DNA of 64,000 nt from Dysgonomonas sp. 25 (GTDB lineage: Bacteria > Bacteroidota > Bacteroidia > Bacteroidales > Dysgonomonadaceae), in contig NZ_QVMN01000011.1 in assembly GCF_010501075.1 (NCBI RefSeq), forward strand, positions 1 through 64,000, read 5' to 3'. The notes under the pieces are model-generated. The model had not been told where the DNA came from. It was given only the letters and a program-made list of their open reading frames with translations, and made no database searches. The position numbers were made by a program, and so were the translations under genes. Shown piece by piece: positions 1 to 64,000 of this stretch; positions within the stretch are counted from its first letter, which is position 1; the number at the start of each line of letters is the position of its first letter.

Positions 1-105
1 AAAGTTCTGTTTAAGTTTGGATGTAATCTCTAAGGTTAAAAAATATCAAATATTTTCACAGTTGAAGTTAGCCCTCTTTTCCGTGTCTAAATATTTTTAC
101 CCCTC

Positions 106-154
106 ACACTCTTTTCGAAATCGGGCCTACACTCTTTTCGAAATCGGGCCTACA
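106..154. repeat. Tandem duplication, 23-bp unit, about 2.1 copies
   Basis: The unit begins ACACTCTTTTCGAAATCGGG and ends CCT. Copies start at 106 and 129, and a few bases of a third follow. Each unit carries the self-complementary core TTTCGAAA. The copies are identical, which suggests a recent duplication. Confidence 0.85.
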
Positions 155-586
155 TAAATAATTATGAACATCTTAATCATAACTATATAGAGTCTTCCCT
201 TAGTTTCTAATATCACAAAATTAATGAAAATATTTTAACAAGTATATGTTTTCTTTAAAAATATTTTAAACTCAAAACAGAATTGACCTCCAAGAAAAAC
301 ATGAGGAAGTAAATCAGAAGATTTGCTGCTTTTGTTATGCCTTTTCCTGTAAAGAAAATTACGGAAGTAATTTCACGGAAACTTTTCGAAACAATTCGAA
401 GTGTCTTAAAAGGGTGTCGAAATCAATCTGAGGGTAGCGGAGAAATATATTCTGTCCTAAAAAAATGTGGTATCCCTGTTTTTTTTGACGGATGGTAATT
501 TGTTTGATAATCTATTGTTTAGCCTGTATTTTCCGATGTTTGGCGGGATGTTTTTATGTATTTATCTTTTTCTGAACACTAAATAG

Positions 587-618
587 TTTGTTATTTTTTG
601 TAATTTGTAATAATTTCG
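587..618 (+). promoter_or_regulatory. Candidate Bacteroidota promoter for the DeoR regulator
   Basis: A -33 type TTTG (587-590) is followed after 20 bases by TAATTTCG (611-618), which matches the Bacteroides -7 consensus TAnnTTTG at all but one fixed position. It lies about 80 bases upstream of the start codon. Inference from the consensus only. Confidence 0.4.
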
Positions 619-697
619 TATCTTCAAAACCGAAAGTATTACGTTCGTTATTCGAATTTAATCCGGTATAAAAAGGATAACTTAAACTTGTTTGAAT

Positions 698-1462
698 ATG
701 GGAAATATAGCTCAAAGACATAAGATGATTTTAGATCGGATCAAGAAAGATGGTTTCGTTAAGGTGCAGGAGCTGAGTCGGGATTTTGATGTTTCGGAAG
801 TAACTATCCGAAAAGATTTGAAATATCTCGAATCCCGAAAATTATTGCACCGGACGCACGGAAGCGCGAGTACATTGAGCTCGATAACGGTGGATAAGCA
901 TATTGATGAAAAAGAAAAGGTCAATATAGAAGAAAAAATAAGAATTGCCAAGGCTGCGAGTGCCCTGTTGAGACCAAATGATAAAATTATTATTGCTTCG
1001 GGTACAACCTTGCTTGCCTTTGCCAATGAGCTGGATATCGATTTTCCGCTGACCGTTATCACTTCTTCGGTCAAAGTTTCGTTGACCTTGTGCTACGACC
1101 CCAATATCGACATTGTGCAACTGGGCGGTACGATGCGGAAGAACTCTGTATCTGTTATCGGGCACTTTGCCGAAGATATGCTGAATTCCCTGTCCTTTAA
1201 TAAATTGTTTCTGGGTGTCGATGGGCTGGATTTCTCGAATGGGCTTACGACCAGCGATTTGAGCGAGGCATATATAAATAAAAAGATGATAAACGCATCG
1301 CAGGAGATAATTGTGCTGACCGATTCTTCCAAATTCGGAGAAACAGGCTTTTGTAAGATTTGCGAACTCGATAAGGTACACCATATAATAACTGACACCA
1401 ATGCCCCGAGCCATATGATTTCGATGATAGAGGAGACCGGAATAAAAGTGACATTGGTTTAG
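698..1462 (+). CDS. glpR: DeoR-family transcriptional regulator (GlpR-like)
   Basis: About 254 residues, the usual DeoR length. The N-terminus is a winged helix with the DeoR signature (VQELSRDFDVSEVTIRKDL). The C-terminal sensor domain has the conserved sugar-phosphate pocket motifs SGTT and GVDGLD. ATG at 698 was chosen; a TTG two codons upstream (692) is possible but less likely. A strong terminator follows, so the gene is probably transcribed apart from glpA. Position directly upstream of glpABC suggests a glycerol-3-phosphate-responsive repressor. The family is clear; the effector is inferred from context. Confidence 0.85.
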   Translation: MGNIAQRHKMILDRIKKDGFVKVQELSRDFDVSEVTIRKDLKYLESRKLLHRTHGSASTLSSITVDKHIDEKEKVNIEEKIRIAKAASALLRPNDKIIIASGTTLLAFANELDIDFPLTVITSSVKVSLTLCYDPNIDIVQLGGTMRKNSVSVIGHFAEDMLNSLSFNKLFLGVDGLDFSNGLTTSDLSEAYINKKMINASQEIIVLTDSSKFGETGFCKICELDKVHHIITDTNAPSHMISMIEETGIKVTLV

Positions 1463-1493
1463 TTCCGATATAAAACGAAATATTTTTGTTGCG

Positions 1494-1521
1494 AAAAAGT
1501 CCATAATTTATGGGCTTTTTT
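1494..1521 (+). terminator. Rho-independent terminator after glpR
   Basis: A 12-bp stem (AAAAAGTCCATA with TATGGGCTTTTT, one G-U pair) encloses a 3-base loop and ends in a T run. It separates glpR from the glpA operon. Confidence 0.85.
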
Positions 1522-1605
1522 GTTTTATATGCTAAAAAACATTTATAGCTATATCATTTTTTTGCCCAAAAAGTTTTGATTTCTTCCGTTTATTGATTTT
1601 ATTTG

Positions 1606-1629
1606 TATCAAATTGTTTCGATTTGGATA
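1606..1629. promoter_or_regulatory. Imperfect inverted repeat upstream of glpA, possible GlpR operator
   Basis: ATCAAAT and ATTTGGAT face each other around a 7-base centre, about 40 bases before the glpA start codon. The position suits an operator for the DeoR regulator, and TCGATTTG at 1618-1625 resembles a -7 element. No second site was found, so this is weak. Confidence 0.3.
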
Positions 1630-1666
1630 AAGTCCAGTTGTTTTTTAGGATTTATTTAATAAAATA

Positions 1667-3307
1667 ATGAAAGAATTCGATGCGATAATAATAGGAGGAG
1701 GGGCAACAGGAGCCGGAATAGCGCGCGATTGCGCTAAACGGGGGATTGCTGTTCTGCTTCTTGAACAATCAGATATTGCTACGGGAGCTACCGGACGCAA
1801 TCATGGATTGTTGCATAGCGGTGCGCGTTATGCCGTCCATGATTACGAATCGGCAAAAGAATGTATCGACGAAAATAATATCCTGAAAAAAATAGCTCCT
1901 CATTGTCTTACTCCATCGGGAGGTTTATTCCTTACACTTCCCGAAGATGATTTGGATTATCAGCAGGTTTTTGTAGAAGCTTGTTATAGAGCCGGCATCA
2001 AAGCCGAAGTAATCGACCCGAAAGAGGCGTTGCGAATCGAGCCATCGGCTAATCCACAGATAACAGGTGCAGTAAAAGTGCCCGACGGATCGGTCGACCC
2101 TTTCCGCTTGACCTTGTCGAATATTCTGGATGCTAAAAAACATGGGGCAACTGTCTACACCTATCACGAAGTGCTGAAGGTATTGAGAAATGGAGACAGC
2201 GTACAAGGCGTTTCCGTTTGGGATAAGATAACAAAGACAGAGAAAAAGATTTACGCACCTATCGTTGTGAATGCTGCCGGAATCTGGGGGCAGAGAATGA
2301 CGCTCTATGCCGATATCAATCCGGTGAAAATGCTTCCGGCCAAAGGTTCGCTGCTCATTATGGGGCATCGCCTGAATAATATTGTATTAAATCGCTGCCG
2401 CAAGCCTGCCGATGCCGATATATTGGTGCCGGGCGAAACGGTTTCGGTTATTGGTACTACCTCGATGCGTATCCCATACGAAGAGATTGACAATCTGACG
2501 ATAACGACTAAGGAAGTCGACGACCTGATAGAAGGGGGCAGCCAGCTCGCTCCTGTTTTGGCAAAGACCAGAATCCTCCGCGCTTATGCCGGAATACGTC
2601 CGTTAGTTGCTGCCGATACCGATGCGGGAGGGCGCAATATCAGCCGCGGAATCGTGTTGCTTGATCATGAAAAACGCGACGGGCTGAAAGGCTTTATAAG
2701 CATAGTAGGGGGGAAATTAGTGACATACCGCCTGATGGCCGAAATGGCTACCGATTTGATTTGTGAGAAGATGAATCTTTCGGTAAGCTGTACGACCGCA
2801 ACCGATAAATTGCCGGGCGCTTCGGCGGAAGAGGATATGGCTATACATTCGAACCGTTCGATTTCTGCCATGCAGAAACATGCGCTGGCATCGCGTTACG
2901 GAGACTTGTCGAATGGCATGTCTTCCGAAATAAAGAAAAAATCACTGGTGTGTGAATGTGAAGAGATATTAGCGGACGAAATACGCGCTTCCATCCATAA
3001 ATTTCATATAAGCAGTTTGTCGGATCTCCGCCGCAGGACACGCTTGGGCATGGGAACCTGTCAGGGTACGCTTTGTGCTTGCCGGGCAGCCGGTATTATG
3101 AGCGAAGAAAAGGTAAGATGCGACTACGATGCCAAGCAGGATTTGCTTGATTTCCTGAATGAAAGATGGAAAGGGATGCTTCCTATTGCATGGGGCGAAA
3201 CGTTGCGCGAAAGTGAATATATGACTTGGCTCTATCGCGGATTGTTTGGTATATTTGCCCAACAAAAACCGTTGCCGAAAGAAACCGTAAGTGCAGTAAA
3301 AATATGA
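1667..3307 (+). CDS. glpA: Anaerobic glycerol-3-phosphate dehydrogenase subunit A (FAD)
   Basis: 546 residues, against about 540 in the E. coli subunit. It oxidises sn-glycerol-3-phosphate to dihydroxyacetone phosphate and passes electrons through GlpB and GlpC to menaquinone. The N-terminal Rossmann FAD motif IIGGGATGAG is at residues 8-17. The C-terminus carries a BFD-like [2Fe-2S] domain with C429, C431, C465 and C470. The stop codon overlaps the glpB start (ATGA), which indicates translational coupling. First gene of a + strand run that continues to 19674. Confidence 0.95.
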   Translation: MKEFDAIIIGGGATGAGIARDCAKRGIAVLLLEQSDIATGATGRNHGLLHSGARYAVHDYESAKECIDENNILKKIAPHCLTPSGGLFLTLPEDDLDYQQVFVEACYRAGIKAEVIDPKEALRIEPSANPQITGAVKVPDGSVDPFRLTLSNILDAKKHGATVYTYHEVLKVLRNGDSVQGVSVWDKITKTEKKIYAPIVVNAAGIWGQRMTLYADINPVKMLPAKGSLLIMGHRLNNIVLNRCRKPADADILVPGETVSVIGTTSMRIPYEEIDNLTITTKEVDDLIEGGSQLAPVLAKTRILRAYAGIRPLVAADTDAGGRNISRGIVLLDHEKRDGLKGFISIVGGKLVTYRLMAEMATDLICEKMNLSVSCTTATDKLPGASAEEDMAIHSNRSISAMQKHALASRYGDLSNGMSSEIKKKSLVCECEEILADEIRASIHKFHISSLSDLRRRTRLGMGTCQGTLCACRAAGIMSEEKVRCDYDAKQDLLDFLNERWKGMLPIAWGETLRESEYMTWLYRGLFGIFAQQKPLPKETVSAVKI

Positions 3308-4563
3308 GATTCGATACTATAATAATAGGAGGAGGGCTTGCCGGCTTGATTTGCGGAATCAGGCTTGCCGGACATAATCAGCGATGTGCTATTGTCTCAT
3401 CGGGACGGAGCTCTATGTACTCCTTTTCGGGTTCTTTCGATTTGTTAGGAAATGTTTCTAACGAAGAATCGCTGTATAGCTTATCGGATTCGCTTTTACA
3501 ATTGGTAAACGAAAATAAAAAACATCCTTATTCGAAAATAGGATTATCCCGATTCGAAACTTTAATCGGCGAATTTCATACCATACTCAATAGATTGGGC
3601 ATACCCACAAAAGGCAATGCCCGCGAAAATCATTTCAGATTGACGCCAATGGGTACACTCCGGCCGGCATGGTTGTCTGCAGACTGTGTGGCTGCCAGCC
3701 CATTGGCAGATCAATTGCCGTGGAAAAAAGTAGCTGTTTGCAACCTACAGGGATTTATGGACTTTCCGCATCAGCTATTAGCCAAGCAGCTGCTTTCTTC
3801 CGGTGTAGATGCGACAATCCATTCTCTGGATCTTCGTTTTCTGGATGCAATAGGGCAAAATTCGACCGAAATGCGATCGGTAAGTATTGCCCGTCTGCTC
3901 GAAAAACAAGAAAACCTGGAGGAACTGGCCAATGCACTGAACCGGATTGCAAAAGGGCACGACGCTCTTTTGCTGCCTGCCGTATTGTATAGTGCCGAAG
4001 GTAAAGCTTTTGAGAAGTTGAGAAATATGGTACTCGACACCGAACTGTTTATGCTGCCCACCATGCCTCCGTCCGTCATCGGGCTGGAAATAGAATCGGC
4101 GCTTATTGCCGAGTTCAAAAGGCTTGGAGGAGCATTTTTCGGCGGCGATTCAGTCCTGAAAGGAGAAATCCAATCGGATAAGGTACACCATATAAATACA
4201 GCCAATCACGGAGATATTGCTATGCTTGCCGACAACTATGTGTTGGCTACAGGCAGTTTCTTTAATAAAGGATTGGTTGCTACCCATAACTCCGTCTACG
4301 AACCTGTATTCGGATGCGATGTTGCATATCTGCCCAACCGGGAAGACTGGTATACCAACAACCTGTTCGAACGGCAGGAATATTTAGGATTCGGGGTCGA
4401 AACGACAACGGATTTTAAAACCCTCTCGGGAGGTAAGCCCGTAGAGAATTTATACGCCATAGGCGCTGTGTTGTCGGACTATAATCCCGTCGAGGAAGGT
4501 AGTGGAGCAGGTGTAGCCCTGTTGACAGCATTGTGCGTTGCCAACCATATATTGAAGCTATAA
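3304..4563 (+). CDS. glpB: Anaerobic glycerol-3-phosphate dehydrogenase subunit B (flavin)
   Basis: 419 residues from the ATG at 3304, the same length as E. coli GlpB. The open frame extends upstream to 3226, but the 3304 start overlaps the glpA stop and begins right at the dinucleotide-binding motif IIGGGLAGL (residues 6-14), so it is preferred. GlpB is the FMN-linked partner of GlpA. A C-terminal flavin-contact segment (LYAIGAVLSDYNPVEEGSG) is visible. The glpC start follows the stop after 2 bases. Confidence 0.93.
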   Translation: MRFDTIIIGGGLAGLICGIRLAGHNQRCAIVSSGRSSMYSFSGSFDLLGNVSNEESLYSLSDSLLQLVNENKKHPYSKIGLSRFETLIGEFHTILNRLGIPTKGNARENHFRLTPMGTLRPAWLSADCVAASPLADQLPWKKVAVCNLQGFMDFPHQLLAKQLLSSGVDATIHSLDLRFLDAIGQNSTEMRSVSIARLLEKQENLEELANALNRIAKGHDALLLPAVLYSAEGKAFEKLRNMVLDTELFMLPTMPPSVIGLEIESALIAEFKRLGGAFFGGDSVLKGEIQSDKVHHINTANHGDIAMLADNYVLATGSFFNKGLVATHNSVYEPVFGCDVAYLPNREDWYTNNLFERQEYLGFGVETTTDFKTLSGGKPVENLYAIGAVLSDYNPVEEGSGAGVALLTALCVANHILKL

Positions 4564-4565
4564 AT

Positions 4566-5780
4566 ATGGATTTGAAGTTGTTACATACAAGCCCTAATAA
4601 TTTTGAAGAATGTACTAAATGTACAATCTGTACTACGGTTTGTCCTTTATTGAATATAGTCGAGCTATTTCCCGGCCCTAAGCATGCAGGTCCCGATGGG
4701 GAGCGCCTGCGCCTGATGGACCCGAAATTGTACGACGAAGCTTTAAAATATTGCCTGAACTGTAAACGCTGCGAAGTAGCCTGTCCGTCCGATGTGCGCA
4801 TCGGCGATATTATACAGGCTGCACGGATAGAATATGGTAAAACGGGTTTCAGTCTGCGGAACTTCCTGTTGGCCAATACCGATTTGGTCGGAACGCTGTC
4901 TACTACGATGGCGCCGCTTGTGAATGCGACCATCAAGACAAAGCCGGTGCGAAAGGTGATGGATGCCGTGCTGAAGATCGATCATCGCCGTATCTTCCCG
5001 AAATATACATCGCAGACATTCGAAAGCTGGTACAAAAAACAAGCAAATACACAAAAACAATTCAAAGAGCAGGTTTCTTTCTTTCATGGGTGTTATGTGA
5101 ACTACAACTTTCCTCAGTTGGGGAAAGATTTGGTGAAAGTTTTCAATGCATTGGGCATAGGTGTTCAATTGCTTAAGAAGGAAAAATGCTGCGGAGTGGC
5201 GCTCATCTCAAATGGCTTCATCGATCAGGCGAAACGCCAAGCTGAGGTGAACGTGGCATCTCTGCGCGAATCTATTGTGGATAAAAATATCCCTGTCGTG
5301 GGGACTTCCTCTACCTGTATCATGACCTTGCGCGACGAATATCCGCATCTGCTGGATATCGATAACGCGGACATCCGCGACAAAACGGAATTGGCTACCC
5401 GGTATATCTATCGGCTGCTGACGCAGGGTAAAGCAAACTTGAAACCGAATGCGAAAAAGATAAAAGTGGCATATCATACGGCATGCCATATGGAAAAAAT
5501 GGGATGGGCTTATTATTCGATAGAATTGCTTAAGTTGATCCCGAATATCGAAGTCTACGAACTGCAATCGCAATGCTGCGGTATTGCCGGTACGTATGGC
5601 TTTAAGCGGGAGAATTACGAAGCTTCGCAAGCTATCGGACAATCGCTGTTCGAGCAGATAGAATCGCTCGATATCGATTTTGTCGTGTCCGATTGCGAAA
5701 CATGTAAGTGGCAAATAGAGATGTCTACATCACGCCAGTGTATTCATCCAATCTCTGTACTGGCTCAGGCTTTAGACTGA
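4566..5780 (+). CDS. glpC: Anaerobic glycerol-3-phosphate dehydrogenase subunit C (Fe-S)
   Basis: 404 residues (E. coli GlpC about 396). Two ferredoxin clusters near the N-terminus are ligated by C16-C19-C22-C26 and C63-C66-C69-C73. They are followed by two cysteine-rich CCG domains (KCCGVAL and QCCGIAGTYG), as in the heterodisulfide reductase/GlpC/LutA group. It anchors GlpAB to the membrane and transfers electrons to quinone. The ATG at 4566 sits 2 bases after glpB; the longer frame from 4533 would overlap glpB and add a non-homologous leader. Confidence 0.94.
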   Translation: MDLKLLHTSPNNFEECTKCTICTTVCPLLNIVELFPGPKHAGPDGERLRLMDPKLYDEALKYCLNCKRCEVACPSDVRIGDIIQAARIEYGKTGFSLRNFLLANTDLVGTLSTTMAPLVNATIKTKPVRKVMDAVLKIDHRRIFPKYTSQTFESWYKKQANTQKQFKEQVSFFHGCYVNYNFPQLGKDLVKVFNALGIGVQLLKKEKCCGVALISNGFIDQAKRQAEVNVASLRESIVDKNIPVVGTSSTCIMTLRDEYPHLLDIDNADIRDKTELATRYIYRLLTQGKANLKPNAKKIKVAYHTACHMEKMGWAYYSIELLKLIPNIEVYELQSQCCGIAGTYGFKRENYEASQAIGQSLFEQIESLDIDFVVSDCETCKWQIEMSTSRQCIHPISVLAQALD

Positions 5781-5823
5781 GTGCCTTTGCGAAATACAAA
5801 TTCTAATCAAGAAAACTAAATGT

Positions 5824-6012
5824 ATGAAAAAGATGGAACAGATAGAAGCACACATCGACAAATCAGCAGCGCAAATCGACTATTTGAAAGTAAAACTTTC
5901 GAATGAGGCACAGGATTGTATGTACATCGGCATTTTGGGCATCATAAGGGAAATATTCAATCTGATAGACTTCCCAGCTAAATTAATCAAGAAAAAGCCA
6001 CAGGGAGAGTAG
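5824..6012 (+). CDS. Small unrecognised protein inside the glp operon
   Basis: 62 residues from an ATG 43 bases after glpC; a second ATG at 5833 is an alternative. The first half is charged and probably helical (KKMEQIEAHIDKSAAQIDYL). The second half has a hydrophobic amphipathic stretch (MYIGILGIIREIFNLIDF) and a lysine-rich tail. There is no signal peptide and no family I recognise. Its place between glpC and glpT, same strand and codon style, suggests a real gene, perhaps a small membrane-associated partner of GlpABC or GlpT. The function is not known. Confidence 0.55.
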   Translation: MKKMEQIEAHIDKSAAQIDYLKVKLSNEAQDCMYIGILGIIREIFNLIDFPAKLIKKKPQGE

Positions 6013-6156
6013 GGCATAGGGGCAGTGAGTCTTAACCTGAATTTAAATATAAGGTGTGAGGAGCTTAACTTCCGTGCTTTTCCTTTGCGAAGAGAAAATT
6101 CAAAACGAAATAATTGATCACTATTTAAAATAAACGTTTAACCTAAATTGAGAACC

Positions 6157-7500
6157 ATGTGGAATTTTTTTAAACCGCCTGCACACAAACCGATGAAGGG
6201 CAAAGACGAGATTGACCCTCATTATAAAAAGATGAGACGAAATGTCTTTTTAGGTGCATTTATCGGGTATGCAGGGTACTACTTCATTCGCAAAAACTTT
6301 TCTTTGGCAATGCCGGATTTGATAGAAACAGGATTCGATGCTGCCGATTTGGGTATTGCAAGTGGAGCTATTTCTATTGCATACGGCCTCAGCAAGTTTG
6401 TAATGGGAAGCGTTTCCGACAGGAGTAATTCGCGTATATTCCTGAGTGTCGGGCTGATATTATCAGCTATCACCATGATTGCGATGGGACTTATTCCGGC
6501 GCTTACATCTTCGGTCGTCGTTATGTGTGTTGTACTTTTCATCAATGGATGGTTTCAGGGAATGGGTTGGCCTCCGTGCGGACGGATTATGACGCATTGG
6601 TTTTCGGCCAATGAGCGCGGAACCAAAATGGCTATCTGGAATGTGGCGCACAATGTCGGCGGAGCATTAATGCCTTTGCTTGCCATATTAGGAGTTGCCA
6701 TATTCGGCGACTGGCATGCTAAACTGTTCTTTCCGGGGATTGCTGCTGTATTTATAGCCTTTGTGGCTTATATACTGATTCGGGATACCCCGCAATCGGA
6801 AGGCTTACCTAATATAGAAGAATACCGGAACGACTATCCTACCACATACGACAAGAGCCAGGAAAAGGAATTCTCGATGAAGCAGATATTTCTGGATTAT
6901 GTATTGACTAACAGGCTGCTTTGGCTTGTAGCATTTGCCAATGCCTTTATATACCTCGTACGTTATGGTGTTCTCGACTGGGCACCTTTGTATCTGACCA
7001 ATATAAAGCATAGTTCGACTGTTGGGGGAAGTATCGGTGTATTTTCCTACGAAATAGCAGGTATCGTCGGCACATTGCTTTGCGGATGGATGTCCGACAA
7101 ACTTTTCAAAGGTCGCCGCGCTCCGGCCATCATCTTGTACATGCTCCTGGTTATGGTCGCTGTATTTGTTTACTGGCAAAATCCGGCAGGGAATCCACTT
7201 GTCGATAACATAGCCTTGTTTGCGATAGGTTTCCTTATCTATGGGCCGGTGATGATGATCGGTGTACAAGCATTGGATTTAGTTCCTAAGAAAGCAGCAG
7301 GAACAGCCGCAGGGCTTACCGGCTTCTTCGGCTATGTTGTAGGAGCTCTTTTCTCGAACGTAGCTTTCGGCTTTATTATTAAACATTTCGGATGGGATGC
7401 TGCATTCATCATCCTGATTGTTGCCTGTCTAATTTCTATTCTATTCACTGCAACCACATGGAACAAGGAAAAGAAAATACATGGAGTTGATAATTCATAA
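6157..7500 (+). CDS. glpT: Glycerol-3-phosphate:phosphate antiporter, MFS
   Basis: 447 residues from ATG 6157 (a TTG at 6148 is in frame but less likely). It has about 12 hydrophobic segments and the organophosphate:phosphate antiporter signatures: a conserved N-terminus (FLGAFIGYAGYYFIRKNFSL), the loop motif GSVSDRSNSR, and GWFQGMGWPPCGR in the fifth helix region. GlpT exchanges external or periplasmic glycerol-3-phosphate for inorganic phosphate at the inner membrane. It lies 15 bases before glpQ, so diester hydrolysis, import and oxidation are encoded together. Confidence 0.93.
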   Translation: MWNFFKPPAHKPMKGKDEIDPHYKKMRRNVFLGAFIGYAGYYFIRKNFSLAMPDLIETGFDAADLGIASGAISIAYGLSKFVMGSVSDRSNSRIFLSVGLILSAITMIAMGLIPALTSSVVVMCVVLFINGWFQGMGWPPCGRIMTHWFSANERGTKMAIWNVAHNVGGALMPLLAILGVAIFGDWHAKLFFPGIAAVFIAFVAYILIRDTPQSEGLPNIEEYRNDYPTTYDKSQEKEFSMKQIFLDYVLTNRLLWLVAFANAFIYLVRYGVLDWAPLYLTNIKHSSTVGGSIGVFSYEIAGIVGTLLCGWMSDKLFKGRRAPAIILYMLLVMVAVFVYWQNPAGNPLVDNIALFAIGFLIYGPVMMIGVQALDLVPKKAAGTAAGLTGFFGYVVGALFSNVAFGFIIKHFGWDAAFIILIVACLISILFTATTWNKEKKIHGVDNS

Positions 7501-7515
7501 TATAAAACTAAAACC

Positions 7516-8436
7516 GTGAAAGCATTGAAAAACTTAACTTATCTATTACTACTCACCTTTCTTGTCGGTTGTGGCGGTTCGAAGACAGACCAGCAAGCAA
7601 CCGAAACTGGCAAGGTGCTGTTTGATGAACAGGCGCACCGGGGGGGACGCGGGCTGATGCCCGAAAATACCATCCCTGCCATGCTCGACGCTATCGACAG
7701 GGGTGTGACTACTCTCGAGCTGGATTTGCAGATATCGAAAGACAAGAAAGTCATCGTTTCGCACGATCCTTATTTCAATATGGATATTACTACTTTGCCC
7801 GATGGAGGTTATCTGACCAAAGACGAGGCAAAAAACCGGGTGCTTTATACCATGGATTACGACAGCATAAAGAAGTATGATGTGGGCATAAAAGGTAACC
7901 CGAAATTCCCTGATCAAAAGCGTATGGAAGCGGTAAAGCCTCTCCTTTTCGACCTGATAAAAGCTTCGGAAGAGCATGCTGCCGAACAGGGGAAAAAGAT
8001 GTATTACAATATCGAAATAAAATCGAAAGCGAATGGCGATGATAAGATACATCCGCCTGTTCCCGAATTTGTGGATCTGGCAATGAAGGTGATAACTGAC
8101 GGAGGTATAAAAGACCGCACTACTATCCAGTCGTTCGATGTGAGGGCATTGAAATACCTGCACGAACGCTATCCGGATGTTACCCTCTCTTACCTGATAG
8201 GCAAGAAAGATGACAAACCGGTGAAGGAACTATTTGACGCATTGGGCTTTGTGCCTCAGGTATTAAGTCCCGAATATGTGATTGTAACCGATACGATGAT
8301 CAGCGATTGCCACCAGATGAATGTCAAGATTCTGCCATGGACTATCAATGACAAAGACGAAATACAACGGCAAAAAAATATGGGGGTAGACGGCATTATA
8401 ACAGACTATCCGAATCTCTTTCGACTTGTAGAATAA
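7516..8436 (+). CDS. glpQ: Glycerophosphodiester phosphodiesterase lipoprotein
   Basis: 306 residues starting at GTG 7516. An SpII signal ends at FLVGC (C19), so the enzyme is a lipoprotein. The GDPD TIM-barrel motifs are present: AHRGGRGLMPENT, the metal-binding ELDLQISKD, and VSHDP. Family members hydrolyse glycerophosphodiesters to glycerol-3-phosphate and an alcohol. The B. subtilis GlpQ also trims glycerol-phosphate teichoic acid exolytically. Only 50 bases, with no hairpin, separate it from the first BACON lipoprotein, so transcription probably continues into the SusCD segment. Confidence 0.92.
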   Translation: MKALKNLTYLLLLTFLVGCGGSKTDQQATETGKVLFDEQAHRGGRGLMPENTIPAMLDAIDRGVTTLELDLQISKDKKVIVSHDPYFNMDITTLPDGGYLTKDEAKNRVLYTMDYDSIKKYDVGIKGNPKFPDQKRMEAVKPLLFDLIKASEEHAAEQGKKMYYNIEIKSKANGDDKIHPPVPEFVDLAMKVITDGGIKDRTTIQSFDVRALKYLHERYPDVTLSYLIGKKDDKPVKELFDALGFVPQVLSPEYVIVTDTMISDCHQMNVKILPWTINDKDEIQRQKNMGVDGIITDYPNLFRLVE

Positions 8437-8486
8437 ATTTAAAGAAGAACATTATATACTAAACTAATTCATTTAAGAAAATCACT

Positions 8487-9482
8487 ATGAAAACAATTCA
8501 TGCGAGAAGCATTTTATATGCTTTGTGTATAATTATTGTGGGGCAGGTATTTTTTGCCTGTTCGGAGCATGACAACTCCAAGGATCCTGAAACAAGACTC
8601 TCTGTGGATAAATTGGAACTGACTGTTATACGTACGGGAAGGCTCAGTACCGGAAATAAAGCTTCGTTGTCGATATTGGCAAACAGAGGTTACGAATTGA
8701 GCAGCGATGTAGATTGGATAACAGTAGACAAGCCTAAGGGCGAAGGTCTTACGGATGTTGTCCTCGAGGTAGAGGAGAACAATACGAATGCTGTTCGCAC
8801 AGGCCGATTGACCGTAACCAGCAAAGACCGTACTGAAACTATTCTGGTAACTCAAACAATGGATGAGGATACTGATGATGGCGAAGCGGTGGGATATGTC
8901 TATCTCAACGAAGATTTTTCTTGGTTCGAACAATATGGCGGACAAGATCAGGTGATGCATCCCGATCAAGGTTCAACTGTCCCTATGCGCAACCAGGCGA
9001 ATGCTGTTCAAGTCTTTACAGAGCGGGGTTACGAAGAATTTAATTATTCGGGTAATGCCTTCTATATGGCTAAACACTATCTGAAGATGGGTAAAAATAA
9101 TACTCAAAATGGATTGGTTATTAAACTGCAAACGATTGCAAAAGGCAAATCGACCAATATCAAACTGACATTTGATGCGGCTCCGGTAGTATCGATTACA
9201 GGAACAGGTGAAAGCGTGGTACTTACAGGTATCGACGGAACATCCATTTCTGTAGAAAAGTTGGAAGGACCGGGAACAATCAACAACTCATCAGCTAAAG
9301 TGAGTGATCCTATATCTTTGGGTTCTGTCACTTCTTGGGGACAATGGGTAACAGGCGAAGTAACGCTTTACGGAGTTACGTCTAAGACAAAAATTGTAAT
9401 CCGTTCGACACAACAGGGCGAAAGTGGTTATAAGCGCTGGTATCTGGATAATGTGAAAATGGTGAAAGCGCCAAGAGACTAA
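8487..9482 (+). CDS. BACON-domain lipoprotein, probable surface glycan-binding protein
   Basis: 331 residues, with an SpII signal (VFFAC, C25). One BACON beta-sandwich follows, at about residues 35-125 (DVDWITVDKPKGEG, then RTGRLTVTS and ILVTQT). A second domain of about 195 residues starts at GYVYLNEDFSW and ends RWYLDNVKM, the style of a carbohydrate-binding jelly roll. That second domain is shared with the next protein. No catalytic signature is seen. Lying before SusC in the operon, it may be a surface glycan-binding protein (inference), although such proteins more often follow SusD. Confidence 0.75.
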   Translation: MKTIHARSILYALCIIIVGQVFFACSEHDNSKDPETRLSVDKLELTVIRTGRLSTGNKASLSILANRGYELSSDVDWITVDKPKGEGLTDVVLEVEENNTNAVRTGRLTVTSKDRTETILVTQTMDEDTDDGEAVGYVYLNEDFSWFEQYGGQDQVMHPDQGSTVPMRNQANAVQVFTERGYEEFNYSGNAFYMAKHYLKMGKNNTQNGLVIKLQTIAKGKSTNIKLTFDAAPVVSITGTGESVVLTGIDGTSISVEKLEGPGTINNSSAKVSDPISLGSVTSWGQWVTGEVTLYGVTSKTKIVIRSTQQGESGYKRWYLDNVKMVKAPRD

Positions 9483-9531
9483 TGGCTATATCACGAAATA
9501 GATGAATTAATAAAATAAATATCATACAGAA

Positions 9532-11067
9532 ATGAGTAATCGAAATTTGATATACAAAGTTTTAGGATGGAGCACCATATTACTGGCGACGGTATTATTT
9601 GGTTCGTGCTCGGATGAAAATGGAATGGATGCCTTTCTGGACGTATCAAAGTCTGAAATAGAACTGACTTATAGAGGCTTAACGGAAGATGGCAATCAGG
9701 CAAACTTCGAAGTAGGTGCCAGCCAGCCGTGGGAAGTAATCAGCAAGGATGAATGGATTACATTGAACCATACATCGGGCGAAAGAGGTAGAATAACCTT
9801 GTTTATTTCTGCCCCTATGGTGGATATACACGGAGGACGCGAAGGTACGATTGTGATACAAAGCGGTAAATCGACCGAAGTAGTCTCTATCGTCCAGAAT
9901 AAGAAAATCGAGGCCCTGACTATAACACCAGCTGAGATAACAGTGGGTAAATCAGGATTGTTGGTTAGCGGAGATAAACCTACTGCCGACCTGAATACAA
10001 ACTCCGATTGGCGAATAGAATCGGATCAGACATGGTTAGTCCCTAATATACTGACAGGTACGGAAGGTGACTACGAAATAACATTCAACCTCGAGCATAA
10101 TAACACTACACAGAACCGTACGGCTAAAGTGATGGTGTATAGCGGAGAATTGAAAGACTCGGTGATGGTGAAACAGACTACTGATGGTTTAAAAGCTTCT
10201 ATGTCCAGAATTTTGGCAAATAAGAATGGCAATACCGAAGGAAATGTAAATTCATTCACTGTGAGCTCTTATGCCAATTGGACAGCTACCAGCGATTCGT
10301 GGATTACAGTTACTCCTGCAACAGGAGGCGTAGGAAAGAGTACTGTTACATTCAGCATCGACCCGAATACAGGAAGTGCAGAACGGACAGGAAAAATAAC
10401 ATTCACCAGCGAAGATGGCTTGATAGCAGAGGTAGACGTTATACAAACGGCAACATTATCGGTATATGATGACGATGGTCAGGCTATCGGCTATGTTTAC
10501 CTGAACGAAGACTTCTCGTGGTGTACTCAATTCGGTGGGCAAGACCAGGTAGCAAATCCTGCAACTTACTCAACGATAGCTATCTATAGTAATGCCGCTG
10601 CTAAGGCAGAATTCGATGCGCAAGGATATGAAGACTTTAACCCTTCAGTAAAAGCTATGTATTTGGCTGCCCATTATCTCAAGATGAATAAAGGAAATAA
10701 TCAAACTGGATTTGTGATTCCGTCGATTCCGAATATTGCAGACCGAAAAGCCACCAATATGAAGCTTTCTTTTGATTCAGCACCGAATATCAATACTTCC
10801 GGAGTTCAAGATGTTGTTGATATAACTGTTGAAATATTATCAGGTCCGGGGTCGGTTGATGTAAATGATGGTACAACGAAAGTTAGTGCTCCGACACGAA
10901 TCACTGTTGCTTCGTTCAACCAGTGGGATAACATGAGCTTCGTGCTATATGGAGCCACGGCTGAAACAAAAGTGGTGATAAGAACAACCAAGCAAGGTGA
11001 AAGTGGACAGTATAGATGGTTCCTCGATAACGTGAAGTTTGAAAAACATAGCGTGTTAGCACCATAA
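9532..11067 (+). CDS. Multi-BACON lipoprotein, paralogue of the preceding gene
   Basis: 511 residues with an SpII signal (LFGSC, C26). Three consecutive BACON-like repeats occupy about residues 35-320; each has the W-x-x-T/V motif (DEWITL, DQTWLV, DSWITV) and a terminal V-x-Q strand. The C-terminal domain (about 325-505; GYVYLNEDFSW to RWFLDNVKF) is clearly homologous to that of the upstream gene, so the pair arose by duplication with a change in BACON copy number. The BACON repeats probably act as a spacer that lifts the binding domain off the outer membrane (inference). Confidence 0.78.
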   Translation: MSNRNLIYKVLGWSTILLATVLFGSCSDENGMDAFLDVSKSEIELTYRGLTEDGNQANFEVGASQPWEVISKDEWITLNHTSGERGRITLFISAPMVDIHGGREGTIVIQSGKSTEVVSIVQNKKIEALTITPAEITVGKSGLLVSGDKPTADLNTNSDWRIESDQTWLVPNILTGTEGDYEITFNLEHNNTTQNRTAKVMVYSGELKDSVMVKQTTDGLKASMSRILANKNGNTEGNVNSFTVSSYANWTATSDSWITVTPATGGVGKSTVTFSIDPNTGSAERTGKITFTSEDGLIAEVDVIQTATLSVYDDDGQAIGYVYLNEDFSWCTQFGGQDQVANPATYSTIAIYSNAAAKAEFDAQGYEDFNPSVKAMYLAAHYLKMNKGNNQTGFVIPSIPNIADRKATNMKLSFDSAPNINTSGVQDVVDITVEILSGPGSVDVNDGTTKVSAPTRITVASFNQWDNMSFVLYGATAETKVVIRTTKQGESGQYRWFLDNVKFEKHSVLAP

Positions 11068-11118
11068 ATCTGATACTAACTAAGTAAAGAAAAACAAAAA
11101 GAATATAAAACATAATAC

Positions 11119-14094
11119 ATGAAAAGCATTATGAATATAAAGAAAGCAAGAGGCTTCATCACATCATGCCTGATGATATGCCTCATCGGGTTATTCCCAT
11201 CTTTTGCTATAGCCCAGGACAAGATTTCGGTTTCGGGTACTGTAACCGACAAAGACGGGGAAGCACTGATTGGTGTGAGTGTTGTGGTGAAAGGGGATGA
11301 AGCGAATGGCGTTATGACTGATATCGACGGAAGTTATATCATCAATGCCGCTCCTACTGCTGTTCTGAAATTTTCGTATGTCGGCTATCAAACGATGGAA
11401 GAAAAGGTTCAGAACCGCACGACTATAAATATACGAATGGAAGAAAATACCAATCAATTGGAAGAAGTCGTAGTGGTCGGTTACGGAACGATGGAGAAAC
11501 GTGCCATCACAACATCCGTATCGTCTATCAAAGGGGATAACCTGACGACCGGTCTCGGAGGTGCAACAATTGCTACCGCCTTGCAAGGTAAGATTCCGGG
11601 ATTGACTATTTCCGGCACATCCAGTCCGAACTCTTCTAATGGATTCCAGCTTCGTGGGGTAGCCTCTGTTAATGCAAGCTCGGGTCCGCTCGTTGTTATC
11701 GACGGGATACCCGGTGGTGATATGCGTTCGCTTAACCAGGAAGATATTGAGTCTATCGATGTATTGAAAGATGCTTCAGCAGGTGCTATCTATGGTACAC
11801 GTGCTGCCGGCGGTGTAATCCTGATTACAACTAAACAGGCAAAAACCGGAGGTGTGAAATTGAGATATACCGGTGAAGTATCGATGGAAACAATCCGCAA
11901 AAGACCGGAAGTTCTCTCAGCGAGCCAATATATTGAAAGAGGTGTGGGTGCAGATTATGGTGGTGATACGGATTGGTATAACGAGTTGACGCGTGACAAT
12001 CCTATCTCGAACCGTCATGTCATAAATATTTCGGGAGGATCGGAAAATGCCTTGATTTATACGACCTTTACTACACAAGACCAGAAAGGTATTGTGATCG
12101 GCGATGCCCGCCGCGACTTCTCAGGACGTATCAATACGACATTCAAATTGTTGGAAGGAAAAGTTGAAATCAAAACAAACACGGAATACCGTCAGACGAA
12201 GAGAGATCAACGAAATTCATCTTCTACATTCAATATGGCACTCGCGTTGAATCCAACTATTCCGGTGTATGATGCTTCCACTCCGAGCGGATATAACATC
12301 AAGAACGGATTTGGTACTGACTATAACCCTGTAGCTGATATTATGCTGAAAAGCTATGATGGAAAAGACAGATGGTTGCTGACCGACGCTACTATGAAGA
12401 TAAAGCTTACAGATGAGCTTTCTGCTACCGGAACAATCGGTTATCAGGAAGCAGACTGGCAATTGACTACTTACCGCTCGGCTCAACATAAAGAATCGGA
12501 ATCGGGACAGAGAGGGTCTGCTTATCATGGTTATGACAAAAACAGACGTACATCTGTCGATGCATACTTGACATACGACAAAACGTTTGCAGAAGTACAT
12601 CGCCTGAATGCTGTCGGAGGTTATAGTTTCTGGGAATATAACCGCAGCTATTTCAATATGACAAACGGCGACTTCCCTATCGATGGAGTTGGTGCATGGG
12701 ATATGTCTTCGGGTATGGACCTGACTAACGGAAACGGTAAAGCTGCGATGAATTCGTACAAAGCACCAAGAGAAAGACTGATGGCTTTCTTCGGACGTGT
12801 AAACTATACCTTCAACGAAAAGTATATGTTGACAGCCAGTATCCGCCACGAAGGATCGTCTAAGTTCGGTAAAAACAACCGTTGGGGAGACTTCTGGGCA
12901 ATCTCGGGAGGATGGCGCGTATCTGACGAGAAATTCATTAAAGAGAACTTCGATTTCGTTTCGGAATTTAAAGTTCGTCTGGGATATGGTGTGACTGGTA
13001 ACAACGGTTTCGGAACAGGCTATACGACACGTATGTATACTTCTAACCAGATGTGGCCGACAAACGGTATCTGGAATCCGGGATACGGATCGAAACGAAA
13101 CGTAAACCCTGACCTGAAATGGGAAGAAAAATCCGAGTTGAACTTCGGTTTCGACTATGCATTCTTCAACAACCGCCTCTATGGTAAGTTCGATATATAC
13201 AACCGTAAGGTAGACGACATGCTATACGAAGTAAATGCACCTATGCCTCCGATGACGCATACCACCATCATGAAAAATGTGGGTAGCCTCCAGAATAGAG
13301 GTTGGGAATTTGAAATCGGTGGAGACATTATCAAAACCAAGGATTTCTCCTATTCCACAACTATGCGTTTCTCTCAAAATACCTCGAAAATAAAGGATAT
13401 GGGCGATGCTGGTTATTATTTGGATGAAGTAGCTTTTCCTTCTCCAGGAAACCCAGGGAAAGCAGTTCGACTGACAAACGGAACAGAAATAGGTAAGTTC
13501 TTTATCTTCAAATATGCAGGTTTAGACGAGAATGGTAAATTCCTGATATACGACAAAGATAACAATGTGGTACCGGCAAATGACAAAACCCTTATTGCAG
13601 CCAACAAACGCCATATGGGCAATGCGATGCCGAAGTTGATTGCTTCGTGGGATCACAATTTCAGTTATCGTAATTTCGATATGTCTGTTTCGTTGCGTAG
13701 CTGGATCGATTATGATGTTTTCAGCCAGGTAAACATGTATTACGGAATCGAAAACGGATCGCAGACAAACGTCCTGAAGAAAGCATTCGGCTATTATAGC
13801 GCTATCGATGACGAAAAAGTTCTTTGTGACCTTTGGTTGTCTGACGGTACTTTCCTCAAAATCGATGCTATCAATTTAGGATATACACTCAATGCGAAGA
13901 AATATACCAAATATATGGATAAAGCCCGTTTCTATCTGACGATGAGAGATGTTGCCATGTTTACCAAATACAAAGGTGTGAACCCTGAGGTAAACCTCAA
14001 CGGTCTGACTCCGGGCTTTGAGTATATCAAAGATAAAGATACGATGTATCCTCAAACAATTCGTTTCACATTAGGTGTACAATTAACATTCTAA
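11119..14094 (+). CDS. SusC-like TonB-dependent outer-membrane transporter
   Basis: 991 residues. Signal peptide to about residue 32, then a carboxypeptidase-regulatory-like domain (SVSGTVTDKDGEALIGVSVV), TonB box/plug start (LEEVVVVGYGT), and plug motifs (PLVVIDGIPGG; LKDASAGAIYGTRAAGGVI). The remainder is a 22-strand barrel ending in an aromatic-terminated strand (FTLGVQLTF). There is no N-terminal STN domain, so signalling to a sigma factor is not expected. It is paired with the SusD 12 bases downstream for glycan import. Substrate is inferred from neighbours as a phosphorylated, alpha-linked glycan. Confidence 0.93.
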   Translation: MKSIMNIKKARGFITSCLMICLIGLFPSFAIAQDKISVSGTVTDKDGEALIGVSVVVKGDEANGVMTDIDGSYIINAAPTAVLKFSYVGYQTMEEKVQNRTTINIRMEENTNQLEEVVVVGYGTMEKRAITTSVSSIKGDNLTTGLGGATIATALQGKIPGLTISGTSSPNSSNGFQLRGVASVNASSGPLVVIDGIPGGDMRSLNQEDIESIDVLKDASAGAIYGTRAAGGVILITTKQAKTGGVKLRYTGEVSMETIRKRPEVLSASQYIERGVGADYGGDTDWYNELTRDNPISNRHVINISGGSENALIYTTFTTQDQKGIVIGDARRDFSGRINTTFKLLEGKVEIKTNTEYRQTKRDQRNSSSTFNMALALNPTIPVYDASTPSGYNIKNGFGTDYNPVADIMLKSYDGKDRWLLTDATMKIKLTDELSATGTIGYQEADWQLTTYRSAQHKESESGQRGSAYHGYDKNRRTSVDAYLTYDKTFAEVHRLNAVGGYSFWEYNRSYFNMTNGDFPIDGVGAWDMSSGMDLTNGNGKAAMNSYKAPRERLMAFFGRVNYTFNEKYMLTASIRHEGSSKFGKNNRWGDFWAISGGWRVSDEKFIKENFDFVSEFKVRLGYGVTGNNGFGTGYTTRMYTSNQMWPTNGIWNPGYGSKRNVNPDLKWEEKSELNFGFDYAFFNNRLYGKFDIYNRKVDDMLYEVNAPMPPMTHTTIMKNVGSLQNRGWEFEIGGDIIKTKDFSYSTTMRFSQNTSKIKDMGDAGYYLDEVAFPSPGNPGKAVRLTNGTEIGKFFIFKYAGLDENGKFLIYDKDNNVVPANDKTLIAANKRHMGNAMPKLIASWDHNFSYRNFDMSVSLRSWIDYDVFSQVNMYYGIENGSQTNVLKKAFGYYSAIDDEKVLCDLWLSDGTFLKIDAINLGYTLNAKKYTKYMDKARFYLTMRDVAMFTKYKGVNPEVNLNGLTPGFEYIKDKDTMYPQTIRFTLGVQLTF

Positions 14095-14106
14095 ACCAAT
14101 ATTATT

Positions 14107-15816
14107 ATGAAGAATATAAATATAAAATATCTGAAAGGATTAGGAATTGGACTAATCGCATCTGTGCTGCTCGGTTCGTGTAGCTTGGATGAGAAATATT
14201 ATTCAGAATCGACGCCTGATAATTTCTTTACCTCGCCCGACAATGCTTATGCCGTATTGAGCCGTCCGTTTACGCACTGGCGCTGGTATGTAGGTAACGA
14301 TCGCTGGTATCTTCAGGAGTTAACAACCGACGAAATGGTAGCGCCAAGACGCGGTTCGGACTGGTACAACAGTGGCGAATACTATCGTCTGCACTATCAT
14401 ACATGGAGTGCCGAAGACCGTTTCATTGTAAATACTTACGATGGTACAACGGGAGGAATCTCCCGGGCATTGGAAGCCAAGGAAGACCTGTCGGGAGTAA
14501 ATTATAATTCGATAGGGTTGACAGATGTGGACAAAGACGACCATATCCAGCAGTTAGAATCCATTATTGCCTACTTCTATATGAAAGGCTTGGACTACTT
14601 CGGGGGGATGCCTATCTACGAATCTACCGAAGAACCGTTGAAAGGTCGTTCGACAGCCGAGGAAACGTTCAACCATATCGAAACACTTCTGACAAATGCG
14701 ATTCCTAAGCTGAAACAGAAAACACAACTCGTTCCGGCTACTACGCACGATGGATATATCAGCCAGGCAGCGGCAGCGTCACTGCTCGCTCAGCTATACT
14801 TCAATGCCAATGCTTATATCGGAAGAGATATGTTCAGCGAATGTGCTACGATCTGTCAGGATATAATCGACGGCGATTATGGTGCATACGACTTGGCTGA
14901 CACATGGTGGGAGCCACAAGGATTCGATAACGGATTATCTCCTGAAATCATCTGGGCTGTGCCTTCCGAATACGGAAAATTACAATGGGACTGGTATTTC
15001 AAGTATTTCTATCATTATAACTCTTTCAAATACTTCGATTCGGAAACGGCTGGTTACAACGGGTTTATCCTGACGCCATCCCGCAAACCGACAGGAGCTG
15101 TTTACACAGAATATAAATTAGGAAATACCTACGAGAAATTCCACAACCAGGATGTAAGGAAGAAGCCATACCGCTACTTCGGAAACAAATCTTACGAAGG
15201 GATGTTCTTAGTTGGGTCACAAGTTAACCCGAATAACCCGACTATGGTTTGCGAAGGACAGAAAGAGTATAAAGGACAGGTAATTAACCTCGTCGATATG
15301 GTTGCCCGTTTCTCCGAAGTAGGGTCAAAATATCCGTCTGTTTCCGCTTTACCGTCTACCATGGAAGATGGTGAAGAAAACTCGGGAATCCGTTTGGTTA
15401 AATCGCCTCAACCGAATATGACCGATATACATTTGCGCTACAATCCCGATTGTCCTGTAATCCGCTTAGCTGAAATATATTACATGCTTGCAGAGTGTAA
15501 AATGCGTGCAGGAGATAAAGCTGGTGCTGCCACTTTGATTAATAAGGTGAGAGCCCGTAACTTTGTCGGAGGAAGTGATCCGAATCCTGTTACAAGCGCT
15601 AATCTGGACGAATACAGAATGTTGGATGAATGGATGGTGGAATTTGTAGGAGAAGGACAAGCTCGCAGGCGTACAGATTTGATCCGTTGGGGCAAATTTG
15701 TAACGGATTCTTGGTGGGATCATACACCGAGCAATGATCCTACGAGAAATATTTTCCCTATCCCGAATACGGCTATTGCAGCAAACGGCTTGATAGAACA
15801 AAATCCGGGATATTAA
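14107..15816 (+). CDS. SusD-like outer-membrane glycan-binding lipoprotein
   Basis: 569 residues; SpII signal ends LLGSC (C25). It has the family hallmarks: an N-terminal EKYYSESTPDNFF segment, TPR-like helices in the first half, and a C-terminal RagB/SusD block (LRYNPDCPVIRLAEIYYM...INKVRARN...EWMVEFVGEGQARRRTDLIRWGKF). It forms the lid on the SusC barrel. The gap to susC is 12 bases and to the phosphoesterase 31 bases, so the three are co-transcribed. Confidence 0.93.
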   Translation: MKNINIKYLKGLGIGLIASVLLGSCSLDEKYYSESTPDNFFTSPDNAYAVLSRPFTHWRWYVGNDRWYLQELTTDEMVAPRRGSDWYNSGEYYRLHYHTWSAEDRFIVNTYDGTTGGISRALEAKEDLSGVNYNSIGLTDVDKDDHIQQLESIIAYFYMKGLDYFGGMPIYESTEEPLKGRSTAEETFNHIETLLTNAIPKLKQKTQLVPATTHDGYISQAAAASLLAQLYFNANAYIGRDMFSECATICQDIIDGDYGAYDLADTWWEPQGFDNGLSPEIIWAVPSEYGKLQWDWYFKYFYHYNSFKYFDSETAGYNGFILTPSRKPTGAVYTEYKLGNTYEKFHNQDVRKKPYRYFGNKSYEGMFLVGSQVNPNNPTMVCEGQKEYKGQVINLVDMVARFSEVGSKYPSVSALPSTMEDGEENSGIRLVKSPQPNMTDIHLRYNPDCPVIRLAEIYYMLAECKMRAGDKAGAATLINKVRARNFVGGSDPNPVTSANLDEYRMLDEWMVEFVGEGQARRRTDLIRWGKFVTDSWWDHTPSNDPTRNIFPIPNTAIAANGLIEQNPGY

Positions 15817-15847
15817 TTCAACTGATATAATTAAAATTGGATAAATC

Positions 15848-17341
15848 ATGAATAAAATAATGAAATTATTACTGATAGTATTCCTCTCCGGTATTTTCCT
15901 GAACTGCTCGGATGAGGACAGGCCTACGAGAGAGGGCGGCAACAATAATTCGGCCGGCTCGATAAAGGTCAAAGAAGGAATGAACCTCGTAGGGATGGTC
16001 TTGGACGGAAACACCCCGATAGAAGGTGTTGTCGTAAGTGACGGATATACTGTCACAAAAACTGATGAAGACGGTATATATCAGATGAGCGCCAACAGAG
16101 ACGCTAAGTTTGTATTCCTTTCGGTTCCTGCCGATTGCGAAATACCGGTGGGTGCAAATAATATCCCGAAAATCTATAAGACTATCGGTGTTATTAAGCA
16201 GGGAGATGTATTGCGCCGCGACTTCTCGTTGAAAAGAACTCAAAAAATTGAGAACTTCACCTTGTTGGCATTGGCTGACGTACAGATCGGAAATAGTACT
16301 GATTTGAATCTTCTGAAAGTAGAAGTCCCTAAAATAAAGAGCTATATAGACAGCAAAATTACTACACCTGTTTATGGAATTTCTTTAGGAGACTTAGTGT
16401 GGGATAACATGCCTTATCTGCAACAATATGCAGAGGAGACAGGTTTGATTGGTGTTCCGACATTTCAGGTGATTGGAAATCACGACCATAATAAGGCTGT
16501 TTTATCTGACGATGCCGGATCAGCTGTGGATTTTGAAGCTAACTTCGGACCTACTTATTACTCTTATAATATCGGAGATTGCCATTTTGTTGTGCTCGAC
16601 GATGTTTTGTACACCGGGGATAAGAATTACACAGGTAATATTACACAAAATCAGTTGGATTGGTTGAAGAAGGACTTGGAACATGTTTCTAAAGATAAGT
16701 TGATTATTTTGGGAGTACATATCCCTACTAAACGTAGAAATTCTTCCGGAGCAGTATCCAACAATCAGGATTTGTATACCATTCTTGACGGATATAAAGT
16801 ACGTATATTATCAGGGCACTCGCACAATAACTATACGACAACTATATCACCCGATATAGAGGAAAATACTATGGGATCGGTTATGGGTGCATTCTGGTCG
16901 GGAGATTTGTGTAACGATGGTAGCCCACGTGGTTATACTATTTACGAGATTGAAGGGAATGAGATCAAAAACCGTTATTATAAAGGAACGAGCCACGACC
17001 GCGATTACCAGATGTATCTCTATAACATCGGCGAAGCTGTTACGGTAAGCAGACAAGACGGCTTGATATTTAATCTTTTCAACTGGCACACAAACTGGAC
17101 AGTGAAAGTCTATGAAGATGGCGTATATACTACTACTCTGACCAACAATGTAAAAGAACTGGATCGCCGTGCTTACGATTTCATGGATGGCCCGAGCAAA
17201 CCGGCTTACCGTCCGAGCGCAGAGCCGGAGAGAAATAACGATCATATGTTCTATTATAAGCCGTCGGCATCGTGGAGTACGGTGAAAGTAGAAGCGACAG
17301 ATCCTTATGGAAATACATATATTCAATCGATAAACAGATAA
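15848..17341 (+). CDS. Secreted calcineurin-like metallophosphoesterase lipoprotein
   Basis: 497 residues with SpII signal (FLNC, C20). Domains in order: a carboxypeptidase-regulatory-like fold (about 45-130; GMVLDGNTPIEGVVVSDGYT), a calcineurin-type phosphoesterase core (about 135-340), and a C-terminal beta domain (about 345-497). Metal-binding motifs are ADVQIG (D144), GDLVWDN, GNHDH, GVHIP and SGHSHNN. The usual first motif D-x-H reads D-V-Q, so one metal ligand is altered. It probably hydrolyses phosphomono- or diesters at the cell surface or periplasm. With glpQ it supplies the locus with a second phosphoesterase. Confidence 0.87.
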   Translation: MNKIMKLLLIVFLSGIFLNCSDEDRPTREGGNNNSAGSIKVKEGMNLVGMVLDGNTPIEGVVVSDGYTVTKTDEDGIYQMSANRDAKFVFLSVPADCEIPVGANNIPKIYKTIGVIKQGDVLRRDFSLKRTQKIENFTLLALADVQIGNSTDLNLLKVEVPKIKSYIDSKITTPVYGISLGDLVWDNMPYLQQYAEETGLIGVPTFQVIGNHDHNKAVLSDDAGSAVDFEANFGPTYYSYNIGDCHFVVLDDVLYTGDKNYTGNITQNQLDWLKKDLEHVSKDKLIILGVHIPTKRRNSSGAVSNNQDLYTILDGYKVRILSGHSHNNYTTTISPDIEENTMGSVMGAFWSGDLCNDGSPRGYTIYEIEGNEIKNRYYKGTSHDRDYQMYLYNIGEAVTVSRQDGLIFNLFNWHTNWTVKVYEDGVYTTTLTNNVKELDRRAYDFMDGPSKPAYRPSAEPERNNDHMFYYKPSASWSTVKVEATDPYGNTYIQSINR

Positions 17342-17350
17342 AATAAATGT

Positions 17351-17384
17351 AAGAGAGAGGCTGGCTATCTCCGGCCTCTCCCTT
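17351..17384 (+). terminator. Hairpin after the phosphoesterase gene
   Basis: A 10-bp stem (GAGAGGCTGG with CCGGCCTCTC, one G-U pair) around a 6-base loop, followed by CCTTTCTATTTT. The T run is interrupted, so it may only attenuate transcription into the GH31 gene 50 bases later. Confidence 0.6.
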
Positions 17385-17433
17385 TCTATTTTCCGAACGA
17401 TAAAAACAACATCCTTTAATAATTTATAAGTAG

Positions 17434-19674
17434 ATGAGAGCAAAAGTAACATTACTCTTCTTAGCCTTTGTGTGTTTACTGACAACAATGTCAGCACAAG
17501 AATATAAAAACCCTATTGTGTTTGGCAACAACCGCTTAACGCTGGTTTCGCCGACACTCTTCCGTCTCGAATATGCCGAAGGTGGTAAATTCGTAGACGA
17601 CAAAACCATGTTTGCCTACAACCGCGATTCGCTCTTGCAGGACTTCGAGGTGAAGAAAATAGATGACCGCAAGTACGAAATCACGACTTCGGCTCTGCGT
17701 ATGGTTTTCGACAATGACGGATTTCCGTTCGGGCTGCACAACTTCCACGTATTCTATAATATGAATGGGAAAGAGCAGAAATTTACCATCCGCAACATCC
17801 ACAAAAACAATCTGGGCGGAGCTATCTCTACCCTCGACCGTGTGAGCGAGCCTATTCCGTTGGACGATGGCTTATTGAGCACCGACGGTTGGTATATCAT
17901 CGACGATGCAGGCAAAGACATCCTGAAAAATGACTGGCTTGCACCTCGCGACCGTAGCCATGTGCAGGACTTATACTGTTTCGTGTACGGCAAGGATTAC
18001 AAAGCAGCATTGAAAGACTTGGGACGTATCAGCGGGCATGTGCCTATGACGCGTAAATATATACACGGCGTGTGGTATTGCCGTTACTGGCCTTACACCA
18101 CCGACGAATACCTGCAATTGGTTAATGAATATAAGGAAAATAATTTCCCGCTGGACATTATGGTATTCGATATGGACTGGCACACTTACGGCGCAACCGT
18201 AGGTACAGGACATGCCGGCACAAGAAGCTGGACAGGCTATACATGGAACAAAGAATTGATTCCCGATCCTAAAAACCTGATTCAGACTTTGCTGAAAGAT
18301 TCGATATACGTTTCGCTGAACGAGCATCCGCATGACGGAATCCGCCCGCACGAATCGATGTATCCTGAATTTATGCAGGCTATGGGTAAGAAAGCTGACG
18401 GATCATCTATCCTGTTCGATGCCGGAGACAGAAAATATATGACCAACTTCCTCAAATATGCTCACGGCGAAAGCTGGGATATGGGAGTTGCTTTCTGGTG
18501 GCTCGACTGGCAACAGAATTACCTCTATCACAATGTAAGAGGATCGCAGACAACCAATCTGACATGGCTGAATAAGCTTTATTACGACGATTCGGCTCGC
18601 AACGGATTGCGTGGGGCAGGGTATAGCCGTTGGGCAGGATTTGGCGACCACCGCCATCCTATCCAGTTCTCGGGCGACGCTCATGCCAATTGGGAGATGC
18701 TGGCATTCGAAATAGAATTGACAAGCACCAGCGGAAATGCCGGTTGCTACTACTGGGCGCACGATATTGGCGGATTCTACGGAGGGAAAGATCCCGAACT
18801 ATATACCCGCTGGACGCAATTCGGAGCGTTGAGTGCCGCTTTGCGTGTACACTCACAGAAGAAAGCCGACTTAGACCGCCGTCCGTGGATATGGGGCGAA
18901 CAGGCTACTGAAGCTACCCGCAAGACATACCATTTCCGTTCCGAAATGTTGCCGTATATCTACTCCAGCGTCAGAGAAACGCACGAAACGATGGTGCCTC
19001 TCAACAGGGCGATGTATATCGATTATAGCGAAGAGAAAGAAGCGTACAAGAATCCGCAAGAATTCATGTTCGGAGACTTGCTGCTTGCTGCGCCTATCAC
19101 ACAGGCTGGAAAAGGAGAGAATAAAATTGCTTCGCAAACAGTCTGGTTTCCTGAAGGTGATACATGGTTCGACTTTTTCGATGCTACCGGATACAAAGGT
19201 GGTACCAAAACCGAAATCAGCAAAGATATATACGAGTTTCCTTTATTCGTAAAAGGTGGTTATATACTGCCTATGCAGCCATACAGGTCGCGTCCGGCTT
19301 CTGCGCCGTTGAGCGAACTCGTGTTGAGGGTTTATCCCGGTGCAGACGGAGCAGACAATACCTTCTCGCTCTACGAAGACGATGGTGTGTCTACCGAATA
19401 TGAAAAAGGGAAATATGCTAAAACGGCTTTGAACTATAAGCAATCGGGCAACAAAGTCACGCTGACTGTGAACCCGACAGCGGGAGAATACACAGGGCAA
19501 TTGGCTAAAAGAGCATATACAGTGGAATTGGCAGGATGGGATAAGGTGAAATCGGTGAAAGTGAACAAAAAGACCGTGAAACCGACTTACGATGCCCAAA
19601 AGAAAATGTATATCATCAAAATCAAGCCCGAATCGATACGAAAATCTATAATACTAAATATAGAGGTTGGTTAG
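17434..19674 (+). CDS. GH31 family alpha-glycosidase, secreted
   Basis: 746 residues with a cleavable signal (LLTTMSAQ). The N-terminal beta-sandwich is followed by a TIM barrel with GH31 landmarks: PLDIMVFDMDWHT (the -1 subsite strand), the nucleophile motif FWWLDWQQN (D358), and the acid/base motif FSGDAHANWE (D415). The C-terminal beta domains resemble DUF5110 (FSLYEDDGVSTEYE). GH31 enzymes retain configuration and mostly cleave alpha-glucosides, alpha-galactosides or alpha-xylosides. The exact specificity cannot be read here. Last + strand gene of region 1; in context it may remove alpha-sugar substituents before phosphodiester cleavage. Confidence 0.9.
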   Translation: MRAKVTLLFLAFVCLLTTMSAQEYKNPIVFGNNRLTLVSPTLFRLEYAEGGKFVDDKTMFAYNRDSLLQDFEVKKIDDRKYEITTSALRMVFDNDGFPFGLHNFHVFYNMNGKEQKFTIRNIHKNNLGGAISTLDRVSEPIPLDDGLLSTDGWYIIDDAGKDILKNDWLAPRDRSHVQDLYCFVYGKDYKAALKDLGRISGHVPMTRKYIHGVWYCRYWPYTTDEYLQLVNEYKENNFPLDIMVFDMDWHTYGATVGTGHAGTRSWTGYTWNKELIPDPKNLIQTLLKDSIYVSLNEHPHDGIRPHESMYPEFMQAMGKKADGSSILFDAGDRKYMTNFLKYAHGESWDMGVAFWWLDWQQNYLYHNVRGSQTTNLTWLNKLYYDDSARNGLRGAGYSRWAGFGDHRHPIQFSGDAHANWEMLAFEIELTSTSGNAGCYYWAHDIGGFYGGKDPELYTRWTQFGALSAALRVHSQKKADLDRRPWIWGEQATEATRKTYHFRSEMLPYIYSSVRETHETMVPLNRAMYIDYSEEKEAYKNPQEFMFGDLLLAAPITQAGKGENKIASQTVWFPEGDTWFDFFDATGYKGGTKTEISKDIYEFPLFVKGGYILPMQPYRSRPASAPLSELVLRVYPGADGADNTFSLYEDDGVSTEYEKGKYAKTALNYKQSGNKVTLTVNPTAGEYTGQLAKRAYTVELAGWDKVKSVKVNKKTVKPTYDAQKKMYIIKIKPESIRKSIILNIEVG

Positions 19675-19703
19675 AGGTTAATATTTTTTTTTAGTGATCA
19701 GGG

Positions 19704-19739
19704 TACCCGGTAGAGAAGCGTCTTTACCGGGTATTTTTT
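19704..19739 (+). terminator. Strong terminator ending the region 1 operon
   Basis: Perfect 9-bp stem TACCCGGTA/TACCGGGTA with a 12-base loop, then a run of T (ATTTTTTG). It sits between the GH31 gene and the convergent ECF S-subunit gene. Confidence 0.9.
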
Positions 19740-19758
19740 GTTGTAAGGCCTGAAAACC

Positions 19759-20271
19759 TTATTTTCTGATTAAATACTTGATAAACAGATAGCCGCCTAT
19801 TATTTGCAGTACCATTCCCGGGATGCCTAAGCGGAAATCCTGAACAGCAACATAGAAGTCGCCTTTGAGTATCCATTCGCCCAATACACCCACAACTTGG
19901 TATGACAATACGACGGCAATCAGGATAGGAATGGAAATCCGCTTGAAGTAATGTGCTGCGAAACCTGCTGCCAGTGCGAGCAAAGATGATTTCATGACGA
20001 TTTCGGGTAGTACGTTTATCATCGGCATGCCGAATAGCAGATGGTTTATTACCGGCGATAGTATTGCCGTCAGCAATCCTAACTTCCATCCGTATTTGAA
20101 TGCCCCTATCAACGTGAAAAAGTAGATAGGCAGCAAGATAAGCCCTCCGTTGGGTATCAGGTGCACCAATTGCGGCAAGACAATGTTACCTGCGACAAAA
20201 GCGGCTGCTATGAGGTAAGTCTTTGCCTGTGTATAACTTAACGAATAGAGTTTTAAAGTTGTTGTTCCCAT
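19759..20271 (-). CDS. ECF-type transporter substrate-binding (S) subunit
   Basis: 170 residues with about six hydrophobic segments, and a compact fold typical of ECF S components (VAGNIVLPQLVHLIPNGG; GFAAHYFKRISIPILIAVVLSYQVVG). S components bind vitamins or other micronutrients and need the shared EcfA/EcfA'/EcfT energising module, none of which is encoded here. It may use a module elsewhere or act alone. Last gene of the minus-strand cluster, 12 bases after the DUF1893 gene. The ligand cannot be told from the sequence. Confidence 0.75.
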   Translation of the reverse strand: MGTTTLKLYSLSYTQAKTYLIAAAFVAGNIVLPQLVHLIPNGGLILLPIYFFTLIGAFKYGWKLGLLTAILSPVINHLLFGMPMINVLPEIVMKSSLLALAAGFAAHYFKRISIPILIAVVLSYQVVGVLGEWILKGDFYVAVQDFRLGIPGMVLQIIGGYLFIKYLIRK

Positions 20272-20283
20272 TTTTATATAGTG

Positions 20284-20715
20284 TTATTGTTGTTTATTAC
20301 TTTTCATTTTTTCTACAAAACCCTCGATCAGCTTATAAAGCTCCGGTAGCGAATCCGTTGCCAGACAGATGCTTTCCAGCGGACAGCTGCCCGATTTATC
20401 CCTGTTCTCGATGAAAGGGACGAGTTTGCCATATGCTACTTCTATTTGATGCTTTCTTAGCAAAGCCATTGCTGCCTCGCTGATTACGTCGGTATAAATA
20501 TATTTCACTCCCCCGGTTATCATCAGGGCTGCTGCGCCTTTGCCGACTACCTTGTCGGCTACCGAAGCTCCTTCTAAGAAAGGACGGTCGTTTTGCAGCA
20601 ATTCGTATATATCGGCAACGCCCCGCTTGGTGAATGTGCGGACGTCGTCGCCGTTGGATATTACGCAGGAATATCCTCCCGTATGCAATCGTTCGATAAT
20701 CGTTTTATTGTCCAT
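20284..20715 (-). CDS. DUF1893-family protein
   Basis: About 143 residues from the ATG at 20715; an in-frame GTG at 20730 would add five residues. It resembles the DUF1893 family (GGYSCVISNGDDVRTFTKRGVADIYELL, GKGAAALMITGGV). It is cytoplasmic, with no signal peptide. It holds cysteines at the GGYSC motif and a C-terminal CPLESIC pair, which could bind a metal or thiol (inference). The family has no firmly established function that I know. It lies between a TonB receptor and the ECF S subunit, so a role tied to the imported compound is likely. Confidence 0.75.
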   Translation of the reverse strand: MDNKTIIERLHTGGYSCVISNGDDVRTFTKRGVADIYELLQNDRPFLEGASVADKVVGKGAAALMITGGVKYIYTDVISEAAMALLRKHQIEVAYGKLVPFIENRDKSGSCPLESICLATDSLPELYKLIEGFVEKMKSNKQQ

Positions 20716-20733
20716 AATGATATTCTTCACTTT

Positions 20734-22602
20734 TTATAAATTAAGCAATGCTCCCGCCATGAATGTGGCGCGCGGCATCGGATAACCAAGCATCGTTTCG
20801 TATCTCCTTGCCAGCAGGTTATCCCCTTTGACAAAGAGGCCGAGCCATTTGTAGGCTTGATATGACACGCGGGCATCAACTAAGGTATAACTGCTCGCTT
20901 GAGGCGTATTTTCGGTAGCAAGATACAGCTTGCCGATGACCTGTGCCCCTGCATTGAAAGAGAACTTACCCGGATGATAGGTCAGCCCTGCATAGAACTT
21001 ATTTCGTGGCGAGCCGGTAATAAGCTTATCCATGTGCAGGTAACTGTAGTTGCTGTGCAGGGCAAGATTGTTCAGTATCTGATAGTTCAGGCTGACTTCT
21101 ACCCCTTTGTTCGCAAACTTTCCGGCATTCCGGTTTTGTGGGTGCCCTCCGACCTGAACAACCTCCACTATGTTATCGCCTTTGATGTAGAATAGCGTCA
21201 ATTCAGCCATCAGGCGATTGTCGAATAATCCTTGCGAGACAGTGAAATCATAGCTCAAACTGCTTTCGGGCAGCAAATCCTCGTTGGCAGAAGCATACAT
21301 GTACAACTCGCGGAGGTTGGGGGTGCGAAAGCCTTTCGATACCGAGAACTTCAGATGCGTCTGTTCCGTCGCTTTCAGCGAGAAACCTCCCTGAGGAATC
21401 CATTTGCGGCCGTATAATTTATGGTTTTCCAAGCGGATGCCGGCATTGAGCATCAAAGGGCCTAACGCCTGCTGGGCAAAAAGGTATCCGGCTACTTCGT
21501 GTAGCTTGATATGGTCGGCATAAATTTCTGTCTGCGGATCGCGATAGGCATTTCCGCCGTATATTTTCGCGTCGAATCCACCTGTTATGGTATTACCTTG
21601 GAAGAGGTTTACCGATTGGTAAATATTCACCCCACCCATATAATCGGTCGATTTGAAGAGGTAGGGGCGTGGCGTTCCGCCTGCAAAATATCCGTCATTT
21701 ATCTTGTGGTCGCCCCAGTTGTAGAAGAAATTGGCAGCCCCGCTGGTTTTGTCGTATTTATTTTCGACAGATAAGCCCGACATGCCGCGCAGGACATTGG
21801 CTTTGCCGTCGAGCATAGGTCTGCTTGCCGTACCGGGATTGTTCGAATGGGATTTGGCAATATTGACATTACCCGTTACTTTCCATTCTTCGGCAAATTC
21901 GTAGCCCAGTTTTGTGAATCCGCTCAGCGATTCGAATCCTGAATTTGTACGATGCCCGTCGGTGCGTTCGTAGTTGGCGCTGGCCACGCCGGAAAATTGT
22001 CCGTTGCGGTAACTGTCCGTAAGCGAATAGCGCTGCGTACCGTAAGAGCCACCCATCAACCGCGCCGATAGCCTGTTGCCGTCTTCGAGTGCTTTGCGGG
22101 TGATGATGTTGATAGCGCCGCCCATCGCATTCGACCCGTAGAGGATGGATGCCGCGCCGCGCGATACCTCTACCTGTTGGGCTTCGGAAGCGATATAGGC
22201 ATCAGCCACAGGGTGTCCGTAGATAGTCGCATATTGCGGATGCCCGTCGATGAGGATAAGGACGCGCCCTGCACCTCCCGAGAAGCCGCGAAGATTAATC
22301 CCTCCTGCCGCGCCGCCCGATACGCCATATCCGGCAATACCGCGTGAAGTAACAAAGAGATTCGGTACATGCTTCATCAATACAGGAAGCAGATTTGTTT
22401 CTTCGCTTTGCTCGATGGTTTCGCGGTTTACGATGCTTATCGGCACAGGAATCATCTCGCGCTGAACGGGTATGCGCGAGCCTGTAACGACAACTTCATC
22501 CAGCCTGTAATTCTTCTGCGTGGAAGTGCTGTCGTTTTTGTTCTGGCTGAATATTGCCTGTGATAGACAGAGGATAAAAATGATAGATACAATTTTCTTC
22601 AT
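20734..22602 (-). CDS. TonB-dependent outer-membrane receptor (BtuB/FepA type)
   Basis: 622 residues from the ATG at 22602, where a signal peptide begins (MKKIVSIIFILCLSQAIFSQ). The longer open frame to 22725 would run into the upstream gene. It has a TonB box (YRLDEVVVTGSRIPVQRE), a plug domain (GGINLRGFSGGAGRVLILIDG; VEVSRGAASILYGSNAMGGA), and a barrel ending in phenylalanine/leucine strands. Unlike SusC proteins it lacks the carboxypeptidase-like extension and a SusD partner, and its size suits a small cofactor or metal chelate. Co-transcribed with the redox genes upstream. Confidence 0.9.
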   Translation of the reverse strand: MKKIVSIIFILCLSQAIFSQNKNDSTSTQKNYRLDEVVVTGSRIPVQREMIPVPISIVNRETIEQSEETNLLPVLMKHVPNLFVTSRGIAGYGVSGGAAGGINLRGFSGGAGRVLILIDGHPQYATIYGHPVADAYIASEAQQVEVSRGAASILYGSNAMGGAINIITRKALEDGNRLSARLMGGSYGTQRYSLTDSYRNGQFSGVASANYERTDGHRTNSGFESLSGFTKLGYEFAEEWKVTGNVNIAKSHSNNPGTASRPMLDGKANVLRGMSGLSVENKYDKTSGAANFFYNWGDHKINDGYFAGGTPRPYLFKSTDYMGGVNIYQSVNLFQGNTITGGFDAKIYGGNAYRDPQTEIYADHIKLHEVAGYLFAQQALGPLMLNAGIRLENHKLYGRKWIPQGGFSLKATEQTHLKFSVSKGFRTPNLRELYMYASANEDLLPESSLSYDFTVSQGLFDNRLMAELTLFYIKGDNIVEVVQVGGHPQNRNAGKFANKGVEVSLNYQILNNLALHSNYSYLHMDKLITGSPRNKFYAGLTYHPGKFSFNAGAQVIGKLYLATENTPQASSYTLVDARVSYQAYKWLGLFVKGDNLLARRYETMLGYPMPRATFMAGALLNL

Positions 22603-22610
22603 CTTCGCTT

Positions 22611-23999
22611 TTAAAAGTCGAGACTTTGCTTCAACTGTTCGGTGTAGGCATCTATACGCCTCATTTCGGACGGGATATTTATCCTTTGCGGGCAAAGAGG
22701 CTTGCAGATGTCGCATCCGATGCAATGGCTTGCCTGTCGCAGTTTCGGTACGCTGCGGTCGTATCCGACGAGGAATGCCCGTCGCGCCTCCTTATACTTC
22801 TCATCCTTAGAACTTTTCAGCCTGTATCCGGCACTTACGATGCGGTTGTAATGCCCGAATACGCCGGGGATGTCGAGCCCGTAAGGGCAAGGCATACAAT
22901 ATTGGCACTCGGTGCATTGGATATAGTTGGAGTTGACCAGTATGTCGGTCACCTGTTCGAGCGTTTCGTATTCCTTCTCATTCAACGGTACCAGAGGGGC
23001 ATAGGTGCGTATGTTCTCCTGCAAATGCTCCATATAGACCATGCCGCTAAGGACAGAGAGCACATTGTCGGGCGTGCCTGCATACCTGAATGCCCATTGT
23101 GCCGGCGTATGATCGGGATGGATTTCTTTCATCATATTAAAAGCCTGCACCGGCACTCTTGCAAGGCGTCCGCCAAGGAGAGGCTCCATGATAATAGCCG
23201 GGATATTGCGCTTTACTAACTCGGCATTGAGGTATTCGGCGTTTACATTCATGCCGGTGGCATATTTCCAATCCTGATAATTGAGTTGTATCTGGCAGAA
23301 ATCCCACTTGATATTCTGTGCGAGGATGTAATCGAACACTTCGACGACGCCGTGGAAAGACCATCCCAGATTGCGGATGCGTCCTGCTTCGCGTTCTTTT
23401 AGGAGGTATTCCAGCAGCCCGTTGTCGATGAAGCGGCTATGGAAATCTTCTTTGCTCCGCCCTATGTTGTGCAGCAGATAGTAGTCGAGATAATCGACCT
23501 GTAAGTCTTCCATCGATTTTTTGTACATGGCTACCCCGGTGGCGAATGTGTTGTCGCCTCGCATATTAGATGCTTTGGTGGCAATGAAATACTTATCCCG
23601 CGGGTGGCGGCTCAACGCTTTGCCTGTTGCCGCTTCCGACCATCCCCGCACATATACGGGTGCAGTGTCGAAATAGTTTACCCCGTGCGCGATGGCATAG
23701 TCTACCAGTTCGTTCACCGTGTCTTGATCCACTTCTTCCTCGCCTTTGCTGTTGGTGCGCAGCGGCCAGCGCATGCAACCATACCCGAGCAGCGAAACCT
23801 TATCTCCTGTATGCGGGTTTATGCGGTATGTCATCTGGTCGGTAGGCACTTCTCCTATGGCGCCGCCTTCGGCCGATACAGTATTGTCAGGCTTACATCC
23901 AACAAGTGTTGTTGCCGTGATGGCAGAACCGACGCCCACTGTTTTCAGGAAGCTCCGGCGGCTTATATCTTTTTTATTCTTGTTCTTTTCGTTTTTCAT
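22611..23999 (-). CDS. Tat-exported aldo/keto reductase with ferredoxin domain
   Basis: 462 residues. The N-terminus has a twin-arginine signal (ISRRSFLKTVG, R14-R15) followed by a lipobox-like LVGC (C35), so it is probably a periplasmic or membrane-attached lipoprotein. The TIM barrel shows the aldo/keto reductase tetrad context (NYFDTAPVY, FIATKAS, YYLLHNIG). The C-terminus holds two [4Fe-4S] motifs (CTECQYCMPCPYG and CIGCDICKPLCPQR). An exported AKR cannot rely on cytoplasmic NADPH, so electrons more likely come through its own clusters from the neighbouring NapH/NapG-like protein (inference). The substrate is unknown. Confidence 0.88.
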   Translation of the reverse strand: MKNEKNKNKKDISRRSFLKTVGVGSAITATTLVGCKPDNTVSAEGGAIGEVPTDQMTYRINPHTGDKVSLLGYGCMRWPLRTNSKGEEEVDQDTVNELVDYAIAHGVNYFDTAPVYVRGWSEAATGKALSRHPRDKYFIATKASNMRGDNTFATGVAMYKKSMEDLQVDYLDYYLLHNIGRSKEDFHSRFIDNGLLEYLLKEREAGRIRNLGWSFHGVVEVFDYILAQNIKWDFCQIQLNYQDWKYATGMNVNAEYLNAELVKRNIPAIIMEPLLGGRLARVPVQAFNMMKEIHPDHTPAQWAFRYAGTPDNVLSVLSGMVYMEHLQENIRTYAPLVPLNEKEYETLEQVTDILVNSNYIQCTECQYCMPCPYGLDIPGVFGHYNRIVSAGYRLKSSKDEKYKEARRAFLVGYDRSVPKLRQASHCIGCDICKPLCPQRINIPSEMRRIDAYTEQLKQSLDF

Positions 24000-24007
24000 A
24001 TCCTCAT

Positions 24008-25531
24008 TTAAACTGCGTGATGTCTAACATTACCTTCTACATATATCGCGCTGAACGGCCGTGCAGGGCACAGGTTTTCGCAAGCCCCGCACCCGATGCA
24101 GAGTTCGTTGTTGATAACCGGTATTTTCAGCGACTTTTCATTGTCGGGATCGCGCTTAATCAGCGTAATAGCGCCTGTCGGGCAATGACGTTCGCAATTG
24201 GTACATTGTATTTCGTCCCTGTTGACCACACAATTGTCTTTTATCCATACGGCAATGCCGATAGACAGGGCTGACTTGTCGGCGGCGGTGATAGGCTTGA
24301 TGGCGCTTGTGGGGCATACCTGCGAACATTCGACACACTCGGGGCGGCAATAGCCTTCCTCGTAGGTTATTTCGGGCTGCATGAATGTCTCCAACTTGCT
24401 CGAAGGGACTAATATATTGTTAGGGCACGCCGACACGCATAGCTGGCAGGCTGTGCAATGGTCTTTCATATTTTTGGCACTCAATGCACCCGGCGGGACG
24501 ATAGGCGTTTTTCGGTCGGGGATTTTCTTTTCCTCTATTTCGGCCAATCCGCCGTCGACATGCAATTGCTGCGCTTTGATTGTGCTGCTTACGGCGAGCG
24601 TCCCCAATAGTGCCAACAGGCTACGGCGCGAAAGGCCATCGTCGTTGTGCTCTATATTCGACGTGTTTGAGGCGGTGGTTTGCTCTGTTGCCGCTTTTTT
24701 GCTGCCCAGTTTGACAGGAGCATATTTTATGGCGCCCGACTTACATTTATCGATGCAGTTGAAGCAGGTCACGCAGCGGCTATGGTCGATAGTCATATTC
24801 TTCGAGTCGATGCACGATGCTTTGCAATTCCGTTCGCACGCCCGGCATTTGGTACATTTATCTTCTACGAATGTCAGCCGGAAGAAGGAGAATCTCGACA
24901 GGAAGCCGAGAATTGTACCCACGGGACAGATCGTATTGCAATAGGTGCGTCCGTGCCGCCATGCGAGTATTCCCACGGCTATCAGTGTAGCTACTGCCAC
25001 GCCGAATATTATCCAGCTTTTTATCCATACGTCGGTCGAATAGAATGCGTAGCTGTCGGCATGCTCCGCGGCGGCAGCCAGCAGGTTGTTGCCTGTGCGA
25101 TAGATAGGTGCCAACAGGTTAGAGGCTATGCGCCCGTATGCCGCATATGGGTCGAGGATGGAAACAACAGCGCTCACGTTGAATAGGAGAGCCACAACAA
25201 AGAGTGCTGCTACGCCATAGCGCAGCCACGATTTGGCGGATGAGTAGCGGAAACGGTTCTTTTTCTTTTTTCTCCTTGCCGACAGGTTGGATATTCCATC
25301 CTGAAATACGCCCAACGGACAGATGACCGAGCAGTATATCCGCCCGAAGATGAGCGTGAGAACGACAAGGCCTACGATAACTGCAACATTGACAGCGAGT
25401 ATGGCGGGGATGAGTTGTACTTTGGCCATCCATCCAAACCAATGATGCAATATTCCTGTGAAATCGAGGAATAGGAGCGTTATCAGTAGGAAGAATATAG
25501 CAGCCGTAAAGGTTCTGACTTTTTTTAACAT
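24008..25531 (-). CDS. Fused NapH-NapG-like quinol dehydrogenase, multi-[4Fe-4S]
   Basis: 507 residues. Residues 1-270 look like NapH: several transmembrane helices, two CxxxCP motifs (CSVICPLG, CNTICPVG) and two ferredoxin clusters (CTKCRACERNC, CVTCFNCIDKC). An internal twin-arginine motif (LSRRSLLALLG, R302-R303) follows a linker, and then a NapG-like part with four cluster motifs (CTACQLCVSACP, CRPECVECSQVCP, CTNCERHCP, CIGCGACENLCP). NapGH takes electrons from quinol to periplasmic acceptors. Here both parts seem to be one polypeptide, next to a Tat-exported ferredoxin reductase and with no nitrate reductase. First gene of the cluster. Confidence 0.85.
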   Translation of the reverse strand: MLKKVRTFTAAIFFLLITLLFLDFTGILHHWFGWMAKVQLIPAILAVNVAVIVGLVVLTLIFGRIYCSVICPLGVFQDGISNLSARRKKKKNRFRYSSAKSWLRYGVAALFVVALLFNVSAVVSILDPYAAYGRIASNLLAPIYRTGNNLLAAAAEHADSYAFYSTDVWIKSWIIFGVAVATLIAVGILAWRHGRTYCNTICPVGTILGFLSRFSFFRLTFVEDKCTKCRACERNCKASCIDSKNMTIDHSRCVTCFNCIDKCKSGAIKYAPVKLGSKKAATEQTTASNTSNIEHNDDGLSRRSLLALLGTLAVSSTIKAQQLHVDGGLAEIEEKKIPDRKTPIVPPGALSAKNMKDHCTACQLCVSACPNNILVPSSKLETFMQPEITYEEGYCRPECVECSQVCPTSAIKPITAADKSALSIGIAVWIKDNCVVNRDEIQCTNCERHCPTGAITLIKRDPDNEKSLKIPVINNELCIGCGACENLCPARPFSAIYVEGNVRHHAV

Positions 25532-25973
25532 AACTTGTCTGATGATGTTGTTTATTACTGATTGTTGAAAATGGTATTTCGTTTAAGTTGTTTCTATTTT
25601 TTTTCTGTCCTTATGCGATCGCCGGTTACGGCATCCCGTATCGGATGCAAAATGCACAGCGTTCCAATCTTTTATAGTTGCGACTCCGAGCAGTCTGTAT
25701 ATTGTAATATTGCCTCTGCTTTGTAGAAAATCCGGTAATTAAAAGGGTACTTAAATATATGCCTTATGCTGTGGAATCAACATTTAACATATTTTCTACT
25801 CGACTACCTTATCAGGAGTATAATCATTTATTCTATTGTAGGCTCCCTCGCACTTTTTTACAGACCTACCTGAATCACTTGATGATAAAAGTAGTATTTT
25901 GTATATAAATCTGAAAAATATATGTATTATTTCTGTCGATATATTTCTATAAATATTGTTAAATGAGGTAGTT
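25532..25973. other. Gene-free region with a possible structured leader of the redox cluster
   Basis: No coding region is visible. Read on the minus strand, it contains several short hairpins upstream of the NapH-NapG-like gene: arms GCATCC/GGATGC (25631-25648), GCCG/CGGC (25621-25632, sharing two bases with the first), and GACT/AGTC (25682-25695). The overlapping arms could form alternative structures. It does not match a riboswitch class I can name. Confidence 0.35.
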
Positions 25974-26714
25974 TTAGAGCAGTTCCTTATCCATGTCGGG
26001 CGCACGGAAAGAATAAAGGATGGGAGGGTTATACGTCTTGCCGCTCACCGTCTCGTCCAACTGTACCACCGAGCCTTCGGATAATATCTTCCGCTGGAAG
26101 TTTCGCCTATCGAATTCCTTTTCCATGATGATTTCGTATATCTTGCGCAGTTCGGTCATGGTGAATTTCTCGGGCAGCAACTCGTATCCGATGGGGATGA
26201 CAGGCAGCATGGCACGGATGGTTTTCAACGCTGTCTTTATGATGTTTTCGTGGTCGGACTGCAAATGAGGCAGCTTCTGGATGTCGTACCATTTCAATGA
26301 TTCGTCGGGAGCGGCAGATAGTTTGACGTTGTCGTATTTGACTAATGCGTAATATCCCATCGTAATGAACCTTCTTAAAAGCCATTTTCCTTCCTCTTCC
26401 GAAGAGGCATTCCTGTTTATGTAATTCTTGTTTTGCTCCATATCCGTTCGCGTCGGGTCGCTGAACAAATGAAACTGGCGGAGGAACATATTCCTTGTGC
26501 CCGTATGATGTTCCAGAATGCGGTAAGCTGCTTGTTCGGAATCCTCGTGGTTGTACATAAATCCTCCGAGCAAAGACCAGTAATCTTCTAATGCGAATTT
26601 TCTCAGCAATACCTGTAATTTCCGCTTATGGAAGCTGAATATCACACAGTCTACCGAAAATCCCGGGTGTATATCTTCTTCTTTGTAGTAATAATCAAAA
26701 TTATCTTTTTTCAT
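25974..26714 (-). CDS. NrtR/AraR-like transcriptional regulator with degenerate Nudix domain
   Basis: 246 residues. Residues 1-160 are a Nudix-fold domain (VDCVIFSFHKRKLQVLLRKF), and the C-terminal 80 residues are a winged helix (EKFTMTELRKIYEIIMEKEF, NFQRKILSEG). In the Nudix box the catalytic R-E-x-x-E-E segment reads RILEHHTG, so hydrolase activity should be lost and the domain likely acts as a ligand sensor. This is the NrtR family, which includes the arabinose regulator AraR of Bacteroides. The divergent gap holds three identical-type palindromes, so this protein probably controls the GH3 operon and perhaps itself. Confidence 0.85.
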   Translation of the reverse strand: MKKDNFDYYYKEEDIHPGFSVDCVIFSFHKRKLQVLLRKFALEDYWSLLGGFMYNHEDSEQAAYRILEHHTGTRNMFLRQFHLFSDPTRTDMEQNKNYINRNASSEEEGKWLLRRFITMGYYALVKYDNVKLSAAPDESLKWYDIQKLPHLQSDHENIIKTALKTIRAMLPVIPIGYELLPEKFTMTELRKIYEIIMEKEFDRRNFQRKILSEGSVVQLDETVSGKTYNPPILYSFRAPDMDKELL

Positions 26715-26746
26715 TTTCTATATCAAACGTTGTGTGCTTTATACTG

Positions 26747-26754
26747 CAAAGATA
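26747..26754 (-). promoter_or_regulatory. -7 element for the NrtR-like regulator
   Basis: The minus strand reads TATCTTTG, a full match to TAnnTTTG, about 33 bases before the start codon. No TTTG lies at the usual -33 distance; palindrome 1 begins about 30 bases upstream of it. Confidence 0.45.
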
Positions 26755-26784
26755 CTAAATATAATAGAATCCTCTTTTTAATTG

Positions 26785-26803
26785 ATGCGTCTATTTCACG
26801 CAT
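26785..26803. promoter_or_regulatory. Palindromic operator 1 (NrtR-like)
   Basis: ATGCGT-N7-ACGCAT, perfect 6-bp arms. It lies upstream of the regulator's own -7 element, suited to autoregulation. Confidence 0.75.
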
Positions 26804-26824
26804 AAAATATGTTGTAAAACATAA

Positions 26825-26843
26825 ATGCGTCTTTTTTACGCAT
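26825..26843. promoter_or_regulatory. Palindromic operator 2 (NrtR-like)
   Basis: ATGCGT-N7-ACGCAT, perfect arms, 40 bases from operator 1 start to start. It lies just upstream of the TTTG tracts that could serve as the -33 element of the GH3 promoter. Confidence 0.75.
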
Positions 26844-26872
26844 ATTTTTGTTTGTTTTTCAAATTCAATGAA

Positions 26873-26880
26873 TATATTTG
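26873..26880 (+). promoter_or_regulatory. -7 element of the GH3 operon promoter
   Basis: TATATTTG matches TAnnTTTG fully. TTTG tracts at 26847-26854 are candidate -33 elements. The predicted start of transcription falls inside operator 3. Confidence 0.55.
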
Positions 26881-26896
26881 CGTCATAGTAACGCAT
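26878..26896. promoter_or_regulatory. Palindromic operator 3 (NrtR-like), overlapping the -7 element
   Basis: TTGCGT-N7-ACGCAT, one mismatch to the other two copies, 53 bases after operator 2. It overlaps the last three bases of the -7 element and the expected transcription start, which predicts repression when bound. Confidence 0.75.
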
Positions 26897-26912
26897 AATT
26901 ATACCCTATATC

Positions 26913-29225
26913 ATGAAAAAATATATTCCAATATTACTGTTAGGAGCGTTTAGTCTACAATGTACTGAACCTGCTAAAACTTCAGCCGAATTTGTGACAG
27001 TCCACAATGAAGGAGGGGCTACTTTAGGCTATTCGCCTTCGTCGGGGGTGAGTATTCTCGAAGTTGACGGATTCAGCTTCAAAGACCTGAATAAGAATGG
27101 CGAGCTCGACAAGTACGAAGACTGGCGACTGTCAGCCGACGAAAGAGCCAAGGATTTGGCATCTAAAATGTCTGTCGATCAAATAGCCGGACTCATGCTT
27201 TATAGTGTGCATCAGATATTGCCTGCCCCGGCAGAGGGTTTTGGTGCGAGTACCTATAATGGTAAACCATTCAACGAGAGTGGGGCAGCTCCGTGGGATT
27301 TGACCGACGATCAGAAAAAATTCCTGAAAGAAGACAATCTCCGGCATATATTGATAATGAACATCCAAAGCGCAGAGGTTGCTGCCAGATGGAATAATAA
27401 TGTGCAGGTATATCTGGAAGGACTGGATTGGGGGATACCGGGCAACACAAGTTCCGATCCTCGCCATTCGGTGACGACGAGAGCTGAATTTAATGCCGGA
27501 GGAAGCAAGATTTCCGAGTGGCCTCGCGAATTGGGATTAGCGGCTACTTTCGAGCCCGAAGTCGTGAAACAGTTTGGCGAAGTAGCATCGGCCGAATACC
27601 GTGCATTAGGGATTACAACAGCCCTTTCGCCGCAGATAGATTTGGCTACCGAACCGCGGTGGTTCCGTTTTGGGATGACTTTCGGTGAAGGGACTGAACT
27701 TGTGACCGATATGGGGCGTGCCTATGTCGACGGATTCCAGACATCGGAAGGCGAAGACGAAATAGCCGACGGATGGGGCTACAAAAGCGTGAACGCCATG
27801 GTGAAACACTGGCCGAGCGGAGGTCCCGAAGAAAGCGGACGCGATGCACACTGGGCTTCGGGTAAGTTTGCCGTATATCCGGGCAAGAACTTCGACGAGC
27901 ACCTGAAACCTTTTACCGAAGGCGCTTTCAAACTGAATGGCAAGACAAAGATAGCTTCGGCTGTTATGCCATACTACACCATTTCTTATGGCCAATCGCC
28001 GGATGGAACAAATTATGCTAATGGATTCAGTAAATATATCGTAACCGACTTGTTGAGAGAGAAATACGGATACGACGAGGTGGTGTGTACCGACTGGCTG
28101 ATAACTGCTGACGAAGGTAAAACTCCGGGCGATTTTGCCGGAAAACCTTGGGGTGTTGAGGCTAAAACCGTTGCCGAAAGACATTATTTTGTCATCAAGG
28201 CCGGAGTCGATCAATTCGGAGGAAATAACGATAAACAGCCGGTTCTCGAAGCTTACCAGATGGGTGTGCAGGAATTTGGCGAAGAATATATGCGCAAACG
28301 TTTCGAGCAGTCTGCTGTGCGTCTGTTGAGAAATATATTCCGCTTAGGCTTGTTCGAAAATCCATACCTCGATCCTGCCGAAAGTATGCGTGTTGTCGGA
28401 AACGAAGAATACATGAAAGCCGGATACGAAGCGCAGTTGAAATCGACTGTACTGTTGAAAAACAAACAGCAGGTGTTGCCGGTGAAAGAGCGCAAAACGG
28501 TATATATCCCTAAAACATATACGCCGGCTACCACCAACTGGTGGGGAGTGTGGAGCGAATCGTCGCTGGATTATCCGGTAGATTTGGACGTGGTGAAGCA
28601 ATATTATGATGTGACAACCGATCCGCACAAGGCCGACTTTGCACTGGTATTCGTCCTCAACCCGAAAAGCGAGCATAATGGCTATTCGGCAGCCGATCGG
28701 CATGCAGGAGGCAACGGCTACATTCCTATCTCGTTGCAATATAGTCCATATACCGCAACCGATGCACGTACACATAGCATTGCCGCAGGCGATCCGGTGG
28801 TAGATCCTACGATAACCGACCGTTCGTACAAAGGTAAAACTTCGCGTACGTCCAATGCCAACGACCTGGAAGTGCTGCTTCGTGCACGTGATATGATGGG
28901 GACAAAACCGGTGATAGCAGTGGTGGATGTTACCAATCCGATGATATTCAACGAATTCGAAAAAGAAATGGACGGTATCATTGTCCGCTTTGGAAGTTCG
29001 GAGCAATCGGTGCTGGATATTGTATCGGGCAAGTACGAACCATCGGGGCTATTGCCTGTGCAGATGCCGGCTGACATGAGTACTGTCGAAAAACAATACG
29101 AAGATGTGCCGTATGACATGGAATGTCATAGAGATACAGAAGGAAATGTATATAACTTTGGATTCGGGCTCAATTGGCAAGGAGTTATCAAAGATGCCCG
29201 TACCGAGAGATATAAAATCAGATAA
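26913..29225 (+). CDS. GH3 family glycosidase, probable lipoprotein
   Basis: 770 residues. The N-terminus may be an SpII signal (FSLQC, C17), although Q before the cysteine is atypical. The N-terminal barrel carries GH3 landmarks (KMSVDQIAGLMLY, NDGxF-like substitutes, HWPSGGPEESGRDAHW, and the nucleophile segment VVCTDWLIT, D394). The C-terminal sandwich includes STVLLKNKQQVLPV and ends with a fibronectin-like tail. GH3 enzymes are mostly exo-beta-glucosidases or xylosidases; the specificity is not readable here. Controlled by the three upstream palindromes; the TonB receptor follows after 34 bases. Confidence 0.88.
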   Translation: MKKYIPILLLGAFSLQCTEPAKTSAEFVTVHNEGGATLGYSPSSGVSILEVDGFSFKDLNKNGELDKYEDWRLSADERAKDLASKMSVDQIAGLMLYSVHQILPAPAEGFGASTYNGKPFNESGAAPWDLTDDQKKFLKEDNLRHILIMNIQSAEVAARWNNNVQVYLEGLDWGIPGNTSSDPRHSVTTRAEFNAGGSKISEWPRELGLAATFEPEVVKQFGEVASAEYRALGITTALSPQIDLATEPRWFRFGMTFGEGTELVTDMGRAYVDGFQTSEGEDEIADGWGYKSVNAMVKHWPSGGPEESGRDAHWASGKFAVYPGKNFDEHLKPFTEGAFKLNGKTKIASAVMPYYTISYGQSPDGTNYANGFSKYIVTDLLREKYGYDEVVCTDWLITADEGKTPGDFAGKPWGVEAKTVAERHYFVIKAGVDQFGGNNDKQPVLEAYQMGVQEFGEEYMRKRFEQSAVRLLRNIFRLGLFENPYLDPAESMRVVGNEEYMKAGYEAQLKSTVLLKNKQQVLPVKERKTVYIPKTYTPATTNWWGVWSESSLDYPVDLDVVKQYYDVTTDPHKADFALVFVLNPKSEHNGYSAADRHAGGNGYIPISLQYSPYTATDARTHSIAAGDPVVDPTITDRSYKGKTSRTSNANDLEVLLRARDMMGTKPVIAVVDVTNPMIFNEFEKEMDGIIVRFGSSEQSVLDIVSGKYEPSGLLPVQMPADMSTVEKQYEDVPYDMECHRDTEGNVYNFGFGLNWQGVIKDARTERYKIR

Positions 29226-29259
29226 CCAATAACCTTATTTAAAAACACTTGAATTAGCT

Positions 29260-31608
29260 ATGAAGAAGAAATTATTTAGCGTTTTATCTCTTGCGTTAAT
29301 TTCCACGATGGGAGTAACGACAGTTCTGGCTCAGGAAACAGTGAAACAGGATACCGTAAAGGTTTCTGCTCCTAAAGCCGGCGAAACGACGAATGTGATG
29401 TTGAATGCTTCGGCAGACAACGGCCCCCGTGATGTAAATATCGGACTGCCTAAGAGTGTGGGTGGAACAGTTATATTAGAGAACGGTTTGCCTGTGACGT
29501 ATGATTATATGGGACAGATGCCGACTGCTGTCTGGCGGCAGGATAATGGTATCTCCAAATTTAAGGTGTTGAACGTATCCGAAACGGCTTTGTTGGCGAG
29601 CGATGTGGGTGTCTCGGTCAGTACCTGGAGCAACAGGGGTACAGAGAAAACGAAAGGTGCGGCAACTTTTACGACCAATTCATTCGGATTGCTTCGTGGC
29701 GATGTCAGCATCAGCGGACCACTGAAAAAGGGCTGGTACTATTCGGCTACTGCATTCCTCAACTTCGATCCGGGAACATTTAATTCCAATATTTCGCAAT
29801 TCCTCGACAAAACACAGGTTTACAAAGGTGTGATAAACAAGAAATATGCGAAAGGGCAGATTGGTTTGCAATATAAATATGCATACAGCGAAAGTATCTC
29901 TACAAAGCAGAGCCCGTATATCTATCGCAAGGACGGTAGCGTAGATGCTCTTCCGGGATTCCGTATCGGACGCGATTCTTACTTGGAGCAATCGGGAAGA
30001 ATACATACTATAGACCCATTGACCGGCAATGCTGTCGACTGGGATGCTATGAGCAGTGGCGGAAGTACATCGCATGTGTTCGACCTGATGGGGGATCATA
30101 AGTTTGATAATGACATGGTACTCGACTACACCGTACGTTACCACTATGCCAAGTCAGGTTTCTATAATCCTTATCTGACAAGTATAAGCACGGCTGCAAG
30201 CCCTTCGTCAACACCGAATGTGGGCGACAAACGCTACTTCTATGCCGACAATCCCGATGCTCCGTATACCGGATATGTGCAAGGGGGTATGATGATATTC
30301 TCGCCGAGAACTGAGAAAAATACCATAATGGCTCGTTTCGAACTAAGTAAGAAATCGGAAAAACATCATTGGATGGTTGGTTTCCACAATTGGTTCTACG
30401 ATGCGAATAAGGTTACTTCGGCGACATACAACTATCAGTTCGAAGTTGCTCCTAATCCTAAAATGTTGACTTATCAGGAATTTGACGGTACAAACTGGAT
30501 CTCGAAAACGGATCAGTACGGTACAAGAAACCACAATGCCGCTTTGCAATATTACAATGGTATGGACAACAAAATGGCATTGGTAGGTAGCGAAAAATGG
30601 GAAATCAACAAAAAGCTCTCTCTGAATGCGGGTGCACGTATCGAATGGCAACGCGTAGACGGAGACTGGTATTCGGCGGCTGACAGAGCGGCAGCTCCTA
30701 ATTCGACATGGTTATCGGGCAATACGACGGATGTGAAGAAAGACTGGTGGAATCTGAGCGGAACAGCCAACCTGACTTATAAAGCTTTTGACAATTTCGG
30801 GTTCTTGTTCGACGGATACTATTTGCAACAAGCCGGCAAGTTGAGCGCTTATGCAGGTGCTGACGATCCGGGTATCGAAAAGTGCGAAATACCGGGATTC
30901 TCTGCCGGAGTGTACTTCAATCATCCTATGATTAGCTTGGTATCGAAGTTTACAAAAATCGAGCGTACCAACTTCAAGAATAACTCTACATTCAATGCTA
31001 TGTGGCAGGATGCGGCTTATCCGGGCAGAACATTCTCTGCTACAACCAAGCAGACAAGTAGTTACGATGTGAGCACAATCGGATGGACAACAGACATGCT
31101 TATCACGCCGTTCAAAGGATTCCAGTTGCACCTGTTGCTTACATTGCAGAATCCTAAGTACAAAAATTATGCAATGACAATTAATTACGCTGATGATAAA
31201 ACGGTTCCCGGATATACGTCTACCTATTCCGAATCGGTGAACAATAACGGTAATGTGGCTCGTAGTGTATCTAAAACAATTATCGAAATCGACCCGAGCT
31301 ATTCATTCGGTAAGTTCAAAGTATGGGCAAGTGCACGCTATTTCAGCAAGGAATATGCTAACTATCCTAATACATTGATATTCAAAGACCGCTGGGAGAC
31401 ATTTGCAGGTTTGAATTATAAATATGACAAAAACGTAGACTTTTCAATCAGTGCTGTTAACCTCTTGAATCAGAGTGGTGCACAAGGTTCTATCTCGGGT
31501 ACTAACACAACCGATGCGGCCGGAGCTCAACTGTTGTATGACAAGCCGTTGGTGGGAACGTATATCCGTCCGTTTACATTGGAGTTCAAGACAAAAATTA
31601 AATTCTAA
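29260..31608 (+). CDS. Atypical TonB-dependent receptor without SusD partner
   Basis: 782 residues with a signal peptide (to about VLAQ, 25). There is no carboxypeptidase-like domain and no clear TonB box. The plug region is divergent (PKSVGGTVILENGLPVTYDYMG; FGLLRGDVSISGPL), followed by a long barrel that ends IRPFTLEFKTKIKF. No SusD-like gene is nearby. It appears co-transcribed with the GH3 gene and probably imports the same small sugar or a phosphorylated ligand (inference). Confidence 0.82.
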   Translation: MKKKLFSVLSLALISTMGVTTVLAQETVKQDTVKVSAPKAGETTNVMLNASADNGPRDVNIGLPKSVGGTVILENGLPVTYDYMGQMPTAVWRQDNGISKFKVLNVSETALLASDVGVSVSTWSNRGTEKTKGAATFTTNSFGLLRGDVSISGPLKKGWYYSATAFLNFDPGTFNSNISQFLDKTQVYKGVINKKYAKGQIGLQYKYAYSESISTKQSPYIYRKDGSVDALPGFRIGRDSYLEQSGRIHTIDPLTGNAVDWDAMSSGGSTSHVFDLMGDHKFDNDMVLDYTVRYHYAKSGFYNPYLTSISTAASPSSTPNVGDKRYFYADNPDAPYTGYVQGGMMIFSPRTEKNTIMARFELSKKSEKHHWMVGFHNWFYDANKVTSATYNYQFEVAPNPKMLTYQEFDGTNWISKTDQYGTRNHNAALQYYNGMDNKMALVGSEKWEINKKLSLNAGARIEWQRVDGDWYSAADRAAAPNSTWLSGNTTDVKKDWWNLSGTANLTYKAFDNFGFLFDGYYLQQAGKLSAYAGADDPGIEKCEIPGFSAGVYFNHPMISLVSKFTKIERTNFKNNSTFNAMWQDAAYPGRTFSATTKQTSSYDVSTIGWTTDMLITPFKGFQLHLLLTLQNPKYKNYAMTINYADDKTVPGYTSTYSESVNNNGNVARSVSKTIIEIDPSYSFGKFKVWASARYFSKEYANYPNTLIFKDRWETFAGLNYKYDKNVDFSISAVNLLNQSGAQGSISGTNTTDAAGAQLLYDKPLVGTYIRPFTLEFKTKIKF

Positions 31609-31647
31609 TCAGCGAATACGCTTTGTGATAAATAACGAGTCTTTTGC

Positions 31648-31684
31648 AAGCGAGGGCAGCGACGAGCGCGTCCTGCCCCGCTTT
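31648..31684 (+). terminator. Strong hairpin after the TonB receptor gene
   Basis: An 11-bp stem (AAGCGAGGGCAG with CTGCCCCGCTT, one bulged A) is topped by a second 4-bp stem GACG/CGTC with loop AGCG. It is followed by CTAAAAAAA, not a T run. It may act as an attenuator or RNA-stability element. Confidence 0.55.
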
Positions 31685-31727
31685 CTAAAAAAAGATGGCT
31701 TAGTCACTTAAAAAAACTGGAAATACC

Positions 31728-32654
31728 ATGAAAAAGACATTTAAAATATTATCCTTCCTGCTGCTTTGTTCGCTGTTTGCGCCGGATGTGGCAGCACAAG
31801 AGAAGAAGACATTCAAGCTGATCAGTTATAACGTTTACTGGGGGATGCGTCAGGATTCGACCGAAAACAAGTCGAAATTTGCCGAATGGATACGGCAGCA
31901 AGATCCGGATATTATCGCCTTGCAGGAGATGAATGGCTTTACAGCGCAGAATCCCGAATTTGCACCGAAAGGTTCGAACCCGAATAATCTGCAAAAGCTG
32001 GCGGAAAGTTACGGGCATCCTTATGTGTACATCGTTCGCGAACCTGCGCCCGACGGCTCTATCAGTTTTCCTGTAGCCATTACGTCCAAATATCCGATTG
32101 TGAATGTGACGCGCACGGTCGAGAATGCTTCGCATGGCTTCATCACAGCCGAAATCGAGGGATTCCACTTTGTAGTGACGCATTTCCATCCTTTCTCGTC
32201 CGAGAAAAGAGGGTATGAGATAGACCAGATACTGGCAACGGTGAAATCGAAGCCTGCCGGCTGGAAATGGCTGTTGATGGGAGACTTGAACTCCGTGTCG
32301 CCGCTCGACAGAAGCGAGTACGACAACAACCTGCTGCGCGACTTTATCCGCGAAGACAGGAAAAAACGCCCGCATAACAAGAATTTAGGCAAGGACGACG
32401 AGCTGGATTATACCATTCAGCAAAGGATTCTCGATTTTGGCTTTGTGGATGCTTTCAAGATGTTCTATCCGCAATTTGTGCCGTCTGCGCCGACTAAGTT
32501 GTTCTACGACCAGTCGAAGCACCCGCTGCGCTACGACTATCTGTATGTGAGCAAAAATATGCAGAAGGATGTAGTGAAATGCGAAATTATCAAGGATGAT
32601 TTTACGGATGTCTATTCCGACCATTATCCGGTGATGCTGATATTTAAAAAATAG
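31728..32654 (+). CDS. Secreted endonuclease/exonuclease/phosphatase-fold hydrolase
   Basis: 308 residues with a signal peptide ending near VAAQ (24). It shows the EEP metal-dependent phosphohydrolase motifs: LISYNVYWG, the metal ligand IIALQEMNG, FVVTHFHPFS, LLMGDLNSVSP and YSDHYPVML. Members cut phosphodiesters or phosphate esters (nucleic acids, sphingomyelin, inositol phosphates). The target cannot be deduced. It lies between the TonB receptor and a histidine phosphatase, so the region 3 operon combines a glycosidase with two extracytoplasmic phosphohydrolases. Confidence 0.88.
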   Translation: MKKTFKILSFLLLCSLFAPDVAAQEKKTFKLISYNVYWGMRQDSTENKSKFAEWIRQQDPDIIALQEMNGFTAQNPEFAPKGSNPNNLQKLAESYGHPYVYIVREPAPDGSISFPVAITSKYPIVNVTRTVENASHGFITAEIEGFHFVVTHFHPFSSEKRGYEIDQILATVKSKPAGWKWLLMGDLNSVSPLDRSEYDNNLLRDFIREDRKKRPHNKNLGKDDELDYTIQQRILDFGFVDAFKMFYPQFVPSAPTKLFYDQSKHPLRYDYLYVSKNMQKDVVKCEIIKDDFTDVYSDHYPVMLIFKK

Positions 32655-32960
32655 TGTGAATTAATCGTTGCATTCTACTTGTAGATTTATCTATGTTTAG
32701 TTACGGGTTACTACGTGCTTTGCACAGTTACAAGTTACAAGAAAAGTAACCACACTAATAAAACGCTGTTTTTTGTACCGGAAATAAAAAATAATTCGTT
32801 GGTATATATGGCCTTACGTGTGTTTTGATTGAAAAAACCGGTACAAAAAGTGGTGCAAGAAAGCGACACATTAGAGGCTTTTTTGGGGGAGTATAGAAGC
32901 AACTATTGATTCGCATAAATAATATGAAGTATGTAATTTATAACTAAAAAATAAAGTAGT
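32655..32960. other. Repeat-bearing intergenic gap
   Basis: No gene. It holds the dispersed word TTTATCTATGT (32686-32696), GTTACAAG-type short repeats (about 32710-32750), and a 12-bp perfect inverted repeat: TTTTTGTACCGG (32770-32781) and CCGGTACAAAAA (32838-32849), enclosing 56 bases. Confidence 0.6.
32770..32849. repeat. 12-bp inverted repeat with 56-bp interior
   Basis: The arms are perfect and can be lengthened with G-U pairs on the outer side. The interior is AT-rich and non-coding. It could be a small non-autonomous element relic or a folded RNA; no target duplication was seen. Confidence 0.55.
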
Positions 32961-33770
32961 ATGAAAAAGAATATATTATTAGTCCTTGTGGCTCTATTGG
33001 CTGTTGTGCCATCTTCGTTTGCGCAGAAGAAAAGTGCTAAGTCTAAATCGAAAGACAATACGGTGGTGTTGTATATTACCCGTCACGGAAAAACGATTCT
33101 GAATACGATGGATCGTGTGCAGGGATGGGCTGATACGCCTCTTACGCCTGCCGGTGTGGAGGTTGCCGAATATTTAGGTGCAGGGCTCAAAGCCGAAGGA
33201 ATAGACTTCAAAGCGGCTTATTCGAGCGACTTGGGACGTGCCCGCCAGACCGCACGCATTGTGTTGGATGCTAAGGGACAAACGAATCTGAAACTGAACG
33301 AAGTTCCCCAGATACGCGAAACAAATTTCGGAAGCTACGAAGGCGAATATAACACGCGCATGTGGAACGATGCGGCGCTCTATCTTCACTACAAATCTTA
33401 CAAGGAAATGATGGTGGAACTGGAGAAAGATCCGACTACACTGAAAGATATGGTAGACTCTTTTAAAGCATTGGAAACGTTGGGAATAGGGGAGAGCTAT
33501 GACGAGGTGAAAGCCCGCGGGCAGAAAGCTATACGCGAAATAGCCGAAAAAGAGGCGGCTAACGGCGGCGGCAACATCCTGATGGTAGGTCATGGTATGT
33601 CTATCGGTATATTCCTTTCGGATTTAGATAGTTACGGTAAGAAACCCGATGCCGGACACATGGGCAATGCTGCTGTGTGCAAGGTTATATATAAAGATGG
33701 GAAGTTTACACTCGAGTCTTTCGGCGATTTGAGTTATGTAGAAAAAGGTAAGGCTAATTCAGGGAAATAG
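32961..33770 (+). CDS. Secreted histidine phosphatase (phosphoglycerate mutase superfamily)
   Basis: 269 residues with a signal peptide (VPSSFAQ, about 22). The phosphate pocket is complete: LYITRHGKTILN (phosphohistidine), YSSDLGRARQTA, the acid segment PQIRETNFGSYEGEYN and LMVGHGMSIG. Extracytoplasmic location argues against glycolytic mutase activity and for a phosphomonoesterase. It may belong to the upstream operon or have its own promoter, since a 306-base gap precedes it. Confidence 0.9.
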   Translation: MKKNILLVLVALLAVVPSSFAQKKSAKSKSKDNTVVLYITRHGKTILNTMDRVQGWADTPLTPAGVEVAEYLGAGLKAEGIDFKAAYSSDLGRARQTARIVLDAKGQTNLKLNEVPQIRETNFGSYEGEYNTRMWNDAALYLHYKSYKEMMVELEKDPTTLKDMVDSFKALETLGIGESYDEVKARGQKAIREIAEKEAANGGGNILMVGHGMSIGIFLSDLDSYGKKPDAGHMGNAAVCKVIYKDGKFTLESFGDLSYVEKGKANSGK

Positions 33771-33796
33771 AGCAATTAGAGGTTTGGTTTTATCTA

Positions 33797-33831
33797 TGTA
33801 GAGAATTGATTCTATGAATCAGTTCTCTACA
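33797..33831. terminator. Bidirectional terminator
   Basis: A 16-bp stem (TGTAGAGAATTGATTC with GAATCAGTTCTCTACA, one G-U) with a 3-base loop lies between two convergent genes. Downstream bases are ATTCTTTTG on the + strand. Confidence 0.85.
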
Positions 33832-33855
33832 TTCTTTTGTCTGATACCCTGTTGT

Positions 33856-36800
33856 TTATATGTTCCCGTCTTCTTCTTCGCTTATATCTTGGTCTTTGTA
33901 TTTCGCCACAAAGTCTTTCGGCAGTACGTTGAACTGGCGGAAGAAGCTTTTGGTAAAGTATGAGGACGAGTTGAATCCGACGGCATAGGCTACCTCATTG
34001 ATGCGCATATCCGTTTCTATCAGTAGCTTACACGATTTCTTCAAGCGGTATGTACGCAGATAGTCGCCCGGCGTGACATTGCAAATCGCTTTCAGCTTCC
34101 GTTGCAGGTTCGATCGGCTGATGAACAGCGTGGAGGTGAGCGATTCGATGCTGAAGTTGACGTCGGCAATATTCTTTTCTATCTCTTCGTTCAGTTTGTT
34201 CAGGAATTCGATGTCCTTTTTATTGTTCGATAGCCCGGAGTAAGGCGCGAACGGCGATTCCTTGAATTTTTCCATTACCGCCTGCCTGTTTTGCAGCAAA
34301 GTCTTTATCTGCGCTTTCAGATAGGATATGGAGAATGGTTTCTCGACAAATACATCCGCACCCGATTTCAGTCCTTCTATTTTGACGCTTGTCTCCGTCT
34401 TGGCAGACAATAGCACGACCGGGATGTGGCTGTAGTTCTGATCTTCTCTTATCCGCTTCACAAACGAAATGCCGTCAACCTCGGGCATCATAATGTCGGT
34501 GATGACGAGATCGTATCCTACCTCATTCAGTTGCAGCAAACCTTCCATCGCATTGGTGGCTGCTTTTATTCTGTATTCGCCCTCGAGCGAACTGGTGAGG
34601 AATTCGAGCATTTCTTCGTTGTCGTCTACAATCAGGATGGATATTTGCTTCCCTTTGTCTGCGCTTACCTCTTCTTCTGCTTTTAGCGATTCTTCTTCTA
34701 TGATTACCTCTTTTTGAGTAGTGGATAAGACTAAGTTCTCGAACGAAAAGACAAATTTCGCGCCCCCTTTAGGCGAATCGAAAACGTTGATACTTCCATG
34801 CAGCAGTTCGGTCAGATGCTTCACAAGCGCTAATCCGATGCCTGTGCCGGAATGGCTCTTTGCTTGCTGCACCTGAAAGAACGGATCGAATATCAGCTTC
34901 TTCATATTATCGGCGACACCTATACCGTTATCCTCTATTTCTACGGTGTATTTGTCGTTGTCGTTTTTCAATCGCAGTATTATCTTGTTATTCGTAAACT
35001 TCAGGGCATTGGTCAGCAGGTTACTGATAACCTTGGTGACTGCTTCGGGGTCGGTTATGGCTTCTACCTTGTCGGCAGGAGGAAGCACCAGACGCAACTC
35101 TATTTTCTTTTTCGAGGCTGTTTTCGAGAAGCGCTCGTGTATCTCTGTAATCAGGGCGTTCATATCTATCCGGGCAGGGCTGACTATATAGGCTGTCGAT
35201 TCCATTTTCCGGAAGTCCAACAGCTGGTTGATAAGGTCGGACAGTCGGTTGCAATTCTTCTCTATTATCGAGAGGTTGGGTTGCAGCTCGCGCCCTTCGG
35301 ACAATATAATTTCTTCCAACGGAGCTTTTATCAGGCTCAGCGGGGTGCGCACTTCATGCGCAATGTTGGTGAAGAAGGTAATCTTGGATTGGAATGATAT
35401 CTTCTCCTGTTCCGACTTGAATGCCTCCAGCTGGTATTTTTGTTTGATCTTGTTTCTTTTCTGGTAGAAGTGTACGGCCAGATAAATAATAACACATATT
35501 ACGACAAAATAGAGCAGTTTGGCCGGTATAGAAAGCCAGAAAGGCGGCTGTACTTCTATGTTGATTTCTACGCCGTCATTGTTCCATAGTTCGTCGTTGT
35601 TGGATGCTTTGATGCGAAATTTGTAGACTCCCGGCGGAAGGTTAATATATGTTACCGAATTGTTATTATTTATATAATTCCAGTCATTGTCTACCCCTTC
35701 GAGCTTGTATGCATACAAGTTTTTCGCCGGACTGACATAACTCAGGCTGGCAAAGGATATGATAAACGACGATTTGTTGTATGGCAGGGTGATGTTCTCT
35801 TCTTTGTTGATGGAGAACATAATCTTTTTGCTGAGCTTTTTATCTTCGTCATCCAGCAGGGTGAAATCGGTTATCCTGACGTCGGGTATTGCTTCGTTTC
35901 TTTTTTCGCTTAAATCCTGCGGATAGAAACAGGTTATCCCGTTTATCCCTCCGAAATAGAATTTTCCGTCTTTGGTGCGCAGGCTCGATTTATAGTTAAA
36001 TTCGTTGCTTTGCAAACCGTCTTGCTTGGTGTACAGTTTGTTATCCTCTGGTTTGTACCTGTTGTAATACAAAATTCCTTTATTGCAACTCAGCCAGATG
36101 TTGCCCGACAGGTCGTCTAAAATTCCATATACCACATTGTTAGGCAATTTGCCGTCGATTTCCGAAAAATTGCGGAAGATGTCGTTTTGGTAGTCGTAGA
36201 GGAATATTCCACGCCCTTCGCTGGTGAACCACAATTGTTTCTGGCTGTCGATGTATATGCTTGTCAGTTTGCTGTTTACGATAGGGTTGGTGGGCGAGAA
36301 AATTTCGTCGTAGTAGATCCATTCCTTTCTTTCGCGATTGTAGCGGATTACTCCGTCTCCGTAGGTGGCAAACCAGAAGTTGCCGTAAATATCCTCTTTC
36401 ATGTCGTATATGAATGCGGATACTTGCGGTATGCGGGTGAAATTGTCGGTCTCTTTGTTGTATTTGTTCAGCCCGAAAGGAGTACCGGCGTATATGTCGC
36501 CGCTGAACGATTTATATATGGAGAATATGCAGTCGTCGTTGAGGCTGGTTGCTATGTGCGAGGTATTCCGGTAGTTGCGTAGCCTTTTTGTCTTGAGGTT
36601 GTAGATATCTATTCCCCGTGAGAATGTCCCTATCCATAGTTCGTCGTCGTCTAACAGCAAGGCGTGTATGTTGCTGTAACTGGTCTGTATGGGCTGGGTG
36701 AATGTCCTTTTGCGGGTGTCGAAATAGTTGAGCCCTCCATCTTCGGTTGCTATCCATATATTGTTCCTGTCATCTTCTATCATCTGGCTTATCGCCCTTC

Positions 36801-37881
36801 CCGAGAGGGTATTCTGGGTGGTTTCGGCATAATACGATTCGATAGGGATGGTAGACATGTTCAGGTAATTTACCCCGCCGAAATAGGTGCCTATCCACAT
36901 GTTCCCTTCCTTATCCTGCTTCATGGAGTAGACGTTCTTATCGGTGAGGGTATGCGCCGAATTGGACTTGTCCAGACGGGTTAATACTTCCGTTTCGATG
37001 TTGAATGAATACAATCCGTCGTCTGATCCGATGAGGAGCGTGTTCTCATTGTAGAAAAAGAGGGTGCGGATATGGCTGATGTAGTAGCCGGGAGAATTGG
37101 GCCCGAAGAAGTTTTTGTAATCGCCCGAGTATTTACTGTATAGCCTGATTCCCCTTGCCCAGGTACCTAACCACAGATTGCCCCTTTTGTCTTCGGCGAT
37201 GGAAAGGGTTTCGTTCGATGGGGCGTTGTCGAGGCTGAAGAGGCTGCTTTCGGCTTCGAAGCGTTCGGTCTGGCGGTTGTAGCGGAGTAACCCGAGGCGT
37301 GTCCCTGCCCAGATAGCGCCTGCTTTGTCCTTATAGAAGCACCATATTGTATTCTTTTCGAGATCATACTGGTTTACTTCTATTTTGCGGGATTCTCCGG
37401 TTTTTGTGTCGTATGTGATTATGCTGCCGCTGTATGTTCCTATCCATAATAAGTCGTCGTCTTTGAGGAGGGAATATACCTGTGGGCTGACTTCTTCATC
37501 GTCGATTACGAGGGTGATGTCTTCGAATATTTCCTCGTTAGTATCCATTTTGTAGACGCCTAAGTCCGTACCTAAGAAAAGGGCGTTTTCTTCCCCTTCT
37601 ATTATAACCCGGATGTAATTATTCCCGATGGATTGGGGGTTTTGTGGCGAATTCCTGAAAACCCTGAAATTGAATCCATCGAATTTATTAAGCCCGTCTT
37701 TTGTGCCGAACCACATAAACCCTTTCCGGTCCTGGAGTATACTATGCACTGTATTTTCCGATAGCCCGTCATCTACCTGATATGATTTGAAATTGAAATT
37801 CGGATAGTCCCTCGCAAAAGCATCAGATGCAAAGGCTGCTAATAGTACGAAAACTATTTTCAAAATAGCAATATATCTCAT
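33856..37881 (-). CDS. Hybrid two-component system regulator (HTCS)
   Basis: 1341 residues. A signal/anchor (about 1-23) is followed by periplasmic beta-propeller repeats (many WFGT/WIGT units), a Y_Y_Y domain (about 690-770), and one transmembrane helix (LLYFVVICVIIYLAVHFY). Then come a histidine kinase with HEVRTPLS (H842), an ATPase domain (DNGIGV, GTGIGLALVKHL), a receiver domain (VITDIMMPEVDG, D1129), and a C-terminal AraC helix-turn-helix (about 1235-1335). HTCS proteins bind a glycan fragment in the periplasm and activate their own locus. It is divergent from the SusC gene at 38311, which should be its target. Confidence 0.95.
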   Translation of the reverse strand: MRYIAILKIVFVLLAAFASDAFARDYPNFNFKSYQVDDGLSENTVHSILQDRKGFMWFGTKDGLNKFDGFNFRVFRNSPQNPQSIGNNYIRVIIEGEENALFLGTDLGVYKMDTNEEIFEDITLVIDDEEVSPQVYSLLKDDDLLWIGTYSGSIITYDTKTGESRKIEVNQYDLEKNTIWCFYKDKAGAIWAGTRLGLLRYNRQTERFEAESSLFSLDNAPSNETLSIAEDKRGNLWLGTWARGIRLYSKYSGDYKNFFGPNSPGYYISHIRTLFFYNENTLLIGSDDGLYSFNIETEVLTRLDKSNSAHTLTDKNVYSMKQDKEGNMWIGTYFGGVNYLNMSTIPIESYYAETTQNTLSGRAISQMIEDDRNNIWIATEDGGLNYFDTRKRTFTQPIQTSYSNIHALLLDDDELWIGTFSRGIDIYNLKTKRLRNYRNTSHIATSLNDDCIFSIYKSFSGDIYAGTPFGLNKYNKETDNFTRIPQVSAFIYDMKEDIYGNFWFATYGDGVIRYNRERKEWIYYDEIFSPTNPIVNSKLTSIYIDSQKQLWFTSEGRGIFLYDYQNDIFRNFSEIDGKLPNNVVYGILDDLSGNIWLSCNKGILYYNRYKPEDNKLYTKQDGLQSNEFNYKSSLRTKDGKFYFGGINGITCFYPQDLSEKRNEAIPDVRITDFTLLDDEDKKLSKKIMFSINKEENITLPYNKSSFIISFASLSYVSPAKNLYAYKLEGVDNDWNYINNNNSVTYINLPPGVYKFRIKASNNDELWNNDGVEINIEVQPPFWLSIPAKLLYFVVICVIIYLAVHFYQKRNKIKQKYQLEAFKSEQEKISFQSKITFFTNIAHEVRTPLSLIKAPLEEIILSEGRELQPNLSIIEKNCNRLSDLINQLLDFRKMESTAYIVSPARIDMNALITEIHERFSKTASKKKIELRLVLPPADKVEAITDPEAVTKVISNLLTNALKFTNNKIILRLKNDNDKYTVEIEDNGIGVADNMKKLIFDPFFQVQQAKSHSGTGIGLALVKHLTELLHGSINVFDSPKGGAKFVFSFENLVLSTTQKEVIIEEESLKAEEEVSADKGKQISILIVDDNEEMLEFLTSSLEGEYRIKAATNAMEGLLQLNEVGYDLVITDIMMPEVDGISFVKRIREDQNYSHIPVVLLSAKTETSVKIEGLKSGADVFVEKPFSISYLKAQIKTLLQNRQAVMEKFKESPFAPYSGLSNNKKDIEFLNKLNEEIEKNIADVNFSIESLTSTLFISRSNLQRKLKAICNVTPGDYLRTYRLKKSCKLLIETDMRINEVAYAVGFNSSSYFTKSFFRQFNVLPKDFVAKYKDQDISEEEDGNI

Positions 37882-38310
37882 GTACGTTGAATTGAAGATG
37901 ATTCAGAAATGCCGTTCCCCTTATAGTTATAGCAAAGGTAAGCCCCCTTTATTTTCGCAAATGGTAAACCGTGGTCAATAAGTTGTAATTTTCGTTCATT
38001 TCGCCCGGAATGTTACAAACTGCTATTTATAGAATGAAAAATGTCACTTCTGAATATAATGCCCCCTTATTTTTACATCCGGTATTGAAAGCGAGGGTTG
38101 TGAAAGATACACACCAGTACTTGCATTTAATTTTTAAATATAATCAAAACTAAAGTATTAACCTTGGAATTACTATGCTTTATTTCTTCAAACCAGTCTG
38201 ATTTCTTATGTCGCTGCCTGTTGCGATTTGAGAAATATTAACAATACTAATAATAAAATAACAAATCCCTAAATCCCATTATAAATTTTTATAACCTTAA
38301 AGATTGAAGT
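37882..38310. promoter_or_regulatory. HTCS-susC divergent control region
   Basis: 429 bases without a gene. On the minus strand a -7 element (TACCTTTG, 37933-37940) with TTTG 17 bases away (37958-37961) probably drives the HTCS. Three same-orientation words, CCCCTTAT at 37917-37924, CCCCTTTA at 37944-37951 and CCCCTTAT at 38063-38070, are candidate regulator sites. No clear + strand -7 element was found, as would fit an activator-dependent susC promoter. Confidence 0.45.
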
Positions 38311-41300
38311 ATGAAAATAAATCGAAACTTTAAACTAATTATGGCGATGTGTTTTCTATTAACTCCATCTTTGGCTTTTGCCTATCCTTCTAATCCGGGG
38401 ATAGACGGAGTCGAAATCGTTAATGAAGACATCGAGGTGTCCGGTACCGTACTGGACGAGTTTGGCGAACCGCTAATCGGGGTTACTGTGTCGGTGAGAG
38501 GAACGACCTCAGCGGCGACACAGACCGATATTGATGGTAAGTATACCCTGAAAGTGCCATCGGGTTCGTCTTTGCGTTTTTCCTATGTTGGTTACCAAAC
38601 AGTAGAAGAGCCTGTGAACGGGCGTTCGGTAATCAATGTTAAGTTTATGAAATCTTCGTCCGAATTGGAGGAAGTGATTGTTGTCGGTTATGGTACTCAG
38701 AAAAAAGAATCAATTACCGGTGCTATCTCGGCCATCGGTGGCGATGATTTGATGACTACCAATGCCTCTACAACATCTACTGCCTTGGCAGGTAAGATTG
38801 TCGGTTTGAATAACCGTATGACGAATGGTCGTCCGGGAAGTACGACTTCCATCAATATCCGTAACATGGGTACGCCTTTGTTCGTAATTGATGGGATTCA
38901 GACAGACGAAGGCCAGTTTAACAATATCGACGCCAATGACATCGAGTCGATAAGTATACTAAAAGACGCATCTGCGGCAATTTATGGATTGAGGGCAGCC
39001 AATGGTGTAGTCGTAGTAAAAACAAAATCGGGCCGCAAGAATACTAAGAATACCATCAACGTAAATGCAAATTACGGATGGCAGACATGGTCGCGTTTCC
39101 CTAAACCGGCAGATACGGAGACTTATGTGAAAGCAAAGTATCAGTCTGATGTTATTCGTAAATCGAATGATCCTGGTTATACAATGACTTATACGCCTGC
39201 CGATTTGGATAAATGGCAACAAGGGACTGATCCGGATTACAGGGGATTCGATTGGTATGACTACATTATCAAAACGTCGCCACAGTCGTATATCGGTGCC
39301 AATATGAGTGGAGGTACGGATAAAGCGACTTATTATTTGGCGTTGAGTAATACGAATCAAGAAGCAACTATTCGTAATTATGGTGATTTCGACCGTACGA
39401 ATATGCAAATGAACTTGAATGTAGATATTACAGAAAAATTCAGAGTAGGTGGTCAGATCAACGGTCGTATCGAGAAGAGAAGACGTCCGGGGGTTCCGGG
39501 TGGTGATGACTACTGGACAGCTATGTTTGCTATCTATCGTAACTTACCTACCAAAAGACCTTTTGCTAATGACAACCCTGATTATCCTGCAAGAACAGCG
39601 GATAGAACAGACGTGAACTTCGGTATGTTGAACTTTGACAAATCGGGTACATACAAAGAAAAATGGCGTGTTGTTCAAATGAACCTCGATGCAGAATATA
39701 AAATTATCGACGGTCTCAGCATCAAGGCGTTGGGAGGATATTATTTTGCAGACTTCGAATTGGCTAACCATGAGTATACTTATAAGCTTTATGACTATGA
39801 TAAAGCAACAGATACTTATTCGGTGAATTATGAGATGAGTAATCCATACATGGAGCGCAAGTATGAGAAGGTAGAAGAAATGAACGGTCAGTTATTGATT
39901 GACTTCAACCGTCAGTTTGGAGACCACAAGATTGCAGCTGTAGCCGGAGGGGAATTCAAATCGCATCAACGTCCGAATTTCTGGATACGCGACAGGCCTA
40001 CTGCTAACTCAATCGATAATATTTATTTGACTACTGTTGCTGAAATTAATGACAACCTTGCATCGAAAGAAACAAGAGCCGGATTTATCGGTCGTGTAAA
40101 CTATGATTTCGCAAACAAGTATTTGGCAGAGTTTATTTTCCGTTACGACGGTTCGTGGAAATTCCCTAAGGATGACCGTTGGGGATTCTTCCCTTCAGTT
40201 TCATTGGGATGGCGTGTGTCGGAAGAAGACTTCTGGAAACCATTGAAAGAAACAGTTAATGACTTCAAACCTAAATTCTCGTATGGTATTGTCGGAAACG
40301 ATACATTTGACGGTTACAGTGCATATGACTTCCTCGGAGGATATACTTATAACGACGGAGGAGCTGTCCTTGACGGAAAATGGGTTATCGGTTCTAAAGC
40401 ACGTGGCATTCCGGTAAAAACATTGTCTTGGCTCGAAGCTAAAATGATGAACGTCGGATTTGATGCTACATTCCTGGATCACCGATTGACTGCTGAGTTC
40501 AACTACTTTACCCGTAAACTGGATGGACTTCCGGCTGACAAATGGGACGTTCTTGTACCGACTGAAGCAGGATTCTCGCCTCCAAGAGAAAACTTGAACT
40601 CGGAAATGTTGAAAGGGTTCGAAGGTTCCCTTACCTGGAAAGATACATGGAAAGATTTGAATTACCGTATCGGTGGTAACTTTACGTTCTCTCGTAAGTA
40701 TAACTGGCATCAATACAAACCTCGCCATGGTAACTCGTGGAAAGAATATCGCGATTCACGGAACGAACGATATGCTGATATCGCTTGGGGATATCAGGTA
40801 ATCGGTCAGTTCAAAAACTGGGAACAAATTGCCAACTATCCTGTCGACATTGACGGTAAAGGTAACTCGACTATGCGTCCGGGAGACTTTATCTACAAAG
40901 ATACGAATGGTGACGGTACTATCAACGGTATGGACGAACGCCCTATCGGTTATCGTCAGGGAGCACTTCCGTATATGAACTTCAACTTTAATTTCGATTT
41001 CGAATACAAAGGCATCGACCTGAGCATGACTTGGGGTGGTTCTACATATGCTTCTTACCTGATGCAATGGGAGATACAACGTCCGTTACATGATGGTGGT
41101 AACAGCCCGCAGTTCATGTTAGGCAACCAATGGCATCTTGCTGATATCCATGACGCGAACAGCGAATATTTGCCGGGTAAATATCCTATGGCTCTCTCAG
41201 GAAACTCAGATCACATGAATTATAGAACAAATGACTTCTGGTTGAAGAATGTAAACTATTTGAAACTTAGAAACCTCGAAATAGGTTATAGCTTACCGAA

Positions 41301-41475
41301 GAAAATTTTGAATCCTATCGGAATAGAACGTTTTAGAGTGTATACTTCTATGCAGAACCTCTTTAGTATTGACAATATGCATGATATAGATATTGATCCT
41401 GAGTTGTCAAAAGATAGTGCAATTGAATATCCTACGACTCGTGTGATAAGCATTGGATTCAATTTAACATTCTAA
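38311..41475 (+). CDS. SusC-like TonB-dependent outer-membrane transporter
   Basis: 1054 residues with a signal peptide ending near LAFA. A carboxypeptidase-regulatory-like domain (VSGTVLDEFGEPLIGVTVSV) precedes the TonB box/plug (LEEVIVVGYGTQKK; PLFVIDGIQTDEG; LKDASAAIYGLRAANGV) and a barrel ending in VISIGFNLTF. There is no STN domain, consistent with control by the adjacent HTCS and not by a sigma factor. SusD follows after 17 bases. Together with GH2, GH43 and DUF3823 genes it makes a polysaccharide utilisation locus; the glycan is not identifiable from this gene alone. Confidence 0.94.
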   Translation: MKINRNFKLIMAMCFLLTPSLAFAYPSNPGIDGVEIVNEDIEVSGTVLDEFGEPLIGVTVSVRGTTSAATQTDIDGKYTLKVPSGSSLRFSYVGYQTVEEPVNGRSVINVKFMKSSSELEEVIVVGYGTQKKESITGAISAIGGDDLMTTNASTTSTALAGKIVGLNNRMTNGRPGSTTSINIRNMGTPLFVIDGIQTDEGQFNNIDANDIESISILKDASAAIYGLRAANGVVVVKTKSGRKNTKNTINVNANYGWQTWSRFPKPADTETYVKAKYQSDVIRKSNDPGYTMTYTPADLDKWQQGTDPDYRGFDWYDYIIKTSPQSYIGANMSGGTDKATYYLALSNTNQEATIRNYGDFDRTNMQMNLNVDITEKFRVGGQINGRIEKRRRPGVPGGDDYWTAMFAIYRNLPTKRPFANDNPDYPARTADRTDVNFGMLNFDKSGTYKEKWRVVQMNLDAEYKIIDGLSIKALGGYYFADFELANHEYTYKLYDYDKATDTYSVNYEMSNPYMERKYEKVEEMNGQLLIDFNRQFGDHKIAAVAGGEFKSHQRPNFWIRDRPTANSIDNIYLTTVAEINDNLASKETRAGFIGRVNYDFANKYLAEFIFRYDGSWKFPKDDRWGFFPSVSLGWRVSEEDFWKPLKETVNDFKPKFSYGIVGNDTFDGYSAYDFLGGYTYNDGGAVLDGKWVIGSKARGIPVKTLSWLEAKMMNVGFDATFLDHRLTAEFNYFTRKLDGLPADKWDVLVPTEAGFSPPRENLNSEMLKGFEGSLTWKDTWKDLNYRIGGNFTFSRKYNWHQYKPRHGNSWKEYRDSRNERYADIAWGYQVIGQFKNWEQIANYPVDIDGKGNSTMRPGDFIYKDTNGDGTINGMDERPIGYRQGALPYMNFNFNFDFEYKGIDLSMTWGGSTYASYLMQWEIQRPLHDGGNSPQFMLGNQWHLADIHDANSEYLPGKYPMALSGNSDHMNYRTNDFWLKNVNYLKLRNLEIGYSLPKKILNPIGIERFRVYTSMQNLFSIDNMHDIDIDPELSKDSAIEYPTTRVISIGFNLTF

Positions 41476-41492
41476 TACAAAACAAAACAGAT

Positions 41493-43343
41493 ATGAGAAC
41501 ATTTAGTAAATATATATTAGGAATATTAGCTGTAGCTATCTTATCTACTGGTTGCTCCGACTATTTGGATCAAAGCCCCAATAAGATATATACAGACGAT
41601 CAGGTATTCGCCGATGTGAGCATGATAAACTCGGCTAAAGCCAATCTGTATGGTAGAGTTAACTGGGGACCGAGCCTCGATGATAATGGCGGACACGCTC
41701 TTATCGACGAAGCTGCCTACTCGAGCGGTGGTATCAATAGGATGGACGGCTACGATGGCGGATGGTGGCGTGTATGGGATTATGGATTGATCCGCGATAT
41801 TAATGTATTCATACAAGGATGCCGCTCTCAGGCTGCACTGAATAATACCGACCTGGACGATGACGACCGTAAGATGCTGGAAGGTGAGGCCCGCTTTATC
41901 CGTGCGTGGACTTATTTCAATATGTGTAAAGGTCTTGGAGGCGTGCCTATTGTAGAGAATCACGTGTTTGAGTGGACAAGTAACACTGATGTTACTACTA
42001 TGCAGATACCACGTAGTACAGAGGCTGCTACATACGACTATATCATAGCAGAATGTGATTCTATCGCAAATTATTATCTGGCCGGTTTCAACAAACCGGA
42101 CGATGATAACGCTTCGCGTGCTACCAAATGGGCTGCTTTGGCTCTCAAAGCCCGTGCTGCAATCTATGCCGGATCTATTGCCAAATACAATGCTATTCAT
42201 ACACCAAGCATCACATTGCCGGGCGGAGAAGTAGGTATAGCTGCTTCGGCTGCGAATGGATATTATACAAAAGCTTTAGCTGCTGCCGAAGAAATAATTA
42301 CTACAGGTCCATACCGTTTGTATGATGAAAATACCAATAAAGGACGTAACTTCTACGAGCTTTTCAACAACAAGAAAGGTAATCCGGAAGTTATCTGGTC
42401 ATTAGATTATTATTATCCGGGTAAAACCAACGGATTTACACGCGATAATATGTCTTCGGTTGCAATGGCCGATGGTACGGCAAATGCGGTAACTCCTATC
42501 TTGAATGTTGTTGAAGATTTCGAGTATATCAATAACCGTGACGGGAAGTTGAAAATACGCGATGCTATGAACAACTACATCTACTATACAAATGCCGAAG
42601 ACCTCTTTGCAAATAAAGATCCTCGCTTGTACGGAACGATTATATATCCGGGAGCTGACTTCCGCAATATCAAAATCGAATATCAGGCAGGACAGAAATA
42701 CATGGACGGTGGTGTTTGGAAAGAAAGAACAGGAAACCGTGGCGAAATAGATGGTACTTATGGCTTGATAACCAGTATCAACGGACCGGTTACGAATGAT
42801 GCTCAGAATGTGAACAAAACAGGATTCAATATCCGCAAATTCGTTTCCGAAGACAAAGATGCTGCAACTATCGGACGTGGAAGTGACGTATGGTTCGTTC
42901 GTTTCCGTTATGCCGAAGTGCTATTGATTGCTGCCGAAGCTGCATTAGAATTGGGACAACCTCAGGCATTGGGTTATATCAACCAAGTGAGAACGCGTGC
43001 CGGTATCAACCCGCTCACGACTCTTACGATAGATGATATTGTACAAGAAAGACGTGTTGAGTTCGTATACGAAAACCATCGTTATTGGGATTTGAAACGC
43101 TTCAGATTAGCGCATACAATATGGGATGGCAACGTTTCGAACGAAAAAGCTGTACACTATTCGCTTTATCCTTACAAGATTAACGATGCGTCACATCCTC
43201 AGAATGGTAAATGGGTTTTCGATAAGGTTAAGACTTTCACAACTGAATATCCTCGCAAGTTCAGATTGCAGAACTATTACAATTTCTTCGACCAGGATTG
43301 GTTGAATAAGAACCCGAAATTGGTTAAAAACCCTTATCAATAA
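41493..43343 (+). CDS. SusD-like outer-membrane glycan-binding lipoprotein
   Basis: 616 residues; SpII signal ends LSTGC (C21). It has a RagB/SusD N-terminus (YLDQSPNKIYTDDQVF) and C-terminus (FRYAEVLLIAAEAALELG, INQVRTRAGINPL, IVQERRVEFVYENHRYWDLKRF). It acts with the SusC upstream as the ligand-binding lid. It is 20 bases from the DUF3823 gene, so the three form one transcript. Confidence 0.94.
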   Translation: MRTFSKYILGILAVAILSTGCSDYLDQSPNKIYTDDQVFADVSMINSAKANLYGRVNWGPSLDDNGGHALIDEAAYSSGGINRMDGYDGGWWRVWDYGLIRDINVFIQGCRSQAALNNTDLDDDDRKMLEGEARFIRAWTYFNMCKGLGGVPIVENHVFEWTSNTDVTTMQIPRSTEAATYDYIIAECDSIANYYLAGFNKPDDDNASRATKWAALALKARAAIYAGSIAKYNAIHTPSITLPGGEVGIAASAANGYYTKALAAAEEIITTGPYRLYDENTNKGRNFYELFNNKKGNPEVIWSLDYYYPGKTNGFTRDNMSSVAMADGTANAVTPILNVVEDFEYINNRDGKLKIRDAMNNYIYYTNAEDLFANKDPRLYGTIIYPGADFRNIKIEYQAGQKYMDGGVWKERTGNRGEIDGTYGLITSINGPVTNDAQNVNKTGFNIRKFVSEDKDAATIGRGSDVWFVRFRYAEVLLIAAEAALELGQPQALGYINQVRTRAGINPLTTLTIDDIVQERRVEFVYENHRYWDLKRFRLAHTIWDGNVSNEKAVHYSLYPYKINDASHPQNGKWVFDKVKTFTTEYPRKFRLQNYYNFFDQDWLNKNPKLVKNPYQ

Positions 43344-43363
43344 TTTACGAACAATAAAAATAT

Positions 43364-44050
43364 ATGAAAATGAAAAGATCTATAATACCAATAATAATCT
43401 TTGGCTTCATAGCATTATTCTTGACAAGTTGCGATAAGGATAACTATAATCCTCCTAAAATTACGCTCACCGGAAAGGTGACGTATAACGGAGAGCCTAT
43501 CGGTGTTCGCGGAACCGACCGTCAGGTACAGATGCAGCTATGGCAAGATGGATATGACTTGTACGAGCCAATCGAAGTCTATATCGATCAAGAAGGATCG
43601 TTTACGGCCAAAGTATTCAAAGGCGAATACAAATTAGTATCGCGCGATAATCATGGCCCTTGGGTCAACAACCGCGATACAGTATTTGTAAATGTAAAAG
43701 GAAACATGGAAGTAGATTACCCTGTTACTCCTTACTACATTTTGTCGAACGTAAATATTACCTCGTCGGGAAATATTGTTACTGCCACATTTGATATTGA
43801 CCAAATTACAGCAGGAAAAAATATCGAATCGATACACCTGTATGTAAACAGAACTCAATTTGTGGATCAGGACAATAAAAAGATTGACGTAACAGATCCG
43901 TCTTTGACTACAGGTAGCCATACATTGACTGCGGATATGAGTTCGTTTACGAAACCGAACGAGCAGATCATGTATGCCCGTATAGGCGTTAAGATTGCAG
44001 GCGTCAACCACACACTTTATTCCACAGGTGCGGTTAAAGTAAGAGGTTAA
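43364..44050 (+). CDS. DUF3823-family surface lipoprotein
   Basis: 228 residues; SpII signal FLTSC (C23). Two beta-sandwich domains are likely: about 30-125 (ITLTGKVTYNGEPIGVRG... GSFTAKVFKGEYKLV) and about 126-228. The DUF3823 family is typical of the position after SusD in Bacteroidota loci, where such proteins often serve as auxiliary glycan binders. The binding role is inferred. A start at the second ATG (43370) is equally possible. Confidence 0.82.
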   Translation: MKMKRSIIPIIIFGFIALFLTSCDKDNYNPPKITLTGKVTYNGEPIGVRGTDRQVQMQLWQDGYDLYEPIEVYIDQEGSFTAKVFKGEYKLVSRDNHGPWVNNRDTVFVNVKGNMEVDYPVTPYYILSNVNITSSGNIVTATFDIDQITAGKNIESIHLYVNRTQFVDQDNKKIDVTDPSLTTGSHTLTADMSSFTKPNEQIMYARIGVKIAGVNHTLYSTGAVKVRG

Positions 44051-44110
44051 TTGCCCTTAGTTCATCTTAGTTCAAGCTAAGATTGTATCTATCATTTATA
44101 ATGATGTTTA

Positions 44111-44146
44111 TTTCTACTCTGTATTGGAAACAGTACAGGGTAGAAA
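44111..44146 (+). terminator. Hairpin downstream of susC-susD-DUF3823
   Basis: A 13-bp stem (TTTCTACTCTGTA with TACAGGGTAGAAA, one G-U) around a 10-base loop, not followed by a T run. It may protect the 3' end of the SusCD message and lower expression of the enzymes downstream. Confidence 0.55.
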
Positions 44147-44228
44147 AACATCTGATTAATGTGCCTGATTTGATATTGAAAAAACTATTATAACCCAATT
44201 TAATACCAACCAAATTAACTCTATAGAA

Positions 44229-46034
44229 ATGAAAAAGAAACTCTTATTTCTCTCATTATTAACGATTAATATCGGTCTTTTTGCCCAATGGAAACCGGCA
44301 GGAGACAAGATAAAAACAAAGTGGGCGAACGAAATCGACGTAAACAATGTATTACCCGAATATCCTCGTCCGATAATGGAGCGCTCGGCATGGAAAAACC
44401 TGAACGGATTGTGGGATTATGCCATCCTTCCGGCAGGAGCAGCCGAACCAACAGCTTTCGACGGTAAAATCTTAGTACCTTTTGCCGTAGAATCAAGCCT
44501 CTCGGGCGTACAAAAAACACTCGGAAAAGACAACGAATTATGGTACAAACAAACATTTACTGTTCCGTCTAACTGGAAAGGTAAAAACATCCTTTTGCAT
44601 TTTGGTGCAGTAGACTGGAAAACAGAAATCTATCTGAATGATATAAAAATCGGAACACACACTGGAGGGTACACCCCTTTCAGCTTTGATATAACTCCAT
44701 ACCTGACTTCGGGCAATCAAAAGCTGGTTGTCAAAGTGTGGGATCCTACAAATGCAAGCTACCAACCGGTAGGAAAGCAACATAACAATCCTCATGGCAT
44801 CTGGTACACCCCTGTATCGGGTATCTGGCAAACAGTATGGTTGGAGCCGGTAAGCAAAAAACACATTGCCCACATCAAAGCCATTCCTTGCATAGACACG
44901 AAAAAAGTCTCTGTGAAAGTGGATGCCGAAAATACGGCGACAGGCGATATCGTAGAAGTAATACTGAAAGACGGTTCGTCGGTAGTAGCCAAAGCCAAAG
45001 GCGCAGCCTGTCAGGAATTGTCGCTTAATATAAGCGATATGAAACTCTGGTCACCCGAATCACCATTCCTCTACGATATGGAAGTGAACCTATACTCAGG
45101 TGGCAAATTGCAGGATAAAGTAAAAAGCTACACAGCCATGCGCAAAGTCTCTACCAAAAGAGATGCGAATGGTATTGTGAGACTACAATTGAATGACAAA
45201 GACTGTTTCCACTTCGGCCCGCTCGACCAAGGATGGTGGCCTGATGGATTATACACTGCCCCTACGGACGAAGCATTGCTCTACGACATACAAAAGACGA
45301 AAGACTTCGGATATAACATGATCCGCAAGCACGTGAAAGTAGAGCCGGCACGCTGGTACACCCATTGCGACCGCATCGGTATCCTCGTATGGCAGGATAT
45401 GCCTAACGGCGACCGCTCGCCACAGTGGCAGAACTTCAATTATTTCGACGGAACGGAAGTGAAACGCTCGCCGGTATCGGAAGCTAACTACCGCAAAGAA
45501 TGGAAAGAAATAATGGATTGCCTTATCTCTCATCCGTCTATCGTGGTATGGGTGCCGTTCAACGAAGCATGGGGACAATTCAAGACAGAAGAAATCGTAG
45601 AATGGACAAAAGCATACGATCCTTCCCGCTTAGTAAACCCTGCCAGTGGAGGTAACCACTACAAAGTGGGCGACATGCTCGACATCCACCACTATCCGCA
45701 ACCGGCTCTCAAAATGTACGAAGCCGAACGCGCTACAGTGCTGGGCGAATACGGAGGTATCGGTTTCCCTATGCAAGGCCACCTTTGGCAGACAGACCGT
45801 AACTGGGGATATGTACAATTCAAGAACAAAAAAGAAGTTACAGACGAATATGTGAAGTTTGCCGAAGAATTGAAACGATTGGCTAAATCCGGCTACTCGG
45901 CAGGTGTTTACACCCAGACAACCGACGTAGAAGGCGAAGTGAATGGTTTGATTACATACGACCGAAAAGAAATTAAGGTAGAAGAAGGTCGTGTGGCGAA
46001 GGTGAATAAGGAAGTGTGTGATATCCTGAAATAG
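44229..46034 (+). CDS. GH2 family glycoside hydrolase, secreted
   Basis: 601 residues with a cleavable signal (NIGLFAQ). Domains: a jelly-roll sugar-binding domain (about 45-195), an immunoglobulin-like domain (about 200-290), and a TIM barrel (about 295-601). The acid/base glutamate lies in PFNEAWG (E446) and the nucleophile in VLGEYGG (E507). At 601 residues it is a short GH2 lacking C-terminal extensions. Possible activities include beta-galactosidase, beta-mannosidase or beta-glucuronidase; the sequence as read does not decide. Confidence 0.9.
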   Translation: MKKKLLFLSLLTINIGLFAQWKPAGDKIKTKWANEIDVNNVLPEYPRPIMERSAWKNLNGLWDYAILPAGAAEPTAFDGKILVPFAVESSLSGVQKTLGKDNELWYKQTFTVPSNWKGKNILLHFGAVDWKTEIYLNDIKIGTHTGGYTPFSFDITPYLTSGNQKLVVKVWDPTNASYQPVGKQHNNPHGIWYTPVSGIWQTVWLEPVSKKHIAHIKAIPCIDTKKVSVKVDAENTATGDIVEVILKDGSSVVAKAKGAACQELSLNISDMKLWSPESPFLYDMEVNLYSGGKLQDKVKSYTAMRKVSTKRDANGIVRLQLNDKDCFHFGPLDQGWWPDGLYTAPTDEALLYDIQKTKDFGYNMIRKHVKVEPARWYTHCDRIGILVWQDMPNGDRSPQWQNFNYFDGTEVKRSPVSEANYRKEWKEIMDCLISHPSIVVWVPFNEAWGQFKTEEIVEWTKAYDPSRLVNPASGGNHYKVGDMLDIHHYPQPALKMYEAERATVLGEYGGIGFPMQGHLWQTDRNWGYVQFKNKKEVTDEYVKFAEELKRLAKSGYSAGVYTQTTDVEGEVNGLITYDRKEIKVEEGRVAKVNKEVCDILK

Positions 46035-46081
46035 AAGATATTAGGATTAGATGTATAATTAAGGAAGTAATTGATTATGTT

Positions 46082-48571
46082 ATGAGAAAGATATTGTGTA
46101 CATTTTTAGCTTGTTGCGCGTTGCCTTTTATGAGTTGCGACGATGCGCAATTGTTGGAATATGACGTTATCAAAAATGATTTGCGTGCACCGGCCTATCC
46201 GCTGATCACGATCGACCCGTATACGAGCGGTTGGTCTATGACGGATAAGTTGTATGACGAAAATGTAAAACATTGGACAGGAAAAGAATTTCCGCTGATT
46301 GGTGTGCTCAAAGTCGATGGCGAAACCTATCGCTTTATGGGAGTGGAAAAAATGCCGCTCGACCCGATTGCCGCTATCTCGACCGAAAAGAAATGGCTGG
46401 GAAAATATACTTTCACCAAGCCTCAAAACGGATGGGAGAAGACAGCATTCAACGACAATGCGTGGAAAGAAGGCGAAGCTGCCTTCGGTACGCCGGACGA
46501 ATTGAATGTGAAAACATTGTGGCAGACAAAAGATGTCTGGGTAAGGCGAGATATCCAAATCACACAGAATCTGGCAGGGAAAAAACTATTTCTGGAATAT
46601 TCTCATGACGATACTTTCGAATTGTACATCAATGGTATACAATTGGTAAAAACCGGATACGAATGGCGCAAGAATGTCTTAGTGCCTATTCCGGACGAAA
46701 TAGCTAAAACCATAGTACAGGGCGAGAAAACAGTTATAGCAGCCCATTGCAACAACCGCACAGGCGGCGCATTGGTTGATTTCGGCCTATACGTCGAAAG
46801 CGATACAAAATGTTATCTGGGACAAACGGCACAACAGACATCAGTGGATGTGCAGGCCACCCAGACACATTACACCTTCGATTGCGGCAACGTAGAGCTG
46901 AAAGTTTCATTCATGGCTCCGCTATTGATGGACGATCTGGAACTTGTTTCCCGTCCTGTAAACTATATCAGCTACGCTGTATCGTCGAAAGACGGACAGG
47001 AGCATGATGTAGACCTCTACCTCGAAGGTTCGCCTAACTGGGCATTGAACTTCCCTATTCAGGACAACAAAGCCGAAGCATATCAGAAAGATGGCCTTGT
47101 TTACCTCAAAACGGGAAGCACCACTCAGGACATTTTAGGCAAACGCGGCGATGATATCCGCATCGACTGGGGATACTTCTACTTGGCAAGCGAAACGGCT
47201 AATACCACTTACAGCGTAGGCAATCCGTTCGAATTACGTCAGGCATTCGTTCAGAACAGTGTATTGACGAACGACGGAGCAGAAAAAGAGAGAGCTTCTC
47301 TCGCTTTGGTACACGATTTGGGTAAAACGAAATCGGCAAATGGCAAATTTATGCTTGGTTACGATGATATTTACTCTATCCAGTATTTCGGCGACAACCT
47401 GCGCCCATACTGGAACAAGGACGGAAGCAAAACCATCGAAAATGCATTCGCTCAGGCTGCGAAAGACTATGTCTCTTTGCGTGAGAAATGTTATGTGTTC
47501 GACAAAGAATTGATGGAAAGCGCCCGCAAAGTAGGCGGACAGAAATATGCCGAGTTGTGTGCTTTGGCTTACCGTCAGTCTATTTCGGCTCATAAATTGG
47601 TAGAAGCACCGAACGGTGACCTGCTCTTCCTCTCGAAAGAGAATTTTAGTAACGGTTCTATTGGTACGGTGGATGTTACCTATCCGTCGGCACCATTGTT
47701 CCTGTACTATAACCCCGAACTGGCAAAAGGCTTGCTCAATCATATCTTCTATTACAGCGAAAGTGGAAAATGGAAGAAACCTTTCCCATCGCACGATGTA
47801 GGTACTTATCCATTAGCTAACGGACAAACTTATGGCGACGATATGCCGGTGGAAGAGGCTGGAAACATGCTTACGCTCGCTGCTGCTGTGACGGCTATCG
47901 AAGGAAACGCAACCTATGCCGAAAAGCATTGGGATGTGATGACTATCTGGGCGGACTATCTGTCGGAAAACGGCTTAGACCCCGATAATCAACTTTGTAC
48001 CGACGACTTTGCCGGGCACTTTGCTCACAATGTCAACCTTTCGGTGAAAGCTATTATGGGTGTGGCATCGTATGGTTACATGGCAGAAAAAATGGGTAAA
48101 CAAGACATTGCCGACAAATACAAAAACAAGGCCAAAGAGATGGCTGCTGAATGGATGAAAATGGCTGACGATGGCGACCACTACCGTCTGACGTTCGACA
48201 AAGCCGGCACATGGAGCCAGAAATACAACCTCATTTGGGATAAACTCCTGAATTGGAATATCTTCCCGGCAGAAGTGAGAGAAAAAGAAATAGCTTACTA
48301 CCTGACCAAACAGAATGAGTACGGCCTGCCATTGGACAACCGTTCCACTTACACCAAATCCGACTGGATTATGTGGACAGCCACACTGGCAAGCGATCAG
48401 GCTACTTTCGAAACATTCATCAACCCGGTTCATAAATTTATGAACGAAACCGAAGACCGCATCCCGATGTCTGACTGGTACTACACCGACAGCAAGAAAC
48501 ACGTAGGTTTCCAGGCACGTTCGGTTGTGGGTGGCTATTACATCAAGATGCTCGAAGAGAAATTGAAATAA
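46082..48571 (+). CDS. DUF4964/DUF5127/DUF4965/DUF1793 protein (glutaminase A-like)
   Basis: 829 residues; SpII signal FMSC (C19). It carries the multi-domain order of the GtaA-like family: an N-terminal beta region (APAYPLITIDPYTSGWSM), a middle beta domain, and a C-terminal (alpha/alpha)6 toroid with DDFAGHFAHNVNLSVKAIMG and WNIFPAEVREKEIAYYL. A fungal member was named glutaminase A, but the Bacteroidota versions sit in glycan loci and look like glycosidases, so amidase activity is doubtful. Residues about 110-225 resemble an inserted jelly-roll binding domain (WVRRDIQITQNLAGKKLFLEY, cut here). Confidence 0.8.
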   Translation: MRKILCTFLACCALPFMSCDDAQLLEYDVIKNDLRAPAYPLITIDPYTSGWSMTDKLYDENVKHWTGKEFPLIGVLKVDGETYRFMGVEKMPLDPIAAISTEKKWLGKYTFTKPQNGWEKTAFNDNAWKEGEAAFGTPDELNVKTLWQTKDVWVRRDIQITQNLAGKKLFLEYSHDDTFELYINGIQLVKTGYEWRKNVLVPIPDEIAKTIVQGEKTVIAAHCNNRTGGALVDFGLYVESDTKCYLGQTAQQTSVDVQATQTHYTFDCGNVELKVSFMAPLLMDDLELVSRPVNYISYAVSSKDGQEHDVDLYLEGSPNWALNFPIQDNKAEAYQKDGLVYLKTGSTTQDILGKRGDDIRIDWGYFYLASETANTTYSVGNPFELRQAFVQNSVLTNDGAEKERASLALVHDLGKTKSANGKFMLGYDDIYSIQYFGDNLRPYWNKDGSKTIENAFAQAAKDYVSLREKCYVFDKELMESARKVGGQKYAELCALAYRQSISAHKLVEAPNGDLLFLSKENFSNGSIGTVDVTYPSAPLFLYYNPELAKGLLNHIFYYSESGKWKKPFPSHDVGTYPLANGQTYGDDMPVEEAGNMLTLAAAVTAIEGNATYAEKHWDVMTIWADYLSENGLDPDNQLCTDDFAGHFAHNVNLSVKAIMGVASYGYMAEKMGKQDIADKYKNKAKEMAAEWMKMADDGDHYRLTFDKAGTWSQKYNLIWDKLLNWNIFPAEVREKEIAYYLTKQNEYGLPLDNRSTYTKSDWIMWTATLASDQATFETFINPVHKFMNETEDRIPMSDWYYTDSKKHVGFQARSVVGGYYIKMLEEKLK

Positions 48572-48631
48572 TTAAGATAAAAGATTCAGCGGAATCGTAT
48601 TAAGACTAAGGTTAATTAAAGGTTAGTTTGT

Positions 48632-48662
48632 TAAAGGGAATTGCATTGCGCAGTTCCCTTTA
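48632..48662 (+). terminator. Terminator after the DUF4965 gene
   Basis: A 12-bp stem built from TAAAGGGAATTG and CAGTTCCCTTTA (one G-U) around a 7-base loop, then TATTATCT. Confidence 0.75.
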
Positions 48663-49046
48663 TATTATCTGATATGCTTGCTTTTGCGATAAGATGACTA
48701 TTTTTGTGAATGCTTGCTGATTTATTGTTACAAGTTTATCTATGTTGGAATAGTTGACAAGTTGACAAGATACGAGTATACAAGTTACGAGTAAATAAGT
48801 TTACGAGAAAAAGGTAACTTTGCAAAAACGTCGAGAATACGTATACGTTTGTTACTTTTTTGCTATCCCGAGTCGGTGCGAGGGAGTTCTTGCTGAAAGC
48901 GTAACGGGATGCCTCAGATAGACTTCGGCAAGACAAGCGTGTATACCGCTTTATGGCCTTTGCGTAAAACCTTAGTGTTCTTCGTGGTTAGGTAATAGAG
49001 AAATAACCAGATTGTGATATTAATAACTTAAAAACCTCAATAAAAC
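48663..49046. other. Repeat-rich intergenic region upstream of the GH43 gene
   Basis: No gene. It contains TTTATCTATGT (48735-48745), GTTGACAAGTTGACAAG and AGTTACGAGTA-type degenerate repeats (about 48753-48812), and a full -7 match TAACTTTG (48815-48822). The 10-bp palindrome ACGTATACGT (48839-48848) follows, then a hairpin formed by GCTATCCCG (48862-48870) and CGGGATGC (48905-48912, one bulge). The 3' part resembles dispersed intergenic sequence. A second -7 match TATTTTTG lies at 48699-48706. Confidence 0.5.
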
Positions 49047-50054
49047 ATGAAAAATCTACTCCTGTTATTTACAGCCCTTTTTACTTTTGCTTCATGCTCG
49101 GGTAGCTCCGGCGATTCGGACGATAAAGGGAAAAAGGAAGCTAAAACCTATTCCAATCCTGTATTGAATTTCAGTATGCCCGACCCGACTATTATCAAGG
49201 GGCAGGACGACTATTTCTATCTTTATGCGACGGAGGATATCCGCAATACGCCGATATATAAGTCTAAAAACCTGATTGACTGGCAATCGGTAGGGACGGC
49301 GTTCACCAACGAAACCCGCCCGTCTTTCGAGCCAAAAGGAGGACTTTGGGCGCCCGATATCAACTATATAAACGGGAAGTATGTCCTTTACTATTCCATG
49401 TCGGTGTGGGGTGGGGAGCAGACTTGCGGCATAGGCGTTGCCGTAGCCGATAAGCCCGAAGGCCCTTTTACGGATAAGGGAAAACTGTTCAGAAGCAACG
49501 AGATAGGCGTGACCAACTCGATAGACCAGTTCTATATAGAAGAGGATGGCAAGAAATATATGTTCTGGGGAAGTTTCAGAGGTATTTACGCTATCGAGCT
49601 TTCCGACGATGGGCTATCAATCAAGCCCGGAGCCGAAAAGGTACACGTTGCCGGAACAGCCTTCGAAGGAACGTATATCCATAAGCATGGAAACTATTAC
49701 TACTTCTTTGCCTCTATCGGCTCATGCTGCGAAGGCGTAAACAGTACCTATCAACTGGTTGTAGCCCGCTCAGAGAGCCTGTTCGGCCCGTATGTCAACA
49801 AGGCCGGCGTGAATGTGCTGGACAACGGCTTCGATGTCGTTATCGGCCCTAACGACCGTTTTGTAGGTAACGGACACTGCTCGGAAATTGTGCAGGACGA
49901 TAAAGGCAACGATTGGCTGCTTTATCATGGAGTGGACAAACAAAATCCTCGCGGACGTGTATTGCTGCTCGATAAGGTAGAATGGGTAGACGGATGGCCT
50001 GTGGTAGCCAACGGAAGCCCGTCGCTGTCGGCGGAAGTGCCTGCATTCGAGTAA
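49047..50054 (+). CDS. GH43 family glycosidase lipoprotein
   Basis: 335 residues; SpII signal FASC (C17). It is a five-bladed propeller with the three GH43 carboxylates: base in MPDPTIIKG (D46), pKa modulator in NSIDQFYIEE (D160), and acid in AFEGTYIHK (E207). The profile resembles arabinan or arabinofuranoside-active members (GLWAPDINYINGKYVLYYS), but GH43 also includes xylosidases and galactosidases. No extra binding domain. It sits 475 bases after the GH2/DUF4965 pair, so it may have its own promoter. Confidence 0.9.
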   Translation: MKNLLLLFTALFTFASCSGSSGDSDDKGKKEAKTYSNPVLNFSMPDPTIIKGQDDYFYLYATEDIRNTPIYKSKNLIDWQSVGTAFTNETRPSFEPKGGLWAPDINYINGKYVLYYSMSVWGGEQTCGIGVAVADKPEGPFTDKGKLFRSNEIGVTNSIDQFYIEEDGKKYMFWGSFRGIYAIELSDDGLSIKPGAEKVHVAGTAFEGTYIHKHGNYYYFFASIGSCCEGVNSTYQLVVARSESLFGPYVNKAGVNVLDNGFDVVIGPNDRFVGNGHCSEIVQDDKGNDWLLYHGVDKQNPRGRVLLLDKVEWVDGWPVVANGSPSLSAEVPAFE

Positions 50055-50070
50055 TATATATGTAGAGAGA

Positions 50071-50104
50071 GAAAGGCTGCACTCTGTAAAAGAGGCAGCC
50101 TTTC
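50071..50104. terminator. Bidirectional terminator between GH43 and GH92 genes
   Basis: Perfect 10-bp stem GAAAGGCTGC/GCAGCCTTTC with an inner CTCT/AGAG stem, between convergent genes. Confidence 0.85.
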
Positions 50105-50124
50105 CGTGTGTAATATTAATGCTA

Positions 50125-52494
50125 TTAATGTTTGATGTTAAGGTTCGGTTCGTTACCCATTTTCAATTTGAGTGTTCCACCGTTGACAACGTCGGCAAAT
50201 GGTATGAATACCGAATTTTGCTCTTTGCTATTGTTGCTAATCGATTGAATATACATGTTTTCGGGTGAGTTATTTTCCACTTCTATCACGAACTTCTCCC
50301 CTTTGTAGTAGTCCTTATTCAGCTTGATTTCGATGCGGTCGAATACCGGGCTTCCGATTTGGAATTGCGGATTGATTTCGGTCAATCCTTTCACGTCGAA
50401 TAGTCCGATGCCGGCCATAACGTACCAAGCGCCTAATTGCCCCTGATCCTCGTCCTGTCCGTATCCGTATCCATGAAGCCCGTCGGTTCCGTAGAACTCG
50501 TTGCAGATGGTACGCACCCATTTCTGTGTCAGATAAGGCTTGCCCGAGAAGTTGAACATCCAGGAGATATGCAGGTTGGGTTGGTTGCCATGATTGTAGA
50601 GGGCATGTACACCCGCAAAGGCATTGACCGTCTTACCCCCGCCGAAGGTGTCTTCCTGCGAAAGGACGAAAATGCTGTCGAGACGGTTGTTGAATACATC
50701 GTTTCCGACCTTCTCCACCAACTTTTCGGGTTCGTGAGGCACATAGAAGGTGTATTGTATAGCATTCCCTTCCTGAAAGCCTTCCCAAGCGGCCAACGGG
50801 TTGAAGTCTTTGAGGAACTTGCCATCCATCGTACGCGGACGGATAAGCTCGGTCTTGGGGTCGAAGAGGTTTTCCCAGTTCGAAGCCAGTTTCGACAATC
50901 TTTGGTAGTCATCTTCCTTACCCAACTGTTTAGCAAACTGCGCTACGGCGTAACTGCTGAAAGCGTATTCCATCGTATGTGAAGCCCCGAAAGCAGAGCC
51001 TTCGGTTGTCAGTTCGCGTGCATAGTAATCGGCATTGGAAACGTAAGGGGAATAGCCTTTTTTGACAAATGCGCCGACATCGAGTTTCCCTGCTCCGGCA
51101 GGGCGGTTCGTACCGTCTATCTCGTTTTTCAAGGCAGCTTCGTAACCCAGATTGTAGTCGAAATTGCGGATGCCGCAGTTGTAGGCAGATGCAATAGCCA
51201 GACTGGTAAAGTTTGTCCCTACGCCCGAAACGTATTTACTGTTGGCAATACCGTCGCCCAGCCAGCCAGTTTCTTGGTAGACCAGTAGTTGCCCTTGAAT
51301 CCAGTCGGCATAATACTCGGGATAGGCGATAGCCCATAGCTGGGTGAGATTCCAGAAAGCCCCCCAGATAGCATCGGTATTATAGAAATTGTGTACGGGT
51401 TGATTGTCCTTGCCCAAGGCAATCTGTCCCACAGTTCCGTCATTCTTGGGATAAGCGCCATTGACGTCGTTTGCCAATCCGCGCCCCAACAGGGCATGAT
51501 ACAAGCCTGTGTAGAACTTGACCTTATCTTCTTTTCGTCCGCCTTCGACGGTGATACGTCCCAGATACTCGTTCCAGATGTCGAGTGCCTGTTCTTTAGC
51601 TGTATCGAAGTCCATATCGGGAGCTTCGGTTTCGAAGTTGAGTCTGGCATTCTCGATAGAGGTGAACGACTGTCCCATCTTCACGGTGATTTGCTCATCG
51701 GCTGAGGTTTTGTAGGCTACAGCCATGCAAGCGCCCGTGCCTTTGATCGATTTGCCCGATGCGGGAATTTCGCCTCTTTTGAATACTTTGACATCCGCTG
51801 CCGGTTTGCTCAACTTGGCGTAGAAGTACATATTCACGGTTGCCGCGGGTTGATACTTCTTCACATATTCGGGCTTGGTGATAACATAGCCTTCGATGGT
51901 GGTATCGTCTATCATCTTGATATAGGCGTCTTCCACTGCTCCGCTCTCGCCCAGACGATTACCAACGTCGAACAGGATATACGATTCGTCCGACTGCGGG
52001 AAGGTGTAGCGCTGGAAGCCAACCCGTTTGGTGGCAGTCAGCTCGGCTTTGGTGTTGTATTTGTCTAACAGTACCGAATAGTAGCCCGATGTGGCATACT
52101 CATTCTCCTTTTGGAAAGGGGAGCGATAGCCGTTTTCGGGGTTCTCCAGTGTTCCGGGAACTGTTTTGAGTTCTCCCACGACAGGCATCGATAATACCCC
52201 GCCTACCTGAAACTCGTGGAATGTTGCAAACCCTTCGATGGATGTATGTCCGTCTTCGTATCCTACGGCTTCCCATCCTTGTTCGTTTCCGTATGTGCCG
52301 TTTGTCGAGGCTCCCAGTTTGGCCATGCCGAAAGGCACGGCTGCCGGCGTGTAAAAGAACCAACGGCTGTGTATCGTCCCGATATTGGGGTTGACATAAT
52401 CCGATAATCTTTCGCCTTTCTTTTCTTCTTCATTGCATGAAGTGACAAAGAGCAAACATGCCGAAAGAATTACTAATAACTTTAACTGTCTCAT
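50125..52494 (-). CDS. GH92 family alpha-mannosidase-like lipoprotein
   Basis: 789 residues from the ATG at 52494, where an SpII signal starts (FVTSC, C20); the open frame runs 22 codons further upstream. The N-terminal beta-sandwich has YVNPNIGT and PAAVPFGMAKLG. The (alpha/alpha)6 domain has EGNAIQYTFYVPHE, with E575 the likely acid, and DEDQGQLGAWYV, with D681/D683 the likely base. GH92 enzymes are calcium-dependent inverting exo-alpha-mannosidases. The usual VPHD reads VPHE here (E588). It is 17 bases from the gene upstream and belongs to a cluster with phosphomannose isomerase. Confidence 0.9.
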   Translation of the reverse strand: MRQLKLLVILSACLLFVTSCNEEEKKGERLSDYVNPNIGTIHSRWFFYTPAAVPFGMAKLGASTNGTYGNEQGWEAVGYEDGHTSIEGFATFHEFQVGGVLSMPVVGELKTVPGTLENPENGYRSPFQKENEYATSGYYSVLLDKYNTKAELTATKRVGFQRYTFPQSDESYILFDVGNRLGESGAVEDAYIKMIDDTTIEGYVITKPEYVKKYQPAATVNMYFYAKLSKPAADVKVFKRGEIPASGKSIKGTGACMAVAYKTSADEQITVKMGQSFTSIENARLNFETEAPDMDFDTAKEQALDIWNEYLGRITVEGGRKEDKVKFYTGLYHALLGRGLANDVNGAYPKNDGTVGQIALGKDNQPVHNFYNTDAIWGAFWNLTQLWAIAYPEYYADWIQGQLLVYQETGWLGDGIANSKYVSGVGTNFTSLAIASAYNCGIRNFDYNLGYEAALKNEIDGTNRPAGAGKLDVGAFVKKGYSPYVSNADYYARELTTEGSAFGASHTMEYAFSSYAVAQFAKQLGKEDDYQRLSKLASNWENLFDPKTELIRPRTMDGKFLKDFNPLAAWEGFQEGNAIQYTFYVPHEPEKLVEKVGNDVFNNRLDSIFVLSQEDTFGGGKTVNAFAGVHALYNHGNQPNLHISWMFNFSGKPYLTQKWVRTICNEFYGTDGLHGYGYGQDEDQGQLGAWYVMAGIGLFDVKGLTEINPQFQIGSPVFDRIEIKLNKDYYKGEKFVIEVENNSPENMYIQSISNNSKEQNSVFIPFADVVNGGTLKLKMGNEPNLNIKH

Positions 52495-52511
52495 TATCGA
52501 TTGTTTAATAT

Positions 52512-53822
52512 TTAATTGTTTTCTGCCATATTTTCTTCGAATAGCTGGATAGACTTCCACAGAACACCTGCTGAACCTTTAAATAATCCTGCACCCCGAG
52601 GTTCGCCTGCCGGTGTCCACCATTCATAAAATCCGTTGTGTTTGATAACTCTGTCGAGCATAGGCGAGATAGCTTCGTAGGCTTCTTCGTACATGCCGTT
52701 TTCGATAAGTTGCTGCACGGTTCGTCCGCCGAACCATGTCCAGTCTCCTCCATTCTGATAGCCATATTCGCCCATCCCTTCGTTCTTGAAATATCCGTTA
52801 GGATATACAGGATACATCGTCAGTCCGATGGTTTGCGCATTGGCTGCCTGCACATTTCTTTTCATCTGCTCGTAAGCGCCTTTGATTTCCTCTCGCGATA
52901 GTAATCCTGCTTCCATTGCGATGGTTGTTCCGCCATGATAGTAAATGGCATTTTCGTCAAAATCGGCTGGGAATGGCGAATCGTCTAAGTAAATGTGCGG
53001 TATGAACTTCTGTTTGCCGGCATCCCAGAGGTGCTTTCGTGTATTGTTATGGAGTTCTTCCGATTTAGACTTCCAGAAGTCGATTTCTTCTTGCTTGCGG
53101 GCAATAGATGTATAGTTGTTTATGGCAATGATAAACATGGCATTGTCGTATATATCTATTGTCAGATGAGAAGAACTGTCTAAGCTGACGCCCCACTCAT
53201 GCTCGGGTTGCACGTCGCCCCAGTCGGCGGTGGTTGCTCCCCACAGCAGGCCATACTTTTCATTATATCTTTCGTTCAGCAGGAAGTGCATGGCATCGCT
53301 CATGCGTTGTTCGACAGTACGTTCGCCTATCTTTTCATCCAGTATTGACGTGTCGCCGGTGGCTTGTATATATTTGAATACGGCTTGTATGAGGGACGAT
53401 TCCTGATCTGTTTCGACCGTATTTTTATGGGCTGCCACATGGGGTGCATACTCAGAGAGGGCATATACATATCCGTAAGTGGCACCCTCTATCGGCGTAT
53501 ATCCGTCGGGAATGTTGCCGTCTTCGCCTTGCAGTTTGAAAAAAGTGAGCAAAGCTTCTTTCGACTTCTCAGGGTCATTTACCCGGCATGCCAGTTCGAT
53601 AAATGTGTTTAAGTCCCTAATCCAAACTTCGGCATAGCTGTCACCTGCCGTGAAGCCACTCTTAACCAGTTCTTCAGCCATTCTTTCCACAGTATGTATC
53701 CGCTCGTCCTGCTGTATTTTCTGGCTGAGTTCTTTACTCATTCTTTGTTTGTCCTCTGCACATGATAGTAGCAAGCAAAAGCAAGCCGCCAGCAAAATGA
53801 ATGGAACCTTCTTTTTGGTCAT
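52512..53822 (-). CDS. Six-hairpin (alpha/alpha)6 glycoside hydrolase lipoprotein
   Basis: 436 residues from the ATG at 53822, where an SpII signal begins (LLLSC, C21); 17 upstream codons are not needed. The fold is an (alpha/alpha)6 barrel with YAEVWIRDLNTFIELA, LLWGATTADWGDV, WTWFGGRTVQQLI and FYEWWTPAGEPRGAGLFKGSAG, most like the GH63/GH15 type clan of inverting enzymes. It does not show the WLRDS motif of GH125 alpha-1,6-mannosidases. The exact family and substrate are uncertain. Its neighbours point to a mannose- or glucose-capped glycan. Confidence 0.75.
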   Translation of the reverse strand: MTKKKVPFILLAACFCLLLSCAEDKQRMSKELSQKIQQDERIHTVERMAEELVKSGFTAGDSYAEVWIRDLNTFIELACRVNDPEKSKEALLTFFKLQGEDGNIPDGYTPIEGATYGYVYALSEYAPHVAAHKNTVETDQESSLIQAVFKYIQATGDTSILDEKIGERTVEQRMSDAMHFLLNERYNEKYGLLWGATTADWGDVQPEHEWGVSLDSSSHLTIDIYDNAMFIIAINNYTSIARKQEEIDFWKSKSEELHNNTRKHLWDAGKQKFIPHIYLDDSPFPADFDENAIYYHGGTTIAMEAGLLSREEIKGAYEQMKRNVQAANAQTIGLTMYPVYPNGYFKNEGMGEYGYQNGGDWTWFGGRTVQQLIENGMYEEAYEAISPMLDRVIKHNGFYEWWTPAGEPRGAGLFKGSAGVLWKSIQLFEENMAENN

Positions 53823-53944
53823 AATCGTTATAATATTTAGCGTTTCTATTGTTTTCATCAGTATAGTCACCAAGGAGAATATGCCACTCGCAGGTCAAAG
53901 ATACGAAACCGCTTTGGCTTGCTGTGAATCTTTCCTGAGAGTGA

Positions 53945-55042
53945 TTAGTTGTCTAACCTATACAGTGCGTAGGCATATGCGCCGAGTGATACGGCTTTGC
54001 TGGTTCCAAGAAAGGTTTTCATGATAACTGATTTCTTGTTCGGATTGTAACTGACTGTTTTGTTCGTATTCGGGACTTTTATATCCACTGTCTTATTCAG
54101 CAGGAACTCTTCGAACTCCCGTTCGTTTGTCAGATCGAAAACGTCCATTTGCAGGCGGGGGAAGCTGGCTCCGGCGAATGTGCCGAGGTTGCTTTTCATC
54201 TCCTTCATCATGGGCGGGATAATGTATTTGGACGCCCCCATAATGCCGCCTCCTATAACCACTATGCCATCGGTGAAGGTCAGCAGGTGCGCTATGGCAT
54301 CGCCCGCTACTTCGCCGAATTGCGCGAAACTGTTTTTGGCCGCCTGTGCATTGCCGGGCTTAGTACCTTCAGCAATATCGAAAATATCTTTAGGGGTAAG
54401 GCTGCTGTCGCTGTTGCCGGTGATTTCGTTGTACACCCTGATGATGGCGCGTATGCTCACGCTTTCTTCGGCTATCATGCCGGGATACAGTTTGTTGCGC
54501 AATGCCCATACGTCGCCTCCGCAGCCATTGTCGCCGGTCAGCAGTTGCCTGTCTATTACCACTCCTGCACCGAAGCCCGTGCCGAAGGTGATGCCTATCA
54601 GGTTTTTGTAGGTTTTCTTATATCCGTGATTGGCCAGCAGGGTGTTTAGCTCGGGCAGCGCTCCGGCTAATGCCTCGCCGTATGCAAAAAGGTTGCCGTC
54701 GTTGTTGATAAAAACGGGTATCTGAAAATGCTCGTGGAGGAATGGCCCTAAAGGCACGCCTCCTCGGAAGGAAGGGAAATTAGGCAGGTCGCCGATGATG
54801 CCGTTTTCGTAGTCGGCAGGGCCGGGGAAGGCAAAGCTAATGGCTACGGGGGCTGTCGATAGCTGGTTCTTTATATGGGTAAAGCCCTGTATCAATGTCT
54901 CGAAGCAATTGTCTAAATTATCCGGATGGGCAGGCAGGCAATAGGGTTCGACTATTTCCTTATTGGCCTGTATGGCAGAGAAGACGAAATTAGTTCCTCC
55001 TGCGTCCAGTGTAAGTACTATACGGTTGTCGTTGCTATACAT
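53945..55042 (-). CDS. ROK-family sugar kinase
   Basis: 365 residues, cytoplasmic. It has the ROK ATP-binding start (LTLDAGGTNFVFSAI), substrate contacts (ISFAFPGPADYENG, INNDGNLFAYGEAL) and the FGTGFGAGVVID glycine loop. The region usually holding the zinc-cysteine cluster reads GDNGCGGDVWAL, so zinc ligands seem incomplete. Likely phosphorylates the hexose brought in by the MFS transporter 4 bases upstream, giving hexose-6-phosphate for the isomerase in the same operon. Mannokinase or glucokinase activity is inferred. Confidence 0.85.
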   Translation of the reverse strand: MYSNDNRIVLTLDAGGTNFVFSAIQANKEIVEPYCLPAHPDNLDNCFETLIQGFTHIKNQLSTAPVAISFAFPGPADYENGIIGDLPNFPSFRGGVPLGPFLHEHFQIPVFINNDGNLFAYGEALAGALPELNTLLANHGYKKTYKNLIGITFGTGFGAGVVIDRQLLTGDNGCGGDVWALRNKLYPGMIAEESVSIRAIIRVYNEITGNSDSSLTPKDIFDIAEGTKPGNAQAAKNSFAQFGEVAGDAIAHLLTFTDGIVVIGGGIMGASKYIIPPMMKEMKSNLGTFAGASFPRLQMDVFDLTNEREFEEFLLNKTVDIKVPNTNKTVSYNPNKKSVIMKTFLGTSKAVSLGAYAYALYRLDN

Positions 55043-55046
55043 GGTA

Positions 55047-56207
55047 TTAGTTGGTTTTGAATTTGAATGAGATAAGTCCTATGATGACAAGGCTTGCCAG
55101 AATAACGGTCATCCCTGCCGTAAAGCTGGATAAGTCCGTAATCAGCCCTTGCAGCGGGGATAGCAATGCACCACCTGATACGCCCATTATCATCAGTGCC
55201 GATATTTCGTTCGAATGTTTCATATCGTGCTGCAATGCCAGCGAAAAGATAATGGAGAACACATTGGCGCAGGCTAATCCTATTACGGCAATAAAGACAA
55301 GCAATACCCAGAGGGATGAACTTATCATCATTGCCACAAAAGCCAGCACTGCCAGCATGAGGCTTACACGCAGGAATTTGACGGATGAGAGTTTGATAAG
55401 CAGCAGCGCCCCGATGAACGTTCCTATGGTGCGTGCCGCAAAATAGAGGCTTGTCCCTAAGGCGGCTTCGTCCAATATCATTCCTGTCCTTTCCATCAGC
55501 AATTGCGGGATGCAGGTGTTCAGCCCGACGTCTATCCCTACAATCAGCAGGATGACAACGATGCAATATATCAGGTATTTGTCCTTTAATAGAAGCAGAA
55601 TCTCTTTGAAGGAGGAAGGCTTTTCGATTGTTTCGCCCGATTCTTTTATCTGTGTGAAATAGAGTACTGCCATAGAAACGACTGTGGTGATGCAATAGAT
55701 GAGGAACGTCAGCCGCCAGTTATCCAATCTGCTGGCTGCAAACCCCACGAGAATAGGGCCGAGGAAAGAGGATATAGCCTTGATAAACTGCCCCATAGTG
55801 AGGGTGCTGGTGAGCTTATCCTTGCTGACGGTGGCCGCAGCTAACGGATTGAGCGATACTTGCAGGATGGTATTGCCTATCCCCAGCAGAGCGAAGGATA
55901 GGAGAACGCCCAGATAGTTGTAGAAGAATAACGGGAATAGCATGGTGACGGCTGTCACGAGCAGCGAAACCAATACGGTTTTCTTTCTTCCTATCTTCCC
56001 CATCAGCATCCCCGTAGGGATGGAAAAGACGGCGAACCAGACGAATACCATCATCGGAATGAGGTTGGCCATAGAGCCCGACAGGTCGAAGTCTTTCTTC
56101 ACGTAGTTCGTCGCTACGCCTACTATATCCACAAAGCCCATTACAAAGAAGCTGAGGAATATAGGCAGGAATACGAAAGGTGAATTTTTGGGTTGAGTAT
56201 TATTCAT
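55047..56207 (-). CDS. MFS sugar transporter
   Basis: 386 residues with about 12 hydrophobic helices. MFS loop motif GMLMGKIGRKKTVL lies between helices 2 and 3, and the N-terminus (FLPIFLSFFVMGFVDIVGVATNYV) resembles the FHS/GlcP sugar-proton symporter group. The 4-base gap to the ROK kinase and 31-base gap to the isomerase show a single operon. Substrate inferred as mannose or glucose from these partners. Confidence 0.85.
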   Translation of the reverse strand: MNNTQPKNSPFVFLPIFLSFFVMGFVDIVGVATNYVKKDFDLSGSMANLIPMMVFVWFAVFSIPTGMLMGKIGRKKTVLVSLLVTAVTMLFPLFFYNYLGVLLSFALLGIGNTILQVSLNPLAAATVSKDKLTSTLTMGQFIKAISSFLGPILVGFAASRLDNWRLTFLIYCITTVVSMAVLYFTQIKESGETIEKPSSFKEILLLLKDKYLIYCIVVILLIVGIDVGLNTCIPQLLMERTGMILDEAALGTSLYFAARTIGTFIGALLLIKLSSVKFLRVSLMLAVLAFVAMMISSSLWVLLVFIAVIGLACANVFSIIFSLALQHDMKHSNEISALMIMGVSGGALLSPLQGLITDLSSFTAGMTVILASLVIIGLISFKFKTN

Positions 56208-56238
56208 GGTGTATGGTTGTTTGATTTAGGATAACCTT

Positions 56239-57963
56239 TTAAATTCGTACGGATGCTTTGATAGTCATACATTCCTTCCCTTCGGATGCGCCGTGAGGGC
56301 GGATGGTGTATTCGCCTACACTGGCGGGAATGATGAACGTTTCGGCATAATGAATAATCATCGGTTCGAAAGCATTGGTAGGGCTTTCTATTATAATCTC
56401 TGCGCCATCCACCAGATTCAGCACGTTTACGCTCTCGTCGGTATAATGTGTTACTGCTTTGGTAAAGGTATGGCGGCGTGTTTCTATAAATTCGTTACGG
56501 TGCAGGCCTGTTTTCTCTTCCTTCCAGCCGTCGCCTGTGGCCACTACCTCGAAACAGTTTATCAGTTTCTTTTCGGCATATTCGGTGTCGCGTCCCCAGT
56601 CGATAACTTCCTTGCCACGCTGCACGTTTATCGGGCGGGGCTTGCCATCCAACCCAAGGCGTTGCCAGTCCCAGAGTTTGAAGGTGAAGAGGTTCGGGGT
56701 AGAACTTATTTCGAGTACGACGGCATTGGTGCCCGAACAATGTATGGTTCCGGCAGGGATAAGGAAATGGTCGTGTTTCTTTGTCGGTATCTTGTTGATA
56801 TACTTATCGGCATCGAAAACGATTTCACCTTCCTGTGCTTTTTCCAGTTCGGCAATCACATCGTCGCCGTTTGTCCCTGTTTTCACACCGATGTAGACAT
56901 GCGCACCTTCTTCGGTATCCATGATGTAGTAACTTTCGTCCTGTGTGTAATTCAGTCCGAAGTTGTCGTGTACATACTGTGTGGTAGGGTGTACCTGCAA
57001 GCTGAGGTTGCCGCCTTTCACCGTATCCAGAAAATCGAAGCGGATAGGGAATTCTTTCCCGAAGCGGCTTTCTACCGGCTCGCCCAGCACTTCGCGGCTT
57101 TTGGTATAGACGAGGTTGACCGAAGGCATTTCGAATACGACGTTGCCGACTTCCAGCAATAGGCTGTTTTCTTCCGGCACGCAATCGAAGCACCATCCGT
57201 AATTCGGTTTGGAAGGATCGAGATTGCAGACCTCCTTCATCCACTGTCCGCCCCACGGCGCCGGATCGAAAAACGGAACTACGCGGAAAGGCGAATTAGC
57301 TGCCTTGTCCATTCCTGCATAGAATGTTGCGCGGTCTATCATTTTCGGTTCGTTCGGAACGACACTGTCGAGCCAATAATCGACATATGGATAGATATTT
57401 CTTTTGTGCTTGTCCATACAACGCCAGTCGTTGAACAATCCTCTCTTATACTGGAAAGAAAAAGCCTCCTGACTGTTGTCTATGCCTAATCCCTGCACTT
57501 GGCGGCGGCGCATGCGCTGCTGAATTTCCCATCGCGGCATGTCGGCATAGATGAGTATGTCGTTGTCGGCAACCAAGTGTGCTCCATGCCCGAATATGAC
57601 AACGTGGTCGTCGGCCTGTGCAATCGCTTTGCGGGCTGCTTCCAGCTTGTCGGAATCGAAGTATTCCGACAGCGATACGTTAGACATATATCCGAATAGC
57701 ACATCGTCGGTCATAAACCTCTTGGTCAATGCTTCTACTTCTTTTTGCGGGATGAACAAGTCTTTTGTGTCAATAAACAACACCGGGTTGATTGTCGAGA
57801 ACTGCGTCTTCAGTTCGTCGTAGTGTATTCCTGTATAGCAATCTATGGCAATGATGCTTTTGCATGATGTAGCCTTGGTTATGGTCGATATGATATTCTC
57901 CCATCCTGTTGCGATAAATCCTTCTACTTCAACTGCCGGCTTCTTCTTGTATGTACTTATCAT
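56239..57963 (-). CDS. manA: Class I mannose-6-phosphate isomerase with N-terminal extension
   Basis: 574 residues. Residues about 220-574 are a class I cupin isomerase: LSLQVHPTTQYVHDNF and AGTIHCSGTNAVVLEIS supply zinc ligands, and PAPWGGQWMKEV and LFTFKLWDWQRLG are family blocks. Residues about 1-215 form an extra domain resembling a nucleoside/sugar kinase-type P-loop fold (IIAIDCYTGIHYDEL, VVIFGHGAHLVADNDILIY, RRRQVQGLG), but the Walker A glycine-lysine motif is missing. It interconverts mannose-6-phosphate and fructose-6-phosphate. First gene of a minus-strand operon and divergent from the GntR regulator. Confidence 0.88.
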   Translation of the reverse strand: MISTYKKKPAVEVEGFIATGWENIISTITKATSCKSIIAIDCYTGIHYDELKTQFSTINPVLFIDTKDLFIPQKEVEALTKRFMTDDVLFGYMSNVSLSEYFDSDKLEAARKAIAQADDHVVIFGHGAHLVADNDILIYADMPRWEIQQRMRRRQVQGLGIDNSQEAFSFQYKRGLFNDWRCMDKHKRNIYPYVDYWLDSVVPNEPKMIDRATFYAGMDKAANSPFRVVPFFDPAPWGGQWMKEVCNLDPSKPNYGWCFDCVPEENSLLLEVGNVVFEMPSVNLVYTKSREVLGEPVESRFGKEFPIRFDFLDTVKGGNLSLQVHPTTQYVHDNFGLNYTQDESYYIMDTEEGAHVYIGVKTGTNGDDVIAELEKAQEGEIVFDADKYINKIPTKKHDHFLIPAGTIHCSGTNAVVLEISSTPNLFTFKLWDWQRLGLDGKPRPINVQRGKEVIDWGRDTEYAEKKLINCFEVVATGDGWKEEKTGLHRNEFIETRRHTFTKAVTHYTDESVNVLNLVDGAEIIIESPTNAFEPMIIHYAETFIIPASVGEYTIRPHGASEGKECMTIKASVRI

Positions 57964-58020
57964 GATTTAAGAGTGTAATGTTTAATCATTTAAATTATAT
58001 GTATGAACATATTTGTTTGG

Positions 58021-58051
58021 CAAATATAAATTATCATTTCTTAAAAACAAA
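58021..58051 (-). promoter_or_regulatory. Promoter of the manA operon
   Basis: On the minus strand, TTTG (58048-58051) and TATATTTG (58021-58028) are separated by 19 bases, an exact fit to the Bacteroides -33/-7 consensus. Confidence 0.75.
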
Positions 58052-58059
58052 TAGATTTG
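58048..58059. promoter_or_regulatory. Candidate GntR operator
   Basis: CAAAT-AG-ATTTG, perfect 5-bp arms, overlaps the -33 element of the manA promoter. Binding by the divergent GntR/UTRA protein would block manA transcription (inference). Confidence 0.5.
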
Positions 58060-58070
58060 CTTTATTTTTT

Positions 58071-58078
58071 TATATTTG
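58071..58078 (+). promoter_or_regulatory. -7 element of the GntR gene
   Basis: TATATTTG is a full match to TAnnTTTG. It ends only 12 bases before the start codon, so the transcript would have a very short leader. No TTTG lies at the usual -33 distance. Confidence 0.45.
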
Positions 58079-58090
58079 TAGAAAAAAAAG

Positions 58091-58831
58091 ATGAAGCTCA
58101 AAATCGATCATAAAAGCCAAACCCCTTTGCATAAGCAGGCGGAGGAACTTATCCGGGAGCTTATCAGTAGGCCTGAATATAAAGATGGCAAGTTTTTGCC
58201 TAAGGAGATTGACTTGTCTGAACAATTGAAAATCTCGCGCAATACCTTACGGCAGGCTATCAATACGCTGGTCTTCGAAGGGTTGCTGGTGCGGAAGAAG
58301 GGTGTGGGTACCCGTGTGGCCGGGAAAAAGGTTTTCAGTGGGGCGAGCAACTGGCTTAGCTTTTCGCAGGAGATGAAGATACTCGGCTTAGAGATTCAGA
58401 ATTTTGAGTTGCATATTACCCGCCGCGAAGCATCGCCCGATGTGGCTTCGTTTTTCAATATCAAGCCGGAGACGAAAGTGTTGTGCCTCGAGCGGTTGAG
58501 GGGTAAGAAAGAATATCCGTTTGTGTATTTTGTTTCCGAGTTCAACCCGAAAATACCGGTTTCGGCATCGGAGAATTTCAATCGCCCGCTTTACGAAATA
58601 TTGGAAGCGGACTATGGTATCGTTGTCAAAATATCGAAGGAGGAAATCAGTGCTGCCGCTGCCGACAGTTTTATCGCTTCTAAGCTGGAGATTGCGGTGG
58701 GCGATCCTATCCTGATAAGGAAACGCTATGTGTATGATGTGAATAATGTCCCCGTAGAGTACAATATAGGCTGGTATCGTGCCGATTCGTTTACGTATAC
58801 CATCGAGTGCTCGAGGGACGTGGAGATGTAG
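58091..58831 (+). CDS. GntR-family regulator with UTRA ligand domain
   Basis: 246 residues. The N-terminal winged helix (about 1-75: TPLHKQAEELIRELI, LSEQLKISRNTLRQAINTLVFEGLLVRKKG) is the HutC/FarR type. The UTRA domain (about 90-240: CLERLRGKKEYPFVYFVSEF, GDPILIRKRYVYD) binds small effectors, often sugar phosphates. Divergent from manA with an inverted repeat between them, so it likely represses the manA-MFS-ROK-glycosidase operon until a hexose phosphate builds up (inference). Confidence 0.9.
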   Translation: MKLKIDHKSQTPLHKQAEELIRELISRPEYKDGKFLPKEIDLSEQLKISRNTLRQAINTLVFEGLLVRKKGVGTRVAGKKVFSGASNWLSFSQEMKILGLEIQNFELHITRREASPDVASFFNIKPETKVLCLERLRGKKEYPFVYFVSEFNPKIPVSASENFNRPLYEILEADYGIVVKISKEEISAAAADSFIASKLEIAVGDPILIRKRYVYDVNNVPVEYNIGWYRADSFTYTIECSRDVEM

Positions 58832-59379
58832 CCGGGAATACAGTCTCCAATCTTTACTATTCTCTAAAAATATTATAAAAAACCTGTTAATTATTTAGCT
58901 ATACTTTTTTCTTTCATAAATTTTCCCTTACTTTCTACAGTGAATCGACCTCGAGATCTCTGAATCTAATGCGGTTATGGTCTTCTTTCCCTTGTGGAAG
59001 AATATAGTTTATTAAACAAAAAATATCAAATTCTGTGAATATTTAATGTAAGCAACGGTATTTTATATATCATTCTTTAGGGTGTGTGAAAAAAAGAATG
59101 TTATGTAATTTTTTAATGGATAAAAGAATATCATTGATTTTTGTTTTTGACGAAAATGCGTCCTCTTATGTGCATCGGCATACGGGGATTACCGTTCTGT
59201 GATTTATGTAACTGCCTGATTATTCAGTTTCTTGTTCGTGCGAAAAAGAATAGGCATAAAAAAATGGCATAAAATGCATAAATCTCATAAGTAGTTTAGG
59301 TCTTATAAACGTATCTATAATATATCGGGTGTGTATGTGAACTGAAAGAGGATATATTATAAATATTCGTAATGATAAT
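58832..59379. other. AT-rich intergenic region with one hairpin
   Basis: 548 bases without a credible gene. CATTCTTT (59071-59078) and AAAGAATG (59093-59100) form an 8-bp stem with a 14-base loop. No full TAnnTTTG was found upstream of the sigma gene. Nothing else is recognisable. Confidence 0.5.
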
Positions 59380-59898
59380 ATGAGTAATAGAACCTTAGAT
59401 CTGTATAAAGAAGTGTATTCTCGGAATGTCGATAAACTTCTGTTTTTTGCCCGAAAGTTTGTCGATGAAGCTACAGCCGAGGATATTGTACAGGATATTT
59501 TCCTGAAAATATGGCAAAAAAATACCGATCTGTCGCCCAAAGAAATAAATTCCTATCTATATACAAGTGTACGGAATGCCTGCTTCGACCATATAAGGCA
59601 TGCTTCGATAGAAAATAATTACAGAGACAAATTGATATCCCAGATACGCTATCTGGAACTGGATTTCTATAAAGATCCCTCCGATATACTTATCGATCGC
59701 GAAACCAAAATCTTCTTGGACAGGGTAGTCGACATTCTGCCCGAAAAGTGCAAGCAGGTATTCAAAATGGCCTACTTCGACGAAATACCTCATGCCGATA
59801 TTGCAGCAGAATTAAATATTTCGGTTCGGACGGTTGATAATCAGGTGTATAAGGCGTTGAAAATGATTCGTGCAATAGTGGTAAATCAAAAAAAATAA
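59380..59898 (+). CDS. ECF sigma factor (Bacteroidota SusC-signalling type)
   Basis: 172 residues with sigma-70 region 2 (FVDEATAEDIVQDIFLKIW, YLYTSVRNACFDHIRH) and region 4 (EKCKQVFKMAYFDEIPHADIAAELNISVRTVDNQVYKAL). In Bacteroidota such factors are held by a FecR anti-sigma protein and released when an STN-bearing SusC receptor binds its ligand; both partners follow directly. It should direct transcription of the receptor locus. The gap to fecR is 74 bases. Confidence 0.93.
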   Translation: MSNRTLDLYKEVYSRNVDKLLFFARKFVDEATAEDIVQDIFLKIWQKNTDLSPKEINSYLYTSVRNACFDHIRHASIENNYRDKLISQIRYLELDFYKDPSDILIDRETKIFLDRVVDILPEKCKQVFKMAYFDEIPHADIAAELNISVRTVDNQVYKALKMIRAIVVNQKK

Positions 59899-59972
59899 AA
59901 AATGGAGTAAGTATTTATTTCCGCTTGTTCGTATTAGGTATTAAAGAGGCTTCACACACTTTATTTTTATAA

Positions 59973-60956
59973 ATGGAAAAACTGATAATAAAATATTTGA
60001 CTGGAACAATTGAAGACGAAGAGCTTCAAACTCTGTTGGATTGGCTGGAGGAAGACAAAGAAAACAAGAAAGAATTCTTTGACTATAAGTCGATATATGA
60101 AGCCTCGCGGATATTCCCCGATAAAAAAACGGTAGACGATTTGTGGGACAAAATAGAAGATGAGGTTTCGGAAGAAGCTGCTCCGGCTCGCAATAAAAGG
60201 TTTTACCTCAAGTCGTTACTGAAATATGCGGCAGTGGCCTTGGTGATGGTTGCCGCTACGTCAGTTTTTTTCCTGATGAACGATTATAAATTGTCTACAA
60301 TCATCGAGAACGGAATAGCCGAAATGGGCGTGCAGGACGATAATAACCTGACTGCATTGACATTGACGGACGGAACAACCGTAAAACTGAAAAAAGGTTC
60401 CGTGCTCAAAATAGATAACGATTTCAATGCGCGAAAAAGGGAAGTAACCCTCAATGGCGAAGCCTTTTTTGCAGTAGCCCATGACGAAGAAAAGCCTTTT
60501 GTAGTAAAAACCGAAAATCAAAATATCACTGTTTTAGGAACTTCATTCAATGTGAAGGATTATGTTGGAGCTGACCTGACAACCGTATCGCTTGTCGAGG
60601 GAAGTGTCGCTATCGATTCCGATAATCTGGATATTATCCTGAAGCCGAACCAACAGGTTATAATGAATAAGAGGGACAAAACATTTACGCTCTTCAATCT
60701 TTCCGAAGAGATGATGTCCTCTTTTGCTTCGCGGAAATACCATTTTAAAGAAAAATCGTTAGCCGACATTTTGGCCGACATCGAGTATCTGTTTTCTATC
60801 GACATCGTTGTGCTGAACAATGACCTGTCGGAGAAAAAATATACCGGTTCGCTATCCCTCAATCAGGATGTCGAAAGCATAATCAAAACTCTTAATTATA
60901 AGCACGATTTCACTTACGAAATCGACTGGAAAACACAGAAAATTCTAATAAAATAA
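59973..60956 (+). CDS. FecR-type anti-sigma factor
   Basis: 327 residues. A cytoplasmic N-terminal sigma-binding segment (MEKLIIKYLTGTIEDEELQ) precedes one transmembrane helix (about 78-98: LLKYAAVALVMVAATSVFFL). The periplasmic FecR domain (LTDGTTVKLKKGSVLKIDND; GEAFFAVAHDEEKPFVV) is followed by a DUF4974-type C-terminal domain (FKEKSLADILADIEYLFSID) that resembles the STN fold it contacts in the receptor. Standard length and order. Confidence 0.93.
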   Translation: MEKLIIKYLTGTIEDEELQTLLDWLEEDKENKKEFFDYKSIYEASRIFPDKKTVDDLWDKIEDEVSEEAAPARNKRFYLKSLLKYAAVALVMVAATSVFFLMNDYKLSTIIENGIAEMGVQDDNNLTALTLTDGTTVKLKKGSVLKIDNDFNARKREVTLNGEAFFAVAHDEEKPFVVKTENQNITVLGTSFNVKDYVGADLTTVSLVEGSVAIDSDNLDIILKPNQQVIMNKRDKTFTLFNLSEEMMSSFASRKYHFKEKSLADILADIEYLFSIDIVVLNNDLSEKKYTGSLSLNQDVESIIKTLNYKHDFTYEIDWKTQKILIK

Positions 60957-61187
60957 ATAGTTTTTTAATCTCTAAATCTAAATCAGAAAGTTCAAAAGAA
61001 GAAAAACCTCTTACCCGATTGTATTTTCAGCGCGAAAATACATTCCAGAATGAAATGAAGAACCTCTCTAAGTACTCTCTGCTTAGCGAAAAAAGGAACA
61101 ATCGAAAGAAACTCTATTAGCGATTATACAAAAGCGATTTGTATAGTAACTATCAAAAAATTCTAAACCTTAAATTATTTAAGCTAA
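60957..61187 (+). promoter_or_regulatory. Leader of the STN-SusC gene with two matched hairpins
   Basis: Two perfect 8-bp inverted repeats with 5-base loops lie here: GTATTTTC-AGCGC-GAAAATAC (61021-61041) and TATACAAA-AGCGA-TTTGTATA (61125-61145). A smaller CTAAG/CTTAG pair (61068-61086) lies between. The ECF-sigma promoter presumably lies in this gap, but no consensus is certain. Confidence 0.5.
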
Positions 61188-64000
61188 ATGACTATGAAAA
61201 TTCGAATGAAAAAGATTTTTCTATGGAGGCGTATCGCTTTATGTCTGCTTGTTTCGGGAATGTTGGGCGTAGGTTATGTCCCTTCCATGCAGGCGCATAA
61301 TGCACACGGAAAGGAGCAAGCTCCGGGAACATTTAACCTCAAGGACGGAACGCTCTATGATGTAATCAAGCAGGTAGAATCGCAATCCGACTACCGCTTT
61401 ATCTACGACAACTCCGAAGTATCGGGCAATACCCGCATCAAGATTTCGGCAGGACCCAAAACGTTGGAACAGGTACTGGGCATTATCTCGCAAGATGCCA
61501 AACTGAACTACCGGATTTCCAATCAACAAATTTTCCTGACCACTAACACTGCCGCTGCACTCCGCAGTGCAGGTAATCAGCAGGATAACAAAACCATTAC
61601 CGGCGTTGTGCTGGACGTGAACCGCGAACCGCTGATTGGTGTAAGTGTGGGTGTAGAAGGTACAACCAATGCGACGATGACTGATATAGACGGACATTAT
61701 ACCATCACCGCGCCGGTGGGCAGTACGCTTCTCTATACCTTTGTCGGATTCAAGACCGAACGCAGAACCGTTGGTGCAGCATCTGTCATAGACATTATGC
61801 TGGAAGAAGACAACGTTATTCTGGGCGACGTGGTTGTGACCGCTTTGGGTATCAAACGCGAAGTGAAGGCTTTGACGTATAATGTGCAAACGGTGGATGC
61901 CGAACAGGTGACAGCCGTGAAGGATGCCAACTTCATCAATAGCCTTACCGGTAAAGTGGCCGGTGTAACTATCAATCAGAGTGCTTCGGGTATCGGAGGT
62001 TCGTCGCGTGTGGTAATGCGTGGTACGAAATCGTTGTTCGGCGATAACAATGCCCTCTATGTGGTAGACGGTGTGCCTATCCTCAATACGAAGAACGACC
62101 AGCCGAGCGCTATCTACGAAAGCCCCGACGGTGGCGACGGAGATGCAATATCATTGCTCAACTCCGACGATATCGAAAGCATATCCGTTCTTTCGGGAGC
62201 TTCGGCGGCAGCCCTTTATGGTAGCCAGGGTGCGAATGGTGTTATTTTGGTGACAACCAAAAAAGGTGAGCCGGGCAAACTGAGAGTAAACTACTCGAAT
62301 AGCACTCAATTTATGAGCCCGTTTGTGATGCCCGAATTTCAACGGACATACGGTACCAATGGAGCCGGTTTCAATAGCTGGGGCGACAAGTTGGATAAGA
62401 AATCGTCTGTTCGCGTGAAAGACTTCTTCCAGACAGGTTATACCGAAATGAACTCGTTGAGTGTTTCGGCCGGAGGAGAAATCAGCCAGACATACGTGTC
62501 GGCAGCTTCTACTTTGGCAAGAGGTATTGTCCCTAAGAATGAAGTGGACAGGACAAATATCAGCATCAGAAATACGACAGACCTGATTAAGAATAAATTG
62601 AGTCTCGACCTGTCTTTGTCGTATGCCCGTCAGAAAGACAAAAATATGCTGATACAAGGTCAGTATCACAACCCGTTGCTGCCATTGTATCTCTTCCCTC
62701 GCGGAGACGATTTGGGCAAATACAGGACATACGAAATACATAATGGCGACCGCAACTTCAAAACGCAGTTCTGGCCATACGGCAATCAGGGATTGGGTAT
62801 GCAGAACCCGTATTGGATTATCAACCGCGAAAGATTCCAGAACAAAACAGACCGCTATTCGTATGGTGGAACATTGAAGTGGGACATCACCGACTGGGTG
62901 AATGTGGCAGGACGTGTGCGTATGGATAATACCGAAAATACGTTTACCCGCCGCATAGCTGCTTCATCCGACCTGTTGTTCGCTTCGGAAAATGGTAACT
63001 ATATGAATCGCAAGCGCTCGAATAAGCAGATATATGCCGACGTTCTGGCTAACGTCAATAAGCGCTTCAACGATGATTTCAGCCTTGCCGGAACATTCGG
63101 TGCGAGCGTTATGGATGCCAAGCTGGATGAATCGGGATTAGAAGGTCACCTGAATCTTGTGCCTAACTGGTTCTCGTTTGCCAACATCAATATGCAAGAC
63201 CCGCAGACGAAATCTATTCAAAAAAGGTATCACGACCAAACGCAAGCCATCTTTGCTACGGCGCAATTGGGTTACAAGGATATGCTCTATCTCGACGTAA
63301 CGGCTCGTAACGAGTGGGCTTCGGCATTGGCGTTCACCAACTCGCAGGATTTCTTCTATCCGTCGGTCGGAGTATCCGGCATTATTACCGAGATGGTAGA
63401 CATACCGAGAGATATTATTTCGTTTATGAAACTCAGAGGTTCGTACAGTGAAGTAGGTAACTCGCCGATGCGCTATATCACCAGCCTGACATACAGTGTA
63501 GGAGGTTCGGGAGCAATCGAGTTGACACCGTATATCCCGGCTACAGGATTGAAGCCTGAACGCACGAAAGCGTTCGAGATAGGTACAAATATCCGTGCTT
63601 TCAAGGATAAAATCAACTTCGATTTGACCTATTACAATACCAATACCTATAACCAGCTGTTCACCATCGATGTATCTACCTCTACAGGTTATTCGTACTA
63701 CTATCTGAATGCCGGTAAGGTAAACAACTGGGGTATCGAACTTGCTGTGGGTTATAATGAGAAATTAGGTCCTGTGGATTGGAATACCCGCCTGACTTAT
63801 ACATTGAACCGTAATAAAGTGAAATCGTTGGTGCCGAGAGGAACGATCGACCCTACGACAGGCCTGCCTATGGAAGAAGGTATGAGCAGTGTTATCGTGA
63901 ACGAATCCGATTCGTATCGTATGATGCTGAAAGAAGGCGACCCGATGGGTGACATATATGTGTCTACGCTCAAAAAAGACCATGACGGTTACATCTATGT
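61188..64000 (+). CDS. SusC-like receptor with STN signalling domain (cut by window end)
   Basis: At least 937 residues, open at the right edge. ATG 61188 chosen; ATG 61194 is also possible. A signal region (to about QAHA-like sequence near 40) is followed by an STN domain (about 50-115: FNLKDGTLYDVIKQVESQSD, LEQVLGIISQDAKLNY), a carboxypeptidase-like domain (ITGVVLDVNREPLIGVSVGV), a plug (ILGDVVVTALGIKREVKALT; ALYVVDGVPILN; LSGASAAALYGSQGANGVI) and the barrel. The STN domain and the ECF sigma/FecR pair upstream form a trans-envelope signalling set. A SusD gene is expected just beyond the window. Confidence 0.92.
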   Translation, partial: MTMKIRMKKIFLWRRIALCLLVSGMLGVGYVPSMQAHNAHGKEQAPGTFNLKDGTLYDVIKQVESQSDYRFIYDNSEVSGNTRIKISAGPKTLEQVLGIISQDAKLNYRISNQQIFLTTNTAAALRSAGNQQDNKTITGVVLDVNREPLIGVSVGVEGTTNATMTDIDGHYTITAPVGSTLLYTFVGFKTERRTVGAASVIDIMLEEDNVILGDVVVTALGIKREVKALTYNVQTVDAEQVTAVKDANFINSLTGKVAGVTINQSASGIGGSSRVVMRGTKSLFGDNNALYVVDGVPILNTKNDQPSAIYESPDGGDGDAISLLNSDDIESISVLSGASAAALYGSQGANGVILVTTKKGEPGKLRVNYSNSTQFMSPFVMPEFQRTYGTNGAGFNSWGDKLDKKSSVRVKDFFQTGYTEMNSLSVSAGGEISQTYVSAASTLARGIVPKNEVDRTNISIRNTTDLIKNKLSLDLSLSYARQKDKNMLIQGQYHNPLLPLYLFPRGDDLGKYRTYEIHNGDRNFKTQFWPYGNQGLGMQNPYWIINRERFQNKTDRYSYGGTLKWDITDWVNVAGRVRMDNTENTFTRRIAASSDLLFASENGNYMNRKRSNKQIYADVLANVNKRFNDDFSLAGTFGASVMDAKLDESGLEGHLNLVPNWFSFANINMQDPQTKSIQKRYHDQTQAIFATAQLGYKDMLYLDVTARNEWASALAFTNSQDFFYPSVGVSGIITEMVDIPRDIISFMKLRGSYSEVGNSPMRYITSLTYSVGGSGAIELTPYIPATGLKPERTKAFEIGTNIRAFKDKINFDLTYYNTNTYNQLFTIDVSTSTGYSYYYLNAGKVNNWGIELAVGYNEKLGPVDWNTRLTYTLNRNKVKSLVPRGTIDPTTGLPMEEGMSSVIVNESDSYRMMLKEGDPMGDIYVSTLKKDHDGYIY

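Follow-up and report, generated by a model that had tools for sequence, protein, structure and literature searches.

A five-gene operon of Dysgonomonas sp. 25 could be a redox-coupled pathway by which a scarce micronutrient, base-like (heterocyclic) in nature, is scavenged and then trapped inside the cell by nucleotide-type chemistry; we give this reading a probability of about 0.42. In the proposed scheme, a single compound would pass through all of the parts. It would cross the outer membrane via a TonB receptor, and its oxidation state would then be altered in the periplasm by an aldo/keto reductase (AKR)-ferredoxin lipoprotein linked to the quinone pool by a NapH-NapG-like fusion (NapHG). 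Passage across the inner membrane would fall to an S component acting alone, as for some BioY and BtuM proteins, and in the cytoplasm a DUF1893 protein would turn the compound into a non-leaking form, the role held by a phosphoribosyltransferase in sister systems. More generally, this seems to be a gene team, common to gut and environmental Bacteroidales, that captures a scarce small molecule, changes its oxidation state and carries it through both membranes. A literature search of titles and abstracts returned no description of the operon, and no paper was found that gives DUF1893 (solved structure 1vk9) an uptake role.

The operon and its conservation

The window, a stretch of 64,000 nucleotides, contains the following features:

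19700-19737, no strand assigned: terminator-like hairpin (consensus match only), past the S-component gene and between the operon and a convergent glycosidase gene
19759..20271, minus strand: lone ECF-type S component (no ECF module in the genome; PF12822, 8.3e-5, below cut-off; AF2 fold)
20284..20715, minus strand: DUF1893/TM1506 protein (PF08973, 1.2e-48)
20734..22602, minus strand: TonB-dependent outer-membrane receptor, ATG at 22602 (PF00593, PF07715)
22611..23999, minus strand: Tat-exported lipoprotein AKR with a C-terminal two-[4Fe-4S] ferredoxin domain (PF00248, 1e-35; Fer4)
24008..25531, minus strand: NapH-NapG-like fusion (TIGR02163 and TIGR00397, both below cut-off; Fer4)
25974-26714: NrtR-like gene, upstream of the operon

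The five genes form one operon (19759-25531), and the tight packing described in an earlier, sequence-only reading is borne out by their single strand and by intergenic gaps of 8, 8, 18 and 12 bp in gene order. Clearly, the arrangement is not a product of chance, since it recurs across loci and its families co-occur. Terminator-like sites in the region number 4 against a mean of 7.6 in shuffled sequences, that is, without enrichment, and a Bacteroidetes-type promoter pattern had no match upstream of NapHG. Control by the upstream NrtR-like gene was considered and set aside, as no NrtR match occurs in loci L040-L119. A single NrtR match (36%) was seen at L159, where it and the S component are some 5 kb apart.

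Conservation was surveyed at 80 named DUF1893 loci, those most similar to the query (the best 80 out of 586 relatives), whose named organisms are all Bacteroidales or their kin and include Bacteroides fragilis (L041, L043). At self-chosen bit-score thresholds, an AKR lay nearby in 63 and an S component in 50; the sequence-only reading had staked itself on a conserved neighbourhood, and the survey found one. Neither gene was present within 6 kb at nine of the 80 loci at the chosen thresholds, some of these being cut contigs (L087 has a cut AKR), and absences are not firm at the 24 of 80 loci that fall short of 5.5 kb on one side. The locus sets L021-L039 and L040-L119 overlap in part by genome (for example, L023 and L068).

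Co-occurrence was also counted in 198 Bacteroidales genomes, where DUF1893 was found in 20, the S component in 22 and the AKR in 31 (those above 600 bits among 37 matched at E <= 1e-60). DUF1893 and the S component occur together in 16 genomes against 2.2 expected, DUF1893 and the AKR in 18 against 3.1, and the S component and the AKR in 16 against 3.4, in a set whose members share kinship and are not phylogenetically independent. These counts include six genomes in which the DUF1893 and S-component genes are on separate contigs (G018, G019, G058, G078, G106 and G182). No S component was matched in four of the 20 genomes with DUF1893 (G021, G096, G139 and G148); like the nine loci above, these count against the scavenging reading. 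Phylum-wide draws covered 395 genomes, few of them Bacteroidales; a search for DUF1893 gave one record in a plasmid collection and none in viral contigs.

The redox proteins

The fusion protein scores 75.5 with the NapH/MauN model TIGR02163 (4.7e-21; curated cut-off 213) and 71.4 with the MauM/NapG model TIGR00397 (7.5e-20; curated cut-off 178.9), and judged by these scores it is NapHG-like, not NapH or NapG proper. It has four hydrophobic segments, two C-x3-C pairs and two plus four Fe-S motifs. Of its 29 Cys residues, 27 are conserved in 61/61 rows and the other two in 60, after removal of duplicate rows and of those containing stops or X (a filter also applied to the DUF1893, AKR and S-component rows). 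Like the quinol-linked Fe-S proteins NapGH and MauMN, NapHG combines a NapH-like membrane part with a NapG-like Fe-S part; unlike them, it is a single fused chain that scores far under the family cut-offs and is partnered with an AKR lipoprotein. It probably exchanges electrons with quinones and carries them into or out of the periplasm.

An AKR alignment of 40 rows (39 picked by hand from 52, together with the window's own) shows the tetrad D111, Y116, K142 and H177 to be invariant, along with the twin Arg and eight Cys, and the AF2 model matches AKR structures by fold comparison. The export proposed earlier for this protein is upheld by the twin Arg in 40/40 rows, a lipobox Cys35 in at least 90% and a TatC gene in the genome (4.7e-61), with the general Tat model TIGR01409 scoring 16.5, just under its cut-off of 16.7. 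TatC lies within 6 kb of 16/80 named DUF1893 loci. A cytoplasmic, NADPH-dependent AKR had been named as a second finding that would count against the sequence-only reading; as to place, the window AKR carries export signals. As to cofactor, its C-terminal "GM" aligns with the one in L-galactose dehydrogenases, a structure of which contains NAD, and so the protein may bind NAD(P), the pocket motif not being decisive. Carbonyl reduction driven by menaquinol would be uphill by standard potentials, and the AKR may therefore oxidise its substrate.

Another means of explaining these proteins, rather unlikely in our estimate, is that two independent modules share one operon. NapHG-AKR would then work by itself as a respiratory enzyme of the periplasm, perhaps oxidising sugars, alcohols or aldehydes as a dehydrogenase that feeds menaquinone, while TonB-DUF1893-S component would be a separate uptake unit. 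The AKR has its best sequence matches among solved structures in L-galactose dehydrogenases, potentials favour oxidation by menaquinone, and 12 of the 31 AKR genomes have neither DUF1893 nor the S component, with NapHG adjacent to the AKR in 12/12. Against such independence stands the strong co-occurrence of NapHG-AKR with the uptake genes. NapHG is also found with a DUF362 protein, instead of the AKR, in S-component gene runs. Moreover, three loci (L103, L106 and L118) encode, after the S component, an AKR-ferredoxin protein that has no export signal, and NapHG is missing from the 20 kb at each, which suggests that the AKR step follows the transporter in either compartment. These loci would amount to a natural compartment swap, tying the redox step to the transporter.

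The same loci qualify the earlier account of uptake coupled to periplasmic redox chemistry. Its operon, conservation, exported AKR and lone S component stand; several observations speak against its strict version. The reaction need not be periplasmic, given the signal-less AKR and missing NapHG in the three loci. Nor are redox and uptake genes strictly linked: NapHG-AKR occurs without DUF1893 and the S component in the 12 genomes above, and a TonB gene is near only 19/80 named DUF1893 loci.

A solitary S component and its receptor

The S component falls below the PF12822 cut-off (23.1 bits against 30.7), and its AF2 model (mean pLDDT 90.2) has the S-component fold. The 15 best PDB matches in a fold search are S components or ECF transporter chains (TM <=0.70, all E >=0.014; identity 12-18%), one of them, 4huq, being labelled only "transporter" and taken by us to be the HmpT S component. 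The protein thus shares its fold with RibU, FolT, ThiT and HmpT, at TM up to 0.70, and differs from them in this low identity and in the lack of EcfT in most carriers. A profile of the family had no match to solved chains at E <= 10, and no BtuM title appears among the 50 listed fold matches. EcfT was not found in the window's genome and is absent from 19/22 S-component genomes (present in 3/22); the protein is accordingly, as the sequence-only reading had it, a solitary S component, and not an ECF transporter. Solitary S components that transport are reported in a passage of PMC11109136. The present operon would also hint at how such a protein can build up its compound without spending ATP, and this in widespread gut species, B. 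fragilis among them.

In some Gram-negatives, vitamin B12 is taken up by BtuB together with the solitary S component BtuM. The resemblance here lies in a TonB receptor whose nearest solved relatives by sequence are YncD/PqqU and BtuB, and in an S component without an ECF module. The differences are the quinone-linked redox protein, the cytosolic DUF1893 or phosphoribosyltransferase, and the lack of a cobalamin riboswitch. No riboswitch, cobalamin or other, was found in the window region, in 10 S-component loci or in seven operon loci, and the receptor scores 156.7 with the BtuB model TIGR01779 against a cut-off of 599.7; cobalamin was rejected as the substrate on these grounds. The lack of any riboswitch also counts against the scavenging reading.

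DUF1893 and its apparent exchange with a phosphoribosyltransferase

The little-understood DUF1893 appears to be exchangeable with a phosphoribosyltransferase, an enzyme that joins sugar-phosphate to bases, as the partner of the S component. Among the 22 S-component genomes, DUF1893 is present in 16 and a purine-type phosphoribosyltransferase in five of the other six, while in the last (G121) the neighbour of the S component is a SAM methyltransferase. At E < 1e-60, the phosphoribosyltransferase has close homologues in 6/198 genomes, all six with the S component and five of these without DUF1893. Its gene comes immediately after that of the S component, or overlaps its end, at L151, L152, L158, L159, L163 and L164; in G108 it lies elsewhere. 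In a tree of S components (62 rows thinned by hand to 54, plus the window, L153 and L154, with L164 of G058 not included), all phosphoribosyltransferase rows fall within one clade, and so the exchange may be a single event and the clade may carry another substrate. That clade also holds G019, G106 and second G182 copies from DUF1893 genomes without the enzyme, the G182 row being a long branch. As near-complementary partners of one S-component family, the two proteins make a function for DUF1893 testable.

It is also conceivable, if improbable, that what the uptake genes provide is a special nucleotide cofactor and not a nutrient. The S component would import a base resembling a pyridine or purine, the nucleotide would be built by DUF1893 or the phosphoribosyltransferase, and Tat would export the preloaded AKR or DUF362 protein. 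AKRs use pyridine dinucleotides, and Tat exports folded, cofactor-loaded proteins. The phosphoribosyltransferase is found with DUF362 at L151, L158 and L159, and DUF1893 instead goes with the AKR. In addition, PMC11770544 places DUF362 in a common Pfam clan with LarA, and the Asp ADP-ribosylation of TM1506 described below would fit. However, 12 genomes have the AKR without DUF1893 or S-component genes, the phosphoribosyltransferase lacks a DUF362 match at L163 and L164, and DUF362 occurs in DUF1893 operons as well (L031, L034, L048 and L091). LarA-like genes show no association with the S component, the two meeting in 3 of the 198 genomes where 3.1 are expected, and none is found in the window's genome.

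DUF1893 matches PF08973 above the cut-off (164.5 bits against 27; residues 6-134 on profile positions 2-130 of 130), has no hydrophobic segment that could be found, and matches PDB 1vk9 at 3.2e-26. D54 and K55 are conserved in 87/88 rows and C111 in 88/88. The Pfam family and a D-K-x-x-G-K-x-A-A motif are shared with TM1506 of Thermotoga maritima (1vk9) and with PDB 9e9a; unlike these, DUF1893 is here tied to an uptake operon and is joined in frame to TonB receptors and, in one case, to the AKR. At seven loci, among them L048 of Butyricimonas, its reading frame continues into the signal sequence of the receptor, and this suggests that DUF1893 is cytoplasmic. In G139 (L030), the sole such genome, DUF1893 instead follows the Tat-exported AKR in frame, an arrangement that would place it in the periplasm, against cytoplasmic trapping. 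In G096, where neither an S component nor an AKR was matched, the DUF1893 domain has lost its D-K pair, in keeping with the scavenging reading.

TM1506 is stated to be ADP-ribosylated on Asp in a review (PMC8946771), in a passage that does not give the site. A doubtful proposal is that DUF1893 uses NAD to ADP-ribosylate a small base and is an unrelated replacement for the phosphoribosyltransferase. It would form ADP-ribosyl-aspartate and then hand the ADP-ribose on to the base that the S component brings in, giving a NAD-like dinucleotide; the operon would thus perform group translocation, with the lone S component driven by the periplasmic redox change and by nucleotide formation inside. Less probable still is that DUF1893 is a regulator, sensing NAD or ADP-ribose by modifying itself and either gating uptake or residing at the membrane, with no action on the imported compound: the modified Asp and the fusions, which would put it at the inner membrane face at the receptor's signal sequence, would suit this role, but the proteins complementary to DUF1893 with the same S-component family are enzymes (the phosphoribosyltransferase and the methyltransferase).

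Two further substrates were considered and rejected. A queuosine precursor was dropped since queC, queF and queE are near the S component only at L038 among 118 loci and do not recur, and salvage of the nickel-pincer/LarA cofactor was dropped on the LarA counts given above. Such salvage had been suggested by the clan that DUF362 shares with LarA and by LarA-like genes beside L163 and the distant L153 (by eye; for G164 not by eye alone).

The operon and its neighbours

The operon is tightly packed, with gaps of 8, 8, 18 and 12 bp between its five genes, and a terminator-like hairpin, a consensus match only, lies just past the last of them. The principal features of the window are as follows:

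19759-25531, minus strand: operon, in order a NapH-NapG-like fusion (NapHG), an aldo/keto reductase with a two-[4Fe-4S] ferredoxin domain (AKR), a TonB receptor (gene start ATG at 22602), a DUF1893 protein and a lone ECF-type S component
25974-26714, same strand: NrtR-family regulator (NUDIX plus winged helix), 442 bp upstream of the operon
692-8436: one run of a DeoR-type regulator, GlpABC glycerol-3-phosphate dehydrogenase, a GlpT-like transporter and a glycerophosphodiesterase, by eye from ORF translations
11119-19674, convergent with the operon: SusC/SusD-like pair, exported calcineurin-like protein and GH31-like glycosidase, by eye

The family calls of the sequence-only reading hold for all five operon genes. 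The S component scores under the Pfam cut-off, and the top structural matches of its AF2 model are S components, with E-values of 0.014 or higher. No counterpart of the NrtR-like gene turned up among the 80 named loci (L040-L119); locus L159 has a single 36% match, roughly 5 kb away from its S component. By eye, the run at 692-8436 appears to be an ordinary anaerobic glycerophosphodiester cluster.

A candidate uptake route

The observed genes, signals, conservation and exchanges are all consistent with a four-step mechanism, in which a compound would enter across the outer membrane by the TonB receptor, would undergo a quinone-linked change in oxidation state, would pass through the lone S component and would be trapped by a base-modifying enzyme. 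That a single compound is common to all these parts, and that it is trapped, we infer. Each component is a member of a known family or resembles one, and the operon can be regarded as a variant of TonB plus solitary S-component uptake; no description of the gene combination or of the partner exchange was found in the open-licence PubMed Central papers searched.

Among 198 Bacteroidales genomes, DUF1893 occurs in 20, the S component in 22 and the AKR (matches over 600 bits) in 31, with all three in 15. DUF1893 and the S component coincide in 16 genomes (2.2 expected), DUF1893 and the AKR in 18 (3.1) and the S component and the AKR in 16 (3.4). Because DUF1893 and the S component lie on separate contigs in six genomes (G018, G019, G058, G078, G106 and G182), their tie is more than linkage. 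A scan of genome contigs gave at least 586 DUF1893 relatives, and among the best 80, counting same-strand neighbours no more than 6 kb away, 63 have the AKR, 58 NapHG, 50 the S component and 19 the TonB gene. A public Bacteroides finegoldii record shows, in order, NapHG, AKR, DUF1893 and S component, the last annotated "hypothetical protein".

Counting against a single-pathway reading are the standalone NapHG-AKR pairs of 12 of the 31 AKR genomes, which lack both DUF1893 and the S component (NapHG adjoins the AKR in all 12), the 4 of 20 DUF1893 genomes without an S component, and the scarcity of the TonB gene (19/80). Neither AKR nor S component was found nearby in 9 of the 80 named loci, again the best of at least 586. 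Riboswitch and neighbour-gene searches of the operon and S-component loci returned no riboswitch or pathway gene naming the compound.

EcfT (PF02361) was not found in the window's genome, with a control search positive in 10 of 14 well-known genomes, nor in 19 of the 22 S-component genomes; it is present in G011, G078 and G182. The S component is thus predicted to work alone. According to PMC11109136, transport with no ECF module is known for some BioY and BtuM proteins. Distant S components also occur in other Bacteroidota (L153, 7549-8109, 23% identity; L154, 7294-7878, 20% identity), one in what by eye looks like a sugar-acid cluster that includes a LarA-like gene, the other near DUF362.

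The proposed redox step and its compartment

In an alignment of 40 AKR proteins, the twin arginine, the tetrad D111 Y116 K142 H177 and the eight ferredoxin cysteines are all invariant, and the lipobox cysteine is kept in at least 90%. TatC is present in the window's genome, and 16 of the 80 named DUF1893 loci have it on the same strand at a distance of at most 6 kb; 27 of 29 NapHG cysteines are kept in 61 of 61 rows, the other two in 60. From these export signals, TatC and the NapHG cysteines, the AKR is predicted to be exported and in all likelihood exchanges electrons with the quinone pool. Judged by its potential, menaquinol reduces carbonyl groups poorly; the exported AKR may therefore be an oxidising enzyme that passes electrons from its substrate to menaquinone. 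The C-terminal "SGM" of the AKR aligns with the "VGM" of L-galactose dehydrogenases, and the AKR may bind NAD(P).

The redox partner of the S component also appears, from gene content, to be exchangeable. In L151, L158, L159 and L160, the S-component gene run holds NapHG with a DUF362 protein instead of the AKR; the DUF362 protein has a Tat signal by Pfam in L158, the one scanned. In three metagenome-assembled genomes (L103, Prevotella; L106, Rikenellaceae; L118, Alistipes), the gene after the S component encodes an AKR-ferredoxin (371-379 aa) that shares 32% identity with the AKR of the window; no Tat signal was found in it, its upstream frame contains stops, and no NapHG match occurs within the 20 kb examined. 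Thus one kind of enzyme would accompany one kind of transporter in two settings, on the outer side of the membrane where NapHG is present and on the inner side where it is missing. No other observation ties the AKR step as strongly to the transported compound as this compartment swap.

DUF362 proteins (LarA clan) also lie in or beside related operons in L031, L034 (lipoprotein-like by eye), L048, L075, L091, L149 and L185. Flavodoxin_4 matches stand beside NapHG or the AKR in L064, L099, L115, L155 (the one confirmed by Pfam scan), L156, L184, L188 and L192, with signal-like N termini in those inspected, and are perhaps a further periplasmic electron carrier. An Fe/Mn superoxide dismutase lies between or next to operon genes in L060 (~11386) and L095 (11105-11755; Pfam-scanned, with a signal-like N terminus).

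Exchange of the cytosolic partner

DUF1893 is joined in frame ahead of the receptor signal sequence in L022, L023/L068, L039, L048 and L091, with no Met heading that sequence; a Met within the hydrophobic stretch makes internal starts possible in L022, L023/L068 and L091, and L041 and L043 have the in-frame junction with the heading Met kept. An internal Sec signal behind an N-terminal domain leaves that domain cytoplasmic, and because the junction precedes the receptor's Sec signal, the joined DUF1893 domain would stay in the cytoplasm. In G139 (L030), a genome without S component, DUF1893 is joined behind an exported AKR.

The D-K pair of DUF1893 is kept in 87 of 88 rows and lost in G096, whose joined DUF1893-TonB receptor frame lies at 8056-10344 of L039; no AKR or S-component match was found in that genome. 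A passage in a review (PMC8946771) describes TM1506 as ADP-ribosylated on an aspartate and names a deaminase-like fold. This fold, as named there, and the purine-type phosphoribosyltransferase described below suggest a base-like compound. A bolder reading, of DUF1893 as an NAD-dependent ADP-ribosyltransferase acting on the base delivered by the S component, is improbable.

A phosphoribosyltransferase gene (132-135 aa product) directly follows or overlaps the S-component gene in L151, L152, L158, L159, L163 and L164. Both products scanned match PF00156, their best NCBIfam match is of xanthine type, below cut-off, and the nearest solved relatives are purine phosphoribosyltransferases. Close homologues (E < 1e-60) occur in only six of the 198 genomes (G030, G058, G108, G144, G164 and G165), all with an S component and including five of the six S-component genomes without DUF1893; the sixth, G121, has a SAM methyltransferase beside its S component. 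Distant matches (E ~1e-25) occur in G072 and G176, where no S-component match was found. Only G058 has both DUF1893 and the phosphoribosyltransferase. The link with the S component has a chance value of 1e-6 and the exclusion with DUF1893 one of 0.0013, both uncorrected for kinship (G030 and G144 belong to one genus, and so do G058 and G164). By this pattern the cytosolic partner of the S component is apparently exchangeable. It may have been exchanged only once, since in the S-component tree, which left out L164 (G058), the six phosphoribosyltransferase rows fall inside one ten-row set (support 95/86). Yet that set also holds copies from G019 and G106 and the second copy from G182, the last on a long branch, all from genomes with DUF1893 and without the phosphoribosyltransferase.
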